A stretch of DNA of 64,000 nucleotides from Deltaproteobacteria bacterium ADurb.Bin207. Its GTDB lineage: Bacteria > Myxococcota_A > Polyangia > Polyangiales > Polyangiaceae. The notes below the pieces were generated by a model. That model did not search any database. It was not told where the DNA came from and was given only the letters and a program-made list of their open reading frames with translations. The stretch lies in assembly GCA_002070115.1 (NCBI GenBank), contig MWCO01000008.1, positions 62,001 through 126,000 of the forward strand. Direction: 5' to 3'. Below are positions 1-64,000 of the stretch, piece by piece. Both the position numbers and the translations under genes were made by a program. Numbering within the stretch: position 1 is the first letter of the stretch; each line of letters opens with the position of its first letter.

Positions 1-1
1 A

Positions 2-370
2 AACGAAGAGGGGCGCAGTACGCCTCTCTTAGCAGAAGCTTACTCGGGACCAGATGCCAAAGACTGCATGGTGCCGGGAACCGATAAGAAGGTCGAGGTC
101 CCCGTCAACTCCCAGTGCAAAGCTAGAAAAGGCCACGTGTACTGCTCGTGCCGCTGCGATGGGGAGGACTCGGCAGCCAAATACTGCGAGTGCCCCGAAG
201 GCTACGAATGCAAAGAGGTGACTCGTTCCCTCGACCCACGACTCATCGCCCCCGGTGATAAGTATTGCGTTAAAAAAGAAGACAAAGAGACCGATGGATA
301 TACCTGTGACCTCGGTTGCCACGAAGCACCCGGCGGCTGCGGGTTCACCAAAAACGCCTACGAGTTCTAA
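2..370 (+). CDS. Cys-rich protein, 5'-truncated by window edge
   Basis: The frame is open from base 2 to the TAA at 368-370, so this is the last 122 codons of a gene that starts outside the window. The visible part carries 12 cysteines in short clusters (CSCRC, CECPEGYEC, CDLGC, GGC), spaced like small disulfide-bonded EGF-like or trefoil-like modules. That fits an exported protein or lipoprotein of the kind common in Myxococcota. The signal sequence would lie upstream and cannot be seen. yraN follows 11 bases later on the same strand. I do not recognise a family; export is inferred from the cysteine density. Confidence 0.6.
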   Translation, partial: NEEGRSTPLLAEAYSGPDAKDCMVPGTDKKVEVPVNSQCKARKGHVYCSCRCDGEDSAAKYCECPEGYECKEVTRSLDPRLIAPGDKYCVKKEDKETDGYTCDLGCHEAPGGCGFTKNAYEF

Positions 371-381
371 TCCCTCCGCCC

Positions 382-762
382 ATGGGTTCCATACCCACTC
401 GTCGAATCTCTTCGATAGGTCGACGCGCCGAACAAGCTGTCGAGCAGTATCTCCTACAGCGCGGCTACCGCATTCTCGACCGAAATCTTCGACTCGGACA
501 CCTCGAACTCGATATTGTCGCCCAAAAAGGCTCCCTCATCGCCATCGTCGAAGTGCGGCATCGCGGGCCCACCTCTTTTCAATCCGCCTTCGAAAGCATC
601 GACCCTCCGAAACAACAGCGTCTCTTTCGTGCCGCCGAACAGTTGTGGGAACAGCGATTCGCCACAGACCCATCCATCGAACGCATCCGCTTGGACATCG
701 CAAGTGTATCGTTCGGCCCCCATTTGGAAACCGTGGATTATATCGAAGGCGGGCTGGATTGA
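382..762 (+). CDS. yraN: UPF0102 / YraN family endonuclease-like protein
   Basis: A 126-residue protein, the usual length of the YraN/UPF0102 family. The N-terminus has the family's G-x2-AE...YL...GY-I-x-RN pattern (GRRAEQAVEQYL, GYRILDRN), followed by a restriction-endonuclease-like core: E/D in LELDIVAQ and the EVR motif in IAIVEVRHRG. The family's usual GEID is LELD here. Members have a PD-(D/E)XK-like fold; their cellular role is poorly defined. The ATG at 382 is chosen because the family signature begins a few residues later; an upstream in-frame ATG at 316 would overlap the preceding gene. The stop is 6 bases from the convergent HAMP gene. Confidence 0.85.
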   Translation: MGSIPTRRISSIGRRAEQAVEQYLLQRGYRILDRNLRLGHLELDIVAQKGSLIAIVEVRHRGPTSFQSAFESIDPPKQQRLFRAAEQLWEQRFATDPSIERIRLDIASVSFGPHLETVDYIEGGLD

Positions 763-768
763 TTCCGC

Positions 769-1554
769 TCAGCTATCGAGACGCGAAGCCATCTCGTCGT
801 GAAGCGCTTTGAGGGGGGCAAGTTTGTCCGCCGCCACATCGCTCTGTTCCAAGGATTGAATAGCCTGCTCGAGCCGCTCCATGGTATCGATGTGCCGCTC
901 TCGCAAACGGTCGACCATCTTTCGGAAGGTCTCGAAAAATTCGACGAGTTCATCGCCCTTTCGGAGACCGGAATCGATTCTCAGTTGCCCCTGGCCGACT
1001 TTGCGCAACAAACCGCTCATCTTGAATACGGGCCCCGCGATCTTGTGCGTGAAAACAATTCCAGCAAGCGCAATGGCCACCACCAAAATGGCAAGCCCCC
1101 CCACCAACACCCACAGCGTTTTTTGTTGCTGAACCGCAAGATACGCCGCCTGGGATTCGAGCGCCTTGGCGTCTTCCTGCAATCGCATCTGTTCAGCGGC
1201 AAGTTCCTTGTTGTGCTTGTCCGTATCCGCGTTGAACAGCTTCGCGAGTTCCGGATTGTCGGCGTACTCTCTCGCGATGTTCATCGCGACGACCTCAGAT
1301 ACTTTTTTACTTTCTTCAACGGTTTTCTGTCCTCGTCGAACCGTTTCTCTTCCTTGCTCGACAGCGTGCTGGCTTTGAGAGATGACGGCTTTGTGGGTGA
1401 ACCACAGTTGGGTTCCCAGCACGCCGGATAGAAACAGGGCCACCAGCACCAGCAGACCCGTGTACTTGAGCTGAAATCTCGGGTCGAGCAGGTAATTGCG
1501 CGCTCGACGTTTGTAGGGAGGAGGTGAGACAGAAGGGTTTGGGGTTCCAGTCAT
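769..1554 (-). CDS. HAMP-domain membrane receptor without visible output domain
   Basis: 261 residues. A basic N-terminus (YKRRARN, then LLDPRFQLKYTG) leads into TM1 at about residues 32-53. A coiled-coil-rich periplasmic segment of roughly 90 residues follows, then TM2 at about 147-168 and a HAMP linker at about 169-220 that starts with the typical K-I-AGP-V. About 40 helical residues remain, with no kinase, cyclase, phosphatase or chemotaxis signalling tip. The architecture is receptor-like, but the signal must be passed to a partner. The basic LLDPRFQLKYTG lead-in occurs in many myxobacterial membrane sensors, as far as I know. It is convergent with yraN. Confidence 0.75.
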   Translation of the reverse strand: MTGTPNPSVSPPPYKRRARNYLLDPRFQLKYTGLLVLVALFLSGVLGTQLWFTHKAVISQSQHAVEQGRETVRRGQKTVEESKKVSEVVAMNIAREYADNPELAKLFNADTDKHNKELAAEQMRLQEDAKALESQAAYLAVQQQKTLWVLVGGLAILVVAIALAGIVFTHKIAGPVFKMSGLLRKVGQGQLRIDSGLRKGDELVEFFETFRKMVDRLRERHIDTMERLEQAIQSLEQSDVAADKLAPLKALHDEMASRLDS

Positions 1555-1660
1555 GATGAGCCTCTTGAGCAGTCAGACGCCCGAAGGATCGTTTTGAGAC
1601 ACGAACGGTAGGGTAGCTGGTCCAATGCCATACGGACAACAAATCCCTTGTTCACCCATT

Positions 1661-2494
1661 TTATGGTTTGGTTGTCTCCGCCACCGTGATGAACCGGGCG
1701 ACCGCGCGTTCGCAGGCCATCTTGATCAATTCATTTTCCGATTCGCGGTCCTCGGTCGGGGTCCCCGATTGCGTGAGTTTCGGCGCGAATTCCCCTTGAA
1801 GCGCTTGGTTAGGATACGTGAACATGGTCAGACGCACCCGAATCGTAAGGCTCGAGTCCGCATATTCGGGAGCTTCCACGGTGGGTTGAAGCAAATACCC
1901 TTGAACCTTATGCTTCTGTATCACAGCTTGCGCCTGGGCGGCCGTCTCTCCCGAAGGCGCCACCGCGGCGGCCGGATTCGCCAATAACGCCTTGCGCACG
2001 ATTGATTGAACTATTTTGTCAATCTCCGATGAACTGCGCGTCCCCTTATTTTTGGTTTCCGCTACCGCCACGTACCACTTGGTAGAAGCATCCGGTGGAC
2101 GCGACGGCAGCTCCGTAGCTCCCCCTTTGATTTGGGTGATGGATCGCGCGATTTGAGACTTGACCGAAGCGTTCGATTCGGATTGGGCGCGTCGCTCCAA
2201 ACACGCCACACCCCCAGTTTTTCGAAGCCGCCCAAGGCCAGCCGCAGCAGCACTGCGAACCGTGGCATTGCCATCGTCGAGACCAGCACATAGCGGAGCC
2301 ACCGCGTCATCGGCTTTCGACGCCCCTAGCGCTAGAGCCGCTTGCACACGGACACGAAAGTCCGTCGCGTTGCGAAGCCGTTCCGCCAATTCCGCGACGG
2401 TAGGTCCTGCAAACGCCGCAGGCGCGGTCGTCACCATGACAAGAAATGGGAGGATCGCAACCAGTCGTTTCGATGGAAAGCGAATTCGAGCCAT
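1661..2494 (-). CDS. Exported HEAT-repeat protein
   Basis: 277 residues starting with a clear Sec signal peptide (basic start, hydrophobic core, AFA cleavage site at about 29). Residues 33-125 form two to three HEAT-type helical repeats of alternating Ala/Leu-rich helices (VRVQAALALGASKADDAVAPL, then TVRSAAAAGLGRL). The C-terminal half is a mixed alpha/beta domain I do not recognise, beginning KWYVAVAETKNKG. HEAT repeats usually mediate protein binding, so a periplasmic scaffold or assembly role is an inference. It is divergent from the large surface protein at 2588. Confidence 0.7.
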   Translation of the reverse strand: MARIRFPSKRLVAILPFLVMVTTAPAAFAGPTVAELAERLRNATDFRVRVQAALALGASKADDAVAPLCAGLDDGNATVRSAAAAGLGRLRKTGGVACLERRAQSESNASVKSQIARSITQIKGGATELPSRPPDASTKWYVAVAETKNKGTRSSSEIDKIVQSIVRKALLANPAAAVAPSGETAAQAQAVIQKHKVQGYLLQPTVEAPEYADSSLTIRVRLTMFTYPNQALQGEFAPKLTQSGTPTEDRESENELIKMACERAVARFITVAETTKP

Positions 2495-2587
2495 ACAACC
2501 ACCCAGATTACCACGGGGCGAACGAGGAAGGATCTTGTATCCTATTGGTTCCGGATTTCGGAATCGACTTCATAGATCGACGAACCA

Positions 2588-4345
2588 ATGACCGAGCTTG
2601 TTCAGACAAAATGTCGAATTTTTCTCCGTCGACGTAATCTCAGCCCGTTTTCAGCCCTGTTGGCCCGTTGCTTCGGGTCTTTATTGCTGTCGGGCCTTCT
2701 CGTCCTACATCCAATTCCGTTGGTAGCGGCCCCCCGCGTCCTCGTTCGAGGCGCCTCCAGGCTCGAGGCCGTCGCGTCAGGTCCCCAAGATCGCATTCAG
2801 ATTCACGGCACGCTTCGTGACGAGGTTGGCGAACCGATTGCCGACGCCCTTTTGCTCGCCAGTGCCATGGCGGAACCGGGGGTAACCATTGCCTGGCGCA
2901 CCGTCGGCGCCTGCACCGATGAGTCCACCTCCCGTTCGGACTCTACCGATGTTCCCGTTACGACGGATGCATCCGGCGCATTTTGTTTCGTCGGCTCGCT
3001 TGCGCGAAGGCAAGCCATGGTTCGAGTGGTATTTGCCGGCTCCGCACATTTCAACGAAACGCAAACCATCGCGGCATGGAATGCCTCGCAACAATCCCTA
3101 TCGATCGCCTTCACACCCCGTCCAGAAAAACTCGATCTCGATGCGGACCGCATTCTTGTTTTCGCCCGAGTCACCCCAGCAACGACAACCTCCGTTCGAG
3201 GCTTACCCATCGCCTTGAAGACGGAAGATGGTTCGACACTGGCGACAGAGAAGACGGATGACAGCGGTCTCGTTCACTTTGACGTCGCGAGTGCGGCAAT
3301 GGCACCACCTGGAATTGGTGCTCTGACGATCGCGTTTGCGGGCTCCGATCATTTCACGCCCGCCCAAGCTACCACGAGCGTGACACGCTCGGTGCGGGTG
3401 GCGCTCAACACCGACACCCAAATCATTCGAGGTGACCCGTCTCGAGGGCTTGCCCTTCAGGTGCATGCGTTATCTTCCCGCGGACCTGTTCCTTCGGGAA
3501 CGATCGAGGCGAACCTCAATGGACAAGTCATTGGCACCGGCACCGTGATGAACGGCGCTGCCGATGTTTCCCTTACCTTTTCCCCAAGCCATGGTGAGAC
3601 ACGCTATTCGGTGGATTTACACTATCGTCCGGATTCCCCGTTTTACGAACCCGCGAGAGCAACACCTGTCCAAGTCATGGCGGAAGCTCCTAGTCCGTGG
3701 ATTCGATTCATCCCGGTCGCCGCCGCCATCATCGTCACAGCGTGGTTAGCCCGTGGGTGGCGTCGTCCACCACGTCGTGAAATGCGCGCCTCGCGTACCC
3801 CCATATGGAAAGGTATCGCCTCCGTCGACGTCGTATCCGCATCGTCGGTGCGCAACCAGTGGACCGGTCGTGTCGTGGATGCGCACGATGGTTTGCCGCT
3901 TTTTGGCGCGCGGGTACGAGTGATCGCGCCCACGTTCGTCGACGAAGACGTCGTGATGGAGGTGTATGCCGACGACAGCGGTCATTTCGAATTTCGACTG
4001 CCATCGGTGGAGCCGGCTCTTCGGCTTTATGTGGAGACAGCGACCCACGCGCGGGTCGACCAACCCCTTCCCCCAGCAAGCGAGATGGTCATAGCCCTGG
4101 CAAGTCGTCGAAGGTTATTGATTGACCGGTTGGTCCACTGGGCTCGTGACCGGGGAAAGCCATGGTATCGTGAGCCTGAACCGACACCTGGGCAGATTGC
4201 CAAGGTCGCTCGCGCACATCACGGGAACGAAGTTGCAGTATGGGCGGAGCAAGTCGAGCGAAGAGCCTTCGGGTCGGACCTCGTGGATCAGCGTATAGAA
4301 AAGGAAGTTCATGACCTCGAACCGCGAGGACACGCTCTACGTTGA
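2588..4345 (+). CDS. Large membrane-anchored protein with Ig-like and carboxypeptidase-regulatory-like domains
   Basis: 585 residues. A long signal or signal-anchor occupies about residues 20-48. Several beta-sandwich repeats follow; each resembles the 'dynamic' peptidase-regulatory/Ig fold (VGEPIADALLLAS...DASGAFCFVG; GLPIALKTEDGS...DDSGLVHFDV). A transmembrane segment lies at about 375-392 (IRFIPVAAAIIVTAWLA). The C-terminal part contains another regulatory-like repeat (GRVVDAHDGLPLFGARVRV...DDSGHFEFRL). The topology suggests an envelope protein with domains on both sides of one membrane. Substrate and partner are unknown. The ATG at 2588 sits inside an 8-bp inverted repeat pair (2544-2551 with 2582-2589). 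Confidence 0.65.
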   Translation: MTELVQTKCRIFLRRRNLSPFSALLARCFGSLLLSGLLVLHPIPLVAAPRVLVRGASRLEAVASGPQDRIQIHGTLRDEVGEPIADALLLASAMAEPGVTIAWRTVGACTDESTSRSDSTDVPVTTDASGAFCFVGSLARRQAMVRVVFAGSAHFNETQTIAAWNASQQSLSIAFTPRPEKLDLDADRILVFARVTPATTTSVRGLPIALKTEDGSTLATEKTDDSGLVHFDVASAAMAPPGIGALTIAFAGSDHFTPAQATTSVTRSVRVALNTDTQIIRGDPSRGLALQVHALSSRGPVPSGTIEANLNGQVIGTGTVMNGAADVSLTFSPSHGETRYSVDLHYRPDSPFYEPARATPVQVMAEAPSPWIRFIPVAAAIIVTAWLARGWRRPPRREMRASRTPIWKGIASVDVVSASSVRNQWTGRVVDAHDGLPLFGARVRVIAPTFVDEDVVMEVYADDSGHFEFRLPSVEPALRLYVETATHARVDQPLPPASEMVIALASRRRLLIDRLVHWARDRGKPWYREPEPTPGQIAKVARAHHGNEVAVWAEQVERRAFGSDLVDQRIEKEVHDLEPRGHALR

Positions 4346-4413
4346 CGCGCTGGGATCCCTCGTTTTATGGTGCGCTACCATCGCACGCTACGTGCAGCGG
4401 GAGAAATTGACTC

Positions 4414-5853
4414 ATGGAGATCGTTGGCGTCATCATCGCGATCGTTGTTATCGTCGCGATTTATTGGTTTGTCATTCGCAAGCCTGGCTCTGTCGAGCAA
4501 CTTCCCGAACCCCAGGAGCCCAAGCGAATCGCTGCTCCACCGGATCGTCCGAAGGCAGGCAAGCAGACCGGTCAAGAACCGGCGAAAGCAAAGGCACAGA
4601 CGGCTTCCCAGAAAGCGGAAAGCGAATCCTCCCCATCGGTTCCAAAGAAAACTGAATCGAAGGCTCCCGAAGCAAAGAAACCGGAAACGCAACCAACGGA
4701 TTCTTCCGTTCGATCTTCCCCGCAAACGGCGCAAGCTGCACAAGAGTCGCCAGCGGCAGAGACTGAACCCGCGGAACCAAAGACGACGGGAACTGAATCG
4801 TCGGAAGATGCCGAGCCCGTGCAGCAGCCACCGTCGGCGAAAGAGCCCGCGGAGGACTCACCAGCGCCACTTGTTGCGCAGGCAGTGGACGTTCAGGTCA
4901 CGACACGTGCGCGCGACGTGCAAGGACTTCGAAAGGGGTTGGGCAAGTCAAGAACGTCAGATGGATTTTTTGGTCGTCTTGCGAAGTTGATCACGGGTCG
5001 AAAAGAAATCGATCCGAGTATCGTGGACGAAATCGAAGAGGTATTGATCACGTCAGACGTTGGAGTGAAGACGACGGAAGCGATTTTGGAACGTCTTCGG
5101 GAAGGGCTTCGCAGCAAGGAGTTCAACGACTCTGACAAGGTATGGGATGCACTGCGACGGGAAGCGGTACGGATTCTTTCGTTGGGTGCAGGCGGCTTGA
5201 CATTGCGTTCGAAGCCGACGGTAGTTCTGATGGTTGGCGTGAATGGATCGGGTAAAACGACAACGATTGGTAAGCTTGCCACGCAACTCAAAGCGGATGG
5301 CAGCAAGGTATTGCTTGCGGCGGGCGATACGTTTCGAGCTGCAGCCGTGCAGCAGTTGCAGGTATGGGGGGATAGGGTTGGAGTTGACGTGGTCAAGGGC
5401 AAAGACGGAGCCGACGCGGGGGCGGTGATATTCGATGCGATACGAAGGGGACACGAGCAACAAGTCGATGTCGTGTTGGCGGATACGGCGGGTCGTCTTC
5501 ACACGAAGACGAACCTGATGGAGGAACTCAAAAAAGTTGTGAGAACGATGGGCAAAGCGTTAGAGGGGGCGCCTCACGAAATTTTGTTGGTTCTGGATGC
5601 CACCAATGGCCAAAATGCCGTGGCGCAATCCCGACAATTTGCAGAAGCGTTACCTTTGAGCGGAATTATATTGACGAAACTCGACGGTACGGCAAAGGGT
5701 GGAGTGATTCTTGGAATCTGTGATGAACTCAAGGTACCGGTTCGATACGTTGGGCTTGGTGAGAAGGCCGATGATCTTCGGCCGTTCGATGCGGAAGAGT
5801 TCGTAGAGGCACTGCTTGGCGGTGCTGAATCTGAGGACAATGAAGCAGCGTAG
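4414..5853 (+). CDS. ftsY: Signal recognition particle receptor FtsY
   Basis: 479 residues. FtsY is the SRP receptor GTPase that docks ribosome-SRP complexes at the membrane. Here it has an N-terminal membrane helix (about residues 4-20) and a charged Pro/Glu/Ala/Lys-rich A region to about residue 150. The NG domain comes next, with G1 GVNGSGKT at 275-282, DTAGR at about 357-361 and TKLDGTAKGG near 422. The membrane helix is an addition not found in E. coli FtsY but seen in other lineages. The start is the ATG directly before the helix; the preceding 70 bases hold no gene. All GTPase motifs are intact. Confidence 0.97.
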   Translation: MEIVGVIIAIVVIVAIYWFVIRKPGSVEQLPEPQEPKRIAAPPDRPKAGKQTGQEPAKAKAQTASQKAESESSPSVPKKTESKAPEAKKPETQPTDSSVRSSPQTAQAAQESPAAETEPAEPKTTGTESSEDAEPVQQPPSAKEPAEDSPAPLVAQAVDVQVTTRARDVQGLRKGLGKSRTSDGFFGRLAKLITGRKEIDPSIVDEIEEVLITSDVGVKTTEAILERLREGLRSKEFNDSDKVWDALRREAVRILSLGAGGLTLRSKPTVVLMVGVNGSGKTTTIGKLATQLKADGSKVLLAAGDTFRAAAVQQLQVWGDRVGVDVVKGKDGADAGAVIFDAIRRGHEQQVDVVLADTAGRLHTKTNLMEELKKVVRTMGKALEGAPHEILLVLDATNGQNAVAQSRQFAEALPLSGIILTKLDGTAKGGVILGICDELKVPVRYVGLGEKADDLRPFDAEEFVEALLGGAESEDNEAA

Positions 5854-5887
5854 AAACAAGAAGGTTGGCGAGAAGATGGATTGGGAG

Positions 5888-5917
5888 TTGATTGTTGAAA
5901 ACTCCTCATGATATAGT
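5888..5917 (+). promoter_or_regulatory. Candidate sigma-70 promoter for the outer-membrane protein pair
   Basis: A TTGATT hexamer (5888-5893) is followed after 18 bases by TATAGT (5912-5917) in an A+T-rich patch of the ftsY-OMP spacer. A start near 5924 would give a leader of about 85 bases before the ATG at 6010. This is a sequence match only. Confidence 0.45.
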
Positions 5918-6009
5918 CACGCCCGCTTTGGCCAATGGCCGTTTTCTACAATGGTTCTAACAACTTAGGCCTGTCAACTGCGCGAAGAAACGATGCGGAA
6001 GGGCTCACA

Positions 6010-6984
6010 ATGAAGCAGGCTCGCACAGGACTCCTCCTGGGCATGGCGCTCTTGCTGGTGTCGGCAATTGGAGTAGCCCAGGTCAAGAAGGCGACCACAG
6101 CCGAGGAAGTGGCAGATGGTGACGATGTTGAATTCGATGCGGATGCGCCTGAGGAGGGCGAGGATGATGTCGAGACGGACGAGGGCGGTGGTGCGGTAGG
6201 GTTCGAGGAAGGTCTTGGCGACATTTGCAAGGTCGACCCCGATGCTTGCCCGAAGATCAGTATGGATGAAGCCTCCAAGCAGGATCTGAATCCGCAGATC
6301 TATGCGGTGCAGCAGATATACGCGCTTCGCCGCGAACGCTTTGAGCTACAACCCTATTGGTCGTTCACGATGAATGATCAGTTCGTGTCCCACCCTGCCC
6401 CTGGCGTTGCGCTCAACTATTACATCACGAACGTGATGGCGATAGGAGCCAACTTCAATTGGTACCAAGGGTTGAATACGGACTCGGAATTCAACGCTGC
6501 CACGCGCCGGGCGGTGCGAGTGGGTGTGCCGCTCAATGAGTACCAATGGTCCGCGGCTCTGAACTTTACCTACGTTCCGATGTACGGAAAGTTCGCCGGG
6601 TTTGGAGACTTCATCTTCCACTGGGATGGATACGTCGTAGGGGGAGTCGGAGCCATTTCGACTCGGCCGATCGTCGTATTCGATCCGCGGTACCGGAACT
6701 TCTCCTTCGAACCCAAAATTGCGTTCAATGCGGGCATTGGTGCTCGCATCTTCTTCAATCGCTGGTTCGCAGCGATCATAGAGCTTCGTGATTACGCCTA
6801 TCTCGAGGAACTCGAGAATACAGCCAACTACGATGCGATGTTTAGTAGCGACGATGCACGGACGGCTTGGCGTCAAGACGAAGCGAACTGGACGGACGAG
6901 AAGAAGCTTACCAACAACGTGCAAGCCCAGGTTGGCATCTCGATCTTCTTGCCGTTCTCGTGGGAGTACCGGCTTCCGAAATAA
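6010..6984 (+). CDS. Outer-membrane beta-barrel protein (myxobacterial type), copy 1
   Basis: 324 residues. A signal peptide covers about residues 1-23. A strongly acidic spacer follows (runs of Asp/Glu, about 25-62), then amphipathic strands of an outer-membrane barrel rich in aromatic residues (FELQPYWSFTMNDQFVSHP; NFTYVPMYGKFAGFGDFIFHW). It is homologous to the next gene; both share the R-x-FE-x-P pattern followed by a strand pair and a 'Y-h-T/L' segment. I take it for the myxobacterial outer-membrane barrel family of unknown function. The ATG at 6010 is preferred over 5935 because it starts a clean signal peptide. Confidence 0.8.
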   Translation: MKQARTGLLLGMALLLVSAIGVAQVKKATTAEEVADGDDVEFDADAPEEGEDDVETDEGGGAVGFEEGLGDICKVDPDACPKISMDEASKQDLNPQIYAVQQIYALRRERFELQPYWSFTMNDQFVSHPAPGVALNYYITNVMAIGANFNWYQGLNTDSEFNAATRRAVRVGVPLNEYQWSAALNFTYVPMYGKFAGFGDFIFHWDGYVVGGVGAISTRPIVVFDPRYRNFSFEPKIAFNAGIGARIFFNRWFAAIIELRDYAYLEELENTANYDAMFSSDDARTAWRQDEANWTDEKKLTNNVQAQVGISIFLPFSWEYRLPK

Positions 6985-7038
6985 CGAACGGTGGTGGGAA
7001 TAGGTCGGATGATGGCAAAGGGAAGGACGAGGGCGACA

Positions 7039-7935
7039 ATGCGACGAATCTTCGCCACCGGGCTGCTGGCAGTCGTTGGCGTGCTCGCGATGGAATCGAC
7101 TGCGAGTGCTCAAGAAATTCAGCTCACGGGGCCGTTGGCTGGTGCTCCAGCCGTGCGTGAACTCCGTTGGCACCGTAACAAGCGGTTCGAAATCGCTCCA
7201 GCGATCTCGTTTACTCTGCTGGATGAATACCAGCGGACCATTTTTGCTGGTGCTCGGTTACAATATCACTTGACAGATTGGTTGGGCCTAGGCGCGTGGG
7301 GTGCTTATGGAGTCGTGCATCTCAACACCGCGTTGACCGATGAAATCGATAAGGTCAACAAAGATCGCTGGGATAGCTCGAGGGACAACGATGCACTGAC
7401 GGCGGTCGACCGAAACGCATCATTGTTGAGTGTTGGCTACGACTTTCCACAGCAGCTCGGAAAGATCCAATGGGTCGTAGCCCCTCAAGTCACCGCGGTA
7501 CCGTTCCGTGGCAAGCTTGCCTTGTTCGAAAAAGCCTTCGTCGACACGGATCTATACTTTTTCGCTGGACCCGCGTTCATTGGCGTCGTCGAACGCGAGG
7601 ATTACTCCGTGGCGGACTTTGGCAATCCGAATAAAACCGTATTAGAAAACGGGAAACCCGTAAAATCCTATCCTACCGCGTCTCGAGTAGCCATCGCGCC
7701 TACCTTCGGTGCTGGTCTGTCCTTCTTCCCCGGAAGTTGGTCCGGTATTGGTCTCGAGTATCGAGCGCTTCCTTTTTCGTGGAACAACTCGGGATTCGAC
7801 TCCCAAGGAGGCCCGCCCGACGAAAACGGACCGGATAGCATTGTCGATGAAAAAGACCGCCAGTTTCGCTTCAACCAGATGATCACGATCAGCTTCAGTG
7901 TCTTCCTGCCTACGGACATCAAAGTCAGCCCCTGA
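7039..7935 (+). CDS. Outer-membrane beta-barrel protein (myxobacterial type), copy 2
   Basis: 298 residues with an unambiguous signal peptide ending in ASA-Q at about residue 25. Barrel-like alternating strands follow (KRFEIAPAISFTLLDEYQRT; LGLGAWGAYGVVHL; WVVAPQVTAVPFRGKLALF). It is a tandem paralogue of the gene ending at 6984, but lacks that gene's acidic N-terminal spacer. The two are 54 bases apart on the same strand and are probably cotranscribed. The ATG at 7039 has an AGGG-type ribosome site and puts the signal peptide at the N-terminus; upstream in-frame ATGs at 7009 and 7012 are possible. Function unknown. Confidence 0.8.
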   Translation: MRRIFATGLLAVVGVLAMESTASAQEIQLTGPLAGAPAVRELRWHRNKRFEIAPAISFTLLDEYQRTIFAGARLQYHLTDWLGLGAWGAYGVVHLNTALTDEIDKVNKDRWDSSRDNDALTAVDRNASLLSVGYDFPQQLGKIQWVVAPQVTAVPFRGKLALFEKAFVDTDLYFFAGPAFIGVVEREDYSVADFGNPNKTVLENGKPVKSYPTASRVAIAPTFGAGLSFFPGSWSGIGLEYRALPFSWNNSGFDSQGGPPDENGPDSIVDEKDRQFRFNQMITISFSVFLPTDIKVSP

Positions 7936-8090
7936 ACCTAACGCGCGGCAAGCCAGCTTCCACCAATCGACACACCCCTTGCAAAGATGCGTGGCGAATT
8001 GCCGCTTGCTGTGCCTTTGTCATTCACCCCACCATTGCTCCACCACGACTTCCGGTTCCACTCCGTGTTTAATCGCAAACTGCGCTCATG

Positions 8091-8106
8091 ATCCGACGCG
8101 TCGGAT
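8091..8106. repeat. 16-bp perfect palindrome in a convergent spacer
   Basis: ATCCGACGCGTCGGAT is a perfect 16-bp palindrome within the 247-base gap between the second barrel gene and the HEAT-repeat gene on the opposite strand. There is no T-tract on either side, so it is not a normal intrinsic terminator. A protein-binding site or cruciform is possible. I see no gene in the rest of the gap (7936-8182). Confidence 0.6.
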
Positions 8107-8182
8107 TCGATATCCTACCGAGTCGACCGCGCCCCCGATTGAGTCTGCGCTGGAATATGGCAGGTCTTGAGCGGCCTGGGCA

Positions 8183-8926
8183 TCAGTTTTTTCTGACGAT
8201 TCCCTCTCGAAGAGCATAACCGGTGGGAAGGGCATTCATGATGTCGTTGGAAAGCTCAGCGGGGCAGACCCATTCGCGAGCCAGCATCCCTTCCGCAATT
8301 CGATTCTTGATGCGAACGGACTCTTCGGAAATCAGTGCGCGCATCAGGGCCGTGACCGAAGTTCGATCTTCTTGAGAAAACAGCGTCGCCACGGTGTGAA
8401 AACGCACTCGTTCATCGAAGTCATCAAGAAACCTTTCGACGGCAACCCGCACATCGTCTCTTTTCTTTCCCTCGAGTTCGGCGATGATCTGCAGCTTGGG
8501 TTCTTGGTTTTTCGAGTAATCCGTATCGAAACGTTCCAGCAGCACGAGCAGTTCATCGACAAATGCCTCTTCGTCTAGCAGTTCTTCGAGCATTTTCATC
8601 GGCCAGGTGAAGCTTTCCGCCTTCATACAAAACTCGCGAATCGGCTCTACAGCAGCCGGTCCCGCGGCAATGATTCCGCGAAAGGCAATTTCTTTTTCTT
8701 CTTGATCGGTGATCGACGGCTCGATGTAGAAAGAAAAACGTTTCAGCAACGCGGCTGCGGAATCAGCGGTCGCAATGGTGCAAAGGCTTTGGATGGCCTC
8801 GAGGCGGTCATAGGCCTGTGCGTTTTTGTTGGCGGCCATGCGTCCAAGCCGAGCCACGTTTTTATCGTGTTTCGAATCGTCGCTGTCTTCCGCTTTGCTT
8901 CTTTTGAAAATATCGAACAGGCCCAT
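8183..8926 (-). CDS. Cytoplasmic HEAT-repeat protein
   Basis: 247 residues with no signal peptide or membrane helix. It starts MGLFDIFKRSKAEDSDDSK and continues with HEAT/Armadillo-like helical pairs (AYDRLEAIQSLCTIATADSA; AAGPAAVEPIREFCMKAES; VDELLVLLERFD; DERVRFHTVATLFSQED). It probably forms a solenoid for protein-protein contacts; no catalytic motif is visible. The ATG at 8926 is chosen because the protein begins with the common MGLFDxF start; the open frame extends to 9004 without a matching N-terminus. It lies just downstream of the cache receptor on the same strand (95 bases) and may be cotranscribed with it. Confidence 0.75.
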   Translation of the reverse strand: MGLFDIFKRSKAEDSDDSKHDKNVARLGRMAANKNAQAYDRLEAIQSLCTIATADSAAALLKRFSFYIEPSITDQEEKEIAFRGIIAAGPAAVEPIREFCMKAESFTWPMKMLEELLDEEAFVDELLVLLERFDTDYSKNQEPKLQIIAELEGKKRDDVRVAVERFLDDFDERVRFHTVATLFSQEDRTSVTALMRALISEESVRIKNRIAEGMLAREWVCPAELSNDIMNALPTGYALREGIVRKN

Positions 8927-9021
8927 GTCATGACCTCGAGGGGTACTGAGGATTTGGAATCGAAAGCGCCATAGCACACGAAGACGTCTCCGCGCGAGGC
9001 GCATACGAGGTTAGCTATGCT

Positions 9022-10482
9022 TCATGGAAGTTGGACAGCGAGCAGATTGACTTCTCGCCCGCGAAGCTGCACTTGGTAACGAACCGGGCGCCCCGATTTG
9101 GCGCTTTGCTCGGCTTCTCGCTGACGAATTCGTTCCACGAAACTATCTTTCGTAATGTGATCGACAGCGTCGCCGATGCTGCGTTTGGCATTCACATATT
9201 CCTGGAACAGTCTCGCGTAGTACTGTTCCGCTGGCTCAGCAGCGAGGGCGCTTGCCACCGCGGGATCGACTTTTTCGGCGGAGGCCGCCGCCGCGGGGGC
9301 GTCAACATCCAAGGCGCCTTGGAAAGCATTGGTCGACGGTGCAAGCGAAGGCCTGCCATCCTCGTCCGTATCATCTTCTTGCACGCCCATGAGTTGGTTG
9401 AGCAAGGTATTGATTCGAAACACGACGCCTCCCAGCACGGCGTGTTCGATTTCAAAGCGGACATCCGTACGCCCATTGAGAATTTGCAGCAGTCCTTCTT
9501 CGAGTTCTTCAACGGGTTTGGAGATATAGTTTCCGAGTAGCCATCCTGCGATACCGACGAGGATGAGACCCAAGACGACCATCCCGAAAATGGCGTAGAA
9601 CACGCCTCCAACGTCCATGACGGAAGCCGGTGAAACAGCGATGAGGACAGCTTTGGTGCCGCCATAGCCTCCGAGAGGAGCGCCTACATAAATCCAGTCT
9701 TTGGGACCGCCAACGAGCTTTTCCGCGGCATCGAAGCGCATGGCACCTTTGACGCTTTCCGCGAGGGGGCCTTCCGCTATGGCGTTGGCGGCGGTCGCGT
9801 CGACCGTTTTCGACTTCGCCGCTTTTTCGATTCCTTTCGGCCCTTCGACGGCGACAACGATGGCCCCCCCACTGGTTTTCTCTATCGTCCGAGTCATTCG
9901 CTCATCGTTCAGGGGCGTACCGTAGATGACGCTGCCGAGCACCTGGCCGGAGGCGTTTCGTACGGGAGCGAAAGATACGAGCCACTGTTGAGAGAGGTTG
10001 GGAGCGAACCAAGTCTCGGAGCCGGTCTGCCCATGAACGATGGCTTCTTTCATTCCTGGATGCGCTTTGCCAATATCCTCACCTCGCATGAGGTTATTGC
10101 CATTGCGTCCGAGCGATAAGCCATTGATGTCGACGAAAGCGACGACAGCCGGATGAAGCCCTGCCAGTGCTGGTGTTTGAATAGCGGCTTCCCGCAGGCC
10201 ATTGGCTTGCTTGGTAGCAGCCTCGGCCCGAGCCTCTCGGACGGCGAGTTCGAATGGTTCGCGCAAGGCAGGTTCGTTGACCTGATTCGCCAACCAACGC
10301 TCCACCTGAAGGGCATCGAGTTGCAGTTGCGCGTTGGCCGCCGATACGGCTTGGGAGGCATCGGATACGATGGCGGCTTCATTCGCAACCAAGCTTTTCA
10401 ACTGAGTCCAAAGCAAGGCGCTGAGGAACACACCAAGGAGGACGATGACGACACTGTTTACGGTGATGATTTTCCAGCGCAT
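9022..10482 (-). CDS. Cache/HAMP membrane receptor with myxobacterial C-terminal domain
   Basis: 486 residues. TM1 is at about 8-28. A large periplasmic sensor of about 260 residues looks like a double-cache domain (VVAFVDINGLSLGRNG; WFAPNLSQQWLVSFAPVRN; DWIYVGAPLGGYGG). TM2 is at about 293-318, followed by a HAMP-like linker at about 319-368. After a flexible Asp/Pro/Ala-rich stretch, the C-terminus is a small conserved-looking domain (YYARLFQEYVNAKRSIGD... YQVQLRGREVNLLAVQ). I believe this tail recurs in myxobacterial proteins of the MXAN_5187 type. No kinase or methyl-accepting tip is present. The ATG at 10482 is chosen so that the protein begins at TM1; the open frame reaches 10527. Confidence 0.75.
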   Translation of the reverse strand: MRWKIITVNSVVIVLLGVFLSALLWTQLKSLVANEAAIVSDASQAVSAANAQLQLDALQVERWLANQVNEPALREPFELAVREARAEAATKQANGLREAAIQTPALAGLHPAVVAFVDINGLSLGRNGNNLMRGEDIGKAHPGMKEAIVHGQTGSETWFAPNLSQQWLVSFAPVRNASGQVLGSVIYGTPLNDERMTRTIEKTSGGAIVVAVEGPKGIEKAAKSKTVDATAANAIAEGPLAESVKGAMRFDAAEKLVGGPKDWIYVGAPLGGYGGTKAVLIAVSPASVMDVGGVFYAIFGMVVLGLILVGIAGWLLGNYISKPVEELEEGLLQILNGRTDVRFEIEHAVLGGVVFRINTLLNQLMGVQEDDTDEDGRPSLAPSTNAFQGALDVDAPAAAASAEKVDPAVASALAAEPAEQYYARLFQEYVNAKRSIGDAVDHITKDSFVERIRQREAEQSAKSGRPVRYQVQLRGREVNLLAVQLP

Positions 10483-10631
10483 CGGGCTCTTTCTCCCCAA
10501 TCGGGCGACCCCCGGTACCAAGCGCAACGCAAACCACTGTGTACATCAACAATGGCGTACTTGTGGGAAGAAAGGTACCACTGGCAGAGGCCGGGGTTCA
10601 AGCTTCGGGTGGAAGGCCAAGCCTAGCCGGG

Positions 10632-10664
10632 AAAAAAGAAAGCCGGTCTGCAACGCAACCGGCT
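10632..10664 (-). terminator. Rho-independent terminator after tRNA-Gly
   Basis: On the minus strand, AGCCGGT (10664-10658) pairs with ACCGGCT (10647-10641) across a 10-base loop. A T-rich run (10640-10632) follows directly. The position, 14 bases beyond the tRNA 3' end, is as expected. Confidence 0.85.
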
Positions 10665-10677
10665 CGAATATATGGTC

Positions 10678-10752
10678 TGGAGCGGGAGACGGGACTTGAA
10701 CCCGCGACGTTCACCTTGGCAAGGTGACACTCTACCACTGAGTTACTCCCGC
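10678..10752 (-). tRNA. tRNA-Gly (GCC)
   Basis: On the minus strand the cloverleaf begins with GCGGGAG at 10752. It has D-arm sequence ...CAGTGGTAGAGTG, anticodon loop CTTGCCAAG with anticodon GCC, and T-arm GCGGGTTCAAGTCCCGT. The acceptor strand CTCCCGC closes it, followed by discriminator T and an encoded CCA (10680-10678). All 7 acceptor pairs match. A terminator follows and a candidate promoter lies just upstream, so this looks like a single-gene unit. Confidence 0.97.
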
Positions 10753-10764
10753 AGGGGAGCCGGG

Positions 10765-10793
10765 TGAGTACACGCATGGCGCCGCCTTGTCAA
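10765..10793 (-). promoter_or_regulatory. Candidate promoter of tRNA-Gly
   Basis: On the minus strand a perfect TTGACA (10793-10788) is separated by 17 bases from TACTCA (10770-10765). This places the transcription start a few bases before the tRNA 5' end at 10752. The -10 box is a weak match. Confidence 0.5.
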
Positions 10794-10939
10794 CCCAATT
10801 TTGAACCTCCCGGGCGGTACTACATCCATGCCTGAGCAGAATTGCACAGCCGAACGCAGTCGCGGTATGATGTCGGACGACTGGGGCTAGTCCGTCGTGG
10901 ATTGGGCACTTCGCGAAACCCGTGAAGGGGGAGGCAAAC

Positions 10940-12142
10940 ATGAATTACCAGCAAGGCAAGGACGTAATGTTGTCGGCGGCAGTGACAAGCGAAACGCCAA
11001 CCAACTGGGGCTTGCTGAGGGTCAAGGGTGACGGCTCGCTATCTCCGCTGCCATTGTTCGATGGGGCCATTGTCGACGTGACGTGCGACGAGTCTCACCA
11101 CGATGGCGATACGAGTCATGTCCGCCATCACGCGCAGTTCATCGTTCGTTCGGAAGGAGTGTATGTATCGGATTTGGATAGTGGCCAGGGGACCTGGGTG
11201 GATGGAATTGCCGTACGTAAGCTCGGATTGGCCCATGGTTCGGTCTTGAGGTGCGGGCGCTGTATCGCCTTATTCGTGGAGCGAGACCTGGCCCAATCAG
11301 CTAGCCCTCCAAAACGAAAAGGAAATGTCGTTATTGGAGTCCGGCTGCAAGCATGCCTGGATACGGCACTTGGGTTCATTCATGGGAAACGTAGTTTTTT
11401 GGTCGAAGGCAACGCGGGTGTTGGCAAATCGACCATGGTGGACGCGGCGCTACGGAAAGCAGGGGAAACAACGCCTGTTTGTCATCTAGACGGCGCTTGT
11501 TTCGAGTCGGAGGCGCTCGTACGAGCCTTTGAACGCACGTCTCCTTGCGTGTGGGTCGTGCGTCACTTTGAGCAGTTTCCACGAGCCGCGCAGGCAGACC
11601 TTGTCCGCACGGTTCGAATGATGGATGGATCGTTTTTGATCGGGACAGTGGTAGGATCCGTCGAGCATGCACATGCCGAAGGACGCGTTTGCTCATCGTG
11701 CATGACATTGATGGGTTCTCACGTGATCCGTGTTCCATCCCTCATCGAGCGCAGAGAAGACATCCCTATGTTGACAATGGAGTATCTTCGAAGAACCGAG
11801 GTCCCGATGACTTTTGATGTCATGGGATTGTTCGAATGCGTCTTGCGAGCCGGGTGGACGGGCGGTATCCGGGAACTGCAGGATCATCTATCTGCCGCGT
11901 TTTCGTCCGATTCGGTATCGGAGGATCCGATCAAGACACTTGCCCGAAGCATTCCCCGTCCATGCTCGAAAGAACCTTTGAGCCTTTCGTCATCGGATCC
12001 CGATTTGGCGCGCGTTCGACTTCAAAAAGCGCTCACGATGGCGTCCGGAACCGTCGCCGAAGCCGCCAGAAACCTTCGCATATCGAGGCAGACGTTCTAT
12101 CGAGAGCTTCGTCGATTGAGTGTCGAAGCGACTCGTTCCTGA
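10940..12142 (+). CDS. FHA domain fused to degenerate NtrC-type AAA domain and Fis-type HTH
   Basis: 400 residues. An FHA-like domain lies at about 24-115 (HAQFIVRSEGVYVSDLDSGQG-T-WVDG). An AAA domain of the sigma-54 activator type (about 130-330) has Walker A EGNAGVGKST at 156-165. The helix-turn-helix at about 360-398 (VAEAARNLRISRQTFYREL) is of Fis type. The region matching Walker B reads VVRHFEQ instead of a hydrophobic run plus DE, and the GAFTGA sigma-54 contact loop is missing. The sensor II-like GWTGGIREL motif is kept. It therefore probably does not activate sigma-54 in the normal way. The ATG at 10940 has a strong GGGGGAGG site. Its stop abuts the convergent spoT stop. Confidence 0.8.
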   Translation: MNYQQGKDVMLSAAVTSETPTNWGLLRVKGDGSLSPLPLFDGAIVDVTCDESHHDGDTSHVRHHAQFIVRSEGVYVSDLDSGQGTWVDGIAVRKLGLAHGSVLRCGRCIALFVERDLAQSASPPKRKGNVVIGVRLQACLDTALGFIHGKRSFLVEGNAGVGKSTMVDAALRKAGETTPVCHLDGACFESEALVRAFERTSPCVWVVRHFEQFPRAAQADLVRTVRMMDGSFLIGTVVGSVEHAHAEGRVCSSCMTLMGSHVIRVPSLIERREDIPMLTMEYLRRTEVPMTFDVMGLFECVLRAGWTGGIRELQDHLSAAFSSDSVSEDPIKTLARSIPRPCSKEPLSLSSSDPDLARVRLQKALTMASGTVAEAARNLRISRQTFYRELRRLSVEATRS

Positions 12143-14341
12143 TCAGACACGTTCGACACTGAAAACACCTTGCACTTTTCGCAACGCCCGCATGATGATT
12201 TTGAGTTGCGACAGGTCAGCGCAGGGAAACGTGAAGATGTTCATGGCGCGTCCGTCTTCGACAGCTCGGCTCGTGACGGCAGTCAGGTTGATATCTTGGT
12301 CCGAAAACGCTTGTCCCATCGAAGCCAATAGTCCCGGGCGATTGACGGTCAACACCTTGAGCTGCACCGAGCGATTGGCTTTGACACGAGAATCCCAAAC
12401 CACGGCGATGCGGCGATCGGGGTCGGTTTCGAAGGCTTTGGTACAATCCCGGCGATGAACCGTAATGCCACGACCGCGGGTGATGAATCCAATGATCTCA
12501 TCGCCCGGCAAAGGATTGCAACACCGAGCAAAGCGCACCAAAACATCATCGATCTCGCTGACTTTCAGCCCCTGGACGTCTTTGCCCATCAAACGGCGAA
12601 CGAAGTGTTCGATCCGTCCTTCACGAACACTCGCCTTTGGTTTGAGCTTGGCACCATCGTCGACAGACCGAGACAAGGTTTGGGTAACGCTCGCTGGAGC
12701 CACTTTTCCATACCCCACGGCAATAAACAGGTCTTGCAGCGTGGGTATCTCGAGTTCACCAAGAACCCGACCAAGCTCAGCGTCGTCTTTGGTAAACCGT
12801 TGAAGCGAGAACCCGTTGTCATGCAATTCTTTTTCGAGGAGTTCTTTTCCGAGTTTCGACGACCGCTCTCGTTCTTCATTTCGTAGGTAGGCGCGGATCC
12901 GATTACGAGCCCTGCTGGTCGCGGCGAATTCCAACCACTCCTTTTTCGGCCGTTGGTCCGGACTGGTGATCATTTCGATCATGTCACCATTTCGCAACTT
13001 ATGTCGAAGCGACGAGACGGTTCCGTTGACGCGAGCACTGGAGGAATGATGTCCGATTTCGGTATGAATGGCGTAGGCGAAGTCAATGGCGGTGGCACCT
13101 TTCGGAAATACGCGAGCCTCCCCTTTGGGAGTAAATGCATAGACTTCGTCTTGGAAAAGATCGATTCGGATGCTGTCGAGGAATTCCGCCGCATCTTTGA
13201 CTTCCCGTTGAACGTCGAGCAAATCATGGAGCCACCCCAACCGTTGCATGAGTTTGGGGTCGGCCCCTCCGGACAGACGATCTTCATAAATCCAATGGGC
13301 GGCGATACCTTCCTGGGCCACTCGGTCCATTTCTTTGGTGCGGATTTGGATCTCGACACGTTCCCGACGCGTACCGATGACCGTGGTGTGTAGCGATTGG
13401 TACATATTCGGCTTGGGTAGTGCGATATAGTCTTTGATCCGCCCCGGAATCGGCGTGTAACGCGAGTGGATCGCCCCCATGACGCCATAACAATCCGCTA
13501 CCGATTCCATGATGACATGAAAAGCCACGAGGTCACGAAGCTGTTCGAAGTCGAGGTTGTATTCGACCATCTGTCGATGAATCGAATACAGGTGCTTCGT
13601 TCGTCTATACACCTCCCCGGCGAAACCGTGATCATGAAGCTGCTTACGTAACTCCTCGCAGATTTCACGAGAAAACCGCTCACGCACCGCTTTGGTTTCC
13701 CCCATCAGACGAGATAGATTTTGATGAGCCTCCGTCTCGAGGAACTGAAAAGACAGGTCCTCGAGTTCGGTTTTGAACCGATGAATACCAAGACGTGCCG
13801 CCAAGGGAGCAAACACCTCACGCGTTTCACGGGCGATACGTTCTTGGGAATCGGGCTTCATGAACTCCAGGGTTCGCATGTTGTCGACGCGATCACAGAG
13901 TTTAAGGAGTAAAACCCGGATATCCCGCGACATGGCGACGAGCATTTTTCTCAGATTCTCCGCATCTCGTTCTTGACGAGAGGAGAACTCGAGTTTGGAC
14001 AATTTGGTCACGCCATCGACCAGGAAGGCGACTTCTTTACCAAATACTTTCTCGAGATCGTCGACGCTTTGGGCTGTGTCTTCGACCACATCATGAAGCA
14101 GACCTGCGCATACACAGGCGGCATCGAGGCGCAGTTCCGTAATGACGCCGGCGACAGCGGCCGGGTGAGCGAAGTAAGGATCACCGCTTTTTCGCACCTG
14201 CCCTTCGTGGGCGGAATTGGCGAAGTCGTAGGCTTTTCGCAGCAGTTCCGTATCCGCCGTTGGTTGGTAGGCGAGCACACGCTCGATCAGTACTTCAAGC
14301 GGGAGGGTGCCAGTGCGTGAGCTGGGAAGGTTCAAAGCCAA
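12143..14341 (-). CDS. spoT: Bifunctional (p)ppGpp synthetase/hydrolase (SpoT/Rel)
   Basis: 732 residues, full length. The N-terminal HD hydrolase has HDVVED at about 83-88 and CDRVDNMRT near 149-157. The synthetase domain has KHLYSIHRQM and the RIKD motif (301-304) before YIALPKPNMYQSLHT; the RXKD form marks bifunctional enzymes rather than RelA. TGS (about 395-460) and C-terminal ACT (about 655-732) regulatory domains follow. It controls the stringent response by making and degrading (p)ppGpp. No ATG gives a full N-terminus; the likely start is TTG at 14341, with another TTG at 14335. The ribosome site is weak, suggesting low translation. It is divergent from frr. Confidence 0.95.
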   Translation of the reverse strand: MALNLPSSRTGTLPLEVLIERVLAYQPTADTELLRKAYDFANSAHEGQVRKSGDPYFAHPAAVAGVITELRLDAACVCAGLLHDVVEDTAQSVDDLEKVFGKEVAFLVDGVTKLSKLEFSSRQERDAENLRKMLVAMSRDIRVLLLKLCDRVDNMRTLEFMKPDSQERIARETREVFAPLAARLGIHRFKTELEDLSFQFLETEAHQNLSRLMGETKAVRERFSREICEELRKQLHDHGFAGEVYRRTKHLYSIHRQMVEYNLDFEQLRDLVAFHVIMESVADCYGVMGAIHSRYTPIPGRIKDYIALPKPNMYQSLHTTVIGTRRERVEIQIRTKEMDRVAQEGIAAHWIYEDRLSGGADPKLMQRLGWLHDLLDVQREVKDAAEFLDSIRIDLFQDEVYAFTPKGEARVFPKGATAIDFAYAIHTEIGHHSSSARVNGTVSSLRHKLRNGDMIEMITSPDQRPKKEWLEFAATSRARNRIRAYLRNEERERSSKLGKELLEKELHDNGFSLQRFTKDDAELGRVLGELEIPTLQDLFIAVGYGKVAPASVTQTLSRSVDDGAKLKPKASVREGRIEHFVRRLMGKDVQGLKVSEIDDVLVRFARCCNPLPGDEIIGFITRGRGITVHRRDCTKAFETDPDRRIAVVWDSRVKANRSVQLKVLTVNRPGLLASMGQAFSDQDINLTAVTSRAVEDGRAMNIFTFPCADLSQLKIIMRALRKVQGVFSVERV

Positions 14342-14548
14342 GTCTCTGAGGGCAACCAGTTATAAGGTATCATCCACGGACAAAACGGGCAACGTTACGG
14401 CTATCGTTCCTCTTTGGAACGTGGCGGGAGGACCGAAGTGAAGGGCGAAGCGCAAGAACGAGGTTGCATGGCACCGATCAATGCTAAGCTCTCGTGCCCG
14501 ATGCTGCTGGTCCCGCTCGGGACAGCGTGAAGTGTGGAGACTTCGGAT

Positions 14549-15106
14549 ATGATCGACGAAATAATCGGCGACCTAAATAATTCCATTGGCAAGTCCCAAG
14601 AAGCGTTCAAGCGCGACTTGAGCAAGCTTCGGACGGGACGCGCGCATGCTGGCATGCTCGACAGCATTCGCGTGGATTACTACGGCACGGCAACGCCATT
14701 GAATCAACTTGCCACCATCAGTGTACCCGAACCTCGGCTATTGACTGTCAGGCCGTGGGACAAGGGTGCGGTCAAGGCCGTGGATAAGGCATTGCGAGAA
14801 AGCGATCTGGGCATCAACCCCCTGCTCGATGGTGATGTCATTCGGATCCCAATTCCGCAATTGACCGAAGAACGACGCAAAGAGCTGGTCAAGCTCGTCA
14901 AACGCATGGGCGAAGACTGCAAAGTCGCGGTCCGCAAGCACCGACACGATGCCATGGACTTACTCAGCAGCCTGCAAGACGAAGGGGAGGCGAGCGAAGA
15001 CGAGGTAGGACGCGCACGAAAGCGAGTCGAAGAAGTCGTCGCCGAGGCCGTTCGCAAGATCGACGAAATCCAGCAAGCCAAAGAAAAAGATGTCTTCGAG
15101 AACTAA
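14549..15106 (+). CDS. frr: Ribosome recycling factor
   Basis: 185 residues, the standard length. RRF splits the post-termination ribosome together with EF-G. Signature segments are present: LRTGRAHAGMLDSI, VDYYGTATPLNQLA, the central PLLDGDVIRIPIPQLTEERR and the helical C-terminus (EDEVGRARKRVEEVV). The ATG at 14549 gives the canonical length and has GGAG nine bases upstream; a GTG at 14534 would add five residues. The gene is not preceded by pyrH or tsf as in many bacteria, and stands alone between spoT (divergent) and a PP2C phosphatase. A GTCCC/GGGAC hairpin (14511-14524) lies in its leader. Confidence 0.97.
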   Translation: MIDEIIGDLNNSIGKSQEAFKRDLSKLRTGRAHAGMLDSIRVDYYGTATPLNQLATISVPEPRLLTVRPWDKGAVKAVDKALRESDLGINPLLDGDVIRIPIPQLTEERRKELVKLVKRMGEDCKVAVRKHRHDAMDLLSSLQDEGEASEDEVGRARKRVEEVVAEAVRKIDEIQQAKEKDVFEN

Positions 15107-15186
15107 TCCTGGCTTGCTCAGCCCTTGACATTCGGGGCTCGGGCATACGAAAGTGAACTTTCATCGATCAATTTCGGAATATCTGC

Positions 15187-16026
15187 ATGGGTAAGCCGAA
15201 CCCCCCTCATCGAATGCGAATCGTTGCTTCTGGATTGACAGACGTAGGTCTGCAACGGGAACACAACGAGGACAGCTTTCTCGTTCTCGAAGAACACGAT
15301 CTATTCATCGTGGCGGATGGAATGGGAGGCCATCGCGCGGGCGACGTAGCGAGCCGCGTAGCCACCGAAACGATGGCTGAGTTTTTTCGCTCTACTGCGA
15401 ATGACGATGTCACGTGGCCGTATCATTTCGACACGTCCCTTTCTGAAGAAGAAAATCGGCTATTGACGGGGATACGACTGGCCAATCGACAGATATTTGA
15501 ACGAAGCATCCGCTCTCGGGAATACCACGGCATGGGCACGACGATGGTAAGTGCTCTGTTCGCTCGGCATAGCGGCAAGCTGTACATTGGTCATGTCGGT
15601 GATAGTCGGTGTTATCGCTTGCGCGAGGGCGAGGTGCGCCTGATGACCCGCGATCACTCGCTGGTCAATGACTACTTGCTGGCCATGCCAGAGCTTTCGG
15701 AAGATCAAAAAGGCGAACTTCCCAAAAACGTGATCACTCGAGCCTTGGGAATGCAAGACCATGTGGTGGTCGACTTGCAGTGCGACGAACCCATCGAAGG
15801 CGATATTTACGTTCTATGCTCCGATGGACTGTCAGGGATGGTGCCCGATGAGTCTATCCTCGAAACCCTGAGCGACAGCACCGATCCCGAACAGATATGT
15901 CGTCGCTTGATCGAAACCGCCAACCACAACGGCGGAGAAGACAATATCACAGCCGTCGTGATGCGCCTGGTCGCCGACGATCGACCGGATGATGAACCTG
16001 AATCAGAGCCGCTGGACGACCTCTAA
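15187..16026 (+). CDS. PP2C-type Ser/Thr protein phosphatase
   Basis: 279 residues with the full set of PPM motifs. These are REHNEDSF (Asp29), VADGMGGH (Asp44-Gly45), a central TTMVSALF, GHVGDSRCYR, CSDGLSGM and the C-terminal GGEDNITAVV. The metal-binding aspartates are all present, so it should be an active manganese/magnesium-dependent phosphatase. It is soluble and probably reverses phosphorylation by Hanks-type kinases such as those at 23632 and 27774; that pairing is inferred. It starts 80 bases after frr on the same strand and is convergent with a lipoprotein gene. Confidence 0.93.
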   Translation: MGKPNPPHRMRIVASGLTDVGLQREHNEDSFLVLEEHDLFIVADGMGGHRAGDVASRVATETMAEFFRSTANDDVTWPYHFDTSLSEEENRLLTGIRLANRQIFERSIRSREYHGMGTTMVSALFARHSGKLYIGHVGDSRCYRLREGEVRLMTRDHSLVNDYLLAMPELSEDQKGELPKNVITRALGMQDHVVVDLQCDEPIEGDIYVLCSDGLSGMVPDESILETLSDSTDPEQICRRLIETANHNGGEDNITAVVMRLVADDRPDDEPESEPLDDL

Positions 16027-16054
16027 CGCTGGTTCGAAAAAGGGCGTTGCGCGG

Positions 16055-16609
16055 TTAGGACTCGCAATTCTCGAAGAAGAGATATCCGTTCACCAACGAA
16101 CACTTCTCGTTCTCGGAAGAGCCAGTTTCGATCAGAGGGCACTCGAAACTAAGCCAAATTTTCCCTTCCTCACCTTCGATCAGTTGAAAGTTACAAGGAG
16201 ATTCGGCGCTTGCTCCGTATGACTTTCCCGCCGTATTCGCCCCAGCCACGAAAATACGTCCTTGGTTCGAGTTGCCCTCACCCACGGCTGTTGGAACGAG
16301 ACGGAACCGGGTCAAGCCTTTGGAAATGCTTCCGCTCGCTACAAATCCTTGACCTTTTTTAACGACCGAACACTCAATCGTCGCGTCATCGTCGCCGTCC
16401 GAAATGGTGGCATGCTGGGCCGGTCCCACGGCACCCACCTGAAGCAAACTCGGTTGCATGGCCGGACAGGTAACGCTCGAGCCAACCGGATTGCCAAAGG
16501 TCACCGTGAACGCTCCTTGAGGCACGGGAGAAGAAGGGTCGCTACATCCCCCAAGCCCAAGAACCGAAATGAGTGCAAAACCACTTCCAAGGTACCGCGA
16601 CACGCTCAT
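16055..16609 (-). CDS. Predicted lipoprotein
   Basis: 184 residues with a lipoprotein signal peptide: basic start, hydrophobic core and lipobox LGGC with the modified Cys at position 22. The mature part is a single beta-rich domain (FTVTFGNPVGSSVTC; CSVVKKGQGFVASGSISKGLTRF; CNFQLIEGEEGKIWLSFEC) with several cysteines that may pair. I do not recognise the family. The ATG at 16609 starts the signal peptide; the open frame extends to 16654. It is the first protein gene downstream of tRNA-His on the same strand. Confidence 0.7.
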   Translation of the reverse strand: MSVSRYLGSGFALISVLGLGGCSDPSSPVPQGAFTVTFGNPVGSSVTCPAMQPSLLQVGAVGPAQHATISDGDDDATIECSVVKKGQGFVASGSISKGLTRFRLVPTAVGEGNSNQGRIFVAGANTAGKSYGASAESPCNFQLIEGEEGKIWLSFECPLIETGSSENEKCSLVNGYLFFENCES

Positions 16610-16721
16610 GGTCTTTTCCTTCTTCCATCTCAGCATACAATAGCTGCCGGACAAGACTAGCTCACGGCTGGGGCAGGTCGCAAATACCTGTCGATGAGGA
16701 TTTCAGCAGGAAGGTGGGTAA

Positions 16722-16799
16722 TGGGGTGACCGACGGGATTTGAACCCGCGACGACTGGAGCCACAATCCAGTGCTCTACCGGGCTGAGCTACGGCCACC
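16722..16799 (-). tRNA. tRNA-His (GTG)
   Basis: The minus-strand cloverleaf has the extra 5' G typical of histidine tRNA at 16799, then acceptor GTGGCCG and D-arm TAGCTCAGCCCGGTAGAGC. The anticodon loop GATTGTGGC carries GTG, and the T-arm is CGCGGGTTCAAATCCCG. Acceptor 3' strand CGGTCAC, discriminator C and an encoded CCA (16724-16722) complete it. Confidence 0.97.
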
Positions 16800-16816
16800 G
16801 TGTCGATGGGCGGGAC

Positions 16817-16844
16817 ATATTACTCTTGTAATTCCGAAACGCAA
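16817..16844 (-). promoter_or_regulatory. Candidate promoter of tRNA-His
   Basis: On the minus strand TTGCGT (16844-16839) and TAATAT (16822-16817) are 16 bases apart, about 18 bases before the tRNA 5' end. This is a sequence match only. Confidence 0.4.
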
Positions 16845-16935
16845 CGTCAGAACGCTGCTCGAACCAAAGCTTCATGATAGGTTGCAGGCGTAGGCAGGGT
16901 GAATCTGGGATATTTTGGATAGTAGGCGTAATTGA

Positions 16936-17865
16936 ATGAGCCAACGCGTCGCTTTCATGATTGGGGTCATGGTGCTGATGGTCGCCCTGGGGGGGTGCCA
17001 AAAACGGCTTGCGGCCGAGCAACAAGAGCTAGCCCCTGAAATGGGCGCCGACGACCCCGGTTTGGAAGACCCCGGCGAAAGCCATCGAGACTCCAAAGTC
17101 GACCGAACGATCAAGTGTTTCAATGGCGCCATGCGAATCAACAAAGCGGCGCAGCATTACTTCGGCCGCTTGGCCGGTGGATTGCCACGACCGGGAAAGG
17201 TGCCCTCCGTGGTCGGTGTACCTCCCGCCACGACCCTACAACTATGCCAAGAAGCCAAAGCCGATCTCACGCCACCGATGGCCGAGATAGACCGAATCAT
17301 GCCCCGATACGTGGAGCTGGTTGCCTCATTGATCCGTCGACTCGAACAGATGGACAAGTACTACAAGGAAAAGGGGTACAGAGGAGACGGGTTTCGACAA
17401 GGCAAGCAGATGCACGAATCCTTCAAATCGGAGCAGGAAGAGTTTCAGAAGCTTCATGACCAATTGGCCAGCGCCATCGATGCGGTTGCCGACAAGCGTG
17501 ACGACGAAGCGATTCACAAAGAATCGAAAACGCGAAGGCTTCGATACTACTCGTTGGTGTTTTTGCGCGATGCAAAACTATTGTCGCGCGAGATCACTCG
17601 CGACAAACCCGACGTGCCCACGATAACCACGATGCGATTACGCGTGGCGGACAGCCACAAGGACTTGTCCACTCGGGCCATGTCCCACCCCGATGAGGTC
17701 GACAAAGCATTCATGTTCGCCATGTACATGGGTCGCGCGGATACGTTTGTGCAGACGGTTCGAAACGTGGATCCCACCAAGCTCGTCGATCAGGACCTCG
17801 ATGACATGCTCAACAAGTATAACGCCATGATCGACGCTTCCAATCTCGTTCGTTGGAAACCGTGA
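16936..17865 (+). CDS. Lipoprotein, probably YiiG/DUF3829-like
   Basis: 309 residues with lipobox LGGC (Cys21). After an acidic linker, the mature protein is almost entirely helical (DRTIKCFNGAMRINKAAQHY; MAEIDRIMPRYVELVASLIRRLEQMDKYYK; FKSEQEEFQKLHDQLASAIDAV). The opening 'kCfN...h..a..Y' pattern resembles YiiG-like lipoproteins (DUF3829), whose role is unknown. It probably sits in the periplasm anchored to a membrane. It lies between tRNA-His and tyrS. Confidence 0.6.
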   Translation: MSQRVAFMIGVMVLMVALGGCQKRLAAEQQELAPEMGADDPGLEDPGESHRDSKVDRTIKCFNGAMRINKAAQHYFGRLAGGLPRPGKVPSVVGVPPATTLQLCQEAKADLTPPMAEIDRIMPRYVELVASLIRRLEQMDKYYKEKGYRGDGFRQGKQMHESFKSEQEEFQKLHDQLASAIDAVADKRDDEAIHKESKTRRLRYYSLVFLRDAKLLSREITRDKPDVPTITTMRLRVADSHKDLSTRAMSHPDEVDKAFMFAMYMGRADTFVQTVRNVDPTKLVDQDLDDMLNKYNAMIDASNLVRWKP

Positions 17866-17976
17866 GCCGGTTGGTGCCGCGGGCATCTCCCCCTGCGATC
17901 GTGCGCCACGGGGCGCTTTGCCATTGTATGGATAGACCGAGGCGTTTAGGAAGGGGACGAAAGCCGGAGGACCGTC

Positions 17977-19263
17977 ATGGCCGAATGCAATGTGTACGAT
18001 GAGCTTGTGTGGCGTGGATTGATCGACCAGGCCACGAGCCCTTTGATCCCGGATATTCTCAAGAATGAGAAAGTAACCTGTTATATCGGCTTCGATCCGA
18101 GCGCGGACTCCCTTCACGTCGGCCATCTGCTGCAAATTCTTTTGCTGGTTCGAATGCAGCAAGCGGGACACAAACCGATTGCTCTTCTTGGCGGCGCCAC
18201 CGGCGTGATTGGAGACCCCAGTGGGAAAAGCGAAGAAAGAAACCTCTTGGATCTCGATCGAGTCGAGCACAACCTCGCGGGTATCCGAGCACAGCTCGAG
18301 CATTTTTTGGGAACGACCGAAACCGGTGCCGTCACCATCGTCAACAACCACGACTGGCTTGGTTCGGAGCGGTTGTTGGGATTCCTTCGTGACGTTGGCA
18401 AACACTTCTCGGTCAATGTGATGATGAGCCGAGATTCCGTCCGTTCACGGCTCACGCAACGCGAGCAGGGAATCTCCTTTACCGAGTTCAGCTACATGCT
18501 ACTCCAAGCCCATGATTTTCTTCATCTTTTCGATAATTACGGATGCACCTTCCAACTCGGTGGTAGCGACCAGCTCGGCAACATCCTTGGTGGTATCGAC
18601 TTGATTCGTCGCTGTAGAAAAGGACAAGCCTTCGGACTCACCTCTCCCTTGCTCACCACGGCGGATGGCAAAAAGCTGGGCAAGACAGAAAAGGGAGCGG
18701 TCTGGCTCGATGCACGAAAAACGAGCGCCTATCAGTTTTATCAATATTGGGTGCGCTCCGACGATCGAGACGTCATCAAGTTGCTTTGCATGCTCACGAT
18801 GCGAAGTCGTGAAGAGATCGAAGAGCTAACCACACAGGTCGAGCAAGCGCCGCACCATCGACAAGCGCAACAAACACTAGCGCGAGACATGACTGCCCTG
18901 GTTCATGGACCGCAGGCGGCCGTGGAGGTCGAGCGTGCTGCGCAGGCTTTGTTCGGACAAGCGATTGCGGAATTGAACGAATCCACTTTGTTGGATGTTA
19001 TGTCCGAAGCCCCATCGTTGGAACTACCTGCCACCGCTTTCGATCACGGGGGTTTGGAGCTGGTCGATCTTCTTACGCGCACGCAATTATGCGCGTCCAA
19101 AGGAGCCGCTCGCAAAGACATCAGCGCGGGGGGAATCTATGTGAACAATCGTCGAATCCAAGATGTGGGCAACAGGGTCTGTCGATCCGACGCTTTGCAT
19201 GGTCGGTACCTCGTGTTGCGCAAAGGCAAAAAGAATTTTTTTCTGGTCAAATTGATGGTGTGA
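17977..19263 (+). CDS. tyrS: Tyrosyl-tRNA synthetase
   Basis: 428 residues, a normal TyrS length. The class I motifs are present: HIGH as HVGH at 47-50 and KMSKS as KLGKT at 233-237. The tyrosine-binding region GFDPSADSLHVGH and the QLGGSDQLGN motif are intact. The C-terminus (about 360-425) is an S4 RNA-binding domain (GGIYVNNRRIQD). The gene has its own upstream spacer of about 110 bases and is convergent with the S1-domain gene 22 bases away. Confidence 0.97.
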   Translation: MAECNVYDELVWRGLIDQATSPLIPDILKNEKVTCYIGFDPSADSLHVGHLLQILLLVRMQQAGHKPIALLGGATGVIGDPSGKSEERNLLDLDRVEHNLAGIRAQLEHFLGTTETGAVTIVNNHDWLGSERLLGFLRDVGKHFSVNVMMSRDSVRSRLTQREQGISFTEFSYMLLQAHDFLHLFDNYGCTFQLGGSDQLGNILGGIDLIRRCRKGQAFGLTSPLLTTADGKKLGKTEKGAVWLDARKTSAYQFYQYWVRSDDRDVIKLLCMLTMRSREEIEELTTQVEQAPHHRQAQQTLARDMTALVHGPQAAVEVERAAQALFGQAIAELNESTLLDVMSEAPSLELPATAFDHGGLELVDLLTRTQLCASKGAARKDISAGGIYVNNRRIQDVGNRVCRSDALHGRYLVLRKGKKNFFLVKLMV

Positions 19264-19276
19264 GCGTGTGCAATCC

Positions 19277-19296
19277 GAAGCGAGATCATTCGCTTC
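19277..19296 (+). terminator. Weak hairpin between tyrS and the S1 gene
   Basis: GAAGCGA and TCGCTTC form a 7-bp stem with a 6-base loop just beyond the tyrS stop, followed after four bases by TTTT. It overlaps the last codons of the convergent gene. The T-tract is short, so terminator function is uncertain. Confidence 0.3.
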
Positions 19297-21106
19297 GACG
19301 TTTTGCCAATAGGTCTCCGAGCGTGCCGAACTTGGATTCGCGCGCTACCTTCGTTCTATATTCTTGATAGGCGGCTTTCTCGGTATCTTCTTTGAGTGCG
19401 CGAATCGATAGTTTGACCTCGCCTCGCTTCGAGTCGACATCGATAATCTTGGCTTCAAGTCTCGTACCCGCTGGGTACTCCACGCGAAGATCGGTTCCAC
19501 GAGCGGTATTGGTGTGACCCGCGGGGATGAAGCCCCGGGCACTCGCACCCGTCACACCAAGGATACGAACCGTCAAACCGTGAACGTCCGCGGAAACGAC
19601 TTCGATCTGGACCGTGCGATAGGGAGCAATTTTTTGACGCGGTTCCTGTTCGTCTCCAGGCAATGCAGGGTGCAACGCGATTTTTCGCTGTTTGATATCG
19701 CAGCTAACGACCACCACATTGATTTCGTCCCCGATCGAAATGACTTCAGACGGGTCATTGATTCGCAGCAGGGAAAGGTCGGCGGTTCTGATCAAACCAT
19801 CAACCCCTGGGACGAGTTCCACGAAAACACCGAAAGGTTGCATGCGCACGACCCGTCCAGCCACCCGAGATCCCACGGGAAACTGAGATGCGCTGGCTTC
19901 CCATGGATCTCCGGTAACCGCTTTTCTGCTGAGCCAAAGCTTGCCTTTGTCATCGACACGAAGAACTTTGACTTCGGTGCTTTGTCCAACTTTGAACAAG
20001 TCGGCGAGTTTGGCGTTGCGTTCGAAGGAAGCTTCCGAAATGTGGATGAGTCCTTCGATATCGTTGGCGGAAGGGATGGCGACAAATACCCCCCATTCGA
20101 CGACGGATCGCACGGTAGCTTCGACGACGGAGCCAATTTGAAGTTTGGCGAGCCCGTCTTGACGGGCTTGGGTAGCTTCTTTTTCGAGCAATTCACGACG
20201 AGACAGGACGACTTCCTTGCCGTTTTTCTCGTACTTCATCACCTTGAAGGGCAATCGTTGCCCCACGAGATAAGACAGGTCGGCTCCGAGACGAAGGTCG
20301 ACATGGGAACCAGGAGCGAAAGCGCGAAGTCCATCGATGTCGAGTTCCACGCCGCCCTTGATGACGCCCGTGACGAGTGCATTGACGAGTTCACCGGAAG
20401 AGAGTGCCTCGGAGACGACGTCTTTGGCATTCTCGAAGCGTCGGGGATTGTGGGTAAGCACGACGAGTCCGCCTCGCGCTCCGTCGCCATGCACCGTGGC
20501 AATGAATTGGTCACCTGCCGCGGGAGGATCGGAGGAGAGTTCGTGACGGTCGAATATCGCTTTTGCCTTGCTGGACAGGTCAATGAAGATGGCATCGGCG
20601 AGAACTTCGATCACTTTTCCGAACACTTCCTCGCCGACGGGAAAGGCAGGGCGTTCACGGGTGGGTGCGTTTGCTTTGGCTTTCGGATTTTGTTTGCCAC
20701 GGGGATTCGAAGCATCGTCTTTCGCATCGTTCTTTTTCGAACGCTTGCCACGTCGCTTCGCCGATGCGGACTCGACTTCGGTGGTCGTGCGTTCATGATG
20801 AGCAGGCCCATCGATACGATTACCGATGTCGTCACCGGGCTCGTGCCAATCGTCATCCCACGCGGTTTGCGCGACTGCGGGAGCGACGACATGCGGTGCT
20901 TCATTTCCCGGGCAAGGCTCGTCGGTGACCTGCTCGGGGTTCACCGCCTCGCTGGAGCACGGCTCTTCGACCTGCGATCGGTCGTCGTCGCACGCGTGGG
21001 TTTGGATAGCTTCGGTTTCAGTGGATACGGCGGCTGTCGTATCGTCTGGTGAGGGAGCGGCAGAGGATGCGGCCGCTGGGTTGATGTCGTTGGTGTCGGT
21101 GCTCAT
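19286..21106 (-). CDS. Multi-S1-domain RNA-binding protein (bS1-like)
   Basis: 606 residues. About 120 N-terminal residues are acidic and low-complexity and end in a lysine/arginine-rich segment (AKRRGKRSKKNDAK). Several S1/OB-fold repeats follow: VGEEVFGKVIEVLADAIFID, VNALVTGVIKGGVELDI, IGSVVEATVRSVVEWGVFVA, VGSRVAGRVVRMQPFGVFVE and a C-terminal GTRLEAKIIDVDSKRGEV. Repeats 2-4 resemble ribosomal protein bS1. The disordered N-terminus is unlike E. coli bS1, so this may be a paralogue rather than the main ribosomal protein. The ATG at 21106 begins a simple soluble N-terminus; the frame is open to 21172. Confidence 0.82.
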   Translation of the reverse strand: MSTDTNDINPAAASSAAPSPDDTTAAVSTETEAIQTHACDDDRSQVEEPCSSEAVNPEQVTDEPCPGNEAPHVVAPAVAQTAWDDDWHEPGDDIGNRIDGPAHHERTTTEVESASAKRRGKRSKKNDAKDDASNPRGKQNPKAKANAPTRERPAFPVGEEVFGKVIEVLADAIFIDLSSKAKAIFDRHELSSDPPAAGDQFIATVHGDGARGGLVVLTHNPRRFENAKDVVSEALSSGELVNALVTGVIKGGVELDIDGLRAFAPGSHVDLRLGADLSYLVGQRLPFKVMKYEKNGKEVVLSRRELLEKEATQARQDGLAKLQIGSVVEATVRSVVEWGVFVAIPSANDIEGLIHISEASFERNAKLADLFKVGQSTEVKVLRVDDKGKLWLSRKAVTGDPWEASASQFPVGSRVAGRVVRMQPFGVFVELVPGVDGLIRTADLSLLRINDPSEVISIGDEINVVVVSCDIKQRKIALHPALPGDEQEPRQKIAPYRTVQIEVVSADVHGLTVRILGVTGASARGFIPAGHTNTARGTDLRVEYPAGTRLEAKIIDVDSKRGEVKLSIRALKEDTEKAAYQEYRTKVARESKFGTLGDLLAKRRSE

Positions 21107-21311
21107 CGCACGCCTCGATAGGGGATGAAAGAGGGCGCAGAGGATAGCGTATGGGTCTGCGACCTGCGACAAGGATCGTGTGACTGTTCAAAGATGAAAG
21201 AAGGTGCATACCACGAGATGGCCAGCCATGGGTTGGTAAGCACAACAGAAAACACGACAGCCCCCATGCATCGACTCTCCGGATAGTGCAAGGTGGTATC
21301 GGCAGGGGACG

Positions 21312-22208
21312 TCAGGAAACGACGCGGTTTCGTCCCATTTGTTTGGCACGATACAAAAGTGCATCGGCTTTGGCGTACAGCACTTCCGCGGTATCGTTGG
21401 CTTCCAGACTCGCCACACCCAGGCTTATGGTGACCGGGATTGTGATGGTGTCGAACGATATTTCGGCGTTTTCCACGAGAATTCTAATTTTGTTGGCCAC
21501 CGCCGCGGCCTCCGTCACTCCGGTTTCAGGCACAATAATTGCGAATTCCTCCCCTCCCACCCGCGAAAATATGTCTTCCCGTCGGATATTGACCCGGACC
21601 AAAGCCGCGAGCTGGCGCAAAACCGCATCGCCCGCAATATGACCAGAAGTGTCATTGACCTTCTTGAAATGGTCGATATCGAACAAAATCAGTGACAAAA
21701 TTCGTCCATATCGTTTGCTTCGGGACACTTCCCGCTCCAAGGCTTCGTGAAAAAAGCGTTTGTTGTGGGCGCCCGTAAGACCATCGAACGTCATCAACCG
21801 ATAGATTTCCTCGTGATACGAGGTTTCCACGCTACCGCCTTCGAGAAACTTCAAGATCGTCCGACCGACCTTGATCTGATCACCATCTCGCAATACCCGA
21901 TCCGTCACGAGTTCATCATTGACATAAGTACCGTTTGTCGACCCAAGGTCGATGGCATGCCAATGGTCATTGGACCAGACGATACGGGCGTGGCGACGAC
22001 TGACCGATTCCTGATCGAGAGGAAAATCATTCGAGGGATGCCGTCCGATTTCCATCGCGCTGTTTCTGCGCAAAGGAATTCGACGTCCGAGTTCAGGTCC
22101 GTAGATCATCACGAGACATGCTTCCCCGGACGGCGCAGACGCATTGTTCGGCGTTGGTTTCAGTACGGTGATGACCGTTCTTTCGTCATCGGCTGGACGG
22201 CGAGGCAC
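21312..22208 (-). CDS. FHA-GGDEF diguanylate cyclase
   Basis: 298 residues. An FHA domain (about 40-118) has the canonical GRHPSNDFPL, SVSRRHARI and LGSTNGTYVND motifs, so it should bind phosphothreonine. A GGDEF domain (about 135-298) contains FDIDHFKKVND, the active site GGEEF and, five residues before it, an RxxD product-inhibition site (RRED). It should therefore make cyclic di-GMP with feedback control, possibly gated by a Ser/Thr kinase. The start codon is GTG at 22208. It is divergent from the lipoprotein at 22344. Confidence 0.93.
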   Translation of the reverse strand: MPRRPADDERTVITVLKPTPNNASAPSGEACLVMIYGPELGRRIPLRRNSAMEIGRHPSNDFPLDQESVSRRHARIVWSNDHWHAIDLGSTNGTYVNDELVTDRVLRDGDQIKVGRTILKFLEGGSVETSYHEEIYRLMTFDGLTGAHNKRFFHEALEREVSRSKRYGRILSLILFDIDHFKKVNDTSGHIAGDAVLRQLAALVRVNIRREDIFSRVGGEEFAIIVPETGVTEAAAVANKIRILVENAEISFDTITIPVTISLGVASLEANDTAEVLYAKADALLYRAKQMGRNRVVS

Positions 22209-22343
22209 GCCTTAGGATAGCACGGTGCATTGAAAACCGTGAAGGGCAGAATCATATCAAGACAGGAGGGACGGAGAAAAGCCCGCCCCAACCAAATCCC
22301 GGAAGGAGCGTATTGTTCTGCTATTGTGCAAAGCACTTCGCAC

Positions 22344-23561
22344 ATGAGACTTTCGTTTCGTCGCACAGGAAAACGACTAGCAACCAGCGACTGTCGTCCA
22401 CCGATCACAAGGCAATTGGTCAAAAGGTTGTCGGCAACCAGCCTGCTTGGCCTGTGCATCGTGGCATGCGGCACCCCAGTGGCGTCGTCGCCCTCCTCTT
22501 TCTGGCTTGGACCATTACGAGACACCAAAGCTGCTTCAGTGGATCCAATACGATACCGAGGAAAGCTATTTGCAATCCGCATGACGCAACCCGCGGGGGA
22601 GACGACATGGATACGTTGTGCTTTGGAGGTTCCCTATCGTTATGAAGCGGTTGCACCCATCACCAAAACGATTGAACTCCCGAACGTCGAGGCCACTCGT
22701 CAGTTGCTTCCCGCGAGCGGAGAAGCCCTGGTTGCTCTGCTTCAAGCGGGCACCCCTGTGCGCCTTCACTATCAGATCGTAGGAAGATTCGTTGTCGACA
22801 CCGAATCTCCCCGCTCTGCAAGCATCGTTTGCCCATCCGCAACACACTACGTTCGCTCCATCGCCCTGGGGACCTACCGAATCATCGTTGGGGCCGAAAA
22901 ATCGGTCAACGCGGTGATTTCGGCCGATACACAACGGGATACTTTTGGGCGCATGCCATCATGCGCAACCCTGGCTCCTTCTTCGCCCAAAGAAGGCTGC
23001 ACCGTCCCACTCGCCGTGCAACTGTCGAGGATCGAAGGCCACGATGCATCGGCGAAAATGCGCACGGGGGATATCGCGAAGCTCGACCATGTACCTAGAG
23101 CGGAAACGATGCCTTGGATTCAAGTGAATTCGTTATCATCGGACCAGCCCCAGGCACCATCCCAGTGTACGGCTGGGTTTGAACTGATTGGGGATGTCGA
23201 TCAGGATATCGTTCGATTGACAGCGCGTTGTGGAAGCGCACTCGGGATGGTCGCGCATTCGGAAGTGTTGACCGGACAACAGGGAGCCACCGACGAGCAA
23301 GCGCGATACATCGTCAAGCTTCAGGCAGGACAGTGCTATCGGGCTTTCGGTGTAGGAGGCCCTGGCGTGCAGGACCTCGATATGGGCTGGAATTCGCCAG
23401 ACGGTTCGTCCATCGCATGGGATACAGGCCCAGAAGCGTGGTCCATCGCGCCCATCCACGGTCCGCTATGCGCACCGTCGTCAGGCGAATACGAGTTGGT
23501 GGTTTCCGTAGAACGAGGCCAAGGGGCTTTTGCCGTTCAAGTGTGGCGGGTGGCCCCGTAA
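22344..23561 (+). CDS. Predicted lipoprotein with repeated beta domains
   Basis: 405 residues from the ATG at 22344. A lipobox (LGLCIVAC) lies near residue 41, so the basic N-region is unusually long. A TTG start just before VKRLSATS would give a conventional signal peptide and is a good alternative. The mature part has two or three beta-rich domains of similar spacing. The last two look like vWA/PPC-type beta-sandwiches (GQCYRAFGVGGPGVQDLDMG; SGEYELVVSVERGQGAFAV), and that pattern resembles bacterial pre-peptidase C-terminal domains. Function unknown. The kinase-activator gene starts 70 bases downstream. Confidence 0.6.
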   Translation: MRLSFRRTGKRLATSDCRPPITRQLVKRLSATSLLGLCIVACGTPVASSPSSFWLGPLRDTKAASVDPIRYRGKLFAIRMTQPAGETTWIRCALEVPYRYEAVAPITKTIELPNVEATRQLLPASGEALVALLQAGTPVRLHYQIVGRFVVDTESPRSASIVCPSATHYVRSIALGTYRIIVGAEKSVNAVISADTQRDTFGRMPSCATLAPSSPKEGCTVPLAVQLSRIEGHDASAKMRTGDIAKLDHVPRAETMPWIQVNSLSSDQPQAPSQCTAGFELIGDVDQDIVRLTARCGSALGMVAHSEVLTGQQGATDEQARYIVKLQAGQCYRAFGVGGPGVQDLDMGWNSPDGSSIAWDTGPEAWSIAPIHGPLCAPSSGEYELVVSVERGQGAFAVQVWRVAP

Positions 23562-23631
23562 CGACGATCGCCTACTTAGTTGACAGTCGTACAAGATGAC
23601 AAACTCATAAATTGCAGCTATATTTGTGTAA

Positions 23632-26600
23632 TTGCAAACTCAGTTGATTGATCTACCGGAACATTGGCGCTTCGCCCTCGACACCGTCGTCGGCCAAGGC
23701 GCCAGTGGTATCGTTTGGCGAGCCAAAGACAAGCAAACCAACGCAATCGCCGCCGTCAAACTCGCCCGTGACCCGAGTTCTGCCGCCGCGCTCGCCCATG
23801 AAGCCGAATCACTGCTGCTTGTCGGTTCTCCGCACTTGCCTTCCGTTCTCGACCTCGGCCAACTCCCCCATTCCGAAACACAATCCCCCCAACCCCAGGC
23901 TTTCTTAGCCTTGTCCTGGGTCCAAGGCCAACGCTTGTGCCCACAATCCATACCGGACTCCCAGCGGATTGCCATCGCGACGGCGATCGCCAGAGACGTG
24001 GGCGCGGCACTCGACGACTTGCATCAAGCCGGAATGGCCCACGGTGATGTCTCCCCCAACAATATCCTCATCGACCAACAGGCCACAGGGTACACGGCAA
24101 CGCTCATCGACCTTGGCTACGCGGTCGAAGCCAACACCGACGACTTGTGGGGGCTCACCCTTCGATACGCGCCACCTGAGCTTGCCCACGGCCAGCGCAA
24201 CGCAATCGCCCGTGACTTATGGGGATTCGGCTTGTGCCTGGCCGAGGTTCTCGACGCAACCATCGCTCAATCCGCAACCCCCGCCACAACGCTTTGGTCA
24301 CGCGATTTGATCGCGCCATGGGGGGCTTGGCTTCGCGCATTGACCGCGCAGCAACCCTCCGCACGCCCTTCCGCCGCATGGATTTCCCGTTGGATCACCG
24401 GGTTCCGAAGCAACGCGCGTCGCCCGGCTCGCGTTCGAACCGCCTACTTGCGCACCCGAAAACAAACCCTGGCGCTTGCACGACAAACCATCGAGGTGCG
24501 CATTTCCGAATCGGTCTGTCCGTGGCTCGAACAAGCCGTGCGTATCGTTCGCACCGCGCACGCGCTGCGACATGGTTCCGCGCCAAACCACACAACGACT
24601 TCCTTGGATATCCAACCCCTCGACGCCGCGGGGATCAAACGCTGGTTGGTCGCGCTGGTGGGAGTTGGCGCCACCCATTGGTCTTTGCCCTCCACGATCA
24701 CGCAGCGTTCAGAACGCGATCTTGCCGCGTTGCTCGAACGACTCGCTCATCGCAAAGACCCATCGTTATGGACGCTATTGGACGTTCTCGGTGTCTTGCA
24801 TGACGATGCCATTCACGACGTTGCCCCAAAGGGGCAAGACCCTGAAGACGACGTTCCGCTTGCCCTGGCCCTCGTCCAACGTCCCGTGTCGGCGGCCGCG
24901 ATGCAAGTAGCCGAGCAGCGGCTCTGGAAAGGATCACTACCGGAAATCCATCGCGTTTTATTGGCGAAAGCGATGCGAAGCGCCGGTGGTTTAGGGACTG
25001 CTTATGCCGTGGTCGACGGTTGTTCTGACACATCAGCAGAGGTGCTTCGCGCCGATTTGCTCCGTCGGATGGGGCGAAACGAACAAGCGATTCAGCTTGC
25101 AACTTCTCTGATCGCGAAGTCCGAGGTAACCACCGATCACAAGGACGAAGCTTCCGCGATTCTGGCACGGGCGATGCTCGACAATGGTCATGCCGCGCAA
25201 GCATTACAAGTCATTGAAACATGCCAAGGTGCCCCGGCCGCAGAGGTTCGTGCGTTGGCGCAGTTGGCTCTCGGCGACCATCCGCGCGCCATACAATCCA
25301 TGGAAGAAGGCCTTGCGGTGGCGCACAACGATGAGGAACGAGCCAGACTGTTGTGTGTGCAGGGCATGGAAGCACACGCCCGTGGAGCCTCCAAGCAGGC
25401 GTATGACTCATTCGTGCAAGCCACCGAATACGCCATTGGCGCAGGCTCCATCATCGAGGAAGCCACCTACCAAACCGGTGTGGCCGCTGCGGCGGTCGAC
25501 GCTGGCTACGTGGAAAAAGCGCTCGATGCATCACTTCGCGCGGAACTGCTTTGGGAACACCTGGGTCGTCCAGAAAAAATGGCTTTCGCGCTCTTGGCAC
25601 GAGCCTCGGCATATCATCTGGTGGGATGCACTCACGATGCCCGACAACACGCCCAGCGAGCCCTCGATCATGCGCGAACAGCCGGAGACCCACGCGTCAT
25701 CGCTTATGTGCGAATGTTGATGGCCGATCTGCAATCCGGAGAGCAGCAGCAACGAGAAGCGGACTTGGCCTTTCAAGCCCTAAGTGCCCACGGAATCGTG
25801 GATGATAGGCTTCGCGCCCAAGCTCGAAAAGCAAGCATGGGAGCGCTTTCCGACGATCAAATTCGGAAGTTGGATCTTGTCGCTGAATCGGAAAACGTTG
25901 GTGTCACCGCGAAGATGGAATGGTGGACGGCGCGAGCCCGCGCGTGGAATGGTGGCCACCGGCTCGGACGCGACATGGAAATCGTATCGAAGATCGTTCG
26001 TTTGATATACGAGCCCATGCCGATTGGAATCAAAGGGCCCGGCGTATTGGCTGCACGAATCTTGGCGGCTTCCGCGGCTGATGGTGAGACAACACGTACG
26101 CTTGCTGCGCTACAAACTCGATTGTCTTTGGATTTGCTGGAGCACGTCCCTTCTTGGCTCCGCGACAGCGCCCTTTCCGTTCCCTGGGTGACGCAGGTGC
26201 CCACGGGCATGGACCAAGGAGCCACGGTCGATCGAGTCCAGCACCTTGAAGTGCTGATCCGAGCCATGGCAGAACGGAATTCGTTGCGCCAAGTTCTCGA
26301 CCGCTCGTTGGATGCCCTGGTGCTATGGACGGGTGTAGAAAGGGGAATCCTGCTTCTTCGCGCGCCAGGAAATCGACTCGTCATTCGTGCCGCCCGAAAT
26401 CTAGAACGTAGGGATCTGCAGGGCGACCAACTCGAGCTATCGCATTCGCTCGCGCAAAGAGCGCTTGTCACGCGAGAGCCCGTGGTCGCGGTGGATGCTT
26501 CGGGAGAAATGACGGAATTGCATTCTAGCGTCGGCAAACTCGGGCTTCGAAGCGTTCTCGCGGTTCCGCTGATTAGTCGAGGCGAGGTGCAAGGCGTAGC

Positions 26601-27777
26601 CTATTTGGACGATCGCTTACGAAAAGGAGCCTTTGGCCCCCAAGAGCTGTCATGGGTGCGGCTGGTTGCTGGAATTGCCGCCATGGCCATTGCCGACGCG
26701 CGTTCACAAGTGCTGTTGCGCCGCGCCGCTCGGACGACCGCACGCGCCAATGCCATACTCAAAGAGCAGCTTGCGCAACGAGAGGCGGAATTGGAGCGTG
26801 TGGAAAAAGTATTGGCAAGTGGACAAAGCAGGCCGCGACGCGGTTACGAAGCGATCATTGGCGAAAGCGAACCGGTTCGCCGCATGCTAGCGCTCGTCGA
26901 TAGGGTCGCCGCCACGGACTTACCCGTGCTCGTCGAAGGAGAAACAGGATCCGGAAAAGAACTCGTCGCAAAGGCCGTCCACGACAATAGCCATCGCCGC
27001 TCCAAACCGTTCGTCACGGAGAACTGCTCGGCCATCCCGGAAGCGTTGTTCGAATCAACCCTATTCGGCCACTTACGGGGCTCGTTCACCGGCGCGGATC
27101 GTCGACGATTGGGCCTATTCGAAGTCGCGGATGGGGGCACGTTGTTCTTGGATGAGGTAGGAGAGATACCGCTTCCGCTGCAAAGCAAGCTGCTTCGTGT
27201 GCTGCAAAACGGCGAGATATATTCCGTGGGAAGTTCCCGCCCCACGCGCGTCGATGTGCGCATCATTGCAGCCACCAACCGGGACTTACGCACGCAAGCG
27301 GCCGCTGGCTCTTTTCGGGAAGATCTATTCTTTCGTCTCGGTGTCGTCACGATACCGGTCCCTTCTTTGCGCGAGCGAATCGAAGATGTCCCGCTGTTGG
27401 TCAAACACTTTCTCGACATCCACGGCAAGAATCGAAAAATCAAACTCACGCGGGAAGCCTGGAAGATGCTCGAATCCCATTCATGGCCAGGAAACGTCCG
27501 AGAACTCGAAAACGAAATCCGACGAGCGTTAGCACTGAGCGATGATGTCATTCGAGAGCAAGATTTGTCTATTGGCGTGATGGGGCCGCAGTCCAAAACG
27601 ACCTCGGCTCCCAGCATGAACCTAAAAACGCGTCTCGAGGAGTTGGAGCGTGAACTGGTGAGGGAAGCGCTAGAACGAACGGCTGGCAACCAAAGCCGCG
27701 CTGCCCAACTACTTGGCGTATCACGCTACGGCCTTCAGAAAATGATCAAGCGTCTGGACGTGATCCACAAGCGTTAG
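23632..27777 (+). CDS. Ser/Thr kinase - TPR - GAF - sigma-54 activator fusion
   Basis: 1381 residues. A Hanks-type kinase domain (about 12-265) has GQGASGIVW, Lys43, HGDVSPNN at 137-144 and DLG (Asp160). Long helical TPR-like repeats fill about 340-800. A GAF domain lies at about 870-1040 and a short coiled coil follows. A complete NtrC-type AAA domain has Walker A GETGSGKE (near 1103), the sigma-54 loop GSFTGA at 1150-1155 and FLDEVGEIP. A Fis-type HTH (AAQLLGVSRYGLQKMIK) ends the protein. HRD is HGD and DFG is DLG, so kinase activity is likely but not certain. The start is TTG at 23632, since GTG at 23626 meets a stop at once. Its stop overlaps the convergent kinase gene by 4 bases. Confidence 0.9.
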   Translation: MQTQLIDLPEHWRFALDTVVGQGASGIVWRAKDKQTNAIAAVKLARDPSSAAALAHEAESLLLVGSPHLPSVLDLGQLPHSETQSPQPQAFLALSWVQGQRLCPQSIPDSQRIAIATAIARDVGAALDDLHQAGMAHGDVSPNNILIDQQATGYTATLIDLGYAVEANTDDLWGLTLRYAPPELAHGQRNAIARDLWGFGLCLAEVLDATIAQSATPATTLWSRDLIAPWGAWLRALTAQQPSARPSAAWISRWITGFRSNARRPARVRTAYLRTRKQTLALARQTIEVRISESVCPWLEQAVRIVRTAHALRHGSAPNHTTTSLDIQPLDAAGIKRWLVALVGVGATHWSLPSTITQRSERDLAALLERLAHRKDPSLWTLLDVLGVLHDDAIHDVAPKGQDPEDDVPLALALVQRPVSAAAMQVAEQRLWKGSLPEIHRVLLAKAMRSAGGLGTAYAVVDGCSDTSAEVLRADLLRRMGRNEQAIQLATSLIAKSEVTTDHKDEASAILARAMLDNGHAAQALQVIETCQGAPAAEVRALAQLALGDHPRAIQSMEEGLAVAHNDEERARLLCVQGMEAHARGASKQAYDSFVQATEYAIGAGSIIEEATYQTGVAAAAVDAGYVEKALDASLRAELLWEHLGRPEKMAFALLARASAYHLVGCTHDARQHAQRALDHARTAGDPRVIAYVRMLMADLQSGEQQQREADLAFQALSAHGIVDDRLRAQARKASMGALSDDQIRKLDLVAESENVGVTAKMEWWTARARAWNGGHRLGRDMEIVSKIVRLIYEPMPIGIKGPGVLAARILAASAADGETTRTLAALQTRLSLDLLEHVPSWLRDSALSVPWVTQVPTGMDQGATVDRVQHLEVLIRAMAERNSLRQVLDRSLDALVLWTGVERGILLLRAPGNRLVIRAARNLERRDLQGDQLELSHSLAQRALVTREPVVAVDASGEMTELHSSVGKLGLRSVLAVPLISRGEVQGVAYLDDRLRKGAFGPQELSWVRLVAGIAAMAIADARSQVLLRRAARTTARANAILKEQLAQREAELERVEKVLASGQSRPRRGYEAIIGESEPVRRMLALVDRVAATDLPVLVEGETGSGKELVAKAVHDNSHRRSKPFVTENCSAIPEALFESTLFGHLRGSFTGADRRRLGLFEVADGGTLFLDEVGEIPLPLQSKLLRVLQNGEIYSVGSSRPTRVDVRIIAATNRDLRTQAAAGSFREDLFFRLGVVTIPVPSLRERIEDVPLLVKHFLDIHGKNRKIKLTREAWKMLESHSWPGNVRELENEIRRALALSDDVIREQDLSIGVMGPQSKTTSAPSMNLKTRLEELERELVREALERTAGNQSRAAQLLGVSRYGLQKMIKRLDVIHKR

Positions 27778-29501
27778 GACGAGCCAGTTTCGAGCTGACG
27801 AAACAACGCCGACACAGCGGGAAAAGCCCGCAACGGCTCACAGAACCGTGAAGCCAGGCTGAGCAATTCTTGCTCCAACGAGTCTGCCTTTTGACTAAGT
27901 TCTGTCGAACGTTGTTCGATGGCTTCGCGTTCTTTTTCGGAAGACGTTTCAAGGCGAAGCAATCCAGCGCGCAATTCACCGATTTGGAATTCAAGATCGG
28001 TCACGACATTTTCTAATTCCACAGCTTTCTTCGATGCTTCCAGGTCCAGCTTGCGAGCAGCAAACCAAGGATCAATCGCATCGGCAAGCCGCCGGTAAGC
28101 ATCCGCAAGCTGAGAATAAGGCTCCTCGAACGCGCTACGGCCCTCCCACAAAATGACCTCCCGATGCAAAGCCATCGCTTGTTTTCTAAGCGTATCGGTA
28201 CGAATCGACGCCTTCTCCGCCTGCTCTCGAGCATCGCGAGCCTCTTTTCTGGCCTTGGACGCGTCTAAGCCCAACCCTTCGACGGCATTGCCAAAACGTT
28301 GTCGTCCTTCTTTCGACTTTCCTTCCAAGGCCGAGAGCATTCGCTGTTCCTTGATCGCATCGGACCGTAACACACTGAGTTCACGCACTTTTCTTTGAAT
28401 TGTGGCAAGCAGCTCTTTGGCCTCCGGGGGTTGGTTTCCCCCATGGGCTTTGGCGAGCATTTGTTCGAAGACCAGAGTACGTTGCGCCCAACGATCCGTG
28501 GTTGTCGAAGGTAAGGACTTGGCTTCTTCCTCCGGAAACACTTGTTCGACGCGCGGTTCGGGAGGCACGGCAATCCTGGCTTTCGCCGAGATTTCCAGCA
28601 GTTCTTTGCATACGGCATGAGCATCGACAGGTCGTTTGTCCGCCGTTTTTTCCAGCAGAGAGGCTATCAACGCTTCGAGCGATGGGGGAACCGATACACC
28701 CATCGAAGCAACCGTGGGAGGCGTCTCCTTGATATGTTGTGAAAAATAGGAAGCCACATCGGAAGCCTGAAACGGGAGCTTTCCGGTCAGCATTTCGAAA
28801 AGCATCACCCCAAACGAATACAGATCGGCCGAAGGTCCCGCATCGATCGTCGAAATCCGCTCGGGAGCCATGTACTGAGGAGTACCAAAAACCTCGCCAG
28901 CCGAAGTTAAACGAGCATCATGCATGGATCGCGCAATGCCGAAATCCAGCAACTTGGCAAGCGGAGACGTCCCCTCGCGCGCGCATAAAAATACATTGTC
29001 CGGCTTCAGATCGCGATGAATCACATCGAAGTCATGCGCACGAGCCAAGGCGCGAGCAATCTGCAACGCAATGGGCATTGCTTGGGGCATCGTCAACGCC
29101 CCTCTCGCAATGACGTCAGCCAAGGTTTCCCCCTCGAGATATTCCATCACCAAATACGGCAACCCGTCGTCCGTCTCCCCATGATCGAGAATCTCGATGA
29201 TGTTGGGATGCGCAAGCTTCTGAGTCGCTTTCGCCTCCCGACGAAATCGCTCGCGAACGACCTGGTTACGCCCCAATCCGGAACTCAGGATCTTCACCGC
29301 ACAGGCGCGTTTCACCACACGATGCCGCGCCACGTACACGGTCGCCATCCCCCCCTCCGCAAGCACACGCTCGATCTCATAGCGTCCGGAAAGCACCAGC
29401 CCTATGCGAGGGTCCTGCATCGCCACAAGAGTCTCCCCGTCGACGAAGCACTTCGTGGCATCTGAAGGGTACCGAAGATGACAACGAGGACACGTCTTCA
29501 T
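27774..29501 (-). CDS. Hanks-type Ser/Thr protein kinase with N-terminal zinc-ribbon-like motif and coiled-coil tail
   Basis: 575 residues. The first 20 residues carry CPRC and a third Cys (positions 4, 7, 18), like a truncated zinc ribbon. A complete kinase domain spans about 41-305: AEGGMATVY, Lys70 in ACAVKIL, IHRDLKPDN, DFGIARS and GTPQYMAPE. The remainder (about 340-560) is a long charged coiled coil (AKARKEARDAREQAEKASIR; LENVVTDLEFQIGELRAGL). No transmembrane segment is visible, so it is probably cytoplasmic. All catalytic residues are intact. It overlaps the sigma-54 kinase-activator gene tail-to-tail, and the two may antagonise each other by antisense transcription. Confidence 0.93.
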   Translation of the reverse strand: MKTCPRCHLRYPSDATKCFVDGETLVAMQDPRIGLVLSGRYEIERVLAEGGMATVYVARHRVVKRACAVKILSSGLGRNQVVRERFRREAKATQKLAHPNIIEILDHGETDDGLPYLVMEYLEGETLADVIARGALTMPQAMPIALQIARALARAHDFDVIHRDLKPDNVFLCAREGTSPLAKLLDFGIARSMHDARLTSAGEVFGTPQYMAPERISTIDAGPSADLYSFGVMLFEMLTGKLPFQASDVASYFSQHIKETPPTVASMGVSVPPSLEALIASLLEKTADKRPVDAHAVCKELLEISAKARIAVPPEPRVEQVFPEEEAKSLPSTTTDRWAQRTLVFEQMLAKAHGGNQPPEAKELLATIQRKVRELSVLRSDAIKEQRMLSALEGKSKEGRQRFGNAVEGLGLDASKARKEARDAREQAEKASIRTDTLRKQAMALHREVILWEGRSAFEEPYSQLADAYRRLADAIDPWFAARKLDLEASKKAVELENVVTDLEFQIGELRAGLLRLETSSEKEREAIEQRSTELSQKADSLEQELLSLASRFCEPLRAFPAVSALFRQLETGSS

Positions 29502-29804
29502 GCTGCTCCTGACACGATTCAGAACCCGCGCGCATCGATGATCGAAAGCGCGACCATGACCCCTAGGCTAAACGGAGGACGCCCGCGAACGGAAGTCTGA
29601 TAAGGCAATCGATTGAGAACCATCCAACACGGCCGACCCATTCCATTTGGCCGAGATTCCAAGTTCCTACAAACCAAACCAACCGCTCTCATCTTTCAAC
29701 GGTTCTTACCGAAAACTCAATATCTTCCCGCTTGCTTGCTGGATTTGCGTTTCAGACGATCCGCACACCAGGACGCCGAATGGCAAAAATTCTCGGAATG
29801 ATGC
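29502..29804. other. Spacer between a divergent kinase gene and the VanW gene
   Basis: About 300 bases between divergent genes. Short open frames here have no homology-like features and look like chance. I see no tRNA, convincing promoter pair or strong hairpin; it must hold the promoters of both flanking genes. Confidence 0.5.
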
Positions 29805-31343
29805 ATGTTGTTTCCAGCGTTGATCTTTCACGGTTCCACCATGGCAAGCTCATCGTTCGCACCCGCAGTCATCGGCTCGTTGCTCGTGATGGCCACAGGC
29901 ATGGCAAGCCTGTCCGCGGGGATCTGGTTCCTCTTGCCCAAAAACGGATATGCGGCCGAAGGGGTTCGAATCGAAGGAAAGAAAATTCCTCCTAATACGA
30001 CAGCAGAACAATATATTCGCGAGCTTGCGCAGCAAAAAATGGCGCGAACCGTCGCCCTTCAAATCCCCAATGCCTCCGATTCACCTTGCTCGCTCGAACA
30101 ACTCGGTGTGCGTCCCGACATCCAGACTACGATGCGACGAGTCATGCAAGTCGGTCGTCAAGGAAGCCTCGCCTATCGAATCGCGGAAAGCTGGCGCGCA
30201 CGTCGCGCTGAAATCAACGTGCCCCTATCATTCCACGTGGATGCTGACCCGTTGTTGCAACAGGTGATCGAAGCCAAACAAAAATGGGACTACCCATCGA
30301 CACCCGCACGGTACGATTTTCACACACAATCGGCGTTGCCCCACAAAAACGGAAAAGCTCTGGATTCTTATGGCGCTCTCGATCGACTCTACGATTCGTT
30401 ACGTTCAGAGGAAAACGCGATTGATCTGCCGGTGCCCGTGGCGGAGGTGCCCCCTGTCGTTACGGCAAATTATTTGGATCACTTGGATATGAGCCAACGG
30501 GTGGGGCACTTCGAAACACGATTTGCTACCGCAGGCGGACAAGCCAACCGGGCCCAAAACATCGCCACGGCCGCCGCACGATTGGATGGAATCGTCATGT
30601 TGCCGGGCCAAGTCATTTCCTTCAATCAATTGGTCGGCCATCGAACGATGGACAACGGTTTTCAAAAAGCTTGGGAGATCTTCAAAGGAGAGATGGTGGA
30701 AGGGGTCGGCGGAGGCACGTGCCAGGTCGCAAGCACCCTTCACGCGGCAGCTTACTTGGGAGGACTCGATATCGTCGAACGCTCTCCCCATTCTCGGCCA
30801 AGCGGCTACATCGACATCGGCTTGGATGCAACCGTGGTGGATGGGCTCGTGGACTTGAAACTTCGCAACCCATTTTTATTTCCCGTGGTCTTGCATAGCG
30901 TCGTGAACCAAGGACAAATCACCTTTGAAATCTTGGGAGAACAACGACCCGTACGCGTTACCTTTCGCGGAGAAGTCATCAGCACGCAGCGATACAAGCG
31001 CAAAGTCCAAGAAGCCTCATGGCTGACGGAAGGGCGGGTTTTGCGAAAACAACGAGGAATTCGCGGTTTTACTGTAAGAAAGGTGCGCTTGATCCGGGCA
31101 AGGGATGGACAACAGCGGGAAGAAGTGACCCGAGATTTCTACCCGCCCACGACAGAAATATTCTTGGTACCTCCAGGCACGGACCCGGAAAAGGATCTTC
31201 CCCCTCTGCCTCAAGAAGGGGGAAAAGCGCAGGACGACACGGATAGAGACAGCTCCGAGCGACCGAAGCTGGAAATCGAAAACGCCCCCTCCGCGCGAGC
31301 CCCCGCCCCCACTCCATCTCACCACGTGTTCATCGACCGATAA
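29805..31343 (+). CDS. VanW-family protein with N-terminal peptidoglycan-binding-like domain
   Basis: 512 residues. A hydrophobic signal or anchor lies at about residues 18-45. A YoaR/PG_binding_4-like region follows (EGVRIEGKKIPPNTTAEQYI; VPLSFHVDADPLLQQVIEAK). The core VanW domain at about 220-370 has GHFETRF, NRAQNIATAAARLDG, LPGQVISFNQLVG and VGGGTCQVASTLHAAAYLGGL. The C-terminus is Pro/Glu-rich. VanW proteins occur near glycopeptide-resistance genes in some bacteria, but the family is widespread and its activity is not established. The ATG at 29841 is an alternative start. It probably acts at the cell wall. Confidence 0.85.
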   Translation: MLFPALIFHGSTMASSSFAPAVIGSLLVMATGMASLSAGIWFLLPKNGYAAEGVRIEGKKIPPNTTAEQYIRELAQQKMARTVALQIPNASDSPCSLEQLGVRPDIQTTMRRVMQVGRQGSLAYRIAESWRARRAEINVPLSFHVDADPLLQQVIEAKQKWDYPSTPARYDFHTQSALPHKNGKALDSYGALDRLYDSLRSEENAIDLPVPVAEVPPVVTANYLDHLDMSQRVGHFETRFATAGGQANRAQNIATAAARLDGIVMLPGQVISFNQLVGHRTMDNGFQKAWEIFKGEMVEGVGGGTCQVASTLHAAAYLGGLDIVERSPHSRPSGYIDIGLDATVVDGLVDLKLRNPFLFPVVLHSVVNQGQITFEILGEQRPVRVTFRGEVISTQRYKRKVQEASWLTEGRVLRKQRGIRGFTVRKVRLIRARDGQQREEVTRDFYPPTTEIFLVPPGTDPEKDLPPLPQEGGKAQDDTDRDSSERPKLEIENAPSARAPAPTPSHHVFIDR

Positions 31344-31390
31344 TGGCAAACATTCGCCCAAATTGACGCGGTGTGATAGGGCCCAATGGG

Positions 31391-32293
31391 ATGCAGAAAC
31401 GTTCTGAACGCCCTGTAATCGAGATACCGGACCAAAAATCCGATCGGCCAGTCTGGACCAAAGTAGGCGTTATCGCGTTGCTCGGTTTCGTTATCGGGAT
31501 CGCCGTGCCACGGCTGGCAGAATTTCAACTCGGCCCCACACCCCCCGAAGAAGGATCAAAAAAATCCGAGTCTTCCACCCCCTCTTCGCCAGCTTCCGCT
31601 TCGTCCACGGCCTCTGCCCTCGCCACAGCCTCCAGTTCGGCCAAAACCCCAGCCCCCGTCGAAGTGCAAACCGTCGTCGTGAAAAAAACCGATGTCCTCA
31701 CCTGTCGTGACGAACGCAACAAAACCGTGGAAACATGCGATCGTCCTGATTTTGATTCCCTGTTGATTCCCGTCGTCAAAAACCTCGAAAAATGTCCAGC
31801 CGGTGCCGGCCTCGCGGGAAAACTATCCATCGGCTTCGACCTCAACTTCCAAAGCGGCAAAACTGTCGTCCTCCAAGGCAAATCCACCACCATCCCCCAT
31901 TCCACCGTCCAGGGCATCTTGTCGTGCGCCAACGAAGAAGCCAGTCGCATCAAGCTCGACGGCATGCGCCATGACCAGCGGCGATACACTGTGTTCTATT
32001 CTGCCTTTTTCTTCCCCCCGGGAAAAATCATCGATGCAGACATGCAATCCGATGAACCCGAACGAGATTTCCGGGTCGCGGAAGGACCCGAACCAGTCCC
32101 CACCGAATCCATGGGCTCCGCCCAGATCGTCTATGACTCGGTCCTGGTTCGCGACGCTCCCAAAAACGGCAAAGTGATATCCCGTTTGGTTCGCGGAACT
32201 CGCGTGGAACTTCTGTCGAAAAAAGACAGTTGGTACAAGGTCAAGTTCGGTGAACGGGAAGGCTGGGTCTACCGAGGCGCCATTGCTCAATGA
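31391..32293 (+). CDS. Membrane-anchored protein with C-terminal SH3-like domain
   Basis: 300 residues. One transmembrane anchor near the N-terminus (about 22-42, VGVIALLGFVIGIAVPRLA) precedes a Ser/Ala/Pro-rich linker. A central domain with four cysteines follows (LTCRDERNKTVETC...KCPAG...LSCANEE). The C-terminal 60 residues are a bacterial SH3 domain (VLVRDAPKNGKVISRLVRGTR...WYKVKFGEREGWVYRG). SH3b domains usually bind cell-wall material. The ATG at 31391 has AGGG upstream; a GTG at 31373 is an alternative. It follows the VanW gene by 47 bases and is probably in its operon, which supports a cell-wall role. Confidence 0.75.
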   Translation: MQKRSERPVIEIPDQKSDRPVWTKVGVIALLGFVIGIAVPRLAEFQLGPTPPEEGSKKSESSTPSSPASASSTASALATASSSAKTPAPVEVQTVVVKKTDVLTCRDERNKTVETCDRPDFDSLLIPVVKNLEKCPAGAGLAGKLSIGFDLNFQSGKTVVLQGKSTTIPHSTVQGILSCANEEASRIKLDGMRHDQRRYTVFYSAFFFPPGKIIDADMQSDEPERDFRVAEGPEPVPTESMGSAQIVYDSVLVRDAPKNGKVISRLVRGTRVELLSKKDSWYKVKFGEREGWVYRGAIAQ

Positions 32294-32363
32294 CGATACA
32301 AATACGTCGATTGATCACACCATCAACATATCGCGGCGGACCAAACTGACGCATTGTCGATGT

Positions 32364-32603
32364 TCATGAATCGGAAGATTGGCTTTGACGATCGACCTCA
32401 CGAGTGTCGGGTTCATCCTGCATCGCGACAAGCACAAGGGCTGCACCGAAAACCGGAACGAGCCAAATGAGCCATAGCTGAGCGCGTCGCTGCGCCGGTT
32501 CGAAAGAAATGTCCCGACGCACACGTTTCGTTGCCACCACTTGGAGCACCAGGGTGGTGAGCAAAAGAAGCGGGACGATCAAGGTGAGAAAATCGACGTA
32601 CAT
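32364..32603 (-). CDS. Small two-helix membrane protein, PLDc_N-like
   Basis: 79 residues. Helix 1 covers about residues 3-24. A basic cytoplasmic hairpin follows (KRVRRDI), then helix 2 with the WLIWLVPVFGAALVLVAM pattern. The second helix and its lead-in resemble the N-terminal membrane module of cardiolipin synthases and related short proteins (PLDc_N). No phosphodiesterase domain follows. The ATG at 32603 starts the first helix; a TTG at 32654 would add 17 residues. Function unknown. Confidence 0.55.
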   Translation of the reverse strand: MYVDFLTLIVPLLLLTTLVLQVVATKRVRRDISFEPAQRRAQLWLIWLVPVFGAALVLVAMQDEPDTREVDRQSQSSDS

Positions 32604-32752
32604 GGTGGAAGTGAAATGTAGCCACGGCTTTTCACTCAGCAAGGAGGGCGGCAAACGATTTTGGATTTGTTACGAATCCGAATGTTTGCAGACCGTCGCT
32701 AAGAAAGTTGGCCGCATCACCATTTCACGACGATAACGCAGAGGGTATGCCC

Positions 32753-33148
32753 ATGACGTCCTGCCACAACCTGTTGTTTTTTGCACTTTTCGTGTTGGGT
32801 TGCGGCCGCCCGGACCAGCCAATCCAAAAACCATGCGCCACGGATGCCGAATGCAGTCCCGGTACGGCGTGCCGCATCGCTCGCTGCCGAAAGATCTGCA
32901 GTACGACTCTATGGGTGGGACAGACGGTGCAAGTGCGTGGACTTCAAGGACCACGCACCGCCACGATCTCAGATTGCGAACCCGCTCCGGCTCCGGCCGC
33001 AAGTTCATCCTCCACCGCCGCGGCGTCGACCCCCACCCCCGGCCCACGAAAGCTTTGGGTCCGATACGACTCCGGGTTGGAAGAGCAGGTCGAACTCAAG
33101 CGGGTGGTCCTCGACGGCTCCCCTGCCAGTCGACCGGATGGCCGATAA
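32753..33148 (+). CDS. Predicted small lipoprotein, Cys-rich with Ala/Ser/Pro linker
   Basis: 131 residues. Signal peptide with lipobox (VLGC) near residue 16, then a short module with six cysteines (CATDAECSPGTACRIARCRKIC) that recalls the Dickkopf-like 'C..dsEC..g..C' motif frequent in myxobacterial lipoproteins. A Pro/Ala/Ser linker and a small beta domain follow (GQTVQVRGLQGP; LWVRYDSGLEEQVELKRV). The ATG at 32753 lies seven bases after GAGGG; the ATG at 32747 is too close to it. The stop is 7 bases from the convergent NifH-like gene. Confidence 0.65.
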   Translation: MTSCHNLLFFALFVLGCGRPDQPIQKPCATDAECSPGTACRIARCRKICSTTLWVGQTVQVRGLQGPRTATISDCEPAPAPAASSSSTAAASTPTPGPRKLWVRYDSGLEEQVELKRVVLDGSPASRPDGR

Positions 33149-33155
33149 CGAACGT

Positions 33156-33968
33156 TCATCCGCGAATGAACTCAAAAAAGGCATCGTCATCGAGAGGCGT
33201 GGGAAGCGGTACCGTCTCGGGGACTATCTTTTGGATTTTTTCGGCCAATTCAGCGAAAACGAGCGCCGTGGGAGACGCGGGGGCATACTCGACGATTGTC
33301 TTTCGCTCTCGCTCCGCGGCGATGATGAGAGGGTCACGAGGAATGAACGCCAGGTTCGAAGTTCCGAGTCGTTGCGCGAACCGTTCGATGAGGCCGCGAT
33401 CGGCACTCGGCGTACGAAGATTGGCTACCAAACCCGCCAACACGACACCGTTTTCATGGTACGTGTGAATCGCCTTGGAAATATTGTTGGCGGCAAATAG
33501 CGCCATGGGCTCCTCAGACAAGACAATGAGGACTTTTTGAGCGAATCCCTGGCGCAAAGGAGCCGCAAACCCCCCGCAAACCACATCGCCGAGCACATCG
33601 AAAACCACCGTATCATAGTCACCTTGCTCCATGACCTCGAGTTCATCGAGCAATTCCAGCGTCCGCGCCACACCCCTTCCCCCACACCCCACGCCAGGAG
33701 CCGGACCTCCAGCCTCACAACAATGGACCCCATGCCTTCCAATTCGAAGAAATGCCTCGGTCGACGATAAATTGGGATTCGCCACCAACGCATCGAGAAC
33801 CGTCGTCATCGACTGGTCCGCATCCATCAGACGAATGGCGGAATCGTGTTTCGGATCGCAGCCGATATGAAGAACCCGTTTTCCATGGCTCGCGAAATGG
33901 GCACTGAGAGAGGTTGCGACGACAGACTTTCCAATGCCGCCTTTTCCGTATATGGCGATGCGTTCCAT
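33156..33968 (-). CDS. Orphan NifH/BchL/BchX-type iron protein
   Basis: 270 residues, close to the usual NifH length of about 290. Iron proteins of this family are ATP-dependent reductases that pass electrons from a 4Fe-4S cluster at the dimer interface to a partner such as nitrogenase or protochlorophyllide reductase. Visible motifs are the P-loop GKGGIGKS (8-15), [11 protein letters not shown] (37-47), GVGCGGRGV with Cys95 and [12 protein letters not shown] with Cys131. Both cluster ligands and the [13 protein letters not shown] helix are kept. No NifD/K, BchN/B or BchY/Z partner lies in the window. The ATG at 33968 gives the P-loop its normal place; the longer open frame upstream overlaps trpS and its spacer. 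Confidence 0.9.
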
Positions 33969-34157
33969 GAGAACGGGAAGATGGGGCGCAAGTCGTCGAT
34001 GTGTCAACCATGGTCCCCAAAAGGACGCTCGGCTTGCTTGCCCATCCGAGGCGCGGACCGCGATTGTTCCGAAACGGAACCCCGGGTTTCCCATTCCGAA
34101 TTCGCCACAAGCAACTCCGCCTTGACACCACTGCCATCGTTTCGCATCACGCCTGCC

Positions 34158-35159
34158 ATGACCAAGCACCGAATTTTTTCCGGTATCCAACCGTCGGGCG
34201 TGCCGACCCTCGGCAATTACCTGGGCGCCATTCGCCATTGGGTGGGCCTTCAAGACGAATATGACTGTCTGTATTGTGTGGTGGACTGGCATGCGATCAC
34301 GCAGTGGCAGAGCCCGGAGTCGCTGTTGACCCAAACGCGGGAAATGGCCGCTGCGCTGCTCGCTTGTGGCGTCGATCCCACACGTTCGATTTTGTTCCAT
34401 CAATCCGCCGTGACCGCGCATTTGCGGTTGGCGTGGATATTCGAATGTGTGGCCCGTATCGGCTGGCTCAATCGAATGACGCAATTCAAAGATAAAGTAG
34501 GGAAAAACCGCGATAGCGCTTCCGCGGGTCTGTATACCTACCCGGTGCTGATGGCCGCGGATGTGTTGGCATACAAAGCCACCCACGTACCCGTTGGCGA
34601 TGACCAGCGGCAACATCTCGAATTGGCCAACGATATCGCCCAAAAGTTCAACCATGATTACGGCGTCGAGTTTTTCCCACCCATCGTGCCCATGGTCCTG
34701 GGCCCCGCCGCACGGGTCATGAGCTTGCGCGATGGCACAAAAAAAATGAGTAAATCCGACTCCTCGGACCAATCACGCATCAATCTCACCGACGACGCGG
34801 ACACGATTGCAGCCAAAATTCGTCGGGCAAAAACCGACTCGGAACCTTTGCCCTCCGAGCCCGAGGGATTGGAAAACCGGCCGGAAGCAAGGAATCTCGT
34901 GGGGATCTATGCCGCGCTGGCCGAATGCGAGCCAAAGGAGGTTTTGACCCAACATGGGGGCAGCGGGTTTGGCGCTTTCAAAGAAGCGCTGGCCGAATTG
35001 GTCATCGATAAACTCGCCCCGATTGCCGAAAGCATGCGACAACACCTCGCCGATCCATCGCAAATCGACGATCAATTGCGTCAAGGGGCCGTCCGAGCCG
35101 CCGCCCTGGCCGACCCTATCGTGACAGAAGCAGAGAAATTAGTTGGATTCCTGCGATGA
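34158..35159 (+). CDS. trpS: Tryptophanyl-tRNA synthetase
   Basis: 333 residues, the normal TrpS length. Class I motifs are present: [16 protein letters not shown] (HIGH region) and KKMSKSD near 195. [16 protein letters not shown] and the C-terminal helical region are typical. The ATG at 34158 matches the usual start ([14 protein letters not shown]); the open frame upstream overlaps the divergent NifH-like gene and is not coding. The stop is 6 bases from the convergent glycosidase gene. Confidence 0.97.
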
Positions 35160-35165
35160 GCAGGC

Positions 35166-36836
35166 TCATGGGACAGGCATCGGCGTGATCAGAATCGAAG
35201 GAGCCGACGAAATGTCCACCACCACGGCACCCCCGTTGGGCGACAGGGTCTGCGTCTTTTTCGTTTTCGAATAATCCCAGCGATACACAGTCACATCGTG
35301 GGAAGCAGGTACGCTGATGGTGGCGCTTGCTCCCTCGCCTGCCGTGGTTTCAGCCCATACGACATAGGCGCGGTCTCCCTGTTTGGTACGCAATGCCACC
35401 GAGCTTGGAGAACCAAGCGCTTGGGTAGCGACGGGATCGGAGTGGGCACCGGCCAGCAAACCGCCCAACGTGGCATAAGCGACTCCGGTATCGGTCAGGA
35501 TAGCTTGCCCCAGCTCACTGATATTCATGAGATTTTCGTATAAGCCCATATAATCGAACGGGCTGGAAGAGGCTCCCGGATCCGCGGAATCGCCCAAAAT
35601 AAACCAATCGATACGATCGATTCCCGCGTTTTGCGCCAGGGCCATGGCTTTCATCAAGTAATTTGCGGCGTAATCCTTGCCGCCAGGGCGGCCATCGACG
35701 GCAAACCGGGGTGCTCCCGACTCGGTTACGATAAACGTTTTACCAGATACCCCCGCCTTTTCGAGTTGCGTTTGTAGCTGGTCGTACAAGTGAAGGAGAC
35801 CTTTCGCGCCCGCATCGGAGTTGCCGTTGGAGAAGATAGGATAATAGTGAAAGCTGACGACATCGAAGTAGGCATCGCCTTTGCGGGGATGGTCCGCATC
35901 CACCTTGCCGCTGGTCGGCTCGTCGGTATAACGTAAGATGGCATTGAGAAACGAGGGATACCCAATCCCTCCGAGGGCCACTTTCCCTTGGGGATCGAGA
36001 TGGTGGACAACCTCCCATGTAACTCTAAGCAAGCGAATATACGCGAAAATTGTATCGTTCCACCAGATGAGATCCGAGGGATTCGGAGGCTGCGTATCCC
36101 ACGATGACGTGGCTTGCCAATGGCCCCCCACTTGATCCGGTTCGTTCCATACTTCCCAGGTGTGGATATAAGGACTGTAGGTGGTGACCACCCGAGCGAC
36201 GAAAGCAGCCCACGGATTGTTCGGATTCACTTGTCCGTTGTCGGTGAAGATGGGCTCATAGAGATTGTTGGGAGAATAATGCTCCCGTTGCCAATCCGCG
36301 GACCCGGCGGGAGCGGTCGAATGAGCTTCCGACGCGCCGACGAGGAAGCAAACGAGATCCTGTTCTCCGGCTTGCAGCATACCGGAGAGTTCTTGGACGT
36401 GGATATCGTCACCCCATCGGTCGAGAAATGGCTCGGTGAGTTTGTGGCGATGGGAGTTGGCTCCGGCGGCGAGACCGAGTTGCGATTCCTCGCTATCATT
36501 GAGTTGGGGATTGTAATAGCCAAGGTTCAACCCATAGGTGAATGGCGAGCCTGTTTGCCCACCGTTGGCTCCGGAGCCCGCCTCGGCCCCCGAACCACCC
36601 ACCGCCCCATGAGCGCCGGCCCCCCCGGTAGACGATCCGCCGGAACCATTGGCCGCGGCACCACCCGTGCCTTCGTGATGGCCCTGCCCGGCCGCACCGT
36701 TGCCCCCAGTCCCCTCGTCGGGACCCGTAACCGGAGAGGCTCCTTGCTCGCTCGAACTGCCACAGCCGAGCATCATCACCACAAGCGGAACCACCCAAGC
36801 GCTCGCACGTTTACCTGCGGAGGAAGCGAAACCCAT
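35166..36836 (-). CDS. Lipoprotein glycoside hydrolase (clan GH-A type)
   Basis: 556 residues. A lipobox (MMLGC, Cys25) and a Gly/Ala/Ser-rich linker (about 40-97) tether a TIM-barrel hydrolase. The acid/base is probably Glu232 in WNEPD and the nucleophile Glu372 in VTESGAP, the spacing expected for clan GH-A retaining enzymes. A small beta domain ends the protein (YVVWAETTAGEGASATISVP). The specific family (for example GH39 or GH5-like) and substrate cannot be read from sequence alone. It should be exposed in the periplasm or on the surface. The ATG at 36836 is preferred; 36842 is equally possible. It is divergent from the trehalose operon. Confidence 0.8.
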   Translation of the reverse strand: MGFASSAGKRASAWVVPLVVMMLGCGSSSEQGASPVTGPDEGTGGNGAAGQGHHEGTGGAAANGSGGSSTGGAGAHGAVGGSGAEAGSGANGGQTGSPFTYGLNLGYYNPQLNDSEESQLGLAAGANSHRHKLTEPFLDRWGDDIHVQELSGMLQAGEQDLVCFLVGASEAHSTAPAGSADWQREHYSPNNLYEPIFTDNGQVNPNNPWAAFVARVVTTYSPYIHTWEVWNEPDQVGGHWQATSSWDTQPPNPSDLIWWNDTIFAYIRLLRVTWEVVHHLDPQGKVALGGIGYPSFLNAILRYTDEPTSGKVDADHPRKGDAYFDVVSFHYYPIFSNGNSDAGAKGLLHLYDQLQTQLEKAGVSGKTFIVTESGAPRFAVDGRPGGKDYAANYLMKAMALAQNAGIDRIDWFILGDSADPGASSSPFDYMGLYENLMNISELGQAILTDTGVAYATLGGLLAGAHSDPVATQALGSPSSVALRTKQGDRAYVVWAETTAGEGASATISVPASHDVTVYRWDYSKTKKTQTLSPNGGAVVVDISSAPSILITPMPVP

Positions 36837-36990
36837 ACCCATACCGCCCACGATAGCATGGAACCCAAAGCCTTCGATAGGGATTTGCACGAACCATCCC
36901 CAAGCCCCCCAAAGAACGATTGCCCATGCCAACAGGATAACCTATTGAAATTACAGAATAATTATAGGGGTATTCAAACAGGTACTTGCG

Positions 36991-36996
36991 TATTAT
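36991..36996 (+). promoter_or_regulatory. Possible -10 box for the trehalose operon
   Basis: TATTAT at 36991-36996 lies in an A+T-rich patch and ends five bases before a long inverted repeat at the presumed transcript start. No good -35 hexamer is present 16-18 bases upstream, so an activator may be needed. Low confidence. Confidence 0.25.
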
Positions 36997-37001
36997 GGTG
37001 A

Positions 37002-37050
37002 GTGAATTCGATCGACGGGCAAAACCATTGAATCCGTCTATCGAATTCAC
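37002..37050 (+). repeat. 17-bp inverted repeat in the leader of the trehalose operon
   Basis: GTGAATTCGATCGACGG (37002-37018) pairs with the complement of 37034-37050, with one mismatch at the twelfth position and a 15-base loop. The second arm ends 21 bases before the ATG at 37072. As RNA it forms a very stable stem-loop; as DNA it could be an operator. No T-tract follows, so it is not a simple terminator. Confidence 0.85.
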
Positions 37051-37071
37051 CTTTACGTGTATCGATTTACC

Positions 37072-40000
37072 ATGCTTGTTGACGATCCTCTCTGGTACAA
37101 GGACGCCATCATCTATCATCTTCATGTCAAAGGTTTTTTTGACAGTCAGGGGGATGGGTTTGGCGATTTTCCGGGTCTTTCGGCGAAGCTCGACTATATC
37201 CAAGAGCTTGGGGCGACGGCGATCTGGCTTCTTCCCTTTTATCCTTCCCCCCTTCGGGACGATGGCTATGACATAGCAGATTACTTCGATGTTCATCCTC
37301 GTTACGGGACGCTGCGGGACTTCAAGGCATTTGTCCGTGCGGCCCATCGTCGTGGGTTGCGTGTCATTACGGAATTGGTCATCAACCATACGTCGGACAG
37401 GCATCCTTGGTTTTTGGACGCGCGACAACCGGGGTCATTGCGCCGGGATTATTATGTATGGAGCGACCGGGATGATCGGCTGGGGGAGGTACGGATCATT
37501 TTCAAGGATACGGAGCAAAGCAATTGGGCGTGGGATCCGGTGGCGGGGCAGTATTATTGGCATCGATTTTTCTCCCATCAACCGGATCTCAACCACAACA
37601 ATCCGAAAGTCGTGCGGGCCGTTCTCAAAGTGCTTCGATTCTGGTTGGATATGGGGGTCGACGGGCTTCGACTCGATGCGATTCCGTATTTATGCGTGCG
37701 TGAAGGAACGAATTGCGAAAACCTGCCGGAAACCCACGCGGTGATTCGTCAGATCCGGGCCGAGGTCGATGCCCATTATTCCAATCGTATGCTGCTGGCC
37801 GAGGCCAATCAATGGCCCGAGGACGTGATTCACTACTTCGGGAATGCGGATGAATGCCATATGGCCTTTCACTTTCCCCTCATGCCACGAATCTACCTGG
37901 CCGTGGCCCAGGGGGACCGCGCCCCCATCACAGATATCTTGCGCCAGACTCCCGCCATCCCCGACTCTTGCCAATGGGCCCTTTTTCTGCGCAATCACGA
38001 CGAACTGACGTTGGAAATGGTGACGGAACAAGAGCGGGCAGCCATGGTAGCCCATTACGCCAAAGACCCCACCATGGTCTTGAACCTTGGGATTCGTCGT
38101 CGATTGGCTCCTCTCATGGATAACGATCGACGCAAAATCGAGCTATTGCATGCTCTATTGCTATCGATGCCCGGTACGCCCATCCTTTATTATGGGGATG
38201 AGTTGGGCATGGGAGACAACGTATATATTCGTGATCGGGACGGGGTTCGTACGCCGATGCAATGGAGTTCGGACAGAAATGCAGGCTTTTCCCGAGCCGA
38301 CCCCCAACAGCTTTACCTGCCAGTGATATCGGATCCGATTTACGGCTATCCCGCGGTGAATGTCGAAGCGATGGAGCGAACGCCAACCTCCTTGCTCCAT
38401 TGGATGCGGGCGATCATCGCCGTCCGTAGGCGTCATCGAGCCTTCGGGCGGGGTGGTTTGCACCTGCTTTATCCATCCAATCACCATATCCTGGCCTATC
38501 TTCGGCACCACGACGAAGAACTGCTGTTATGCGTGTTCAATCTTTCTGCTTCAGCCCAGGCGGTCGAATTGGACCTTCATGAGCATGTGGGGCGGTATCC
38601 GGTGGAATTGCTCGGAGGTTCCACCTTCCCTCGCATTGGGCAACTGCCGTATCTGCTCACCTTACCCGCCTATGGCTACTATTGGTTTCGGCTTTCCTCG
38701 CCGCATCAACCGCCTCTGCCCATGCCCGACAGACCCGATTTACCCTTTTTGGTCATCGGAAGGCAGGCCCGGGTGGACGACGTCCTCGGCCCTGTTTTCC
38801 ATGATATCCTTGGGGATTTTCTTCATCGACAACGCTGGTTTCAGGCCAAGGGGAGCGTTATCCTGGCAATCCAAGCTACCCTCGATCGAGTGTGGGAAAC
38901 AGGACCCGGCGAATGGCTCTGGGCGATTGTCCGTGTCGAAGTGCAGAACCAGGCTCCCCAACGATATTCATTACCTCTCGCCGTATTGTGGGACGAGCAA
39001 GCGGAATCGGTGAAACAATCGGCGCCCGCCCGAATTCTGGCCAAAATTCGCAGAGGTCCAAGAATCGGAGTGGTTTGTGATGCCTACCTGGACCCGCAAT
39101 TTGCCTTGCAAATGTCGAGTGCTTTCGATCGAGCCGAGCATCTTACCCTCGCGGGGGGCACACTCCGCTTCCTTGCCACTGCAGCTTACCAATCACCCGT
39201 CCACCTGCAGCCAGCGCAGGTCGAGCCTCTCGATGTCGAACAAAGCCATACCTCCGTACGCCTCGGCTCCTTGCAAATCTACAAGAGTTACCGTAGGTTA
39301 CAGCGACGTGGCCGCAGTGAGGTGGAAATTGGCAGGTATCTGACGGAATCCTCTCCTTTTCCCAACACCGCACCGGTTCATGGTCATGTGGAGCTTTCAG
39401 ATATCGATGGGGAAAACCAGACCATCGGGATTCTGGTGGGCTACATTCCCAATGAAGGAGACGCCTGGAGTTATACGTCGAATTATCTCGAACACTATGT
39501 GGAAGCGCGATTGGCCGACGAAGAGGGTCATGGCAAACCGACCGAGCGGCATGGGGCCTACGCGCCATTCGCCAAAAACCTTGGGAAAAGGACGGGACAA
39601 CTGCATCTGGCCTTGTCTCGACCCACGGCGGATCCCGCGTTTTCGCCTCGACCCATGACCGGCGAGGACGTTTTTCGTTGGGCTTCTTTCGTGCGGCAGG
39701 ATGCGATTCGAACCGTGGATACGGTGGAGGCATCGCTACATCGTCTTGACGAAAGCGCGCTGCCCTATGCACAACGTTTGGTGGAAAGGAAGCGGGAGCT
39801 GTTGGAGCGTCTCGAACGGGAGGCGCCGCATCCCTGTGAAGGCCTATGTTGTCGTTTTCATGGGGATTTTCACCTTGGCCAGGTTCTCCTTTCCCGGGGG
39901 GATGCTTATATCATCGACTTCGAGGGGGAGATGGCTCGACCCGAGGGAACTCTCGAAGAGAAGCATTCACCGCTGCGCGACGTGGCAGGAATGCTTCGCT

Positions 40001-40329
40001 CCTTCAATTATGCGGCCATCGTGGCATTGGCAGAGATATCGGCAAGTCTCGGACATGCGGTGCAACTCGAAGGGATTGTCCGAGCGTGGGAGCAAGAGGC
40101 CAGGCAATCGTATTTGGAGGGTTATCGAGCCGTGACCCGGGGCCGCGGGTTGGTGCCTGACAACCAAGAGGCATTTTCCTATCTTCTCGAATTGTTTTTG
40201 TTCGAAAAAGCTCTTTATGAAATCAATTACGAGCTGAACAGTCGTCCTCGCTGGGTTCTGGCACCGCTTCGCGGTGTGCTCGCCCTGCTTGACCATCCTG
40301 GCTTTCCCCAAGAGCCATCTTCGAAATGA
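37072..40329 (+). CDS. treS: Trehalose synthase-maltokinase fusion
   Basis: 1085 residues. The N-terminal GH13 domain interconverts maltose and trehalose. It has WYKDAIIYHLHVKGFFDS at the start, the nucleophile Asp202 in GLRLDAIPY, acid Glu244 in AEANQWPED and Asp310 in RNHDE. The C-terminal half (about 570-1085) is a maltokinase of the aminoglycoside-phosphotransferase fold, with HGDFHLGQ (930-937) and IDFEGE. The fusion would feed maltose-1-phosphate to a GlgE-type pathway; no GlgE is in the window. The ATG at 37072 is preferred, but a GTG at 37057 is in frame and no good ribosome site precedes either. Its stop overlaps otsB by ATGA. Confidence 0.95.
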   Translation: MLVDDPLWYKDAIIYHLHVKGFFDSQGDGFGDFPGLSAKLDYIQELGATAIWLLPFYPSPLRDDGYDIADYFDVHPRYGTLRDFKAFVRAAHRRGLRVITELVINHTSDRHPWFLDARQPGSLRRDYYVWSDRDDRLGEVRIIFKDTEQSNWAWDPVAGQYYWHRFFSHQPDLNHNNPKVVRAVLKVLRFWLDMGVDGLRLDAIPYLCVREGTNCENLPETHAVIRQIRAEVDAHYSNRMLLAEANQWPEDVIHYFGNADECHMAFHFPLMPRIYLAVAQGDRAPITDILRQTPAIPDSCQWALFLRNHDELTLEMVTEQERAAMVAHYAKDPTMVLNLGIRRRLAPLMDNDRRKIELLHALLLSMPGTPILYYGDELGMGDNVYIRDRDGVRTPMQWSSDRNAGFSRADPQQLYLPVISDPIYGYPAVNVEAMERTPTSLLHWMRAIIAVRRRHRAFGRGGLHLLYPSNHHILAYLRHHDEELLLCVFNLSASAQAVELDLHEHVGRYPVELLGGSTFPRIGQLPYLLTLPAYGYYWFRLSSPHQPPLPMPDRPDLPFLVIGRQARVDDVLGPVFHDILGDFLHRQRWFQAKGSVILAIQATLDRVWETGPGEWLWAIVRVEVQNQAPQRYSLPLAVLWDEQAESVKQSAPARILAKIRRGPRIGVVCDAYLDPQFALQMSSAFDRAEHLTLAGGTLRFLATAAYQSPVHLQPAQVEPLDVEQSHTSVRLGSLQIYKSYRRLQRRGRSEVEIGRYLTESSPFPNTAPVHGHVELSDIDGENQTIGILVGYIPNEGDAWSYTSNYLEHYVEARLADEEGHGKPTERHGAYAPFAKNLGKRTGQLHLALSRPTADPAFSPRPMTGEDVFRWASFVRQDAIRTVDTVEASLHRLDESALPYAQRLVERKRELLERLEREAPHPCEGLCCRFHGDFHLGQVLLSRGDAYIIDFEGEMARPEGTLEEKHSPLRDVAGMLRSFNYAAIVALAEISASLGHAVQLEGIVRAWEQEARQSYLEGYRAVTRGRGLVPDNQEAFSYLLELFLFEKALYEINYELNSRPRWVLAPLRGVLALLDHPGFPQEPSSK

Positions 40330-41123
40330 TTGCAGGATTACCTACGTTTTGGACCATGCTAGATGCCAGTCCGCATCGTCTTCTGGCTCTGGACTACGAT
40401 GGCACCTTGGCGCCTTTTCGGGTGGACCGTAGGCAAGCGTTTCCCTTGCCTGGCGTGGTGCAAGCGCTCGAGGCCCTTGCCTCGCGAACCGACACGAAAC
40501 TGGCGATCATCTCGGGCCGTCCGTTGCGGGATTTGAAGAAGCTGTTGCGGCTTTCGGAGGGTGCGGGCCTCACCTGGGTGGGAAGCCATGGCTTCGAGGG
40601 GCAGCGAGCCGATGGGGAAACCTGGACGCGGCGTCTTACGGCGATGCAATCGGAAAACCTGCTGAGCGCACGACGGGCCGTGGAAGCTCTTGGTCATGGC
40701 GCCAGGCTGGAGAACAAGCCTTCGGCGCTTGCTTTTCACACGCGAGGCATGGAGTCCGAAGAGGCAAAAAGCCTAGAAAAAACAGTATATTCCGTCTGGA
40801 CGGCTCTTGCGGATACCGCCGGACTTCGTATTCATGCTTTCGATGGAGGCGTGGAAATCCGCGTCACGACCGCCGACAAAGGACAAGCCCTCAAGGAGTG
40901 GGTGAATCAGCAGGCGGCAGGAGCTTTCGTGGTCTATGTCGGCGATGACAGGACTGACGAAGACGCTTTCGAGGTCGCTCAGGGGTTTGGGGGTATTGGG
41001 ATTCACGTGGGTTATGGGGAGACCTGCGCCTTGGGCACACTAGCTGATTGTGAAGCGGTATTGGCCTGGCTACAACGTTGGGCGAGGATGCCAACCTATG
41101 GAAAGGTTGGGGGAATTACATGA
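40326..41123 (+). CDS. otsB: Trehalose-6-phosphate phosphatase
   Basis: 265 residues of the HAD superfamily. The nucleophile motif LDYDGTLAP has Asp23 and Asp25. Motif II is IISGRPL, and the C-terminal YVGDDRTDEDAF supplies the magnesium-binding aspartates. It removes phosphate from trehalose-6-phosphate, the product of OtsA. Start and the preceding treS stop overlap as ATGA (40326-40329), and its own stop overlaps the otsA start in the same way (41120-41123). Both junctions point to translational coupling. Confidence 0.95.
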   Translation: MIAGLPTFWTMLDASPHRLLALDYDGTLAPFRVDRRQAFPLPGVVQALEALASRTDTKLAIISGRPLRDLKKLLRLSEGAGLTWVGSHGFEGQRADGETWTRRLTAMQSENLLSARRAVEALGHGARLENKPSALAFHTRGMESEEAKSLEKTVYSVWTALADTAGLRIHAFDGGVEIRVTTADKGQALKEWVNQQAAGAFVVYVGDDRTDEDAFEVAQGFGGIGIHVGYGETCALGTLADCEAVLAWLQRWARMPTYGKVGGIT

Positions 41124-42565
41124 ATGGCTCGCGGGATTTTCGACGATTGGTGGTGGTATCGAATCGACTTCCGATCGTATTGGGGCGAGATGAGAAGGGA
41201 CAATGGGCGGCGCGTCCGGGAGAAGGAGGATTGGTGACGGCGTTGGCGCCGGTTCTTCGCAATCGTGGAGGCGTGTGGATTGGTTGGCCGGGCACGGATG
41301 ATAGGGAGGCGCTGGACAAGGTGAAGGCAACATCCGCGCAAGCGGGTTATCAATTGCTTCCCGTGCCGCTGACGGCGGAGGACGAAAAAGGGTATTATCA
41401 TGGTTTTTCCAATGAAACGATTTGGCCATTATTTCATGACCTGGTGGGTCATTGTCGGTTCGAACCGGCTCATTGGCGAAAGTATCAGGAGGTCAACCAG
41501 CGATTTGCCCGAACGGTGTTGGAGACTACCACCCAAGAGGATTACGTCTGGGTCCAGGACTATCATTTGATGTGTTTGGGAAGTATGCTTCGAGAAAAGG
41601 GGGTGAAGCGTCGCCTCGGGTTTTTCTTGCATATCCCTTTTCCCGCGGTGGATATTTTTTCCAAATTACCATGGCGCAAGCAGATCCTCGAAGCCCTGTT
41701 GGCCTACGATCTCATTGGGTTTCAAACCGCCCGAGACCGTCGCAATTTCATCCAATGCGTGCGCAGCCTCCTTCAGGGAGTCCAACACGTTGGGCGAGGA
41801 TACCTCGGAGCGATTCGGGTGGGAGAAAGACAGGTTCTCGTGGGTCACTTCCCCATCGGAATCGATGCCAAACGCTTTGCGTCGGAAGCGGCTTCGGCTC
41901 CGGTGGCTGAGCAGGCCTGGTATATTCATGAATTGCTTCCCAAAAGACAGATTGTGCTCGGCATCGATCGACTCGACTATACAAAAGGAATTCCCGAACG
42001 ATTACGTGCGGTTGGCAACGCGCTGGAGCGTTTTCCGGAGTTGCATCGGCAGCTTACGTTCGTGCAGGTGGTGGTGCCGAGCCGGGTCAACGTGGGGGAT
42101 TATCGTCAACAACGCAGAACGATCGAGCAACTCGTAGGTAAAATCAATGGAAAATTCACGACCGCGGGCTGGACTCCCGTCCACTATATCTATCGTGCCC
42201 TTTCCTGGCATGAATTACTCGCCTATTACCGCACGAGTGAGATCGCACTTCTGACACCTCTCAAAGACGGCATGAACCTCATTGCCAAAGAGTATTGTGT
42301 TTGTAGTGTCGAGTCAGGCGTGCTCATTCTCAGTGAATTTGCCGGCGCTGCCCGGCAACTGCAGGGAGCCTTGTTGGTCAATCCCAACGACATCGAAGCC
42401 ACCGCGGATGCCCTTCGGCAAGCGTTTCACATGCCTGCCGCCGAACGAAAGCGTCGCATTCGAAAGCTTCAGCGGGAAGTGGATCGGCATGACGTGTTTT
42501 GGTGGGTCGATTTATTCCTGAACGCCGCGTTTGGACGTCGCCTTGCCGATTTTCCGCTTGCATGA
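41120..42565 (+). CDS. otsA: Trehalose-6-phosphate synthase
   Basis: 481 residues, a GT20 glycosyltransferase that joins UDP-glucose (or another NDP-glucose) and glucose-6-phosphate. Visible motifs are the N-terminal VVVSNRLP, then WIGWPGT, VQDYHLM, FLHIPFP, GIDRLDYTKGIPERLRA and the C-terminal LLTPLKDGMNLIAKEY. The ATG at 41120 follows GGGGGA closely and overlaps the otsB stop by ATGA. The frame is open to 41078, inside otsB. Together with otsB it completes the OtsAB route to trehalose, alongside TreS. Confidence 0.97.
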   Translation: MNGSRDFRRLVVVSNRLPIVLGRDEKGQWAARPGEGGLVTALAPVLRNRGGVWIGWPGTDDREALDKVKATSAQAGYQLLPVPLTAEDEKGYYHGFSNETIWPLFHDLVGHCRFEPAHWRKYQEVNQRFARTVLETTTQEDYVWVQDYHLMCLGSMLREKGVKRRLGFFLHIPFPAVDIFSKLPWRKQILEALLAYDLIGFQTARDRRNFIQCVRSLLQGVQHVGRGYLGAIRVGERQVLVGHFPIGIDAKRFASEAASAPVAEQAWYIHELLPKRQIVLGIDRLDYTKGIPERLRAVGNALERFPELHRQLTFVQVVVPSRVNVGDYRQQRRTIEQLVGKINGKFTTAGWTPVHYIYRALSWHELLAYYRTSEIALLTPLKDGMNLIAKEYCVCSVESGVLILSEFAGAARQLQGALLVNPNDIEATADALRQAFHMPAAERKRRIRKLQREVDRHDVFWWVDLFLNAAFGRRLADFPLA

Positions 42566-42650
42566 CGATTCGCACCCTCTTCACGAGTACCAAAACAAAA
42601 TAAGTCGGAGCCAATTGCCCGATACGTTCTGCCCGACGTATCCTGAGGGT

Positions 42651-43463
42651 ATGTGGGTGAAGTATTTCCGGTGGATTAGCGTTGGGTCATGGTTGCTGCT
42701 CGGATGCACGACCGAACCCGACGGGAGTCCCGCAAGCGCGGGGGCGTCGGGGAACGGGGCAGATGCCGAGCCTGGCGGTGGGCATGGGGGTGAAAACGGC
42801 ACCCCAGGCGGCCATGGTGGCGAAGCCGGACAAGGTGCCGTGGGTGGTTTCGGAGCCGCGGCAGGTCAGTCCGGCGCGGCGGGGTCGGCGGGAATCGCAG
42901 GATCGGCAGGGATGGCGGGACAAACCGGCTCAGGTTCGACCGGCCTTTATGAACCATGCACCACCACGGCCGAATGCTTGCCGGGGCTGCATTGTCAAAG
43001 CCATGTTCCCGAACCGCAAGGGGGCCTGTGCAGCCATGCTTGCACAAGCCACGATGATTGCGAAAACACCGCGAGTGGCAAAGGAATCTGTCATCCCGTC
43101 ACCTCCACCTGCGTCCTCGGTTGTGGGCTCAATCCCGGACAGTGCCCCGACGGCTTGGTGTGTACGGACTCCCAATTTTGCGTGGAGAAATCTTCTTTGG
43201 CGGCTTCGAAAAACACCGGCCAATCCTGTGCGACGGAACTGGAATGTCTTCATGGGGCGGCTTGTATCTCCGGCGAGCATACGAGCGCGTATTGTTCTCC
43301 CCCGTGTCAAAACGATGAGGATTGCAAGACGGGGGCACCAGAAGCGGTGGGCAGTTGTAAGCAAGCCAGTGGATTGACTTTTTGCATTTATCTATGCGGG
43401 ATCATGGCGAACGGCGCAGCCTGTCCCGGCGATCTCACCTGCGAATTCGGGATGTGTCGATAA
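42651..43463 (+). CDS. Lipoprotein with Gly-rich linker and Cys-rich domain
   Basis: 270 residues. Signal peptide with lipobox LLLGC (Cys19). Residues 25-105 are a Gly/Ala/Ser/His-rich low-complexity linker. The C-terminal 165 residues carry about 20 cysteines in 'C..t.EC..GL.C' type units (TTAECLPGLHCQSH; DDCENTASGKGIC; CPDGLVCTDSQFC; LECLHGAACISG; GDLTCEFGMC). This layout is characteristic of myxobacterial surface lipoproteins, whose function is unknown. The ATG at 42651 starts the signal peptide. It lies 85 bases after otsA, and the next small lipoprotein gene follows 18 bases later. Confidence 0.75.
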   Translation: MWVKYFRWISVGSWLLLGCTTEPDGSPASAGASGNGADAEPGGGHGGENGTPGGHGGEAGQGAVGGFGAAAGQSGAAGSAGIAGSAGMAGQTGSGSTGLYEPCTTTAECLPGLHCQSHVPEPQGGLCSHACTSHDDCENTASGKGICHPVTSTCVLGCGLNPGQCPDGLVCTDSQFCVEKSSLAASKNTGQSCATELECLHGAACISGEHTSAYCSPPCQNDEDCKTGAPEAVGSCKQASGLTFCIYLCGIMANGAACPGDLTCEFGMCR

Positions 43464-43481
43464 TCCCAACTACGGAGGCCC

Positions 43482-43835
43482 ATGCGACGCACAATAGCAT
43501 TTCTGCTCCTAGTGATTGGTACGGGATGCGGTTCCGATGATGATTCTCAGGAAAGCGCGGAATCGGATTTCATCGCGCGCTGCAACGCAGCTTACGCGAT
43601 ATCCTGTGACAAAGGGTTTGCCTGCGACTCCGTCCATTACAAGGGTCGATTCAACAGCGCTGACCATTGCAAACATGAGATGTCCAAATCGGTACAGGAA
43701 TCATCTAAAAAATTCTCGACCTCGGCGCTCAAGGACTGCGCCGACACCTGCGACCTCATGAAAAACGACATACAGTCAGCGACTTGCGAGGAATTGGATC
43801 GAATGGTGTTCAATGACTACTCATGCGGTCCGTAA
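43482..43835 (+). CDS. Small Cys-containing lipoprotein
   Basis: 117 residues with lipobox IGTGC (Cys16) and a CGGAGG-like ribosome site before the ATG. The mature domain is about 100 residues with eight cysteines at regular spacing (ARCNAAYAISCDKGFACDS; DHCKHEM; KDCADTCDLM; ATCEELDR; YSCGP), and is probably helical with disulfides. It follows the larger lipoprotein by 18 bases and is probably cotranscribed. I do not recognise the family. Confidence 0.7.
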   Translation: MRRTIAFLLLVIGTGCGSDDDSQESAESDFIARCNAAYAISCDKGFACDSVHYKGRFNSADHCKHEMSKSVQESSKKFSTSALKDCADTCDLMKNDIQSATCEELDRMVFNDYSCGP

Positions 43836-43900
43836 TCCCTATTGGGATATCGACGAGGAGCGGTGAGGCAGATGGGGTCCGGTGGCCCCGGCGAGAGCCT

Positions 43901-44551
43901 TCAGTGTTTTTTGAGTCGGGTGATTCCCGGATGTGTGGGATCGCCTGGCTCATGACGCGGATTGATATTCTTACGCGTGCCATCTCGCCCCGTGAACGAT
44001 AGCAACAGGTCCTTGTCGAAAAGGAATTGGTCGCGAGAGTCATAGGGCACGGCGTGTTCACCTGTGTCCATGCGAATCGCATCACAGGGACATGCCTCGA
44101 CACAGAAGCCGCAGAAGATGCATCGGAGTTCATCGATCACGAATCGGGCGGGATAACGCTCGTAGCCGCGTCGTTCATGCCCTTCCGGATACTCCGCCGG
44201 TTCGATGAAAATGCATTGCGCCGGGCAGGCGGTAGAACAGCAGAGGCAGGCCACGCAGCGGGGCGACCCATCCTCCCGGACCGTGAGACGATGCAGGCCT
44301 CGGTTACGCAATGGGTAGGGTCGCTTTTGTTCCGGATAGGAGATGGTATTGATGCCATCATCCAACGCTTCGAGCACGGGGTCGTTGCGTTGCCCGAGCA
44401 TGAGTTCCTTGGTGTTCTGGAAAAAGTGCTTCATCAGCACTTTCATTCCTTTGGCTGTTTCGGGGATATACGCTTGAACGCCAAGGGTCCGTGGTGTTCG
44501 TCGGGTTTTCTTCCCGACGATTCCTCCACCTGATTTTTTGGGGTCAGCCAT
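43901..44551 (-). CDS. nuoI: NADH-quinone oxidoreductase subunit I
   Basis: 216 residues, a little longer than E. coli NuoI (180) because of a basic N-terminal extension and a C-terminal tail. Two 4Fe-4S ferredoxin motifs are intact: CVACLCCSTACPAQC and CIFCGFCVEACPCDA. These hold clusters N6a and N6b, which pass electrons to NuoB. It is the last gene of the visible nuo operon; a convergent lipoprotein gene lies 65 bases beyond, so nuoJ-N must be elsewhere. Confidence 0.96.
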   Translation of the reverse strand: MADPKKSGGGIVGKKTRRTPRTLGVQAYIPETAKGMKVLMKHFFQNTKELMLGQRNDPVLEALDDGINTISYPEQKRPYPLRNRGLHRLTVREDGSPRCVACLCCSTACPAQCIFIEPAEYPEGHERRGYERYPARFVIDELRCIFCGFCVEACPCDAIRMDTGEHAVPYDSRDQFLFDKDLLLSFTGRDGTRKNINPRHEPGDPTHPGITRLKKH

Positions 44552-44602
44552 GGTGATTGGGTGTCCCTTTCGTGCGCATGGTCAGCCATGCGTTTGCTTC
44601 GA

Positions 44603-46396
44603 TCACGCTTGCATGGGGGAGTGCCTGGTGCCTCCCTGTTCCGCTACCATTTTCGCGGTGGAGGTGAGCACGACGCGATGCTTTTTCGCCGGTGCGAGCA
44701 ACCATCGAGCCATGGCAACGATGGCCACCACAAAAGCAATCATCGTGGTGAGTTGGGTGAGATCCGCGGCCACGCCGAGAGCGTTTTTCGCCATGAGACT
44801 CGCGTTATCGATGATGAGCAAGAGGATCGCGGTCACAAACACGTTCGCAATGGATAGGGGCAAAAGCATCCGCCAGCACATTTTCATGAGTTGGTCATAG
44901 CGGAAGCGCGGCAAGGTCCAGCGCACCACCACTTGTAGCCAGGCGAAAGCCGCCACTTTGAGGAAGAAAGCGACGACCTGCAAGGCCACCACCGAGCCAT
45001 GGGTCATGGCGTGCTTGAGCAACACCGCATCGCCAATGGCGATGGTCAAGCCATCCCGATGCAAAAAGGGAAGATTCCAGCCGCCAAAAAACAGAGTGAT
45101 CATCACGGCCGAGGAGGTGACCACCTCGATGTACTCCGAGAAAAAGTACATGCCGAACTTCATGCTCGAGTATTCGGTGAAGTAGCCAAGGATTTCACTC
45201 TCTCCTTCCGGCAAATCGAAAGGTATCCGTTTGGTCTCCGCGGTCGCGGCAATGAAGAACAGGAAAAAAGCTAGCGGTTGGACAAACACGCCCCACGCGT
45301 TGTTTCCTTGCCACCGCACCATGTCATCGAGCCGGAACGTCGAATAGATCATGAGCAACCCGATCAACGTCATGCCAAGGGTGATTTCATAGGACACGAG
45401 CTGACCGGCGGCGCGAAGGGCACCGAGAAGGGAATACTTGTTATCGCTTGCCCATCCACCGATGGCAGCGCCCAAAATCCCGATGCCGGACACCGCAAAG
45501 ATGAAGAGGATGCCGATGTCTAAGTTAGCGATTTGCATAGGGATTCCTGCCTCGGCGCAAACTCCGTCGCGCGATACCACAGGCAGAATTTGTGTCCACT
45601 GGATGCCGCCTTCCGCGTTTTTGGCAAAGCACAATACATCGCCAAAAGGTACGACCGCCATGACGACCAACGGTGGGAACATACCGAGCATGGGCCCAAT
45701 CGAATGAAGGAGGCGGTCGCCCCGTTTGGGCATGAAGTCCTCCTTCCAAATCATTTTGATGCCGTCGGCCATGGTGTGAAGCAAGCCGATCACCCGAAGC
45801 TTGAAGCCTTCCTTCGGGACTTTCGAAGCGGCTAGCAGGCCGCAAGCGGCGATGAGCAACGCCAACACCGAGGGCGCTGCAAGAAACAACGCAGGCTTGA
45901 TCGAAGCCGCCCATTCGGTGCCGCGCAGGGCATACCGAAGCACGAATACCGCGATATGAGCGACCAATCCGAGATAGAAGACACGTCGAGGGTCGCGCAC
46001 TTGCTCAGCAAGAAACGCTTCCAAAGCATTGCTGGAGCCGCGACGAACGGCCCAGGTCGTCAGCATCGCGAGTACGGTCCAGGTGATGAAAACGGAAAGC
46101 TCCGCGGTGAGCAAGATGCGTTCCGTCATCCGAAGCGCACCAGCGACGGTATCGGGAAACGACGTAAGCCAGCCCCAGGCACCGATACCAGCGGCGGCCA
46201 GCAGGGCAGGACCCGCAAACATGCCTCGGGCAAGGGTTGGCGGAAGAAAGAATCGCGCTCGATTGGGTCCGATGCGGTCTTGCATCATCGAACTCATTCG
46301 ACGGTCATTCCAGGTCAATGCCCCGGCGAAGGCCAGGCAGAACACCAGGATGAACGCGATCTTAAGGAGCGTGAAGATCAGCTCGACGATGGTCAT
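44603..46396 (-). CDS. nuoH: NADH-quinone oxidoreductase subunit H, enlarged
   Basis: 597 residues against about 325-350 for typical NuoH. TM1, then DRIGPNRARF (about 40-49), and later GLLHTMADGIKMIWKED (204-220), NKYSLLGALRAAGQLVSYE and GYFTEYSSMKFGMYFF, are all recognisable. Between GPNR and GLLHTMAD lie about 157 residues where E. coli has only a few. This block holds about four hydrophobic helices (near 57-79, 95-117, 138-158 and 168-190). The C-terminus also has about 75 extra residues with another helix. NuoH forms the quinone-binding chamber. The ATG at 46396 lies 10 bases after nuoG. Confidence 0.93.
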   Translation of the reverse strand: MTIVELIFTLLKIAFILVFCLAFAGALTWNDRRMSSMMQDRIGPNRARFFLPPTLARGMFAGPALLAAAGIGAWGWLTSFPDTVAGALRMTERILLTAELSVFITWTVLAMLTTWAVRRGSSNALEAFLAEQVRDPRRVFYLGLVAHIAVFVLRYALRGTEWAASIKPALFLAAPSVLALLIAACGLLAASKVPKEGFKLRVIGLLHTMADGIKMIWKEDFMPKRGDRLLHSIGPMLGMFPPLVVMAVVPFGDVLCFAKNAEGGIQWTQILPVVSRDGVCAEAGIPMQIANLDIGILFIFAVSGIGILGAAIGGWASDNKYSLLGALRAAGQLVSYEITLGMTLIGLLMIYSTFRLDDMVRWQGNNAWGVFVQPLAFFLFFIAATAETKRIPFDLPEGESEILGYFTEYSSMKFGMYFFSEYIEVVTSSAVMITLFFGGWNLPFLHRDGLTIAIGDAVLLKHAMTHGSVVALQVVAFFLKVAAFAWLQVVVRWTLPRFRYDQLMKMCWRMLLPLSIANVFVTAILLLIIDNASLMAKNALGVAADLTQLTTMIAFVVAIVAMARWLLAPAKKHRVVLTSTAKMVAEQGGTRHSPMQA

Positions 46397-46406
46397 GCTC
46401 TCGCCC

Positions 46407-48056
46407 TCAGGAATCCGTGGAGGCAGCAGCCTTATCGGCGGCTGTCTCGTTGGCATTCGCGTGATGATCGGCCGAAGCCGAGACGTTTATTTCAGGTTTG
46501 GGCAGGCAGGCTTTGGGCATTGCCTCCCGCAGCGAAGAAAGGGAATTCCAGGCCGGTTCGTGTCCCAACCCTACGCATACTTCACGAACGAACTTCCAAC
46601 CTGGCTGGCAATCGTCGGCTCCAGGATAAGCGCGTCGACTCTCCTGGGCCATGCCCTTGGCATTGACATAAATGCCGTGGGTTTCCGCCCATGAGCTAGC
46701 GGGCAAAAAAACCTCCGCATGCTCGTGAAGAGCGCCCTGCCAACCACCGATCACCACAAGAGACGTAAGTTTGTCGAGGAGCGAATCGGCGTCGGCGGGC
46801 CAGACGCTTCCCATCACGATCAGATGCTTGATGGAACCGTCTTCCACGGCCCGGGTCAGTTCTTCGATACCCTTGAGTTCCCGTTCCGCGACCGCGCGAG
46901 CCCCTGCCGTGTTGGGGTTCTTATCGACATGACGCAAGATGTCATCGCCCTGCCCTTCAGGCTTTCCGATGAGGAACCAAGCTTGAATTCCCATGGCGCG
47001 GGCGAGCGTGACGAGCGCGAAGTTATCTTCGCAATTATGTTGCGCGCTCAACACGACGGCCGATTTGTCTTTGGGCGCATTTTTGATCAGTTCGACTGCT
47101 TTTTCGATCGCCTTGGCAGCGAGTGTGTGTTTGCCGCCGACACGGATCTGAGTTGCGCGCGCGTCGTGGGTGGCGTGATAGCTGAGCATGCCTTCATCGC
47201 ACATCCAATAGCTGTTGACGCTCTCATTGTCCCGCGGACGATAGCGGTAGGCGCGTTGTGTACGCGGGTCGAAGTCGAGCCATGCATTGCAGCCTGTGGC
47301 GCATCCCTGGCAGATCGACGGTGCGGAGCGCAAAAACCAGACGCGAGCTTTGAAGCGGAAATCCTTGGTGGTCAACGCGCCGACAGGACAAACAAGTTCC
47401 GTCATGAACGTATAGGGATGATCGAGTTCTCGCCCTGGAGAGACGGTGATTTCGTTGAGGTTGCCTCGTTCTCTCACGCTCAGGACCGGGTCTTTGGCTA
47501 CTTCTTCGCAGAAGCGGACGCATCTCGTGCAAATGATGCATCGTTCGGCATCGTAGACGATGGTAGGACCGAAGGAGACGGCCTTGGGTTTGTGGATCAA
47601 TTCATCGGGCATGCGCTTGGGGGTGCGCATATGGTCGAGCCAATAATCTTGCAGTTTGCATTCACCGGCTTGGTCACATATGGGGCAATCGACGGGGTGA
47701 TTGAGCAGCAAGAATTCTTGGACGGCGTGTCGCGCGCGTTTGACGTGTTCGCTGGTGTCGCTGAGCACTTCCATATTTTCGGTGACGGGCACCTGGCACG
47801 CGGGCTGCAGTTTGGGTTTTCGTGTATTGACGTACTGCCCGGTGGTTCGGTCGAATTCGAGGACATCCAGGAGCATGGGTGGTCTGCCGGGCGGTGGAAG
47901 GATTTCCACCAAGCACATTCGGCAGTTAGCGGCGACACTCAGTCCTGGGTGCCAGCAGTAATACGGGATATCGATACCCGCGCGATAGGCGGCACGCATG
48001 ATGGTGTCACCAGCTTCGAACGGGACGTCTTTGCCATCGATCTTGAAGGTCGGCAT
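46407..48056 (-). CDS. nuoG: NADH-quinone oxidoreductase subunit G, short form with N7 site
   Basis: 549 residues, much shorter than E. coli NuoG (908). The electron-transfer half is complete. The 2Fe-2S ligands are in CWHPGLSVAANCRMC plus CQVP. The HCCC cluster spans HAVQEFLLLNHPVDC with CDQAGEC. The 4Fe-4S ligands are in CIICTRCVRFC and CPVGAL. CQGCATGC, with a further Cys about 30 residues later, matches the off-pathway cluster N7. The molybdopterin-oxidoreductase-like part is reduced to about 280 residues. The ATG at 48056 gives the expected ferredoxin start. The tail is Ala/Asp/His-rich low complexity. Confidence 0.93.
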   Translation of the reverse strand: MPTFKIDGKDVPFEAGDTIMRAAYRAGIDIPYYCWHPGLSVAANCRMCLVEILPPPGRPPMLLDVLEFDRTTGQYVNTRKPKLQPACQVPVTENMEVLSDTSEHVKRARHAVQEFLLLNHPVDCPICDQAGECKLQDYWLDHMRTPKRMPDELIHKPKAVSFGPTIVYDAERCIICTRCVRFCEEVAKDPVLSVRERGNLNEITVSPGRELDHPYTFMTELVCPVGALTTKDFRFKARVWFLRSAPSICQGCATGCNAWLDFDPRTQRAYRYRPRDNESVNSYWMCDEGMLSYHATHDARATQIRVGGKHTLAAKAIEKAVELIKNAPKDKSAVVLSAQHNCEDNFALVTLARAMGIQAWFLIGKPEGQGDDILRHVDKNPNTAGARAVAERELKGIEELTRAVEDGSIKHLIVMGSVWPADADSLLDKLTSLVVIGGWQGALHEHAEVFLPASSWAETHGIYVNAKGMAQESRRAYPGADDCQPGWKFVREVCVGLGHEPAWNSLSSLREAMPKACLPKPEINVSASADHHANANETAADKAAASTDS

Positions 48057-48084
48057 GCGTAATTCCCCAGCGTCCACGGATCGC

Positions 48085-49296
48085 TCAGTGGTCGCACTCG
48101 CCTCCGATCATATTCATCGAGCCGAAGGTTGGAATGATATCCGGAACCATCTGCCCAGTGATCAATTTGCCCAGCCCACCAACAATGGCGAAGGAAGGTG
48201 GACGTATTCGAACGCGGTACGGAGTGCCGCTTCCATCCGAGATCACGTAAAAACCAAGCTCACCATTGGCCGCTTCCGTATAGCCATACGCTTCACCTTT
48301 CGGGACTTTCAACCCCTCCATGATCATTTTGAAGTGGTGAATCGTTGCTTCGATGGTGGTGTATACTTGCGGTTTGGGAGGCAAAACGGCTGAAGCATCG
48401 TATAGGTTGATCGGTCCGTCTTTCGGCATCTGCTCGACCGCTTGACGAATGATCCGAGCGCTTTGGTGAATCTCTTCGGCACGAACCATCAACCGATCGT
48501 AGTTGTCTCCCTCGTGGCCCACGGGCACATCGAAATCGAACCGGTCATAGACGAGATACGGGTGGGCTTTTCGGATGTCGTACGGCACCCCCGTCGAGCG
48601 CAGGCAAGGTCCGGTCCATCCGAAAGCGATGGCCTCCTCGGGGCTGATGCGCGCGACTCCCATGGTTCGATCCATGAAGATGCGATTGGTTTCGAGCAAC
48701 GAAATCCCTTCATCGCTGGCGGCAAGCACTTTGTCGAGGATGGCGAGCACGTGTTCTTGGAAGGTATCCGTAGGCGGATAGGCCATACCGCCGATGCGGC
48801 AGAAGGAATGGGTGACGCGCGCTCCGGTTTCTTCTTCGAACAGGTCGTAAATCATCTCGCGAGCGCGGGTCCACCACAGAAACGGCGTAAATGCGCCGAG
48901 TTCCATGGCCATGGCCGCGTTGCAAACGAGATGATCGGCCATACGCGCCAACTCGCCGAGGATGACTCGGTAATACTGGCAACGTTCGGGAACCTGCATT
49001 CCGCTGAGCTTTTCGACGGCGAGAGCGAATCCGACGTTGTTGAGCATCGGTGAGGAGTAATTGCATCGGTCTACGTAAGGGAAAACCTGAGCCCACGTTC
49101 CGCGCTCACAGCTTTTCTCGAATCCACGATGCAGATAGCCGATTTGCACATCGGCCTTGACCACGACTTCTCCGGACAGCTCCACGGCGATGCGAACCGT
49201 CCCGTGCATGGCAGGATGGGAAGGACCCATCATCAGTTGCATGGGGTCGGATGGTAGCTCGAGAGCGTTGTCTTCCACTTGGTCGAGCGGTTCCAT
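48085..49296 (-). CDS. nuoD: NADH-quinone oxidoreductase subunit D
   Basis: 403 residues, standard for NuoD, the 49-kDa-type subunit that shapes the quinone site with NuoB. Typical segments are present: MMGPSHPAMHGTVRI, GYLHRGFEKSCE, YVDRCNYSSPMLNN, EETGARVTHSFCRIGG, GWTGPCLRSTGVPYDIRK and the C-terminal IIPTFGSMNMIGGECDH. The start overlaps the nuoC stop by one base (TGATG). The usual 'GE(x)DR' end is replaced by GECDH. Confidence 0.97.
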   Translation of the reverse strand: MEPLDQVEDNALELPSDPMQLMMGPSHPAMHGTVRIAVELSGEVVVKADVQIGYLHRGFEKSCERGTWAQVFPYVDRCNYSSPMLNNVGFALAVEKLSGMQVPERCQYYRVILGELARMADHLVCNAAMAMELGAFTPFLWWTRAREMIYDLFEEETGARVTHSFCRIGGMAYPPTDTFQEHVLAILDKVLAASDEGISLLETNRIFMDRTMGVARISPEEAIAFGWTGPCLRSTGVPYDIRKAHPYLVYDRFDFDVPVGHEGDNYDRLMVRAEEIHQSARIIRQAVEQMPKDGPINLYDASAVLPPKPQVYTTIEATIHHFKMIMEGLKVPKGEAYGYTEAANGELGFYVISDGSGTPYRVRIRPPSFAIVGGLGKLITGQMVPDIIPTFGSMNMIGGECDH

Positions 49297-49883
49297 CAGT
49301 CCTCTTCTTTCATATAATCGAGGTGTTTTCGTCCGAAAACCATCCCCTCATCCGGTCCAAAGGGCGGAAGCTTTCCCAACACGTCCGGACCTTCCCGATA
49401 GGGAACCAGCGGTTGTGTTTTGGCGGCGGGATAATCCTTCCGAAGCGGATGCCCCTCAAACTCTTCGTAAAGCAAGATGCGGCGAAGATCCGGATGACCT
49501 TCGAAGCGGATACCGAACATATCGAACGTTTCCCGCTCGAACCAGTTGGCTCCGACCCAAACGGGCACCAGGCTGTCGATCACGGCTCCCTCGCAGTCTT
49601 CATCTCCCACGCGAGCCTTGATCCGCAAGCGATGCCCAAGTTCCAACGAGTTGAGATGGGCCACCACCTCGAGTCGCTGCGAGTCCCATATATGATCGAC
49701 CCCGCAAAGATCCACCAGCATGTTCATTTTGCATCGTGGATCGTCACGAAGAAAAGTCGCTACCTCGCGCCAATGTGCCGCATCGAGCACCGCGGTCTCA
49801 TCGCCGCATTGGTCGTGGGTGCTCAATACAATCGAACTACCAAAGCGCTCGGAGAGAATGTCGAGAAGCTTTTTCGCCATCAC
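49296..49883 (-). CDS. nuoC: NADH-quinone oxidoreductase subunit C
   Basis: 195 residues, the 30-kDa-type subunit of complex I as a separate protein (not fused to NuoD). The 30-kDa signature is visible: VPVWVGANWFERETFDMFGIRFEGHPDLRRI, followed by FEGHPLRKDYP. It sits in the peripheral arm against NuoD and NuoB. It lies 11 bases after nuoB and overlaps nuoD by one base. Confidence 0.96.
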   Translation of the reverse strand: MMAKKLLDILSERFGSSIVLSTHDQCGDETAVLDAAHWREVATFLRDDPRCKMNMLVDLCGVDHIWDSQRLEVVAHLNSLELGHRLRIKARVGDEDCEGAVIDSLVPVWVGANWFERETFDMFGIRFEGHPDLRRILLYEEFEGHPLRKDYPAAKTQPLVPYREGPDVLGKLPPFGPDEGMVFGRKHLDYMKEED

Positions 49884-49894
49884 CGTACTCCGGG

Positions 49895-50470
49895 CTATCC
49901 TGCTGAATCCTCAGTTTTTCGACGCAGATTCACCAGATTTTGAGCGGGATCGTGACGTGGTTTGACCACGCCGGGCGTGGTATCCATGCTCGCGATCTTG
50001 TCTTGTAACAAAAGCAGTCCGTCGAGCACCGCTTCCGGTCGCGGCGGACATCCAGGGATGTACACATCGACCGGCACGACTTTGTCGATGCCCGCCAATG
50101 TTGCGTAATTGTCGTAAAAACCACCGCACGACGCGCAGGTACCAAAGGCGATCACCCACTTGGGTTCCGTCATTTGTTCGTAAACGCGTTTCAAGATGGG
50201 CGCTTGCCGCTGACTGATGGTTCCCACGACCCAGAGCACATCGCTTTGACGCGGGGTAAACCGAGGCGCTTCCGCGCCAAATCGAGCCACATCGTAGCGG
50301 GGGCTTGCGGTGGCCATGAACTCCATCGCGCAACAAGCGGTGACGAATGGATACTGGAATAGAGAGTACTTTCGCGCCCACGCCAACAATTCATTGAACT
50401 TGGTCGTGGCAAACCCAGACTCACCCGCCTGAATGACCCGCGACGAGGTCGGCTTCGTCAGTTCTCCCAT
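49895..50470 (-). CDS. nuoB: NADH-quinone oxidoreductase subunit B
   Basis: 191 residues. NuoB holds the terminal cluster N2 next to the quinone site. Its ligands are seen in TACCAMEFM (tandem cysteines), GTCASCGGFYDNY and PGCPPRPEAVLDG. Its N-terminal coding sequence overlaps the end of nuoA by 13 bases. The C-terminus has an additional 20-residue hydrophilic tail. Confidence 0.97.
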   Translation of the reverse strand: MGELTKPTSSRVIQAGESGFATTKFNELLAWARKYSLFQYPFVTACCAMEFMATASPRYDVARFGAEAPRFTPRQSDVLWVVGTISQRQAPILKRVYEQMTEPKWVIAFGTCASCGGFYDNYATLAGIDKVVPVDVYIPGCPPRPEAVLDGLLLLQDKIASMDTTPGVVKPRHDPAQNLVNLRRKTEDSAG

Positions 50471-50817
50471 TCAAGCGCTCCTTTCCTCAATTCGTACACC
50501 AGCCCGATCAGCAACATGGCTAGAAACGCCGCGGCCATCAGAAGCCCCGCCCCGCCCAAGGACTTGAAGTGTACCGCCCAGAGGTAGAGAAACACCACCT
50601 CCACATCGAACACCACAAAGGAGATGGCGGTCAGGAAGTACTTCACGCTCATGCGCAAATGACTGGCCCCTTCCGAAGGATTGCCAGACTCGAAGGGCAT
50701 CATCTTCTCCGGAGACGGCTTCTTCGGCCCCAGATAGTGGCTCGCCAAGAAAAAGCCGATGACCACGACGAACGCGAGGGCAAACATCAGCAAGAGCGGT
50801 GCGTAGGTCTCAACCAT
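50458..50817 (-). CDS. nuoA: NADH-quinone oxidoreductase subunit A
   Basis: 119 residues, normal for NuoA. Three membrane helices are visible (about 5-27, 62-82, 88-110). The conserved segment MPFESGNPS follows the first helix, and RMSVKYFLTAISFVVFDVEVVFLYLW covers the second. It is the first gene of the operon nuoA-B-C-D-G-H-I. The start ATG at 50817 has an AGGAG ribosome site nine bases upstream that lies within a small hairpin. Confidence 0.97.
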   Translation of the reverse strand: MVETYAPLLLMFALAFVVVIGFFLASHYLGPKKPSPEKMMPFESGNPSEGASHLRMSVKYFLTAISFVVFDVEVVFLYLWAVHFKSLGGAGLLMAAAFLAMLLIGLVYELRKGALEWEN

Positions 50818-50826
50818 GAAGACACG

Positions 50827-50839
50827 CTCCTCGAAGGAG
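50827..50839 (-). promoter_or_regulatory. Hairpin enclosing the nuoA Shine-Dalgarno sequence
   Basis: In the minus-strand RNA, CTCCT (50839-50835), loop TCG and AGGAG (50831-50827) form a short stem. AGGAG is the nuoA ribosome site, nine bases before the ATG, so it can be masked by pairing. Confidence 0.6.
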
Positions 50840-50848
50840 GTACGAACC

Positions 50849-50880
50849 CACGATACCGAGCCGAAGTGCGCGGTATCGTG
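50849..50880 (-). repeat. 10-bp inverted repeat in the nuo operon leader
   Basis: CACGATACCG (50849-50858) and its exact complement CGGTATCGTG (50871-50880) flank a 12-base spacer, immediately downstream of a candidate promoter and 31 bases before nuoA. It could be an operator or a leader hairpin. Confidence 0.75.
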
Positions 50881-50889
50881 CGATGGGGT

Positions 50890-50918
50890 TACGTAGTCGG
50901 GGGCTCGAACCCTGTCAA
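50890..50918 (-). promoter_or_regulatory. Candidate promoter of the nuo operon
   Basis: On the minus strand a perfect TTGACA (50918-50913) is followed after 17 bases by TACGTA (50895-50890). The implied start near 50883 would put the inverted repeat at the very 5' end of the transcript. The -10 match is poor. Confidence 0.4.
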
Positions 50919-51074
50919 TTGAACAGACCGCCGGACAGGATGGCTCATGATTTCAAGCCAATACCAACGACCACCATCCCATTTTCGCCCAATCTGTGGC
51001 ATGGCCTTCCATCGCACCATTGGTGATTCTCGACGGCTGTTGTACATTCCGCCCCTGTCGATATCCGGCAAACC

Positions 51075-51713
51075 ATGCAGCGCCATTCATGGATCGTCAC
51101 GTTTGACCTTGGCAACGTAGTCGTGCGCCTGAGTGGGTCGACCCGTGAATCAGCAAAACGCGCGGGAATTCCGTGGCGACCCGCCACCCACGCGGAGCGG
51201 CCGGAACAAGCCTCGCACCTTTTGGAACGCTGGCAATTGGGCCAAATCGATGACGATCGCCTGTTCGAAGCCTGGGCCGACGCCTTGGGAGGTCGCTTCT
51301 CCGCCGCGGAAGCCGAAATCATTTCACAAGCTTGGTTGCTCGGTGAATTCGAGGGTATTCACGATATCATCCAACGTCTCGATCAGCGCCACGTACGGCT
51401 CGGATGCCTGTCCAATACCTGCAACCACCACTGGCAATGGATGCTTAACCATCCCGATCGTTTTCCATCGTTCGCCTTGCTTCACGAAAAGCATGCTAGC
51501 CACTTGATGGGGGTCATGAAACCGGACCCATCGATCTACGCGCGCTTCGAGCAAGCCGTTGGCCATCAAGCTTCCAACATCGTGTTTTTTGACGATATTT
51601 TGGGAAATGTGGCGGCTGCCAAGGCCCAGGGCTGGCATGCATTTCTCATATCCCCCCAATGTCCACCTTCCGAACAGATCGGAAGTGCCCTACACCAGTT
51701 GGAGTTGCTTTGA
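51075..51713 (+). CDS. HAD-superfamily hydrolase, YihX-like
   Basis: 212 residues. Motif I is FDLGNVVVR (nucleophile Asp11), motif II LGCLSNT, motif III Lys in MKPDPSIY and motif IV IVFFDD. The helical cap lies between motifs I and II (about 20-95), a class IA arrangement. The DLGNV form of motif I resembles YihX-type sugar-phosphate phosphatases. The substrate is unknown. It is divergent from the nuo operon, and nicotinamidase follows 84 bases later on the same strand. Confidence 0.85.
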   Translation: MQRHSWIVTFDLGNVVVRLSGSTRESAKRAGIPWRPATHAERPEQASHLLERWQLGQIDDDRLFEAWADALGGRFSAAEAEIISQAWLLGEFEGIHDIIQRLDQRHVRLGCLSNTCNHHWQWMLNHPDRFPSFALLHEKHASHLMGVMKPDPSIYARFEQAVGHQASNIVFFDDILGNVAAAKAQGWHAFLISPQCPPSEQIGSALHQLELL

Positions 51714-51797
51714 CGTCACGGGCTGAAAAAAACTAGGTCCGTGTCGTGGCGTACCGTTCGATGCATGACCGCAACCCATTCATGTCAGGAGAAGACC

Positions 51798-52364
51798 ATG
51801 CCGCTGCCTTTCGAACCATCCGACGCCCTGCTTCTCGTTGACGTGCAAGTGGATTTCTGCCCCGGCGGTTCGTTGCCCATCCCGCAAGGGGATACGGTGG
51901 TTCCCGTGCTCAACCGATGGCTCGAAGCCGCTGCCACCACGGGCATCGCGGTGGTCGCATCGCGGGATTGGCACCCGCCTCACCATGTATCTTTCGAACC
52001 CCAAGGAGGACCGTGGCCGGTTCATTGCGTCCAACATACCCCGGGCGCAGCATTCCACCCCGACCTGGCTCTTCCCAACCACACCATCGTCATCAGCAAA
52101 GCCGAAACCGAAAGCCAAGAAGCCTATTCGGCCTTCGACGGCACCGGTCTTGCCCAGCGTCTTCGCGATGCCGGAATCCGTCGCCTCTGGGTAGGCGGCC
52201 TTGCCGAAGATGTGTGTGTCAAGGCGACCGTTCTCGAAGCCCTTCGAGAGGGTTTCGAGGTTCGCCTCATCGAAGGGGGCATGAAACCAGTCACCGAATC
52301 GGGAGGGCAACAAGCCCGTGAACTCATGTTCCAAGCCGGCGCCCAACCAGGAACACTTGGCTAG
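51798..52364 (+). CDS. pncA: Nicotinamidase
   Basis: 188 residues. The catalytic triad is visible: Asp15 in LLLVDVQVDFCPGG, Lys101 in ISKAE and Cys140 in GLAEDVCVKAT. The metal-binding DxHx3H is DWHPPHH (Asp57, His59, His63). The enzyme hydrolyses nicotinamide to nicotinate for NAD salvage. The ATG at 51798 has AGGAG close upstream; the frame is open to 51741 with no matching N-terminus. galT begins immediately after the stop. Confidence 0.95.
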   Translation: MPLPFEPSDALLLVDVQVDFCPGGSLPIPQGDTVVPVLNRWLEAAATTGIAVVASRDWHPPHHVSFEPQGGPWPVHCVQHTPGAAFHPDLALPNHTIVISKAETESQEAYSAFDGTGLAQRLRDAGIRRLWVGGLAEDVCVKATVLEALREGFEVRLIEGGMKPVTESGGQQARELMFQAGAQPGTLG

Positions 52365-52365
52365 C

Positions 52366-53403
52366 GTGTCGGAATTTCGAAGAGATCCGCTCAATGGCGG
52401 ATGGGTCATCATCGCCACGGAACGCGGAAAACGCCCCTCGGATTTCGGCTCCGTTCGCAATGAACGAAAACCGGGTCCTTGCGTGTTTTGTAGCGGCCAC
52501 GAATGGGAAACCCCCCCTGAAGTGCTCGCGTTCCGCTCCCCCGAATCCACCCCCGATGCCCCCGGGTGGACCGTTCGCGTGGTCCCCAACAAATACGCGG
52601 CCGTCGGCATCAACGCCCGGCTCGATCGCAACATGGATAACCTCTTCGATTCCATGACCGGGATCGGCATGCACGAGGTCGTGATCGAAACCCCCGACCA
52701 CGACGCCAATCTTTGCGATCTATCGGTGGACCATATCGCCAGCGTACTAGCCGCCTACCAAGACCGCGCCCGCGTCATGATGGACGATGTCCGCATCGAG
52801 TATGTGCAGATTTTCAAAAACTGGGGTTCGGTCGCTGGCGCTTCTCAAGAACATAGTCACGCGCAAATCATCGGTCTTCCCATCGTTCCACGATTCGTCA
52901 ACGAACAAATCCAATGCGCTCAAGCTCATCGCACGGCCACGGGACGTTGCCTGCTTTGTGATATCGTTCGGGAAGAACTTGCGCGAAAAGACCGCATCGT
53001 CAAAGCCACCACCGACTTCGTTGCGATCGCGCCCTATGCCTCACGATTTCCCTTCGAGGTACATATTTGTCCGCGAAGACACGAGTCGGACTTCATCGAT
53101 GCTTCCGAAGAATTGCTGCATGGCATGGCGCGAATTCTCAAAGAAGTACTATTCGGGCTTCGCATTGCGCTGATCGACCCACCCTTCAACTTCATGATCC
53201 AAACACGCCCCAGGGTCGCTCCCGGCGGCCGCTGGTCGCATCCCGACGAATTTCATTGGCATTTGGAAATCATCCCCCGGCTCACCCAGGTGGCGGGATT
53301 CGAATGGGGCACCGGGTTTTATATCAATCCAACGCCCCCAGAACAGGCCGCGCAATTCCTTCGCGACGTTCTTATCCCTATCCAATTGGTCGGTCAGTCC
53401 TGA
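52366..53403 (+). CDS. galT: Galactose-1-phosphate uridylyltransferase family
   Basis: 345 residues of the HIT-like GalT family. The N-terminus SEFRRDPLNGGWVIIATERGKRP is characteristic. Zinc ligands begin at CVFC (Cys39, Cys42). The catalytic triad motif is HSHAQ (163-167). The C-terminal HWHLEIIPR is also typical. It transfers UMP between UDP-glucose and galactose-1-phosphate, or may act on a related sugar phosphate. The start is GTG at 52366, one base after the pncA stop; a TTG at 52357 has a better-spaced AGGA but gives extra residues. The stop abuts the convergent yggX stop within a 12-bp palindrome. Confidence 0.92.
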   Translation: MSEFRRDPLNGGWVIIATERGKRPSDFGSVRNERKPGPCVFCSGHEWETPPEVLAFRSPESTPDAPGWTVRVVPNKYAAVGINARLDRNMDNLFDSMTGIGMHEVVIETPDHDANLCDLSVDHIASVLAAYQDRARVMMDDVRIEYVQIFKNWGSVAGASQEHSHAQIIGLPIVPRFVNEQIQCAQAHRTATGRCLLCDIVREELARKDRIVKATTDFVAIAPYASRFPFEVHICPRRHESDFIDASEELLHGMARILKEVLFGLRIALIDPPFNFMIQTRPRVAPGGRWSHPDEFHWHLEIIPRLTQVAGFEWGTGFYINPTPPEQAAQFLRDVLIPIQLVGQS

Positions 53404-53409
53404 TCAGGA
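53398..53409. repeat. Palindrome TCCTGATCAGGA spanning two convergent stop codons
   Basis: The galT stop (TGA, 53401-53403) and the yggX stop (TCA on the plus strand, 53404-53406) form the centre of a 12-bp palindrome. A shorter TGATCA joins the convergent stops at 12140-12145. Confidence 0.6.
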
Positions 53410-53682
53410 AGCAGGTGGCGTCCAGGCCGTTGCCGCTAGATCGCCTTCTTCGTATCCAAAGAATACCTTGGTCTGCTCGAGCATGAACTGCTGCCCTTCC
53501 TTGCTCGCCAGATCCACCCGATAGGTGTTGATGATGCGCACCGACTCGTGCAGCCACATGTCCCACGCCTCTTTCGAAACCTCTTCATAGATCTTTTGTC
53601 CGAGAGCGTTTCGGTACGGCGGCTTCGGAAGCCCCGGCAATAGTTTGCCTAGTTTGCGGCATTGAACCATCCGTTCACTCAC
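53404..53682 (-). CDS. yggX: YggX-type Fe(II)-trafficking / oxidative-damage protein
   Basis: 92 residues, the normal size. The family core is present: MVQCRKLGKLLPGL, PYRNALGQKIYEEVSKEAWDMWLHE, then IINTYRVDLASKEGQQFMLEQTKVFFG. YggX proteins protect iron-sulfur clusters from oxidative damage and carry one conserved N-terminal Cys (Cys8 here). An alternative start is the ATG at 53670. RNase HI is the next gene upstream on the same strand. Confidence 0.92.
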   Translation of the reverse strand: MSERMVQCRKLGKLLPGLPKPPYRNALGQKIYEEVSKEAWDMWLHESVRIINTYRVDLASKEGQQFMLEQTKVFFGYEEGDLAATAWTPPAS

Positions 53683-53796
53683 GTCGACCTCCTCGTCAAT
53701 CCTTGACGCTGCGGTTGTATGTCTCTTGCCCCAATTCCGAGGCGGCTCTCAACTTGGTTCGAACACCACCCCACGTAAAGGGCCTTTCGCTCCAAC

Positions 53797-54270
53797 TCAG
53801 CCCTGTTCATACCCCATGTCCCGTTCGGTGGCATGGTACTGCGCGGCCGTGCGCGCCAACGTATCACACCGCTCGTTTTCCACATGCCCCGCATGGCCCT
53901 TCACCCATCGCCACTGCACGGTGTGACGCTCCGCCAGCTCATCGAGTCGCCGCCACAAATCCGCATTTTTCACCGGTGCCTTCGACGATGTCCGCCAGCC
54001 GTTTTTTTTCCATGCCCGGATCCACTGCGTAATACCTTGCCTCAAATACTCAGAATCCGACGTCAACGTTACGTGGCACGGACGCTTCAACGCACGAAGC
54101 CCCTCGATCGCGGCAAGAAGCTCCATCCGATTGTTGGTCGTTCGGCGATATCCACAGGACAGTTCTTTGCGCGCCTCCCCCCAAAGCAGAACGACCCCAT
54201 ATCCCCCAGGACCAGGATTCCCCAAACATGATCCGTCGGAAAAAATCTGAACCTGCTTGGCCTCACTCAT
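53797..54270 (-). CDS. rnhA: Ribonuclease HI
   Basis: 157 residues, typical for RNase HI, which cleaves RNA in RNA-DNA hybrids. The four catalytic acids are in [33 protein letters not shown] and ENERCDTLA. The conserved basic protrusion and the WVKGHAGH motif are also present. It is 114 bases upstream of yggX on the same strand. Confidence 0.96.
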
Positions 54271-54421
54271 CTGCCGATTCGTAGCGTCACGTCCCGATCG
54301 AGAAAAGGAAAGAACAGTCGCCCACCCTACCAGGAAGAACGGGAACTAGACAATTTAATCAATATATCCAATAGGTTATACCTGAACGGACAATGCGTCT
54401 CCTTGTCCATCCCCCCACCCG

Positions 54422-55270
54422 TCAGGCCTCGGCTTCCAATACGTCGAACCATTGCTTCGCACGCAGTACAGCGCTTTCCCCTTCTCCATTCCTATCACGC
54501 AAAACGCCATCTCCCCGCGCATCCAAAAAGCGTCCGGACAACGACAAAGGTGCCGTGCGCAACAACCACGCCAACGCGATCGCGGCATCGACCGGATGCA
54601 ACAACTCTCCCTGTTGCTTGAGTTTCCGAAAATCGTCCACGTCGGGAAAACGGTCTTCCGGCATCTCTCGTATGATGCGCTGCATACGCGTTTCGATGAT
54701 GCCCGGTGCCACGGCAACGATACTCGTCATCGAATCGGCTTCCAACGATGCCACTTGCGTCATGATGTTGACGGCGGCCTTGGAGGCGCAATATGCCGCC
54801 CATCCTCGATACCCACGCGTGGCAGCCCCCGAAGATACATTGACGATGCGTAAAGGGTGTTCCGGTTTTCTATGTGCCAAGGCTTGTCGCATACCCACCA
54901 ACACGCCCGTCACATTCGTTCGCATATGGGATTCGAAAGCCGAGACATCGAGAGATTGAATGGGGCCTACGGGCTCGAGAACGCCTGCATTGTTGAGCAT
55001 GCCTCCGATCGGCCCCATCGCTGTCGCAGCGCCGAGCGCACGGGCCATCGCGGGCTCATCCGCGACATCACACGCGACATGCTCGACTACCGCCCCTTGG
55101 CTCCGAAGCCACGTCGCTACCCGTTCCAACTCGGTCGCATCGCGCGCCGTCAGCATCAACGGGCATCGAGACACGGCCAGCCAACAAGCTACTCCAAGAC
55201 CAATCCCGCGGCTTGCGCCCGTGATCACCACAACGGCTCTGTCCTGCATTGGATCGTGGCTCATGGTCAA
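54422..55270 (-). CDS. Short-chain dehydrogenase/reductase
   Basis: 282 residues with classical SDR motifs: cofactor site TGASRGIG (about 17-24), LNNAG, the catalytic Ser in NVSSGAA and YCASK (Tyr and Lys). CDVAD suggests NADP or NAD binding at the adenine ring. Residues after about 200 include a helical substrate-binding lid with a long variable segment. The pattern resembles benzil-reductase or sepiapterin-reductase-like SDRs, but the substrate is unknown. The second Met (55264) is an alternative start. Confidence 0.9.
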   Translation of the reverse strand: MTMSHDPMQDRAVVVITGASRGIGLGVACWLAVSRCPLMLTARDATELERVATWLRSQGAVVEHVACDVADEPAMARALGAATAMGPIGGMLNNAGVLEPVGPIQSLDVSAFESHMRTNVTGVLVGMRQALAHRKPEHPLRIVNVSSGAATRGYRGWAAYCASKAAVNIMTQVASLEADSMTSIVAVAPGIIETRMQRIIREMPEDRFPDVDDFRKLKQQGELLHPVDAAIALAWLLRTAPLSLSGRFLDARGDGVLRDRNGEGESAVLRAKQWFDVLEAEA

Positions 55271-55361
55271 CGACTCGAAAGCTCCGATGCACCAACGTTG
55301 CCTCGGGTTGCGTGAATCGACTACACGGTTTGTGTCACACTATCATGGATGACGACACGCC

Positions 55362-55880
55362 ATGACCTATGATTCCCTCGCCACCGTCGTGAAACGAATC
55401 GCATTCATCGCCTGGTGGCCACTCACCCTTGCCTGCGATTCACCTTCCAGCTCGCCGCAGCCCACGGCATCGTCTCGGATCGTCTCATCATCCCCACGCA
55501 TCGAAATCATCCCATTTCCAGGCTCCACCTCCGAGGTTCGGGATTGGATCCGCAGCCAGCGCGAGCGCGCCGCGTCGGAAGGACGCGTAGCTGTTGTCTA
55601 CGTGGGAGCACCGTGGTGTGAACCGTGCCAACGGTTTCACGACGCCGTTACCCAAGGAAAACTCGATGCCCGATTCCCCACCCTTCGTCTGCTCGAATTC
55701 GATCGAGACCAGCATGAAAAGTCATTGCAAGAGGCGGGATGTTTGTCCGAACTCATTCCGCTTTTGGCCAAGCCCACCGAGCAGGGCACCTGTTCCCACA
55801 CACGCGTCGAAGGGGGAATCAAAGGTGATGGCGCGGTGGGATTCATTGCCTCGCGCCTCGATGTCATGATGCGCAAGTAG
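55362..55880 (+). CDS. Thioredoxin-fold lipoprotein
   Basis: 172 residues. Lipobox LTLAC (Cys25), then a Ser/Pro-rich linker. The thioredoxin-like fold has YVGAPWCEPCQRF (Cys87, Cys90) as redox site. It differs from ordinary thioredoxin (WCGPC) in having WCEPC. Two later cysteines (EAGCLSE, QGTCSHT) could form a further disulfide. It probably shuttles disulfides in the periplasm as a membrane-tethered protein. Its stop abuts that of the convergent gene at 55881. Confidence 0.8.
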   Translation: MTYDSLATVVKRIAFIAWWPLTLACDSPSSSPQPTASSRIVSSSPRIEIIPFPGSTSEVRDWIRSQRERAASEGRVAVVYVGAPWCEPCQRFHDAVTQGKLDARFPTLRLLEFDRDQHEKSLQEAGCLSELIPLLAKPTEQGTCSHTRVEGGIKGDGAVGFIASRLDVMMRK

Positions 55881-56348
55881 TCAATGACTCTTTGGGCGAA
55901 CTTCGATGATATTGTCCGCCAGCAGACGCGCTTCGAGCCTCGCACTCGCCAAGACGGCTCGAAAGGCCGCTTGTAGCGATACGTTTTTCAGTGAAAGGCT
56001 CACCTTTCGCGCCCCCGCCTCGGCGGATATGATCACGTTGAACTGCCCGATTTCCGCAAACCATCGGAGAGTCTCATCCACCGGCGCTTGATGTAACGAA
56101 AGGTTCGGCAAGCGCCGCCTCGCGCGCCGCAACAACACATCCACGGGATCATCTTCGATCGCAGACTCGATCCGAACGGTATCGCGCGCAGGCACATGCA
56201 TCGCCTTGGACGGATTCGTTCGCCTCGGATTCCACGCGGACCATTCGGGGTCGACAGAGGCAGGACAAACAGGTTGTTGCGGCTCTGGATAGCCACCGCA
56301 AGCCATGCTCCACAACAAAGCGAACGCGCCATACCGTGAACGAAACAT
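55881..56348 (-). CDS. Lipoprotein with secretin/TonB N-terminal (STN)-type domain
   Basis: 155 residues. Lipobox WSMAC (Cys17), then a Pro/Arg-rich linker. The C-terminal 70 residues have the two-repeat pattern of STN or secretin N0 domains (LSLHQAPVDETLRWFAEIGQFNVIISAEA; VSLSLKNVSLQAAFRAVLASARLEARLLADNIIEV). Such domains normally sit at the N-terminus of secretins or TonB receptors. Here there is no secretin pore. The ATG at 56348 starts the signal peptide; an in-frame TTG at 56384 is possible. Confidence 0.7.
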   Translation of the reverse strand: MFRSRYGAFALLWSMACGGYPEPQQPVCPASVDPEWSAWNPRRTNPSKAMHVPARDTVRIESAIEDDPVDVLLRRARRRLPNLSLHQAPVDETLRWFAEIGQFNVIISAEAGARKVSLSLKNVSLQAAFRAVLASARLEARLLADNIIEVRPKSH

Positions 56349-56425
56349 GCCAAGCAATCTGCGATACGCAAACAGCCAGAGCAAGGCTCGACATCCATCG
56401 AGTCCACGTCATTGAAGACCGCAAG

Positions 56426-57352
56426 CTAATGCGAAGACTCGGAAACGTCCTGCTCATCGATCTTCGCAAGAATGGCATCCGCCCGTTCAGGATACAGCCG
56501 ACGAATGCATTCACGACAGAGTCCATGCGAAAAGCGCGCTTCCGAACGCTCTTCGATATACATTTCCACGGGCTGCCATTGACCTTCGTCATCGCGGATT
56601 CGTTTGCATCCAGCGCAGATGGGAAGCAGGCCCTTGAGAACGTCCCGCTCTTGCTCCGCTTGCATACGAGCGGAAAGCTCGTGCTGTACCCGTTCATGAG
56701 CTTCACGCAATTTTCCAAAGGAACCGCGTAACCCAACGATGAGTGGACGAAACACGAACACGCCCTCCGTCGCAATCAATAGCAACGCCAAGCCCACGAT
56801 GACTTGAAGCATCCACGACACGGTCATCGACCGCGCCTCGCTGTCGCGCTGTATTTCGAAAAGCAGACTCTCCATGTCAGATACGTAGGCGTCACAACGC
56901 TCCCCGAGGTTTTCCGGAACGCTCCCATTCCCCTGGACAACAATCTGAATCGCCGCCTGAAAGCCCTCGAATTTTTCCTGAAACTCCGCGCGTTTCTCCT
57001 GGTTGGCAGGAACGCGAAAAATATCCCCGCCCAGGCCAGCCTCCCCCTGCAACAACCGCTCATGCCCCATTCGCCATCTTTGATACGTGTCCTGCAGACT
57101 GCTTCGAGCCTTCGTTCTATCGACCGCCAGCGATGATGCCTCCATCGCCAACACGTCCCTGACCATCCGTTGCGCCAACATACGTTGGCGACCCGCTGCA
57201 TTGATCAGCGCCGCATCGTGCGTAATGCGAGTGTGCTGCTCCCGTACGATCAAAAATCCCAGCAATACGATCGCGGCCAGCAACGACAGCGCGGCAACGT
57301 AGATGATCGTCGCCTTCGCATACGGGAATTCCGCCTGCGTCTCGTCGTCCAT
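56426..57352 (-). CDS. PilJ-type receptor with C-terminal four-cysteine module
   Basis: 308 residues. TM1 (14-36), a periplasmic PilJ/type-IV-pili-like sensor domain beginning INAAGRQRMLAQR (50-62), and TM2 (about 178-202). A cytoplasmic coiled coil leads to LLPICAGCKRIRDDEGQW and SHGLCRECIRRLYPE, with cysteines 246, 249, 279 and 282. That module, as I know it, follows PAS or HAMP domains in sensor kinases and resembles a small zinc- or redox-binding unit. No kinase, GGDEF or MCP signalling domain follows. It should act through a separate partner. It lies at the downstream end of the type VI locus (203-base gap) on the same strand. Confidence 0.8.
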   Translation of the reverse strand: MDDETQAEFPYAKATIIYVAALSLLAAIVLLGFLIVREQHTRITHDAALINAAGRQRMLAQRMVRDVLAMEASSLAVDRTKARSSLQDTYQRWRMGHERLLQGEAGLGGDIFRVPANQEKRAEFQEKFEGFQAAIQIVVQGNGSVPENLGERCDAYVSDMESLLFEIQRDSEARSMTVSWMLQVIVGLALLLIATEGVFVFRPLIVGLRGSFGKLREAHERVQHELSARMQAEQERDVLKGLLPICAGCKRIRDDEGQWQPVEMYIEERSEARFSHGLCRECIRRLYPERADAILAKIDEQDVSESSH

Positions 57353-57555
57353 GATTGATATTTATGGGTTCATGATTCTCCCAACCCCAACGTCAAGATG
57401 GACGTCGACAGCCAACTGGCAATTGCCGTTGCCATCCATCGAAGCAGGTACTTGCCCCACGATCTAACAATGGACGGCTCATGCGCTCGCACACGAAATG
57501 CTCCAAACCCATACGACGCGTTTCGCCGCAACGGATGGAAAGCGTACTGCCGGAA

Positions 57556-59766
57556 TCATCCCCCTTTGATGATCGCTCCCGCCAGGCTCAACACGCCCGA
57601 CGCCTTCACGTCCACCATCGCGCTGCCCTCCACCTTCACCATCAGTCCTTTGATCGTGATGTTACCGCCCGCATCGATCACGATGCTCCCCGTTCCCACT
57701 TTCAACTCCAGTCCCTGAAGCGCACTCACCACCAGTTTGCCTTTGACCGTAATCTCGTCATTACCCTTCACTAACCGTTTTCCATTGCTGCTCACCTCCA
57801 CCTTTTCGTCCATGCTCACACGGAGTGTGCGAGCACCACTGATCTCAATCGACTCGTCCTTCGACACCTTCCGCGCACGACTTCCCTTAATGGTAACCTT
57901 CTCGTCCTTACCCACCTCTCGCGTTCGACTCCCCTTGATCGTCAGCGTCTCATCTTCCTCTACCGTCTCCGTGCGACTCCCCTTGATCGTCAGCGTTTCA
58001 TCTTTCTCCACAGTCTCCGCGCGACTCCCCTTGACCGTCAGCGTCTCATCTTTCTCTACCGTCTCCTTGCGACTCCCCTTGATCGTCAGCGTTTCATCTT
58101 TCTCTACCGTCTCCGTGCGATTGCCCTTGATCGCTAGCGTTTCATCTTTCTCTACAGTCTCCGTGCGATTGCCCCCCACCGTCGTTGTCTCGTCGTTTTT
58201 GATATCCTTTTTTCGATCGTGGTCCACGATATGGGATTCGTCATTTTTGACGTAGGTATCGAGGTTTTTCTCCGCTTGCAGATAAACCTGCTCTTCGTCT
58301 TTTTTGTCATCGAAGCGCAGTTCATTGAAGTTTTCCGCCGCGCCACCAATTGTCCTGCTCTTGAAACCGCTCTGGCTATGATTGTCCGGTAGTGCGTAGG
58401 GCGGCATGTTGTTGGCGTTGTACACACGACCGGTAACGATGGGACAATCAGGATCGCCTTCGAGATGTTCGACAATGACTTCCTGGCCGACCCTCGGAAT
58501 GTGAATAGCGCCCCAACCTGCTCCCGCCCACGCTTGCGCCACGCGAACCCAACCACTGTTGCTGCCACGACTCCGGCCCTCTCGGTCCCAGTGGAACTGC
58601 ACTTTCACGCGACCATACTCATCCGTCCATATCTCCTCACCCTCATCACCGACGACCTTTGCCGTCTGGGGACCGAAGATCTTTGGCCACGGTGTGATGG
58701 CCTGCGATCGAAACGGAGTCTTGCTCGGAATGGCGGAAAACTCGCATCGAAAATCGAAGGTATCCTCGGTATTCGACACAGACTCGTAGTCGACCACCCG
58801 CGCCTCGTACGATGCAGAAACGATCAGATATTCTTGGTTTTGATCCTCCCGCGGATGATTGGTGAGACGAAATAGCCTTCCCGGCGATAGACCCAGAACC
58901 TCCCCCTGTCCCGATACTCGCTCCTGATGTGCTTGAAAGGCTTCGACGCACACACGAGACAACCCCTCCCCTTGCATTTCGGAAGTGAGACTTCCGGGAT
59001 AATCGAATGCCTCCCTTTTGGCGTCCGCCAGTTCGTCGCGCGACACGAGTTTCGAAATCACCTCCGCCGTCGGACGCGTGAAGTCATAGCCTTTGAAAAC
59101 ACAAGCCGAGCAAGTCATCTGCCTGGACGAGGTCCACGTAGTTATATGATCTCGTTCACGACGACCTTCATGAGGAGGAAAGAACGGCACCTCTTCATAG
59201 CCAGACAAGGTTTCATGAGCGCTATAACCATCCGCCAACACCAGGGAGACTCGCCCCTCCTCATGCATAAAATAGTAATAAATTCCAACTCTTTCCATCC
59301 ATCGGCTCACGAAATCGAAGTCTGACTCCCGGTATTGCACCGTGTACTCACGCTGCTCGTAGTCACCCGAGAGGGACTCTTTGAAGTCCGTGAGGCCATG
59401 CTCGCGAAAGATCTCCGTGATGATCTCCGCAATGCTCATGTCTTTGAAGATCCGGCATCCGGAACGCATCGTCAGACGCCACAACCAAGGGCGAAGCGTA
59501 GCCTTATACAGAGCAAAGTTTCCCACCTCGCCCATGAATTGCAATTGCGCGACGGTTCCGTGAAAGTGACGCTCTCCAGCCGGTGTTTCGACAGAAACCG
59601 TCATGTCCTTTCCAATCAAGCTCGCCAGATCGATTGTGGCATCACGGCTCACCAACTCGACATCGAAACAAAACAATCTCCCCAGCTCCTCTGTTCCCGA
59701 CATGCTCCGAAGCTGAAGGGCATCCCCCAAAGGGGTCGTCACGTGAATGGGAGTGGAAAGCAACAT
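57556..59766 (-). CDS. vgrG: VgrG/TssI spike protein with C-terminal tandem repeats
   Basis: 736 residues. The N-terminal gp27-like part (about 1-350) has LSTPIHVTTPLG, SMSGTEELGRLFCFDVELVSR and YRESDFDFVSRWMERVGIYYYF. The gp5-like OB domain spans about 390-470 (IWTDEYGRVKVQFHWDREG; GWGAIHIPRVGQEVIVEHLEGDPDCPIVTGRVYNA). Residues 536-663 are eight 16-residue units that probably extend the beta-helix spike. The end is hydrophobic (SGVLSLAGAIIKGG) with no separate effector domain. It forms the puncturing tip of the type VI secretion needle. clpV lies 43 bases upstream. Confidence 0.95.
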   Translation of the reverse strand: MLLSTPIHVTTPLGDALQLRSMSGTEELGRLFCFDVELVSRDATIDLASLIGKDMTVSVETPAGERHFHGTVAQLQFMGEVGNFALYKATLRPWLWRLTMRSGCRIFKDMSIAEIITEIFREHGLTDFKESLSGDYEQREYTVQYRESDFDFVSRWMERVGIYYYFMHEEGRVSLVLADGYSAHETLSGYEEVPFFPPHEGRRERDHITTWTSSRQMTCSACVFKGYDFTRPTAEVISKLVSRDELADAKREAFDYPGSLTSEMQGEGLSRVCVEAFQAHQERVSGQGEVLGLSPGRLFRLTNHPREDQNQEYLIVSASYEARVVDYESVSNTEDTFDFRCEFSAIPSKTPFRSQAITPWPKIFGPQTAKVVGDEGEEIWTDEYGRVKVQFHWDREGRSRGSNSGWVRVAQAWAGAGWGAIHIPRVGQEVIVEHLEGDPDCPIVTGRVYNANNMPPYALPDNHSQSGFKSRTIGGAAENFNELRFDDKKDEEQVYLQAEKNLDTYVKNDESHIVDHDRKKDIKNDETTTVGGNRTETVEKDETLAIKGNRTETVEKDETLTIKGSRKETVEKDETLTVKGSRAETVEKDETLTIKGSRTETVEEDETLTIKGSRTREVGKDEKVTIKGSRARKVSKDESIEISGARTLRVSMDEKVEVSSNGKRLVKGNDEITVKGKLVVSALQGLELKVGTGSIVIDAGGNITIKGLMVKVEGSAMVDVKASGVLSLAGAIIKGG
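57778..58161 (-). repeat. Eight 48-bp tandem units within vgrG
   Basis: Each unit encodes 16 residues of the type ETVEKDETLTIKGSRT. The first five (57922-58161) are nearly identical in protein and DNA; the last three (57778-57921) are diverged but keep the period. This is a direct repeat inside a coding sequence, not a CRISPR array, because there are no unrelated spacers. Confidence 0.9.
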
Positions 59767-59809
59767 GGGACGTCCTCGCCTGAGTCAAGTTTCGACGTCG
59801 AGCGTTCGC

Positions 59810-62521
59810 TCAACCGAAGGTGTAGGTAAATTCCGAATCGGCTGCAGAAACCGTGATGGATTGGACGGGATTGCCGAGCATCATCCGCGACAGCAACTCC
59901 TGGCTGACCGTGGGAAGCATCGTGTTGGTAAGGATGGCATCGATCATACGACCGCCGCTTTCGAGTTCGGAGCACCGACTAACGATGAGGCTGACCGCGG
60001 CGTCGTCGTACACGAAGGGGATGCCATGATTTTGCTGTACGCGCTTGGCGATCCGATCGAGTTGTAGTCGCGCGATGCCGCCGATGACCTGCTCGGTGAG
60101 CGGATAATAGGGGATGACCACCAGGCGGCCCAACAACGCGGCAGGAAACACTTTCAACAGATCAGGACGAAGCGCGTTGGCAATCGCTTCACTCGTGGGA
60201 ATCAACTCCGGATCCGCACACATATTCATGATGAGGTCACTGCCCACATTGGACGTGAGCAGAATGAGCGTATTTTTGAAGTCAATCAGACGACCTTCGC
60301 CATCTTCCATCCAACCTTTGTCGAAGACCTGAAAGAAGATCTCATGCACGTCGGAGTGCGCCTTCTCCACTTCGTCGAGCAACACGACGGAGTAGGGTCT
60401 TCGACGAACGGCCTCGGTCAGGATTCCTCCTTCCCCATAGCCTACATATCCTGGTGGCGCGCCTTTGAGCGTGGAGAGCGTATGCGCTTCTTGAAACTCG
60501 CTCATGTTGATGGTGATGAGGTTTTGCTCGCCACCATAAAGCTGCTCGGCAAGCGTGAGCGCTGTCTCCGTTTTGCCCACGCCTGATGGCCCCGCCAGCA
60601 AAAACACGCCAATCGGCTTGTTCGGATTCTCGAGGCCCGCACGAGAGGTTTTGATCCTTCGCGCAATCATTTCCAAACCATGGTCCTGCCCCAACACCCG
60701 CTGTCCCATGGCTTTGGCTAGGTTGAGCACCGTTCCTATTTCATCGTGAACCATTCGGCCCACCGGAATTCCCGTCCAATCGCCCACCACCGAAGCCACG
60801 GCCTGTTCATCGACACTCGGCAGGATCAGGGGTGTTTCCTTTTGTAAATCGGCCAACTCACCTTGCAATTGCCGCAGTTTTTCGAGTTTCTCGCCCCGCT
60901 GCTCGTCCGCGACAGGCTGTGGCTCCACGCTGGACTCCAACGTGCCTGCCGTTTCATCGATCGCCTTGAATCCCTCACGCAACTGCGCGCGTAACGCCAA
61001 AATCTCATCGACAATTTTCTTCTCGGCTTTCCAACGCTCGTCGAGCTTGGCAAGGTTTTCGCGCTCCACATTCAGTTTGGCTTGCGCTTCCTGACGACGA
61101 TCTCCGATCTCGACTCCTACCGCTTGTTCTCGATCGATGATGTCCAACTCGCATTCGAGCGCCTGTATGCGTCGCGTCGAATCCTCGACCTCGGGAGGCG
61201 TGGCATGCTGGCTGATGGCCACCCGAGCGCAAGCAGTATCCAACAAACTCACGGACTTGTCGGGGAGCTGACGGGCGGGAATGTATCGGTGAGACAGACG
61301 CACGGAGGCTTCGAGCGCCTCATCGAGCACCTGTACCCTGTGATGTTTCTCGAGCATCGAAGCCATTCCCCGCATCATCAATACGGCCTTGTCTTCCGTG
61401 GGCTCGAGCACTTGCACCACCTGGAAACGACGAGTTAGCGCCGGGTCTTTTTCGATGTGTTTTTTGTATTCCGCCCATGTGGTTGCCGCAACCGTGCGCA
61501 ACGTGCCGCGCGCCAAAGCTGGCTTGAGGAGGTTGGCCGCATCACCCGTACCTGCCGCACCCCCTGCCCCAATGAGCGTATGAGCTTCATCGATGAACAG
61601 GATGATCGGCTTGGGGGAAGCCTGCACTTCCTCGATCACCTGACGCAAACGGTTTTCGAACTCCCCCTTCATGCTCGCACCCGCTTGCAACAAGCCAATG
61701 TCCAACGACAAAAGAGAGACGTCTTTCATCGCAGGAGGTACATCGCCGGCCGCAATCCGTTGCGCAAATCCTTCGACGACCGCCGTTTTTCCTACGCCCG
61801 CCTCCCCCGTCAAAATGGGATTGTTCTGCCGTCGACGCATCAGAATATCGATGATCTGCCGAATCTCATCGTCGCGACCCACGATGGGGTCCATCTCCCC
61901 TTTTCGAGCGCGCTCGGTGAGATCCACGGCATATCGAGCAAGAGCTTCTTGTTTTCCCATCGCCGCCGGCGCCATGGCTCCACTGGCCTCTCCCGGCATC
62001 GCTCCGCCTCCCACTTGAAATCCATCCGTGGCGCGCATCCGCGCTTCCGGAGAATCATCGAGGATTTTGGAGAATTCTTCCGACAAACGCTCGACTTTGA
62101 TTTTGGCAAACTCGCCCGATATTCCGAACAACACATTGCGAAGGGACGTGGTCTTCAACATTCCGAATATCAGGTGTCCCGTGCGCACTTGCGATTCTTT
62201 GAACATCAACGTGGCATAAACCCAACCACGCTCCACCGCGTCGTCGAGATGGGAAGACAGATCAGAAATCGACGACGATCCTCGAGGGAGTTTGTCCAGG
62301 GACTCGGTCATGTCCTTGGCAAGACGACTGGGGTTGAGGTCGAAAGCACGAATCAATCGATGCACATCCGAGTCTTGCAATTGCAGGATCTGGTGGAGCC
62401 AATGAACGAGTTCCACGTAAGGATTCCCTCGGATTTTGCAAAATACGGTGGCGCTCTCGATGGCCTTGTAGGCGGTGGCATTGAGCTTTCCGAATAGAGC
62501 AACACGACTGATCTCGGACAT
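59810..62521 (-). CDS. clpV: Type VI secretion ATPase ClpV (TssH)
   Basis: 903 residues of the Clp/Hsp100 class. An N-terminal substrate-binding domain (MSEISRVALFGKLNATAY) is followed by two AAA domains: the first has TGEAGVGKTA (about 238-246) and the second GPSGVGKTET (about 644-651). A coiled-coil M region lies between them. ClpV takes apart the contracted TssB/C sheath for reuse. The ATG at 62521 begins the normal N-terminus; the frame is open to 62713 but overlaps tssG. It lies between tssG and vgrG. Confidence 0.95.
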   Translation of the reverse strand: MSEISRVALFGKLNATAYKAIESATVFCKIRGNPYVELVHWLHQILQLQDSDVHRLIRAFDLNPSRLAKDMTESLDKLPRGSSSISDLSSHLDDAVERGWVYATLMFKESQVRTGHLIFGMLKTTSLRNVLFGISGEFAKIKVERLSEEFSKILDDSPEARMRATDGFQVGGGAMPGEASGAMAPAAMGKQEALARYAVDLTERARKGEMDPIVGRDDEIRQIIDILMRRRQNNPILTGEAGVGKTAVVEGFAQRIAAGDVPPAMKDVSLLSLDIGLLQAGASMKGEFENRLRQVIEEVQASPKPIILFIDEAHTLIGAGGAAGTGDAANLLKPALARGTLRTVAATTWAEYKKHIEKDPALTRRFQVVQVLEPTEDKAVLMMRGMASMLEKHHRVQVLDEALEASVRLSHRYIPARQLPDKSVSLLDTACARVAISQHATPPEVEDSTRRIQALECELDIIDREQAVGVEIGDRRQEAQAKLNVERENLAKLDERWKAEKKIVDEILALRAQLREGFKAIDETAGTLESSVEPQPVADEQRGEKLEKLRQLQGELADLQKETPLILPSVDEQAVASVVGDWTGIPVGRMVHDEIGTVLNLAKAMGQRVLGQDHGLEMIARRIKTSRAGLENPNKPIGVFLLAGPSGVGKTETALTLAEQLYGGEQNLITINMSEFQEAHTLSTLKGAPPGYVGYGEGGILTEAVRRRPYSVVLLDEVEKAHSDVHEIFFQVFDKGWMEDGEGRLIDFKNTLILLTSNVGSDLIMNMCADPELIPTSEAIANALRPDLLKVFPAALLGRLVVIPYYPLTEQVIGGIARLQLDRIAKRVQQNHGIPFVYDDAAVSLIVSRCSELESGGRMIDAILTNTMLPTVSQELLSRMMLGNPVQSITVSAADSEFTYTFG

Positions 62522-62600
62522 GGTCGACTCTTTCTTTGCTGGGCAGTCAGCCCTGTTCACGACATGAATCGGTTCCACACATTCTGTTTCAAAGATAGGA

Positions 62601-63614
62601 TTACGTTTCCGCCATCGCGGGGGCGCGAACGATGATGCTGTCGGGACGTCGGCCCAACCAAACGGTGATTCCCAATCCCATGCGTGACCCCAAACGCCAC
62701 GGACGACCAGCATCTTCGCCTAGCACCAGTTTCACATCCCACGTCAGACTATCTCCCGTATAACTGCGAATGATGGTTGCCATTCGCCAAAGCCCCGCGG
62801 CACCGGGAAGAAAATGCGTAAATTGTTGGTGATTGAGAGGACCCAGAACAACGCGAAACTTTCCTTGCACCACCCATGCCCTTCGTCCCAAGGACGTTTT
62901 TTGTCCAAGACAAGCGCCCACACCGGGGCCTCCCAAACGCCAGCGACAAGACTCCGGGACATTCACCCATTCGCCCACGAGTTGCTGCACCTTCGTGGGT
63001 ATACGAAAGAAAGAATGAAGCAGCGCCGCCAACCCATCCGCGTTGCGACTGTGAGCCGCATAACGACCCGCGAAAAAAAAGCGCACATGATCGGGAAGCT
63101 CATCGCGACACAAAAACGACGGCATACCCATACCGATGAGAGAGGCAATGTATCGAGTAAAACGCGCCGTCTGAGGACGATCGAACGCCACGGTGGGTTC
63201 GGTGTTGGCCCAGGCTCGATAATACAAAGACAGGATCCGATGATGAAATAGGTCGAGGAAGTGAGCAAACGTAGGGTCGTTTCGATTGCGACTCCGGTCA
63301 TAGGCGTACTCGGTCAAATGCAAAGGAAGAGGGCCGAAAGGACCCAACAACCCAAGGATCCGGGTTCGCACACGCGGAATCGAACCCCGGACACGCACCC
63401 CACTGAGAGTGTTGGACGTGAACGCCAGAGAGGGCTCTTGGGCCAGACGAACCGGCTCATCCGATGGATGAATTCCTTCACCTAGGCGAGCGTTTTGTCG
63501 GAAGACACACTCGATTCTCCGCAAAGCGAGAAATAGATCGAAAGATTCAGGGTGGCTCTCGAGTTCGGAGAGCAGCGCTAAAGCGCCTGGGTTGTTCCGA
63601 TCCGCGGCTGCCAT
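62601..63614 (-). CDS. tssG: Type VI secretion baseplate subunit TssG
   Basis: 337 residues, normal for TssG (ImpH/VasB). Recognisable segments are LLSELESHPESFDLFLALRRIEC near the N-terminus, LGLLGPFGPLPLHLTEYAYDR, FLDLFHHRILSLYYRAWA and the C-terminal GLGITVWLGRR. TssG forms the baseplate wedge with TssF and TssE. Its N-terminal coding sequence overlaps the end of tssF by 37 bases, so the two are translationally linked. clpV follows 79 bases later. Confidence 0.93.
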   Translation of the reverse strand: MAAADRNNPGALALLSELESHPESFDLFLALRRIECVFRQNARLGEGIHPSDEPVRLAQEPSLAFTSNTLSGVRVRGSIPRVRTRILGLLGPFGPLPLHLTEYAYDRSRNRNDPTFAHFLDLFHHRILSLYYRAWANTEPTVAFDRPQTARFTRYIASLIGMGMPSFLCRDELPDHVRFFFAGRYAAHSRNADGLAALLHSFFRIPTKVQQLVGEWVNVPESCRWRLGGPGVGACLGQKTSLGRRAWVVQGKFRVVLGPLNHQQFTHFLPGAAGLWRMATIIRSYTGDSLTWDVKLVLGEDAGRPWRLGSRMGLGITVWLGRRPDSIIVRAPAMAET

Positions 63615-64000
63615 CGCATGACCTCACCGCGCTGTACGGTTCGCAACACGGTCTCGGTGAAAGCGTTGATGGACACATAGCGAGCAAAAAATCTTTCCAA
63701 TACGGCTCCAAGAAGAAATACCCCCGCACCCAAAAATCCGGTTTCATCACACGTGAGCGTGATCTCGATGCCACGCCCGTACGCCATCATCCCATCCACG
63801 GGAAGATGACGAATCACCGGTGTGGACGATACCGAAAGAACACTATCGATCTCGCGTCGCAAGGCGGCTTGCTCTTGATCCGCATATAGCACGAGCAATT
63901 CCCGCAAGGCGGCGGCTCCCTTGCCCGCAGGACCGTCGGTCAACGATAAATAGTTCAACGACAAGTGACTGATCAAACGCCAGGCCATCTCACCATGGGC
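63578..64000 (-). CDS. tssF: Type VI secretion baseplate subunit TssF, C-terminal part only
   Basis: The frame stays open through the window edge, so only the last 140 residues of TssF (ImpG/VasA) are seen. The segment AWRLISHLSLNYLSLTDG...LRELLVLYAD, followed by GRGIEITLTCDETGFLGAGVFLLGAVLERFFARYVSINAFTETVL, is the typical TssF C-terminus. It lies directly upstream of and overlaps tssG. The rest of the type VI cluster, such as tssA-E and tssJ-M, presumably lies beyond the window. Confidence 0.9.
   Translation of the reverse strand, partial: AHGEMAWRLISHLSLNYLSLTDGPAGKGAAALRELLVLYADQEQAALRREIDSVLSVSSTPVIRHLPVDGMMAYGRGIEITLTCDETGFLGAGVFLLGAVLERFFARYVSINAFTETVLRTVQRGEVMRWQPRIGTTQAL

Follow-up and report, generated by a model that had tools for sequence, protein, structure and literature searches.

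A solitary NifH-type iron protein in a Myxococcota genome and its probable partner, a distant nitrogenase-like DK pair

A gene for a NifH-type iron protein that stands between a small lipoprotein-like frame and trpS raises the question of which partner it serves and what the two would reduce together. The original prediction for this locus, made within the 64,000-nucleotide stretch of DNA analysed here (the window), described an intact protein with a P-loop, a CDPKHDS segment and cysteines at residues 95 and 131. This description was confirmed by the translation, the paralogue alignment and the profile scores, and the open reading frames on either side bore out the neighbours that had been named. 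The plus-strand translation of 33156-33968 runs into stops; the coding strand is the minus strand, from 33968 down to 33156, with the following features.

33156..33968, minus strand: NifH-type iron protein gene, 270 amino acids plus stop, ATG start (open reading frame and translation)
33924..33947, minus strand: P-loop GKGGIGKS, residues 8-15 (from the sequence; invariant in the three paralogues of the genome)
33840..33860, minus strand: switch segment CDPKHDS, residues 37-43 (from the sequence)
33684..33686, minus strand: Cys95 codon, invariant in the three paralogues of the genome
33576..33578, minus strand: Cys131 codon, VVC131GG, within [11 protein letters not shown], invariant in the three paralogues
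32708-33148: small lipoprotein-like open reading frame with a lipobox-like LGC
ORF end at 35159: trpS, divergent, with a KMSKS motif

The histidine of the CDPKHDS segment in this protein (window H) is replaced by arginine or alanine in the two paralogues of the genome. We take Cys95 and Cys131 to be the ligands of a dimer-bridging [4Fe-4S] cluster; their counterparts in MarH are Cys97 and Cys133 (PMC12552129). Elsewhere in the window lie part of a type VI secretion cluster (57556-63614, with VgrG-like, ClpB/ClpV-like ATPase and TssG-like frames), a trehalose-6-phosphate synthase-like protein with a fused maltosyltransferase/maltokinase-like protein (37057-42565), and NuoH-, NuoG- and NuoD-like genes of respiratory complex I (44603-49296). 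The 64 kb around window H contain no radical-SAM gene.

The original prediction held that the protein has no partner, and it is right that no partner gene lies beside window H; across the genome, however, this does not stand, as contig C23 carries a NifD/K-type pair that lacks an iron protein and whose phylogeny matches that of window H. The search covered a metagenome-assembled genome of 6.55 Mb in 220 contigs, 97% complete and with 4.4% contamination, in which genes could be missing or mixed. It returned three NifH-type proteins, on contigs C69, C8 (the contig of the window) and C35, and three NifD/K-type pairs, on C23, C69 and C35. The C69 genes are ordered H-D-K and the C35 D-K pair has a divergent H about 1.1 kb away, so that the C23 pair, with no H gene in the 20 kb read around it, is the only one of the three without a linked H.

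G000:C23, about 52.4-55.6 kb: D-K pair, after argS

This pair (C23-DK) and window H are on separate contigs, whose lengths put them at least about 53 kb apart. A nearby nif, bch, cfb or mar cluster with its own iron protein missing had been named as one of the findings that would overturn the idea of an orphan; a DK pair without H does exist, on C23, and to that extent the idea falls, but the pair belongs to none of these four types.

The phylogenies of the two partners agree in detail. Orthologues of window H at 71-75% identity occur in two other genomes, G379 and G380, and the H tree gives (G380,(window,G379)), with support of 100/96 for the clade and 99/93 for G379 as the nearer relative. 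The K tree gives (G380,(C23,G379)), with corresponding values of 100/97 and 99/95. Both trees thus show one three-genome clade with one branching order, and on this phylogenetic evidence the two proteins have evolved together. Both clades are nested among proteins of linked HDK operons, and the C69 and C35 H and K proteins likewise pair with the same relatives in the two trees. The matching H and DK of G379 and G380 are also on different contigs, although these are short and a spacing of about 10 kb would still be compatible with them. In a sample of 379 Myxococcota genomes, H was present in 37 of the 40 that bear K, and H without K was seen in only two further non-bch genomes. Moreover, many Elusimicrobia loci hold H and D in one open frame, which argues that the two cooperate in this family. 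The distance correlation between window H and K (r 0.78 for C23, 0.65 and 0.27 for the others) was not used for pairing: it is non-discriminating, because neither of the two linked control H proteins had its highest score with its own K. Since the genome holds three H proteins and three DK pairs, of which only C23-DK lacks an H, and since the H and K trees agree, window H is very probably the dedicated iron protein and electron donor of C23-DK, an assignment made by elimination and tree agreement.

Two observations on gene arrangement may be recorded here. Natural H-D fusion proteins appear to be common in Elusimicrobia and some Myxococcota, with single-frame H-D genes at loci L062, L063, L064, L067, L068, L070, L071, L073, L075, L081-L084, L142 and L155. 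At L058 (G380:C2), two back-to-back H genes lie between two DK pairs, and one H/DK of each apparently matches the C35 type and the C69 type of the present genome.

Window H carries the P-loop, switch segment and two [4Fe-4S] cysteines of the nitrogenase-like two-component reductases, and with the DK-type pair on C23 as its partner the system falls within this superfamily. It scores 276 bits against PF00142 and 281 bits against the NCBIfam NifH model (E 7.7e-84), a sequence match that is far beyond chance, but falls below the NifH cut-off of 394. The same holds for BchL (205 bits, cut-off 345), BchX (178 bits, cut-off 331) and CfbC (275.5 bits, cut-off 402). The earlier impression that the protein is nearer to NifH than to BchL thus holds (281 versus 205 bits). 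In the H tree, which was built without any CfbC sequence, MarH (9fmg) joins NifH with support of 99/88 and window H lies outside that branch, while BchX forms a separate, fully supported branch that also leaves window H out. CfbCD is defined by having no K subunit, and the window-H system has one on C23, so it falls outside the CfbC group as well. The system is almost certainly not a member of any characterised group, be it NifH, BchL, BchX, CfbC or MarH, which agrees with the original prediction on this point; its suggestion that the protein drives an uncharacterised reduction is probably right as well. Extra NifH-type hits in the Myxococcota genomes G212, G213, G139, G187 and G350 resemble BchL and BchX, and their BchX-like members group with Tateyamaria BchX in the H tree, in agreement with reported phototrophic Myxococcota.

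The DK pair is similarly distant from known enzymes. C23-D and C23-K match PF00148 with 98 and 148 bits but lie far below every functional NCBIfam model, including the NifD/K cut-offs; C23-K reaches 38.6 bits for BchN (cut-off 420), 32.7 for BchB (cut-off 490) and 31 for BchZ (cut-off 529). Fold predictions were made on the G379 relatives (pLDDT 92 for K and 84 for D). The K model is nearest to BchB of the dark-operative protochlorophyllide reductase, DPOR (3aeu; Z 38, rmsd 3.0 Å over 405 aligned residues). For the D model, over residues 145-620, to which its structural matches are confined, the closest folds are those of MarD, NifD and NifE (Z about 19-22). MarD is also the best PDB relative of D by sequence (E 5e-32).

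Just three cysteines proved invariant in a set of about 35 relatives, D-Cys194 (33/33), D-Cys283 (35/35) and K-Cys45 (34/34), numbered by the L048 relative; D-Cys597 is nearly conserved (32/35). K-Cys45 coincides with, or comes very close to, BchB Asp36, a cluster ligand in DPOR, as judged from aligned ranges and motif rather than from superposed coordinates. D-Cys194 is at about the position of the second P-cluster cysteine, and D-Cys283 aligns with the third P-cluster cysteine of MarD, Cys158 (PMC12552129). Of the six P-cluster cysteines of MarDK (PMC12552129), three are therefore kept in the D and K relatives and the other three are absent. No conserved cysteine occupies the FeMo-co ligand position of MarD in the D/MarD alignment, and NifB was not found in the genome. 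Taken together, the three-cysteine pattern, the lack of a FeMo-co ligand and the lack of NifB favour one bridging cluster of the 4Fe type, from which a bound organic substrate would be reduced directly; from sequence and fold models we consider it fairly likely that the predicted chemistry is that of a DPOR-like bridging [4Fe-4S] cluster and not of a P-cluster or FeMo-cofactor.

These features suggest a mechanism in which ATP hydrolysis would dock the H dimer on DK, as in the rest of the family, and pass single low-potential electrons from the H cluster to one bridging [4Fe-4S]-type cluster held by the invariant D-Cys194, D-Cys283 and K-Cys45. From there the electrons would reach an organic substrate that occupies the cavity of DK, by analogy with DPOR and COR, because there is no conserved ligand for a FeMo-co-like cluster, and a C=C or similar bond of that substrate would be reduced. 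Judging by gene context, the substrate may be an intermediate of an anaerobic pathway that employs several B12- and SPASM-type radical-SAM enzymes, and the most likely role of the system would be one reductive step toward an uncharacterised metabolite or cofactor.

That context is best seen in the relatives. Of the 379 Myxococcota genomes, 40 encode members of the K family, commonly three or four apiece, and the family is also found in many Elusimicrobia and uncultured deltaproteobacterial assemblies. In 1,193 kb around 86 H/D/K loci we counted 140 radical-SAM frames, against a background of 70 in the 6.55 Mb of the present genome, an enrichment of roughly 11-fold with the background taken from one genome. 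At least 56 of the 86 loci have one or more radical-SAM genes within 8 kb. The radical-SAM count is a lower bound, as Pfam recognised at least one such protein on C23 that had escaped the in-house model. These neighbours include B12-binding, SPASM-like and tandem double-domain proteins, and among 123 further neighbouring frames that are not radical-SAM proteins no family recurs to a comparable degree. The window-H orthologues of G379 and G380 adjoin radical-SAM genes, and two B12-radical-SAM genes adjoin C23-DK. One such protein, beside the G379 window-H orthologue, has its nearest relative in a radical-SAM protein on C60 of the present genome (49% identity), and a B12-radical-SAM protein on C123 has 53% identity to one beside G379-DK. 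The likely pathway genes are thus scattered in this genome (C23, C60, C123), which fits an iron protein standing alone beside trpS. Because its relatives usually sit among radical-SAM enzymes, a part for window H in making a metabolite or cofactor by radical-SAM-based biosynthesis is probable.

Several other loci touch on this subject. Large tandem radical-SAM clusters, some with B12-binding members, occur at L247 (G000:C25, about 53.7-69.6 kb) and L248 (G000:C9, about 31-47.4 kb), and their proteins have kin among the radical-SAM genes that adjoin HDK elsewhere in the genomes compared. L249 (G000:C21, about 24-32.5 kb), where a full-length carbamoyltransferase (PF02543/PF16861) has three B12-radical-SAM genes in its vicinity, has the look of a further biosynthetic cluster. 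A 987-aa protein with a DUF483 match lies upstream of an HDK set (L055:2158-5124) and has related frames in 13 loci. HxsC4 (NF038332) was rejected as a specific partner, being common in Myxococcota without the HDK system.

A further connection to radical-SAM proteins lies in D itself, which has extra N-terminal residues with a domain of about 100 amino acids, modelled as a helix, four strands and helices, for which searches with the whole proteins gave no Pfam match. A profile of the domain built from D alone matches a sulfotransferase-like protein beside the C69 set (E 8e-8); radical-SAM proteins in the vicinity of other sets are matched weakly.

L016:3254-4477 (G000:C69, about 25.3-26.5 kb): sulfotransferase-like protein, RNPRDxxxSxYxH motif, D-type domain C-terminal

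This protein has no Pfam or NCBIfam hit and is named from its motifs alone. An alignment of radical-SAM proteins only, compared with the D profile, gave a probability of 96%, with 0.3% and 0.1% for unrelated controls; its members were partly picked via the D profile, and the result is support and not a blind test. Carriers of the domain in this genome are the three D proteins, the C69 sulfotransferase-like protein, one of the B12-radical-SAM proteins of C23 and the radical-SAM protein of C60, with a single weak hit besides. Its presence in other genomes was only partly usable as proof of association, as D itself carries the domain and weak hits occur without K. On these profile matches, the shared domain may dock a common substrate or carrier.

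Group VI nitrogenase-like proteins, reported by Meheust et al. in 2020 (ISME J, doi 10.1038/s41396-020-0716-1), are said to occur in groundwater Elusimicrobia and to be associated with many radical-SAM genes. Elusimicrobia loci of the same H and K family carry H, D, K and many radical-SAM genes; they match the same K profile, and in the H tree they are on window H's side of a split with support of 87/96 (in a tree without group VI references). As far as the accessible accounts of group VI go, the window-H/C23-DK system probably belongs to this class, from which the present case differs by its Myxococcota branch, the clear N-terminal domain on D and the unlinked H. DPOR (BchL/BchNB) shares the ATP-driven H with a DK-type heterotetramer, the BchB fold of K and the single bridging 4Fe cluster suggested by the cysteine pattern, but the subunits here are far below its model cut-offs, a cysteine stands in place of BchB Asp36 and D lacks one of the three BchN-type cysteines. 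Profile searches found no chlorophyll-type H, D or K in the genome. The likeness to MarHDK is confined to D, closest to MarD in sequence and fold; the metal centres of MarDK are a P-cluster and an [Fe8S9C] cluster (PMC12552129), whereas half of the P-cluster cysteines and NifB are missing here. IsrBHDK (isethionate reductase) and other group IV systems also combine nitrogenase-like HDK with a radical-SAM enzyme, though one per set (PMC11423573), in contrast to the many large, B12-binding and tandem radical-SAM proteins, and the extra domain on D, seen here. Nitrogen fixation and photosynthesis were both rejected for this genome, which has no NifB, no CobN/BchH and no H or D/K beyond the three sets.

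The best-placed alternative, though unlikely, is that the same H-DK pair reduces a tetrapyrrole, as a DPOR-, COR- or CfbCD-like reductase for an uncharacterised cofactor. The structural kinship of K to DPOR subunits and the presence of BchE-like B12-radical-SAM proteins in the genome point this way, as does the label of group VI as 'putative tetrapyrrole cofactor biosynthesis' in the summary that PMC9391474 gives. Against it, neither CobN nor Mg-chelatase was found in the genome, the 25 commonest families among the 123 non-radical-SAM neighbours include two CobW and otherwise no tetrapyrrole enzyme, and BchE is not the sole model that the radical-SAM neighbours match, since they also match RiPP, lipid and HxsC4-like ones.

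It is considerably less probable that window H also, or instead, serves radical-SAM enzymes or a maturation step, supplying electrons or ATP-driven conformational work. Its separation from DK, and the radical-SAM genes beside it in G379 and G380, would suit such a role, but flavodoxin or ferredoxin is the electron source of known radical-SAM enzymes, H and K occur and diverge together, and H-D single-frame fusions exist. Small-molecule reduction by C23-DK on large nitrogenase-type clusters, as in methylthio-alkane reductase or nitrogenase, is very improbable: D does have its best sequence relative in MarD and its top fold matches in MarD, NifD and NifE, yet the cysteine pattern, the FeMo-co position, the absence of NifB and the place of window H outside the NifH and MarH branch all speak against it. 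That the window gene, isolated between housekeeping genes, is a decaying remnant left by operon loss is scarcely credible given its intact frame, its full set of motifs, the intact cognate DK pair and the existence in another genome of an orthologue, likewise unlinked, with 75% identity.

We return to window H as the ATP-dependent [4Fe-4S] iron protein of a DPOR-like reductase with C23-DK in a radical-SAM-rich pathway, a reading in which we have moderate confidence; it counts against this reading that no radical-SAM cluster surrounds the window gene in the present genome. More tentatively, it is possible that the family represents an anaerobic biosynthetic system, widespread in Myxococcota and Elusimicrobiota but so far unrecognised, in which parallel HDK sets act with B12- and SPASM-type radical-SAM enzymes and the shared domain docks one carrier-bound substrate. 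If this is true, several HDK reductases per cell would contribute to an uncharacterised metabolite or cofactor. Three features seem to be new here: an iron protein that is unlinked to the partner identified for it, the pattern of three cysteines, and the domain that D shares with other proteins. NifH-like genes of this kind call for caution before they are counted as evidence of nitrogen fixation in surveys. The group is large, often with three or four copies per genome, and to our knowledge uncharacterised, and it belongs to the superfamily of nitrogenase, in which new functional groups have repeatedly given new reduction chemistry; now that names can be put to the DK pair, to the iron protein far from it and to several linked enzymes, the activity is directly testable.

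Follow-up and report, generated by a model that had tools for sequence, protein, structure and literature searches.

The mouth of the quinone tunnel of complex I, the quinone bottleneck, is framed by the helices TM1, AH1 and TM6 of NuoH. One study reports it to be much alike across all 23 complex I structures compared and describes simulations where the mouth opens as TM1 straightens and both AH1 and the TM1–AH1 loop move (PMC8799541). For E. coli complex I, a further report describes a structure in which TM1 and part of the TM1–TM2 loop are disordered (PMC8357420). In mitochondria, the separate single-helix proteins NDUFA1, NDUFA3 and NDUFA13 place extra membrane helices around ND1 near the quinone portal, and NDUFA1 occupies the groove between TM1 and TM7 of ND1. 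The extra C-terminal helix of Thermus thermophilus Nqo8, a protein that lacks any insert between TM1 and AH1, sits where mitochondria have the helix of NDUFA13 and therefore offers a precedent for a NuoH supplying its own accessory helices (PMC8762328). No description of an insert in NuoH at the TM1–AH1 position was found in titles and abstracts of the open-licence literature.

The window analysed here, a 64,000-nucleotide stretch of a contig from Deltaproteobacteria bacterium ADurb.Bin207, carries complex I genes in the order A-B-C-D-G-H-I on the minus strand, from position 50817 down to 43901. The genes nuoD, nuoC, nuoB and nuoA (48085..50817; open reading frames and Pfam) lie upstream of nuoG (46407..48077; Pfam), which is followed by nuoH (44603..46396, stop codon included; open reading frame, PF00146, alignment and start codon) and nuoI (43901..44551; Pfam and NCBIfam). 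The nuoH frame encodes 617 amino acids from an in-frame ATG at 46456, within nuoG, or 597 amino acids from an ATG at 46396, which lies 10 bases past the nuoG stop codon and is preceded by GAGG; we take the latter as the start, since it agrees with the alignment.

The product is a genuine NuoH of the NADH-dehydrogenase type of complex I and has the whole core fold, the conserved motifs and the operon order G-H-I in common with canonical NuoH/Nqo8/ND1 (PF00146). It scores 306.8 bits against PF00146 (curated cut-off 27), in two pieces covering profile positions 2–38 and 39/40–298, with an unmatched block between them. It falls below the NCBIfam equivalog cut-offs (NF004740–NF004745; best 268.2 against 305), and its operon neighbours NuoA, NuoB, NuoG and NuoI also stay below the cut-offs listed for them, so that the clade is divergent. 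The core fold of an AlphaFold2 model aligns with solved NuoH, NdhA and ND1 chains at Z 34–38 over 292–336 residues, including 8e9g_H (Z 38.4, 333 residues at 2.6 Å) and 4hea_H (Z 34.6, 319 residues at 2.3 Å). An alignment of 40 NuoH sequences including that of the window contains 36 invariant columns, among them E337, R390, D394, E397, E399, E401 and E408, residues that act in the quinone chamber and the E-channel. One strongly conserved loop is a residue shorter than usual, GESEI-LGYF (residues 399–404, 45185–45202) against GESEIVAGYF. A reading of this gap as a lesion of the quinone site was dropped, because 21 of the 150 rows that contain the segment lack the residue as well, insert-less NuoH from other phyla among them.

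Where canonical NuoH has 4 residues between TM1 and AH1, the alignment gives 157 in the window protein, just as the first-pass annotation had reported for the stretch after GPNR. The insert comprises residues 47–203 (45788..46258) between GPNR and GLLH and replaces a loop of 4 to 13 residues. In the AlphaFold2 model, TM1 (residues 3–39, 46280..46390) is followed by the first strand (49–51, 46244..46252) of a small beta hairpin, which is interrupted by a bundle and completed by the second strand (198–200, 45797..45805); the two strands hold the ends of the hairpin and the bundle sits at its tip. Next comes AH1 (202–217, 45746..45793), the amphipathic helix of the quinone portal according to PMC8799541. 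The bundle itself is predicted to consist of four membrane-long helices, namely helix a (53–77, 46166..46240), helix b (84–119, 46040..46147, with the invariant Trp106), helix c (136–157, 45926..45991, with the invariant Gly143 and His147) and helix d (161–191, 45824..45916), together with a short helix (124–133, 45998..46027) in a positively charged loop that leads to the invariant Pro136-Arg137. The insert is thus modelled as four membrane helices and one short helix between TM1 and AH1.

The model, built from 40 sequences, reached a pLDDT of 83.7 and a pTM of 0.81, and ten-residue blocks of the insert scored 72–91, with one at 64, values to be read with just four insert-bearing sequences of the window's type behind this region. 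Modelled alone from those four sequences, the insert gave the same helices at a pLDDT of only 65.5. By plain hydropathy, three of the four helices pass the threshold in the window protein, and all four do so in the relatives L051, L035, L054 and L037; the first-pass estimate of about four hydrophobic helices is supported. Lysine and arginine average 4.3 in the loop between helices b and c and 3.0 in the C-loop, as opposed to 1.2 and 0.7 in the outside loops, and an even, inside-to-inside topology therefore fits.

A frameshift, a chimeric contig or two joined genes might in principle produce such a protein, and the first-pass annotation had named a sequencing error joining two genes as a possible refutation. 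Nothing was found in favour of an artefact of this kind, to which we give practically no credence: a profile built from alignment A2, which comprises 19 four-helix blocks, finds a match in 64 of the 183 genomes of the window's order, a recurrence that excludes both chance and assembly error, and the block is also present in the named public records L073, L074 and L084. All 64 genomes belong to the window's family, probably the Polyangiaceae. Across the phylum, 21 of 377 genomes match, 20 of them in this family and the last by chance; an extra block common among known NuoH proteins, the other refutation envisaged, therefore applies only inside the family, as far as these genomes of the phylum show. 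PF00146 searched over 140 genomes of the phylum found a match in 124, and among the matches listed from outside the order the position is generally spanned unbroken, except for a match at a contig edge in G277. The four-helix block is limited to one family. Its gene keeps the same neighbours, with a nuoG-like frame upstream in 19 of 19 cases and a nuoI-like frame downstream in all 17 having enough flank. In G007, a genome listed as 97% complete, PF00146 matches nothing but the four-helix NuoH, which should therefore be the working subunit there.

Searches for relatives of the insert in other proteins gave no convincing match to any Pfam or PDB family. A domain common to another protein was not recognised, since each Pfam family matched at most two of the 19 members. 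The strongest individual match, to 7tm_3, came from one member (E 0.0004), and the window insert reached 13.8 bits at best against a cut-off of 28.7. The insert profile, compared with PDB sequences, retrieved no accessory subunit at an E value of 5 and only E. coli NuoJ, at a chance level of 0.2. The insert alone matched no PDB fold at E 0.001 or better (best 0.57), a search that says little because of the weak model already mentioned. A weak hit to a seemingly free-standing copy in genome G220 (E 7e-6) proved by eye to be an unrelated two-helix protein rich in alanine and arginine, and no internal duplication was detected between the first and second helix pairs (probability 0.2%). The four-helix NuoH is a new form of a known core subunit.

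The TM1–AH1 site varies in length well beyond the window. We aligned 71 NuoH frames of the window's own genome and of relatives, a part of the PF00146 matches from which several further full ones and the weak, hydrogenase-like ones were left out. The distance from GPNR to GLLH or GLLQ is 4 residues in 20 frames, 13–14 in 21, 70–105 in ten (counting the 105 of L049, an artefact that arises where a contig end truncates a four-helix type), 144–158 in 19 (157 in the window) and 190 in one; contig ends also cut L056, L058, L062, L065 and L066. A scan of 80 named public records, for which near relatives were picked and which is therefore uneven, contained canonical rows with 4 residues, a large group with 9 (Nitrospinota, Omnitrophota, Rokubacteria and others), several with 11–15 and three Omnitrophota loci with 23–24. 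Its only long loops were those of L082 (Sandaracinaceae, 88), L074 (Polyangia, 151), L084 (Polyangiaceae, 153) and L073 (Myxococcales, 158). With an even survey covering one phylum, these alignments mark the site as an insertion hotspot, with lengths among relatives of 4, 9, 13, 81–104, 144–158 and 190 residues. In its short form, GPNR, 13 residues and GLLH, the segment resembles a small hairpin.

Such a graded series at one site is what would be expected from neutral growth, in which a hairpin tip that tolerates insertions accumulates lipid-facing membrane hairpins with no role at the gate beyond not disturbing it. We regard this as the main rival to the functional reading given below and as rather unlikely, albeit a serious contender. 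Several observations point in its direction. On a tree of the core made without the insert columns (L049, L056 and L066 left out), the three length classes require at least nine changes, and sister lineages do without the insert. Blocks of different families cannot be aligned: the inserts of 81–104 residues in sister families (e.g. L082) occupy the same site and are hydrophobic, with two helices by eye, whereas past the first dozen residues they are unalignable to the four-helix block, and their NuoH lacks the C-terminal extension. Common origin of these two kinds of insert is thus unsupported (hhalign probability 0.6%). Insertion has also been nested, since the 190-residue insert of L048 (L048:5224-5793) consists of a block like that of L052 (95 residues; L052:5074-5358), from the same family, with about 95 more, largely hydrophobic residues near its start.

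The four-helix insert itself likely had one origin, a suggestion that follows from the likeness of the inserts. On the tree, the 22 four-helix rows lie on one side of a branch, with a support of only 19. The 70-residue insert of L060 may have been shortened from this type, as it is weakly matched by the four-helix profile (E 2e-4, with 30 sequences searched). Elsewhere in the protein, the PF00146 matches of G234, G255, G270, G274 and G294, from family f40 of the phylum, end at profile positions 248–268 in long frames, and there may be a further insertion site nearer the C-terminus.

The rate of change of the insert bears on neutral growth from both sides. Averaged over 153 pairs, the core shows 64% identity, the C-terminal part 42% and the insert just 33%. 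In 11 close pairs, some of which have members in common, and with L186 (one of 20 loci) left out as its start motif was not located, amino acid changes affect 270 of 1609 codons in the insert and 261 of 3350 in the core, and silent changes 196 of 1609 and 320 of 3350, respectively. Divergence faster than that of the core would suit neutral growth, and it is as compatible with a decoration that faces the lipid and is only loosely held as with a brace. Against neutral growth stand ten positions invariant in 19 inserts (A47, P52, P63, W106, G120, P136, R137, G143, H147 and R201), a conserved charge pattern, retention of the block in those 64 genomes, and purifying selection, the dN/dS of the insert being 0.15 (L199/L200), 0.22 (L193/L194) and 0.35 (L197/L198) in pairs with usable synonymous counts. 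The insert thus changes at roughly twice the rate of the core, yet remains constrained. Positive selection is not claimed: Nei–Gojobori ratios near or above 1 (up to 1.40, and about 1.6 for L192/L195) are confined to two genera in which third positions are 97–100% G/C, a composition that starves the synonymous count, and other genera give 0.15–0.35. Cys256 (45629–45631) and Cys280 (45557–45559), both within the long loop that follows TM2, are invariant in 18 four-helix NuoH sequences and might form a disulfide.

The insertion was expected from the outset to lie beside the quinone entrance, and the TM1–AH1 loop does connect two helices of the trio around the bottleneck and is the very loop that moves in simulations to open it (PMC8799541). 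We tentatively favour, at somewhat less than even confidence, the view that the insert serves in cis as an accessory membrane module, bracing TM1 and AH1 and giving the quinone portal its shape. Its four helices and one short helix would have grown from the tip of the small beta hairpin that links TM1 to AH1, and the bundle would pack beside these two helices, in the lipid before the quinone tunnel. There it could steady the mobile gate helices and shape the approach of lipid and quinone, acting as an accessory layer and not as a new catalytic element. This brace is favoured because a four-helix anchor on the TM1–AH1 loop, if packed nearby, must limit or steer the motion of the loop. The bundle would be a one-chain counterpart of the mitochondrial accessory helices that NDUFA1, NDUFA3 and NDUFA13 place around ND1 (PMC8762328), although those are separate proteins, whereas the insert is part of the NuoH chain, and no sequence similarity was found between them.

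Within the family, insert-less NuoH of the same subfamily has the GPNR and GLLH ends and the 100-residue C-terminus of the window protein but only a short, hairpin-like loop of 13–14 residues in place of the membrane bundle. The block is therefore not needed for catalysis as such. These relatives form matched pairs in one family, a 13-residue loop against a four-helix bundle, and provide material for testing the gate. The NuoH described here also exemplifies a core subunit that builds up an accessory shell of its own, stepwise and at a single site. The comparison of these relatives weighs against a changed use of quinone, which the first-pass annotation had suggested and in which the insert would adapt the tunnel entrance to another quinone: only the portal position speaks for this, and insert-bearing and insert-less family members have their core motifs in common, which makes it very improbable.

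The insert might instead be a docking platform, as the first-pass annotation had suggested: the bundle, or its positively charged cytoplasmic loop carrying the invariant Pro-Arg, would hold another protein, be it a cytoplasmic one, a supernumerary subunit or a partner in a supercomplex. The loop between helices b and c is indeed long (mean 24 residues), positively charged and closed by the invariant pair, but a net positive cytoplasmic loop is equally required by the topology and no candidate partner gene was met, without systematic search; we consider docking as a whole unlikely.

A bolder reading, which we hold to be a long shot, makes the bundle a protective gate, a fast-changing lid that passes quinone and excludes quinone-site poisons. 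Phenoxan from Polyangium is listed as a complex I blocker in PMC8401837, where thiangazole is also tied to Polyangium, so that producers of such poisons probably occur in the window's family. The roughly twofold faster divergence of the insert would suit such a lid; on the other side, insert-bearing genomes of 4–6 Mb occur that need not be producers, and insert-less sisters exist within the same family. If the protective gate were real, the TM1–AH1 hairpin would be a resistance hotspot at which helices have grown repeatedly within one order, and the lid could protect a producer or its neighbours.

The C-terminal extension is a feature separate from the insert, because it is common to the insert-less clade of the family. 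An extension had been noted before, at about 75 residues; it is confirmed, at a shorter length of about 67, since the window protein has 100 residues from FRYDQLMK onward and canonical NuoH about 33. It occupies 44606..44806 (minus strand; alignment and AlphaFold2 model) and contains one predicted helix, residues 534–567. Thermus Nqo8 likewise adds one more C-terminal helix to the NuoH core (PMC8762328), and the structural alignment to 4hea_H ends at model residue 531, short of the helix in the window protein.

The window's own genome encodes two complex I sets, both scattered over contigs C8, C10, C14 and C65, with several gene names assigned by eye. Set one includes the window operon and frames for E, F, J, L, M and N at the start of C14 (1–9 kb), which probably belong to the same set; set two has B, C and D on C65, H on C10, and I, J, L, M and N on C14 (75–84 kb). 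The second NuoH (L001:1348-3273) has the canonical 4-residue loop but is extended at its N-terminus by about 270 residues, in which PDZ is matched weakly and below the cut-off (PF13180, E 0.0022), and no other nuo genes were seen by eye in the surrounding 20 kb. Frame lengths suggest similarly long N-terminal parts in L004–L006 and L008–L012. The NuoL of the second set (L183:3764-6400) contains an insert that resembles a PEGA domain by eye, although Pfam at E 0.1 gave no PEGA match; with this insert and the extended NuoH, the second complex may bear extra soluble domains. Within the window, three adjacent plus-strand frames at 37057–42565 resemble a trehalose gene cluster.
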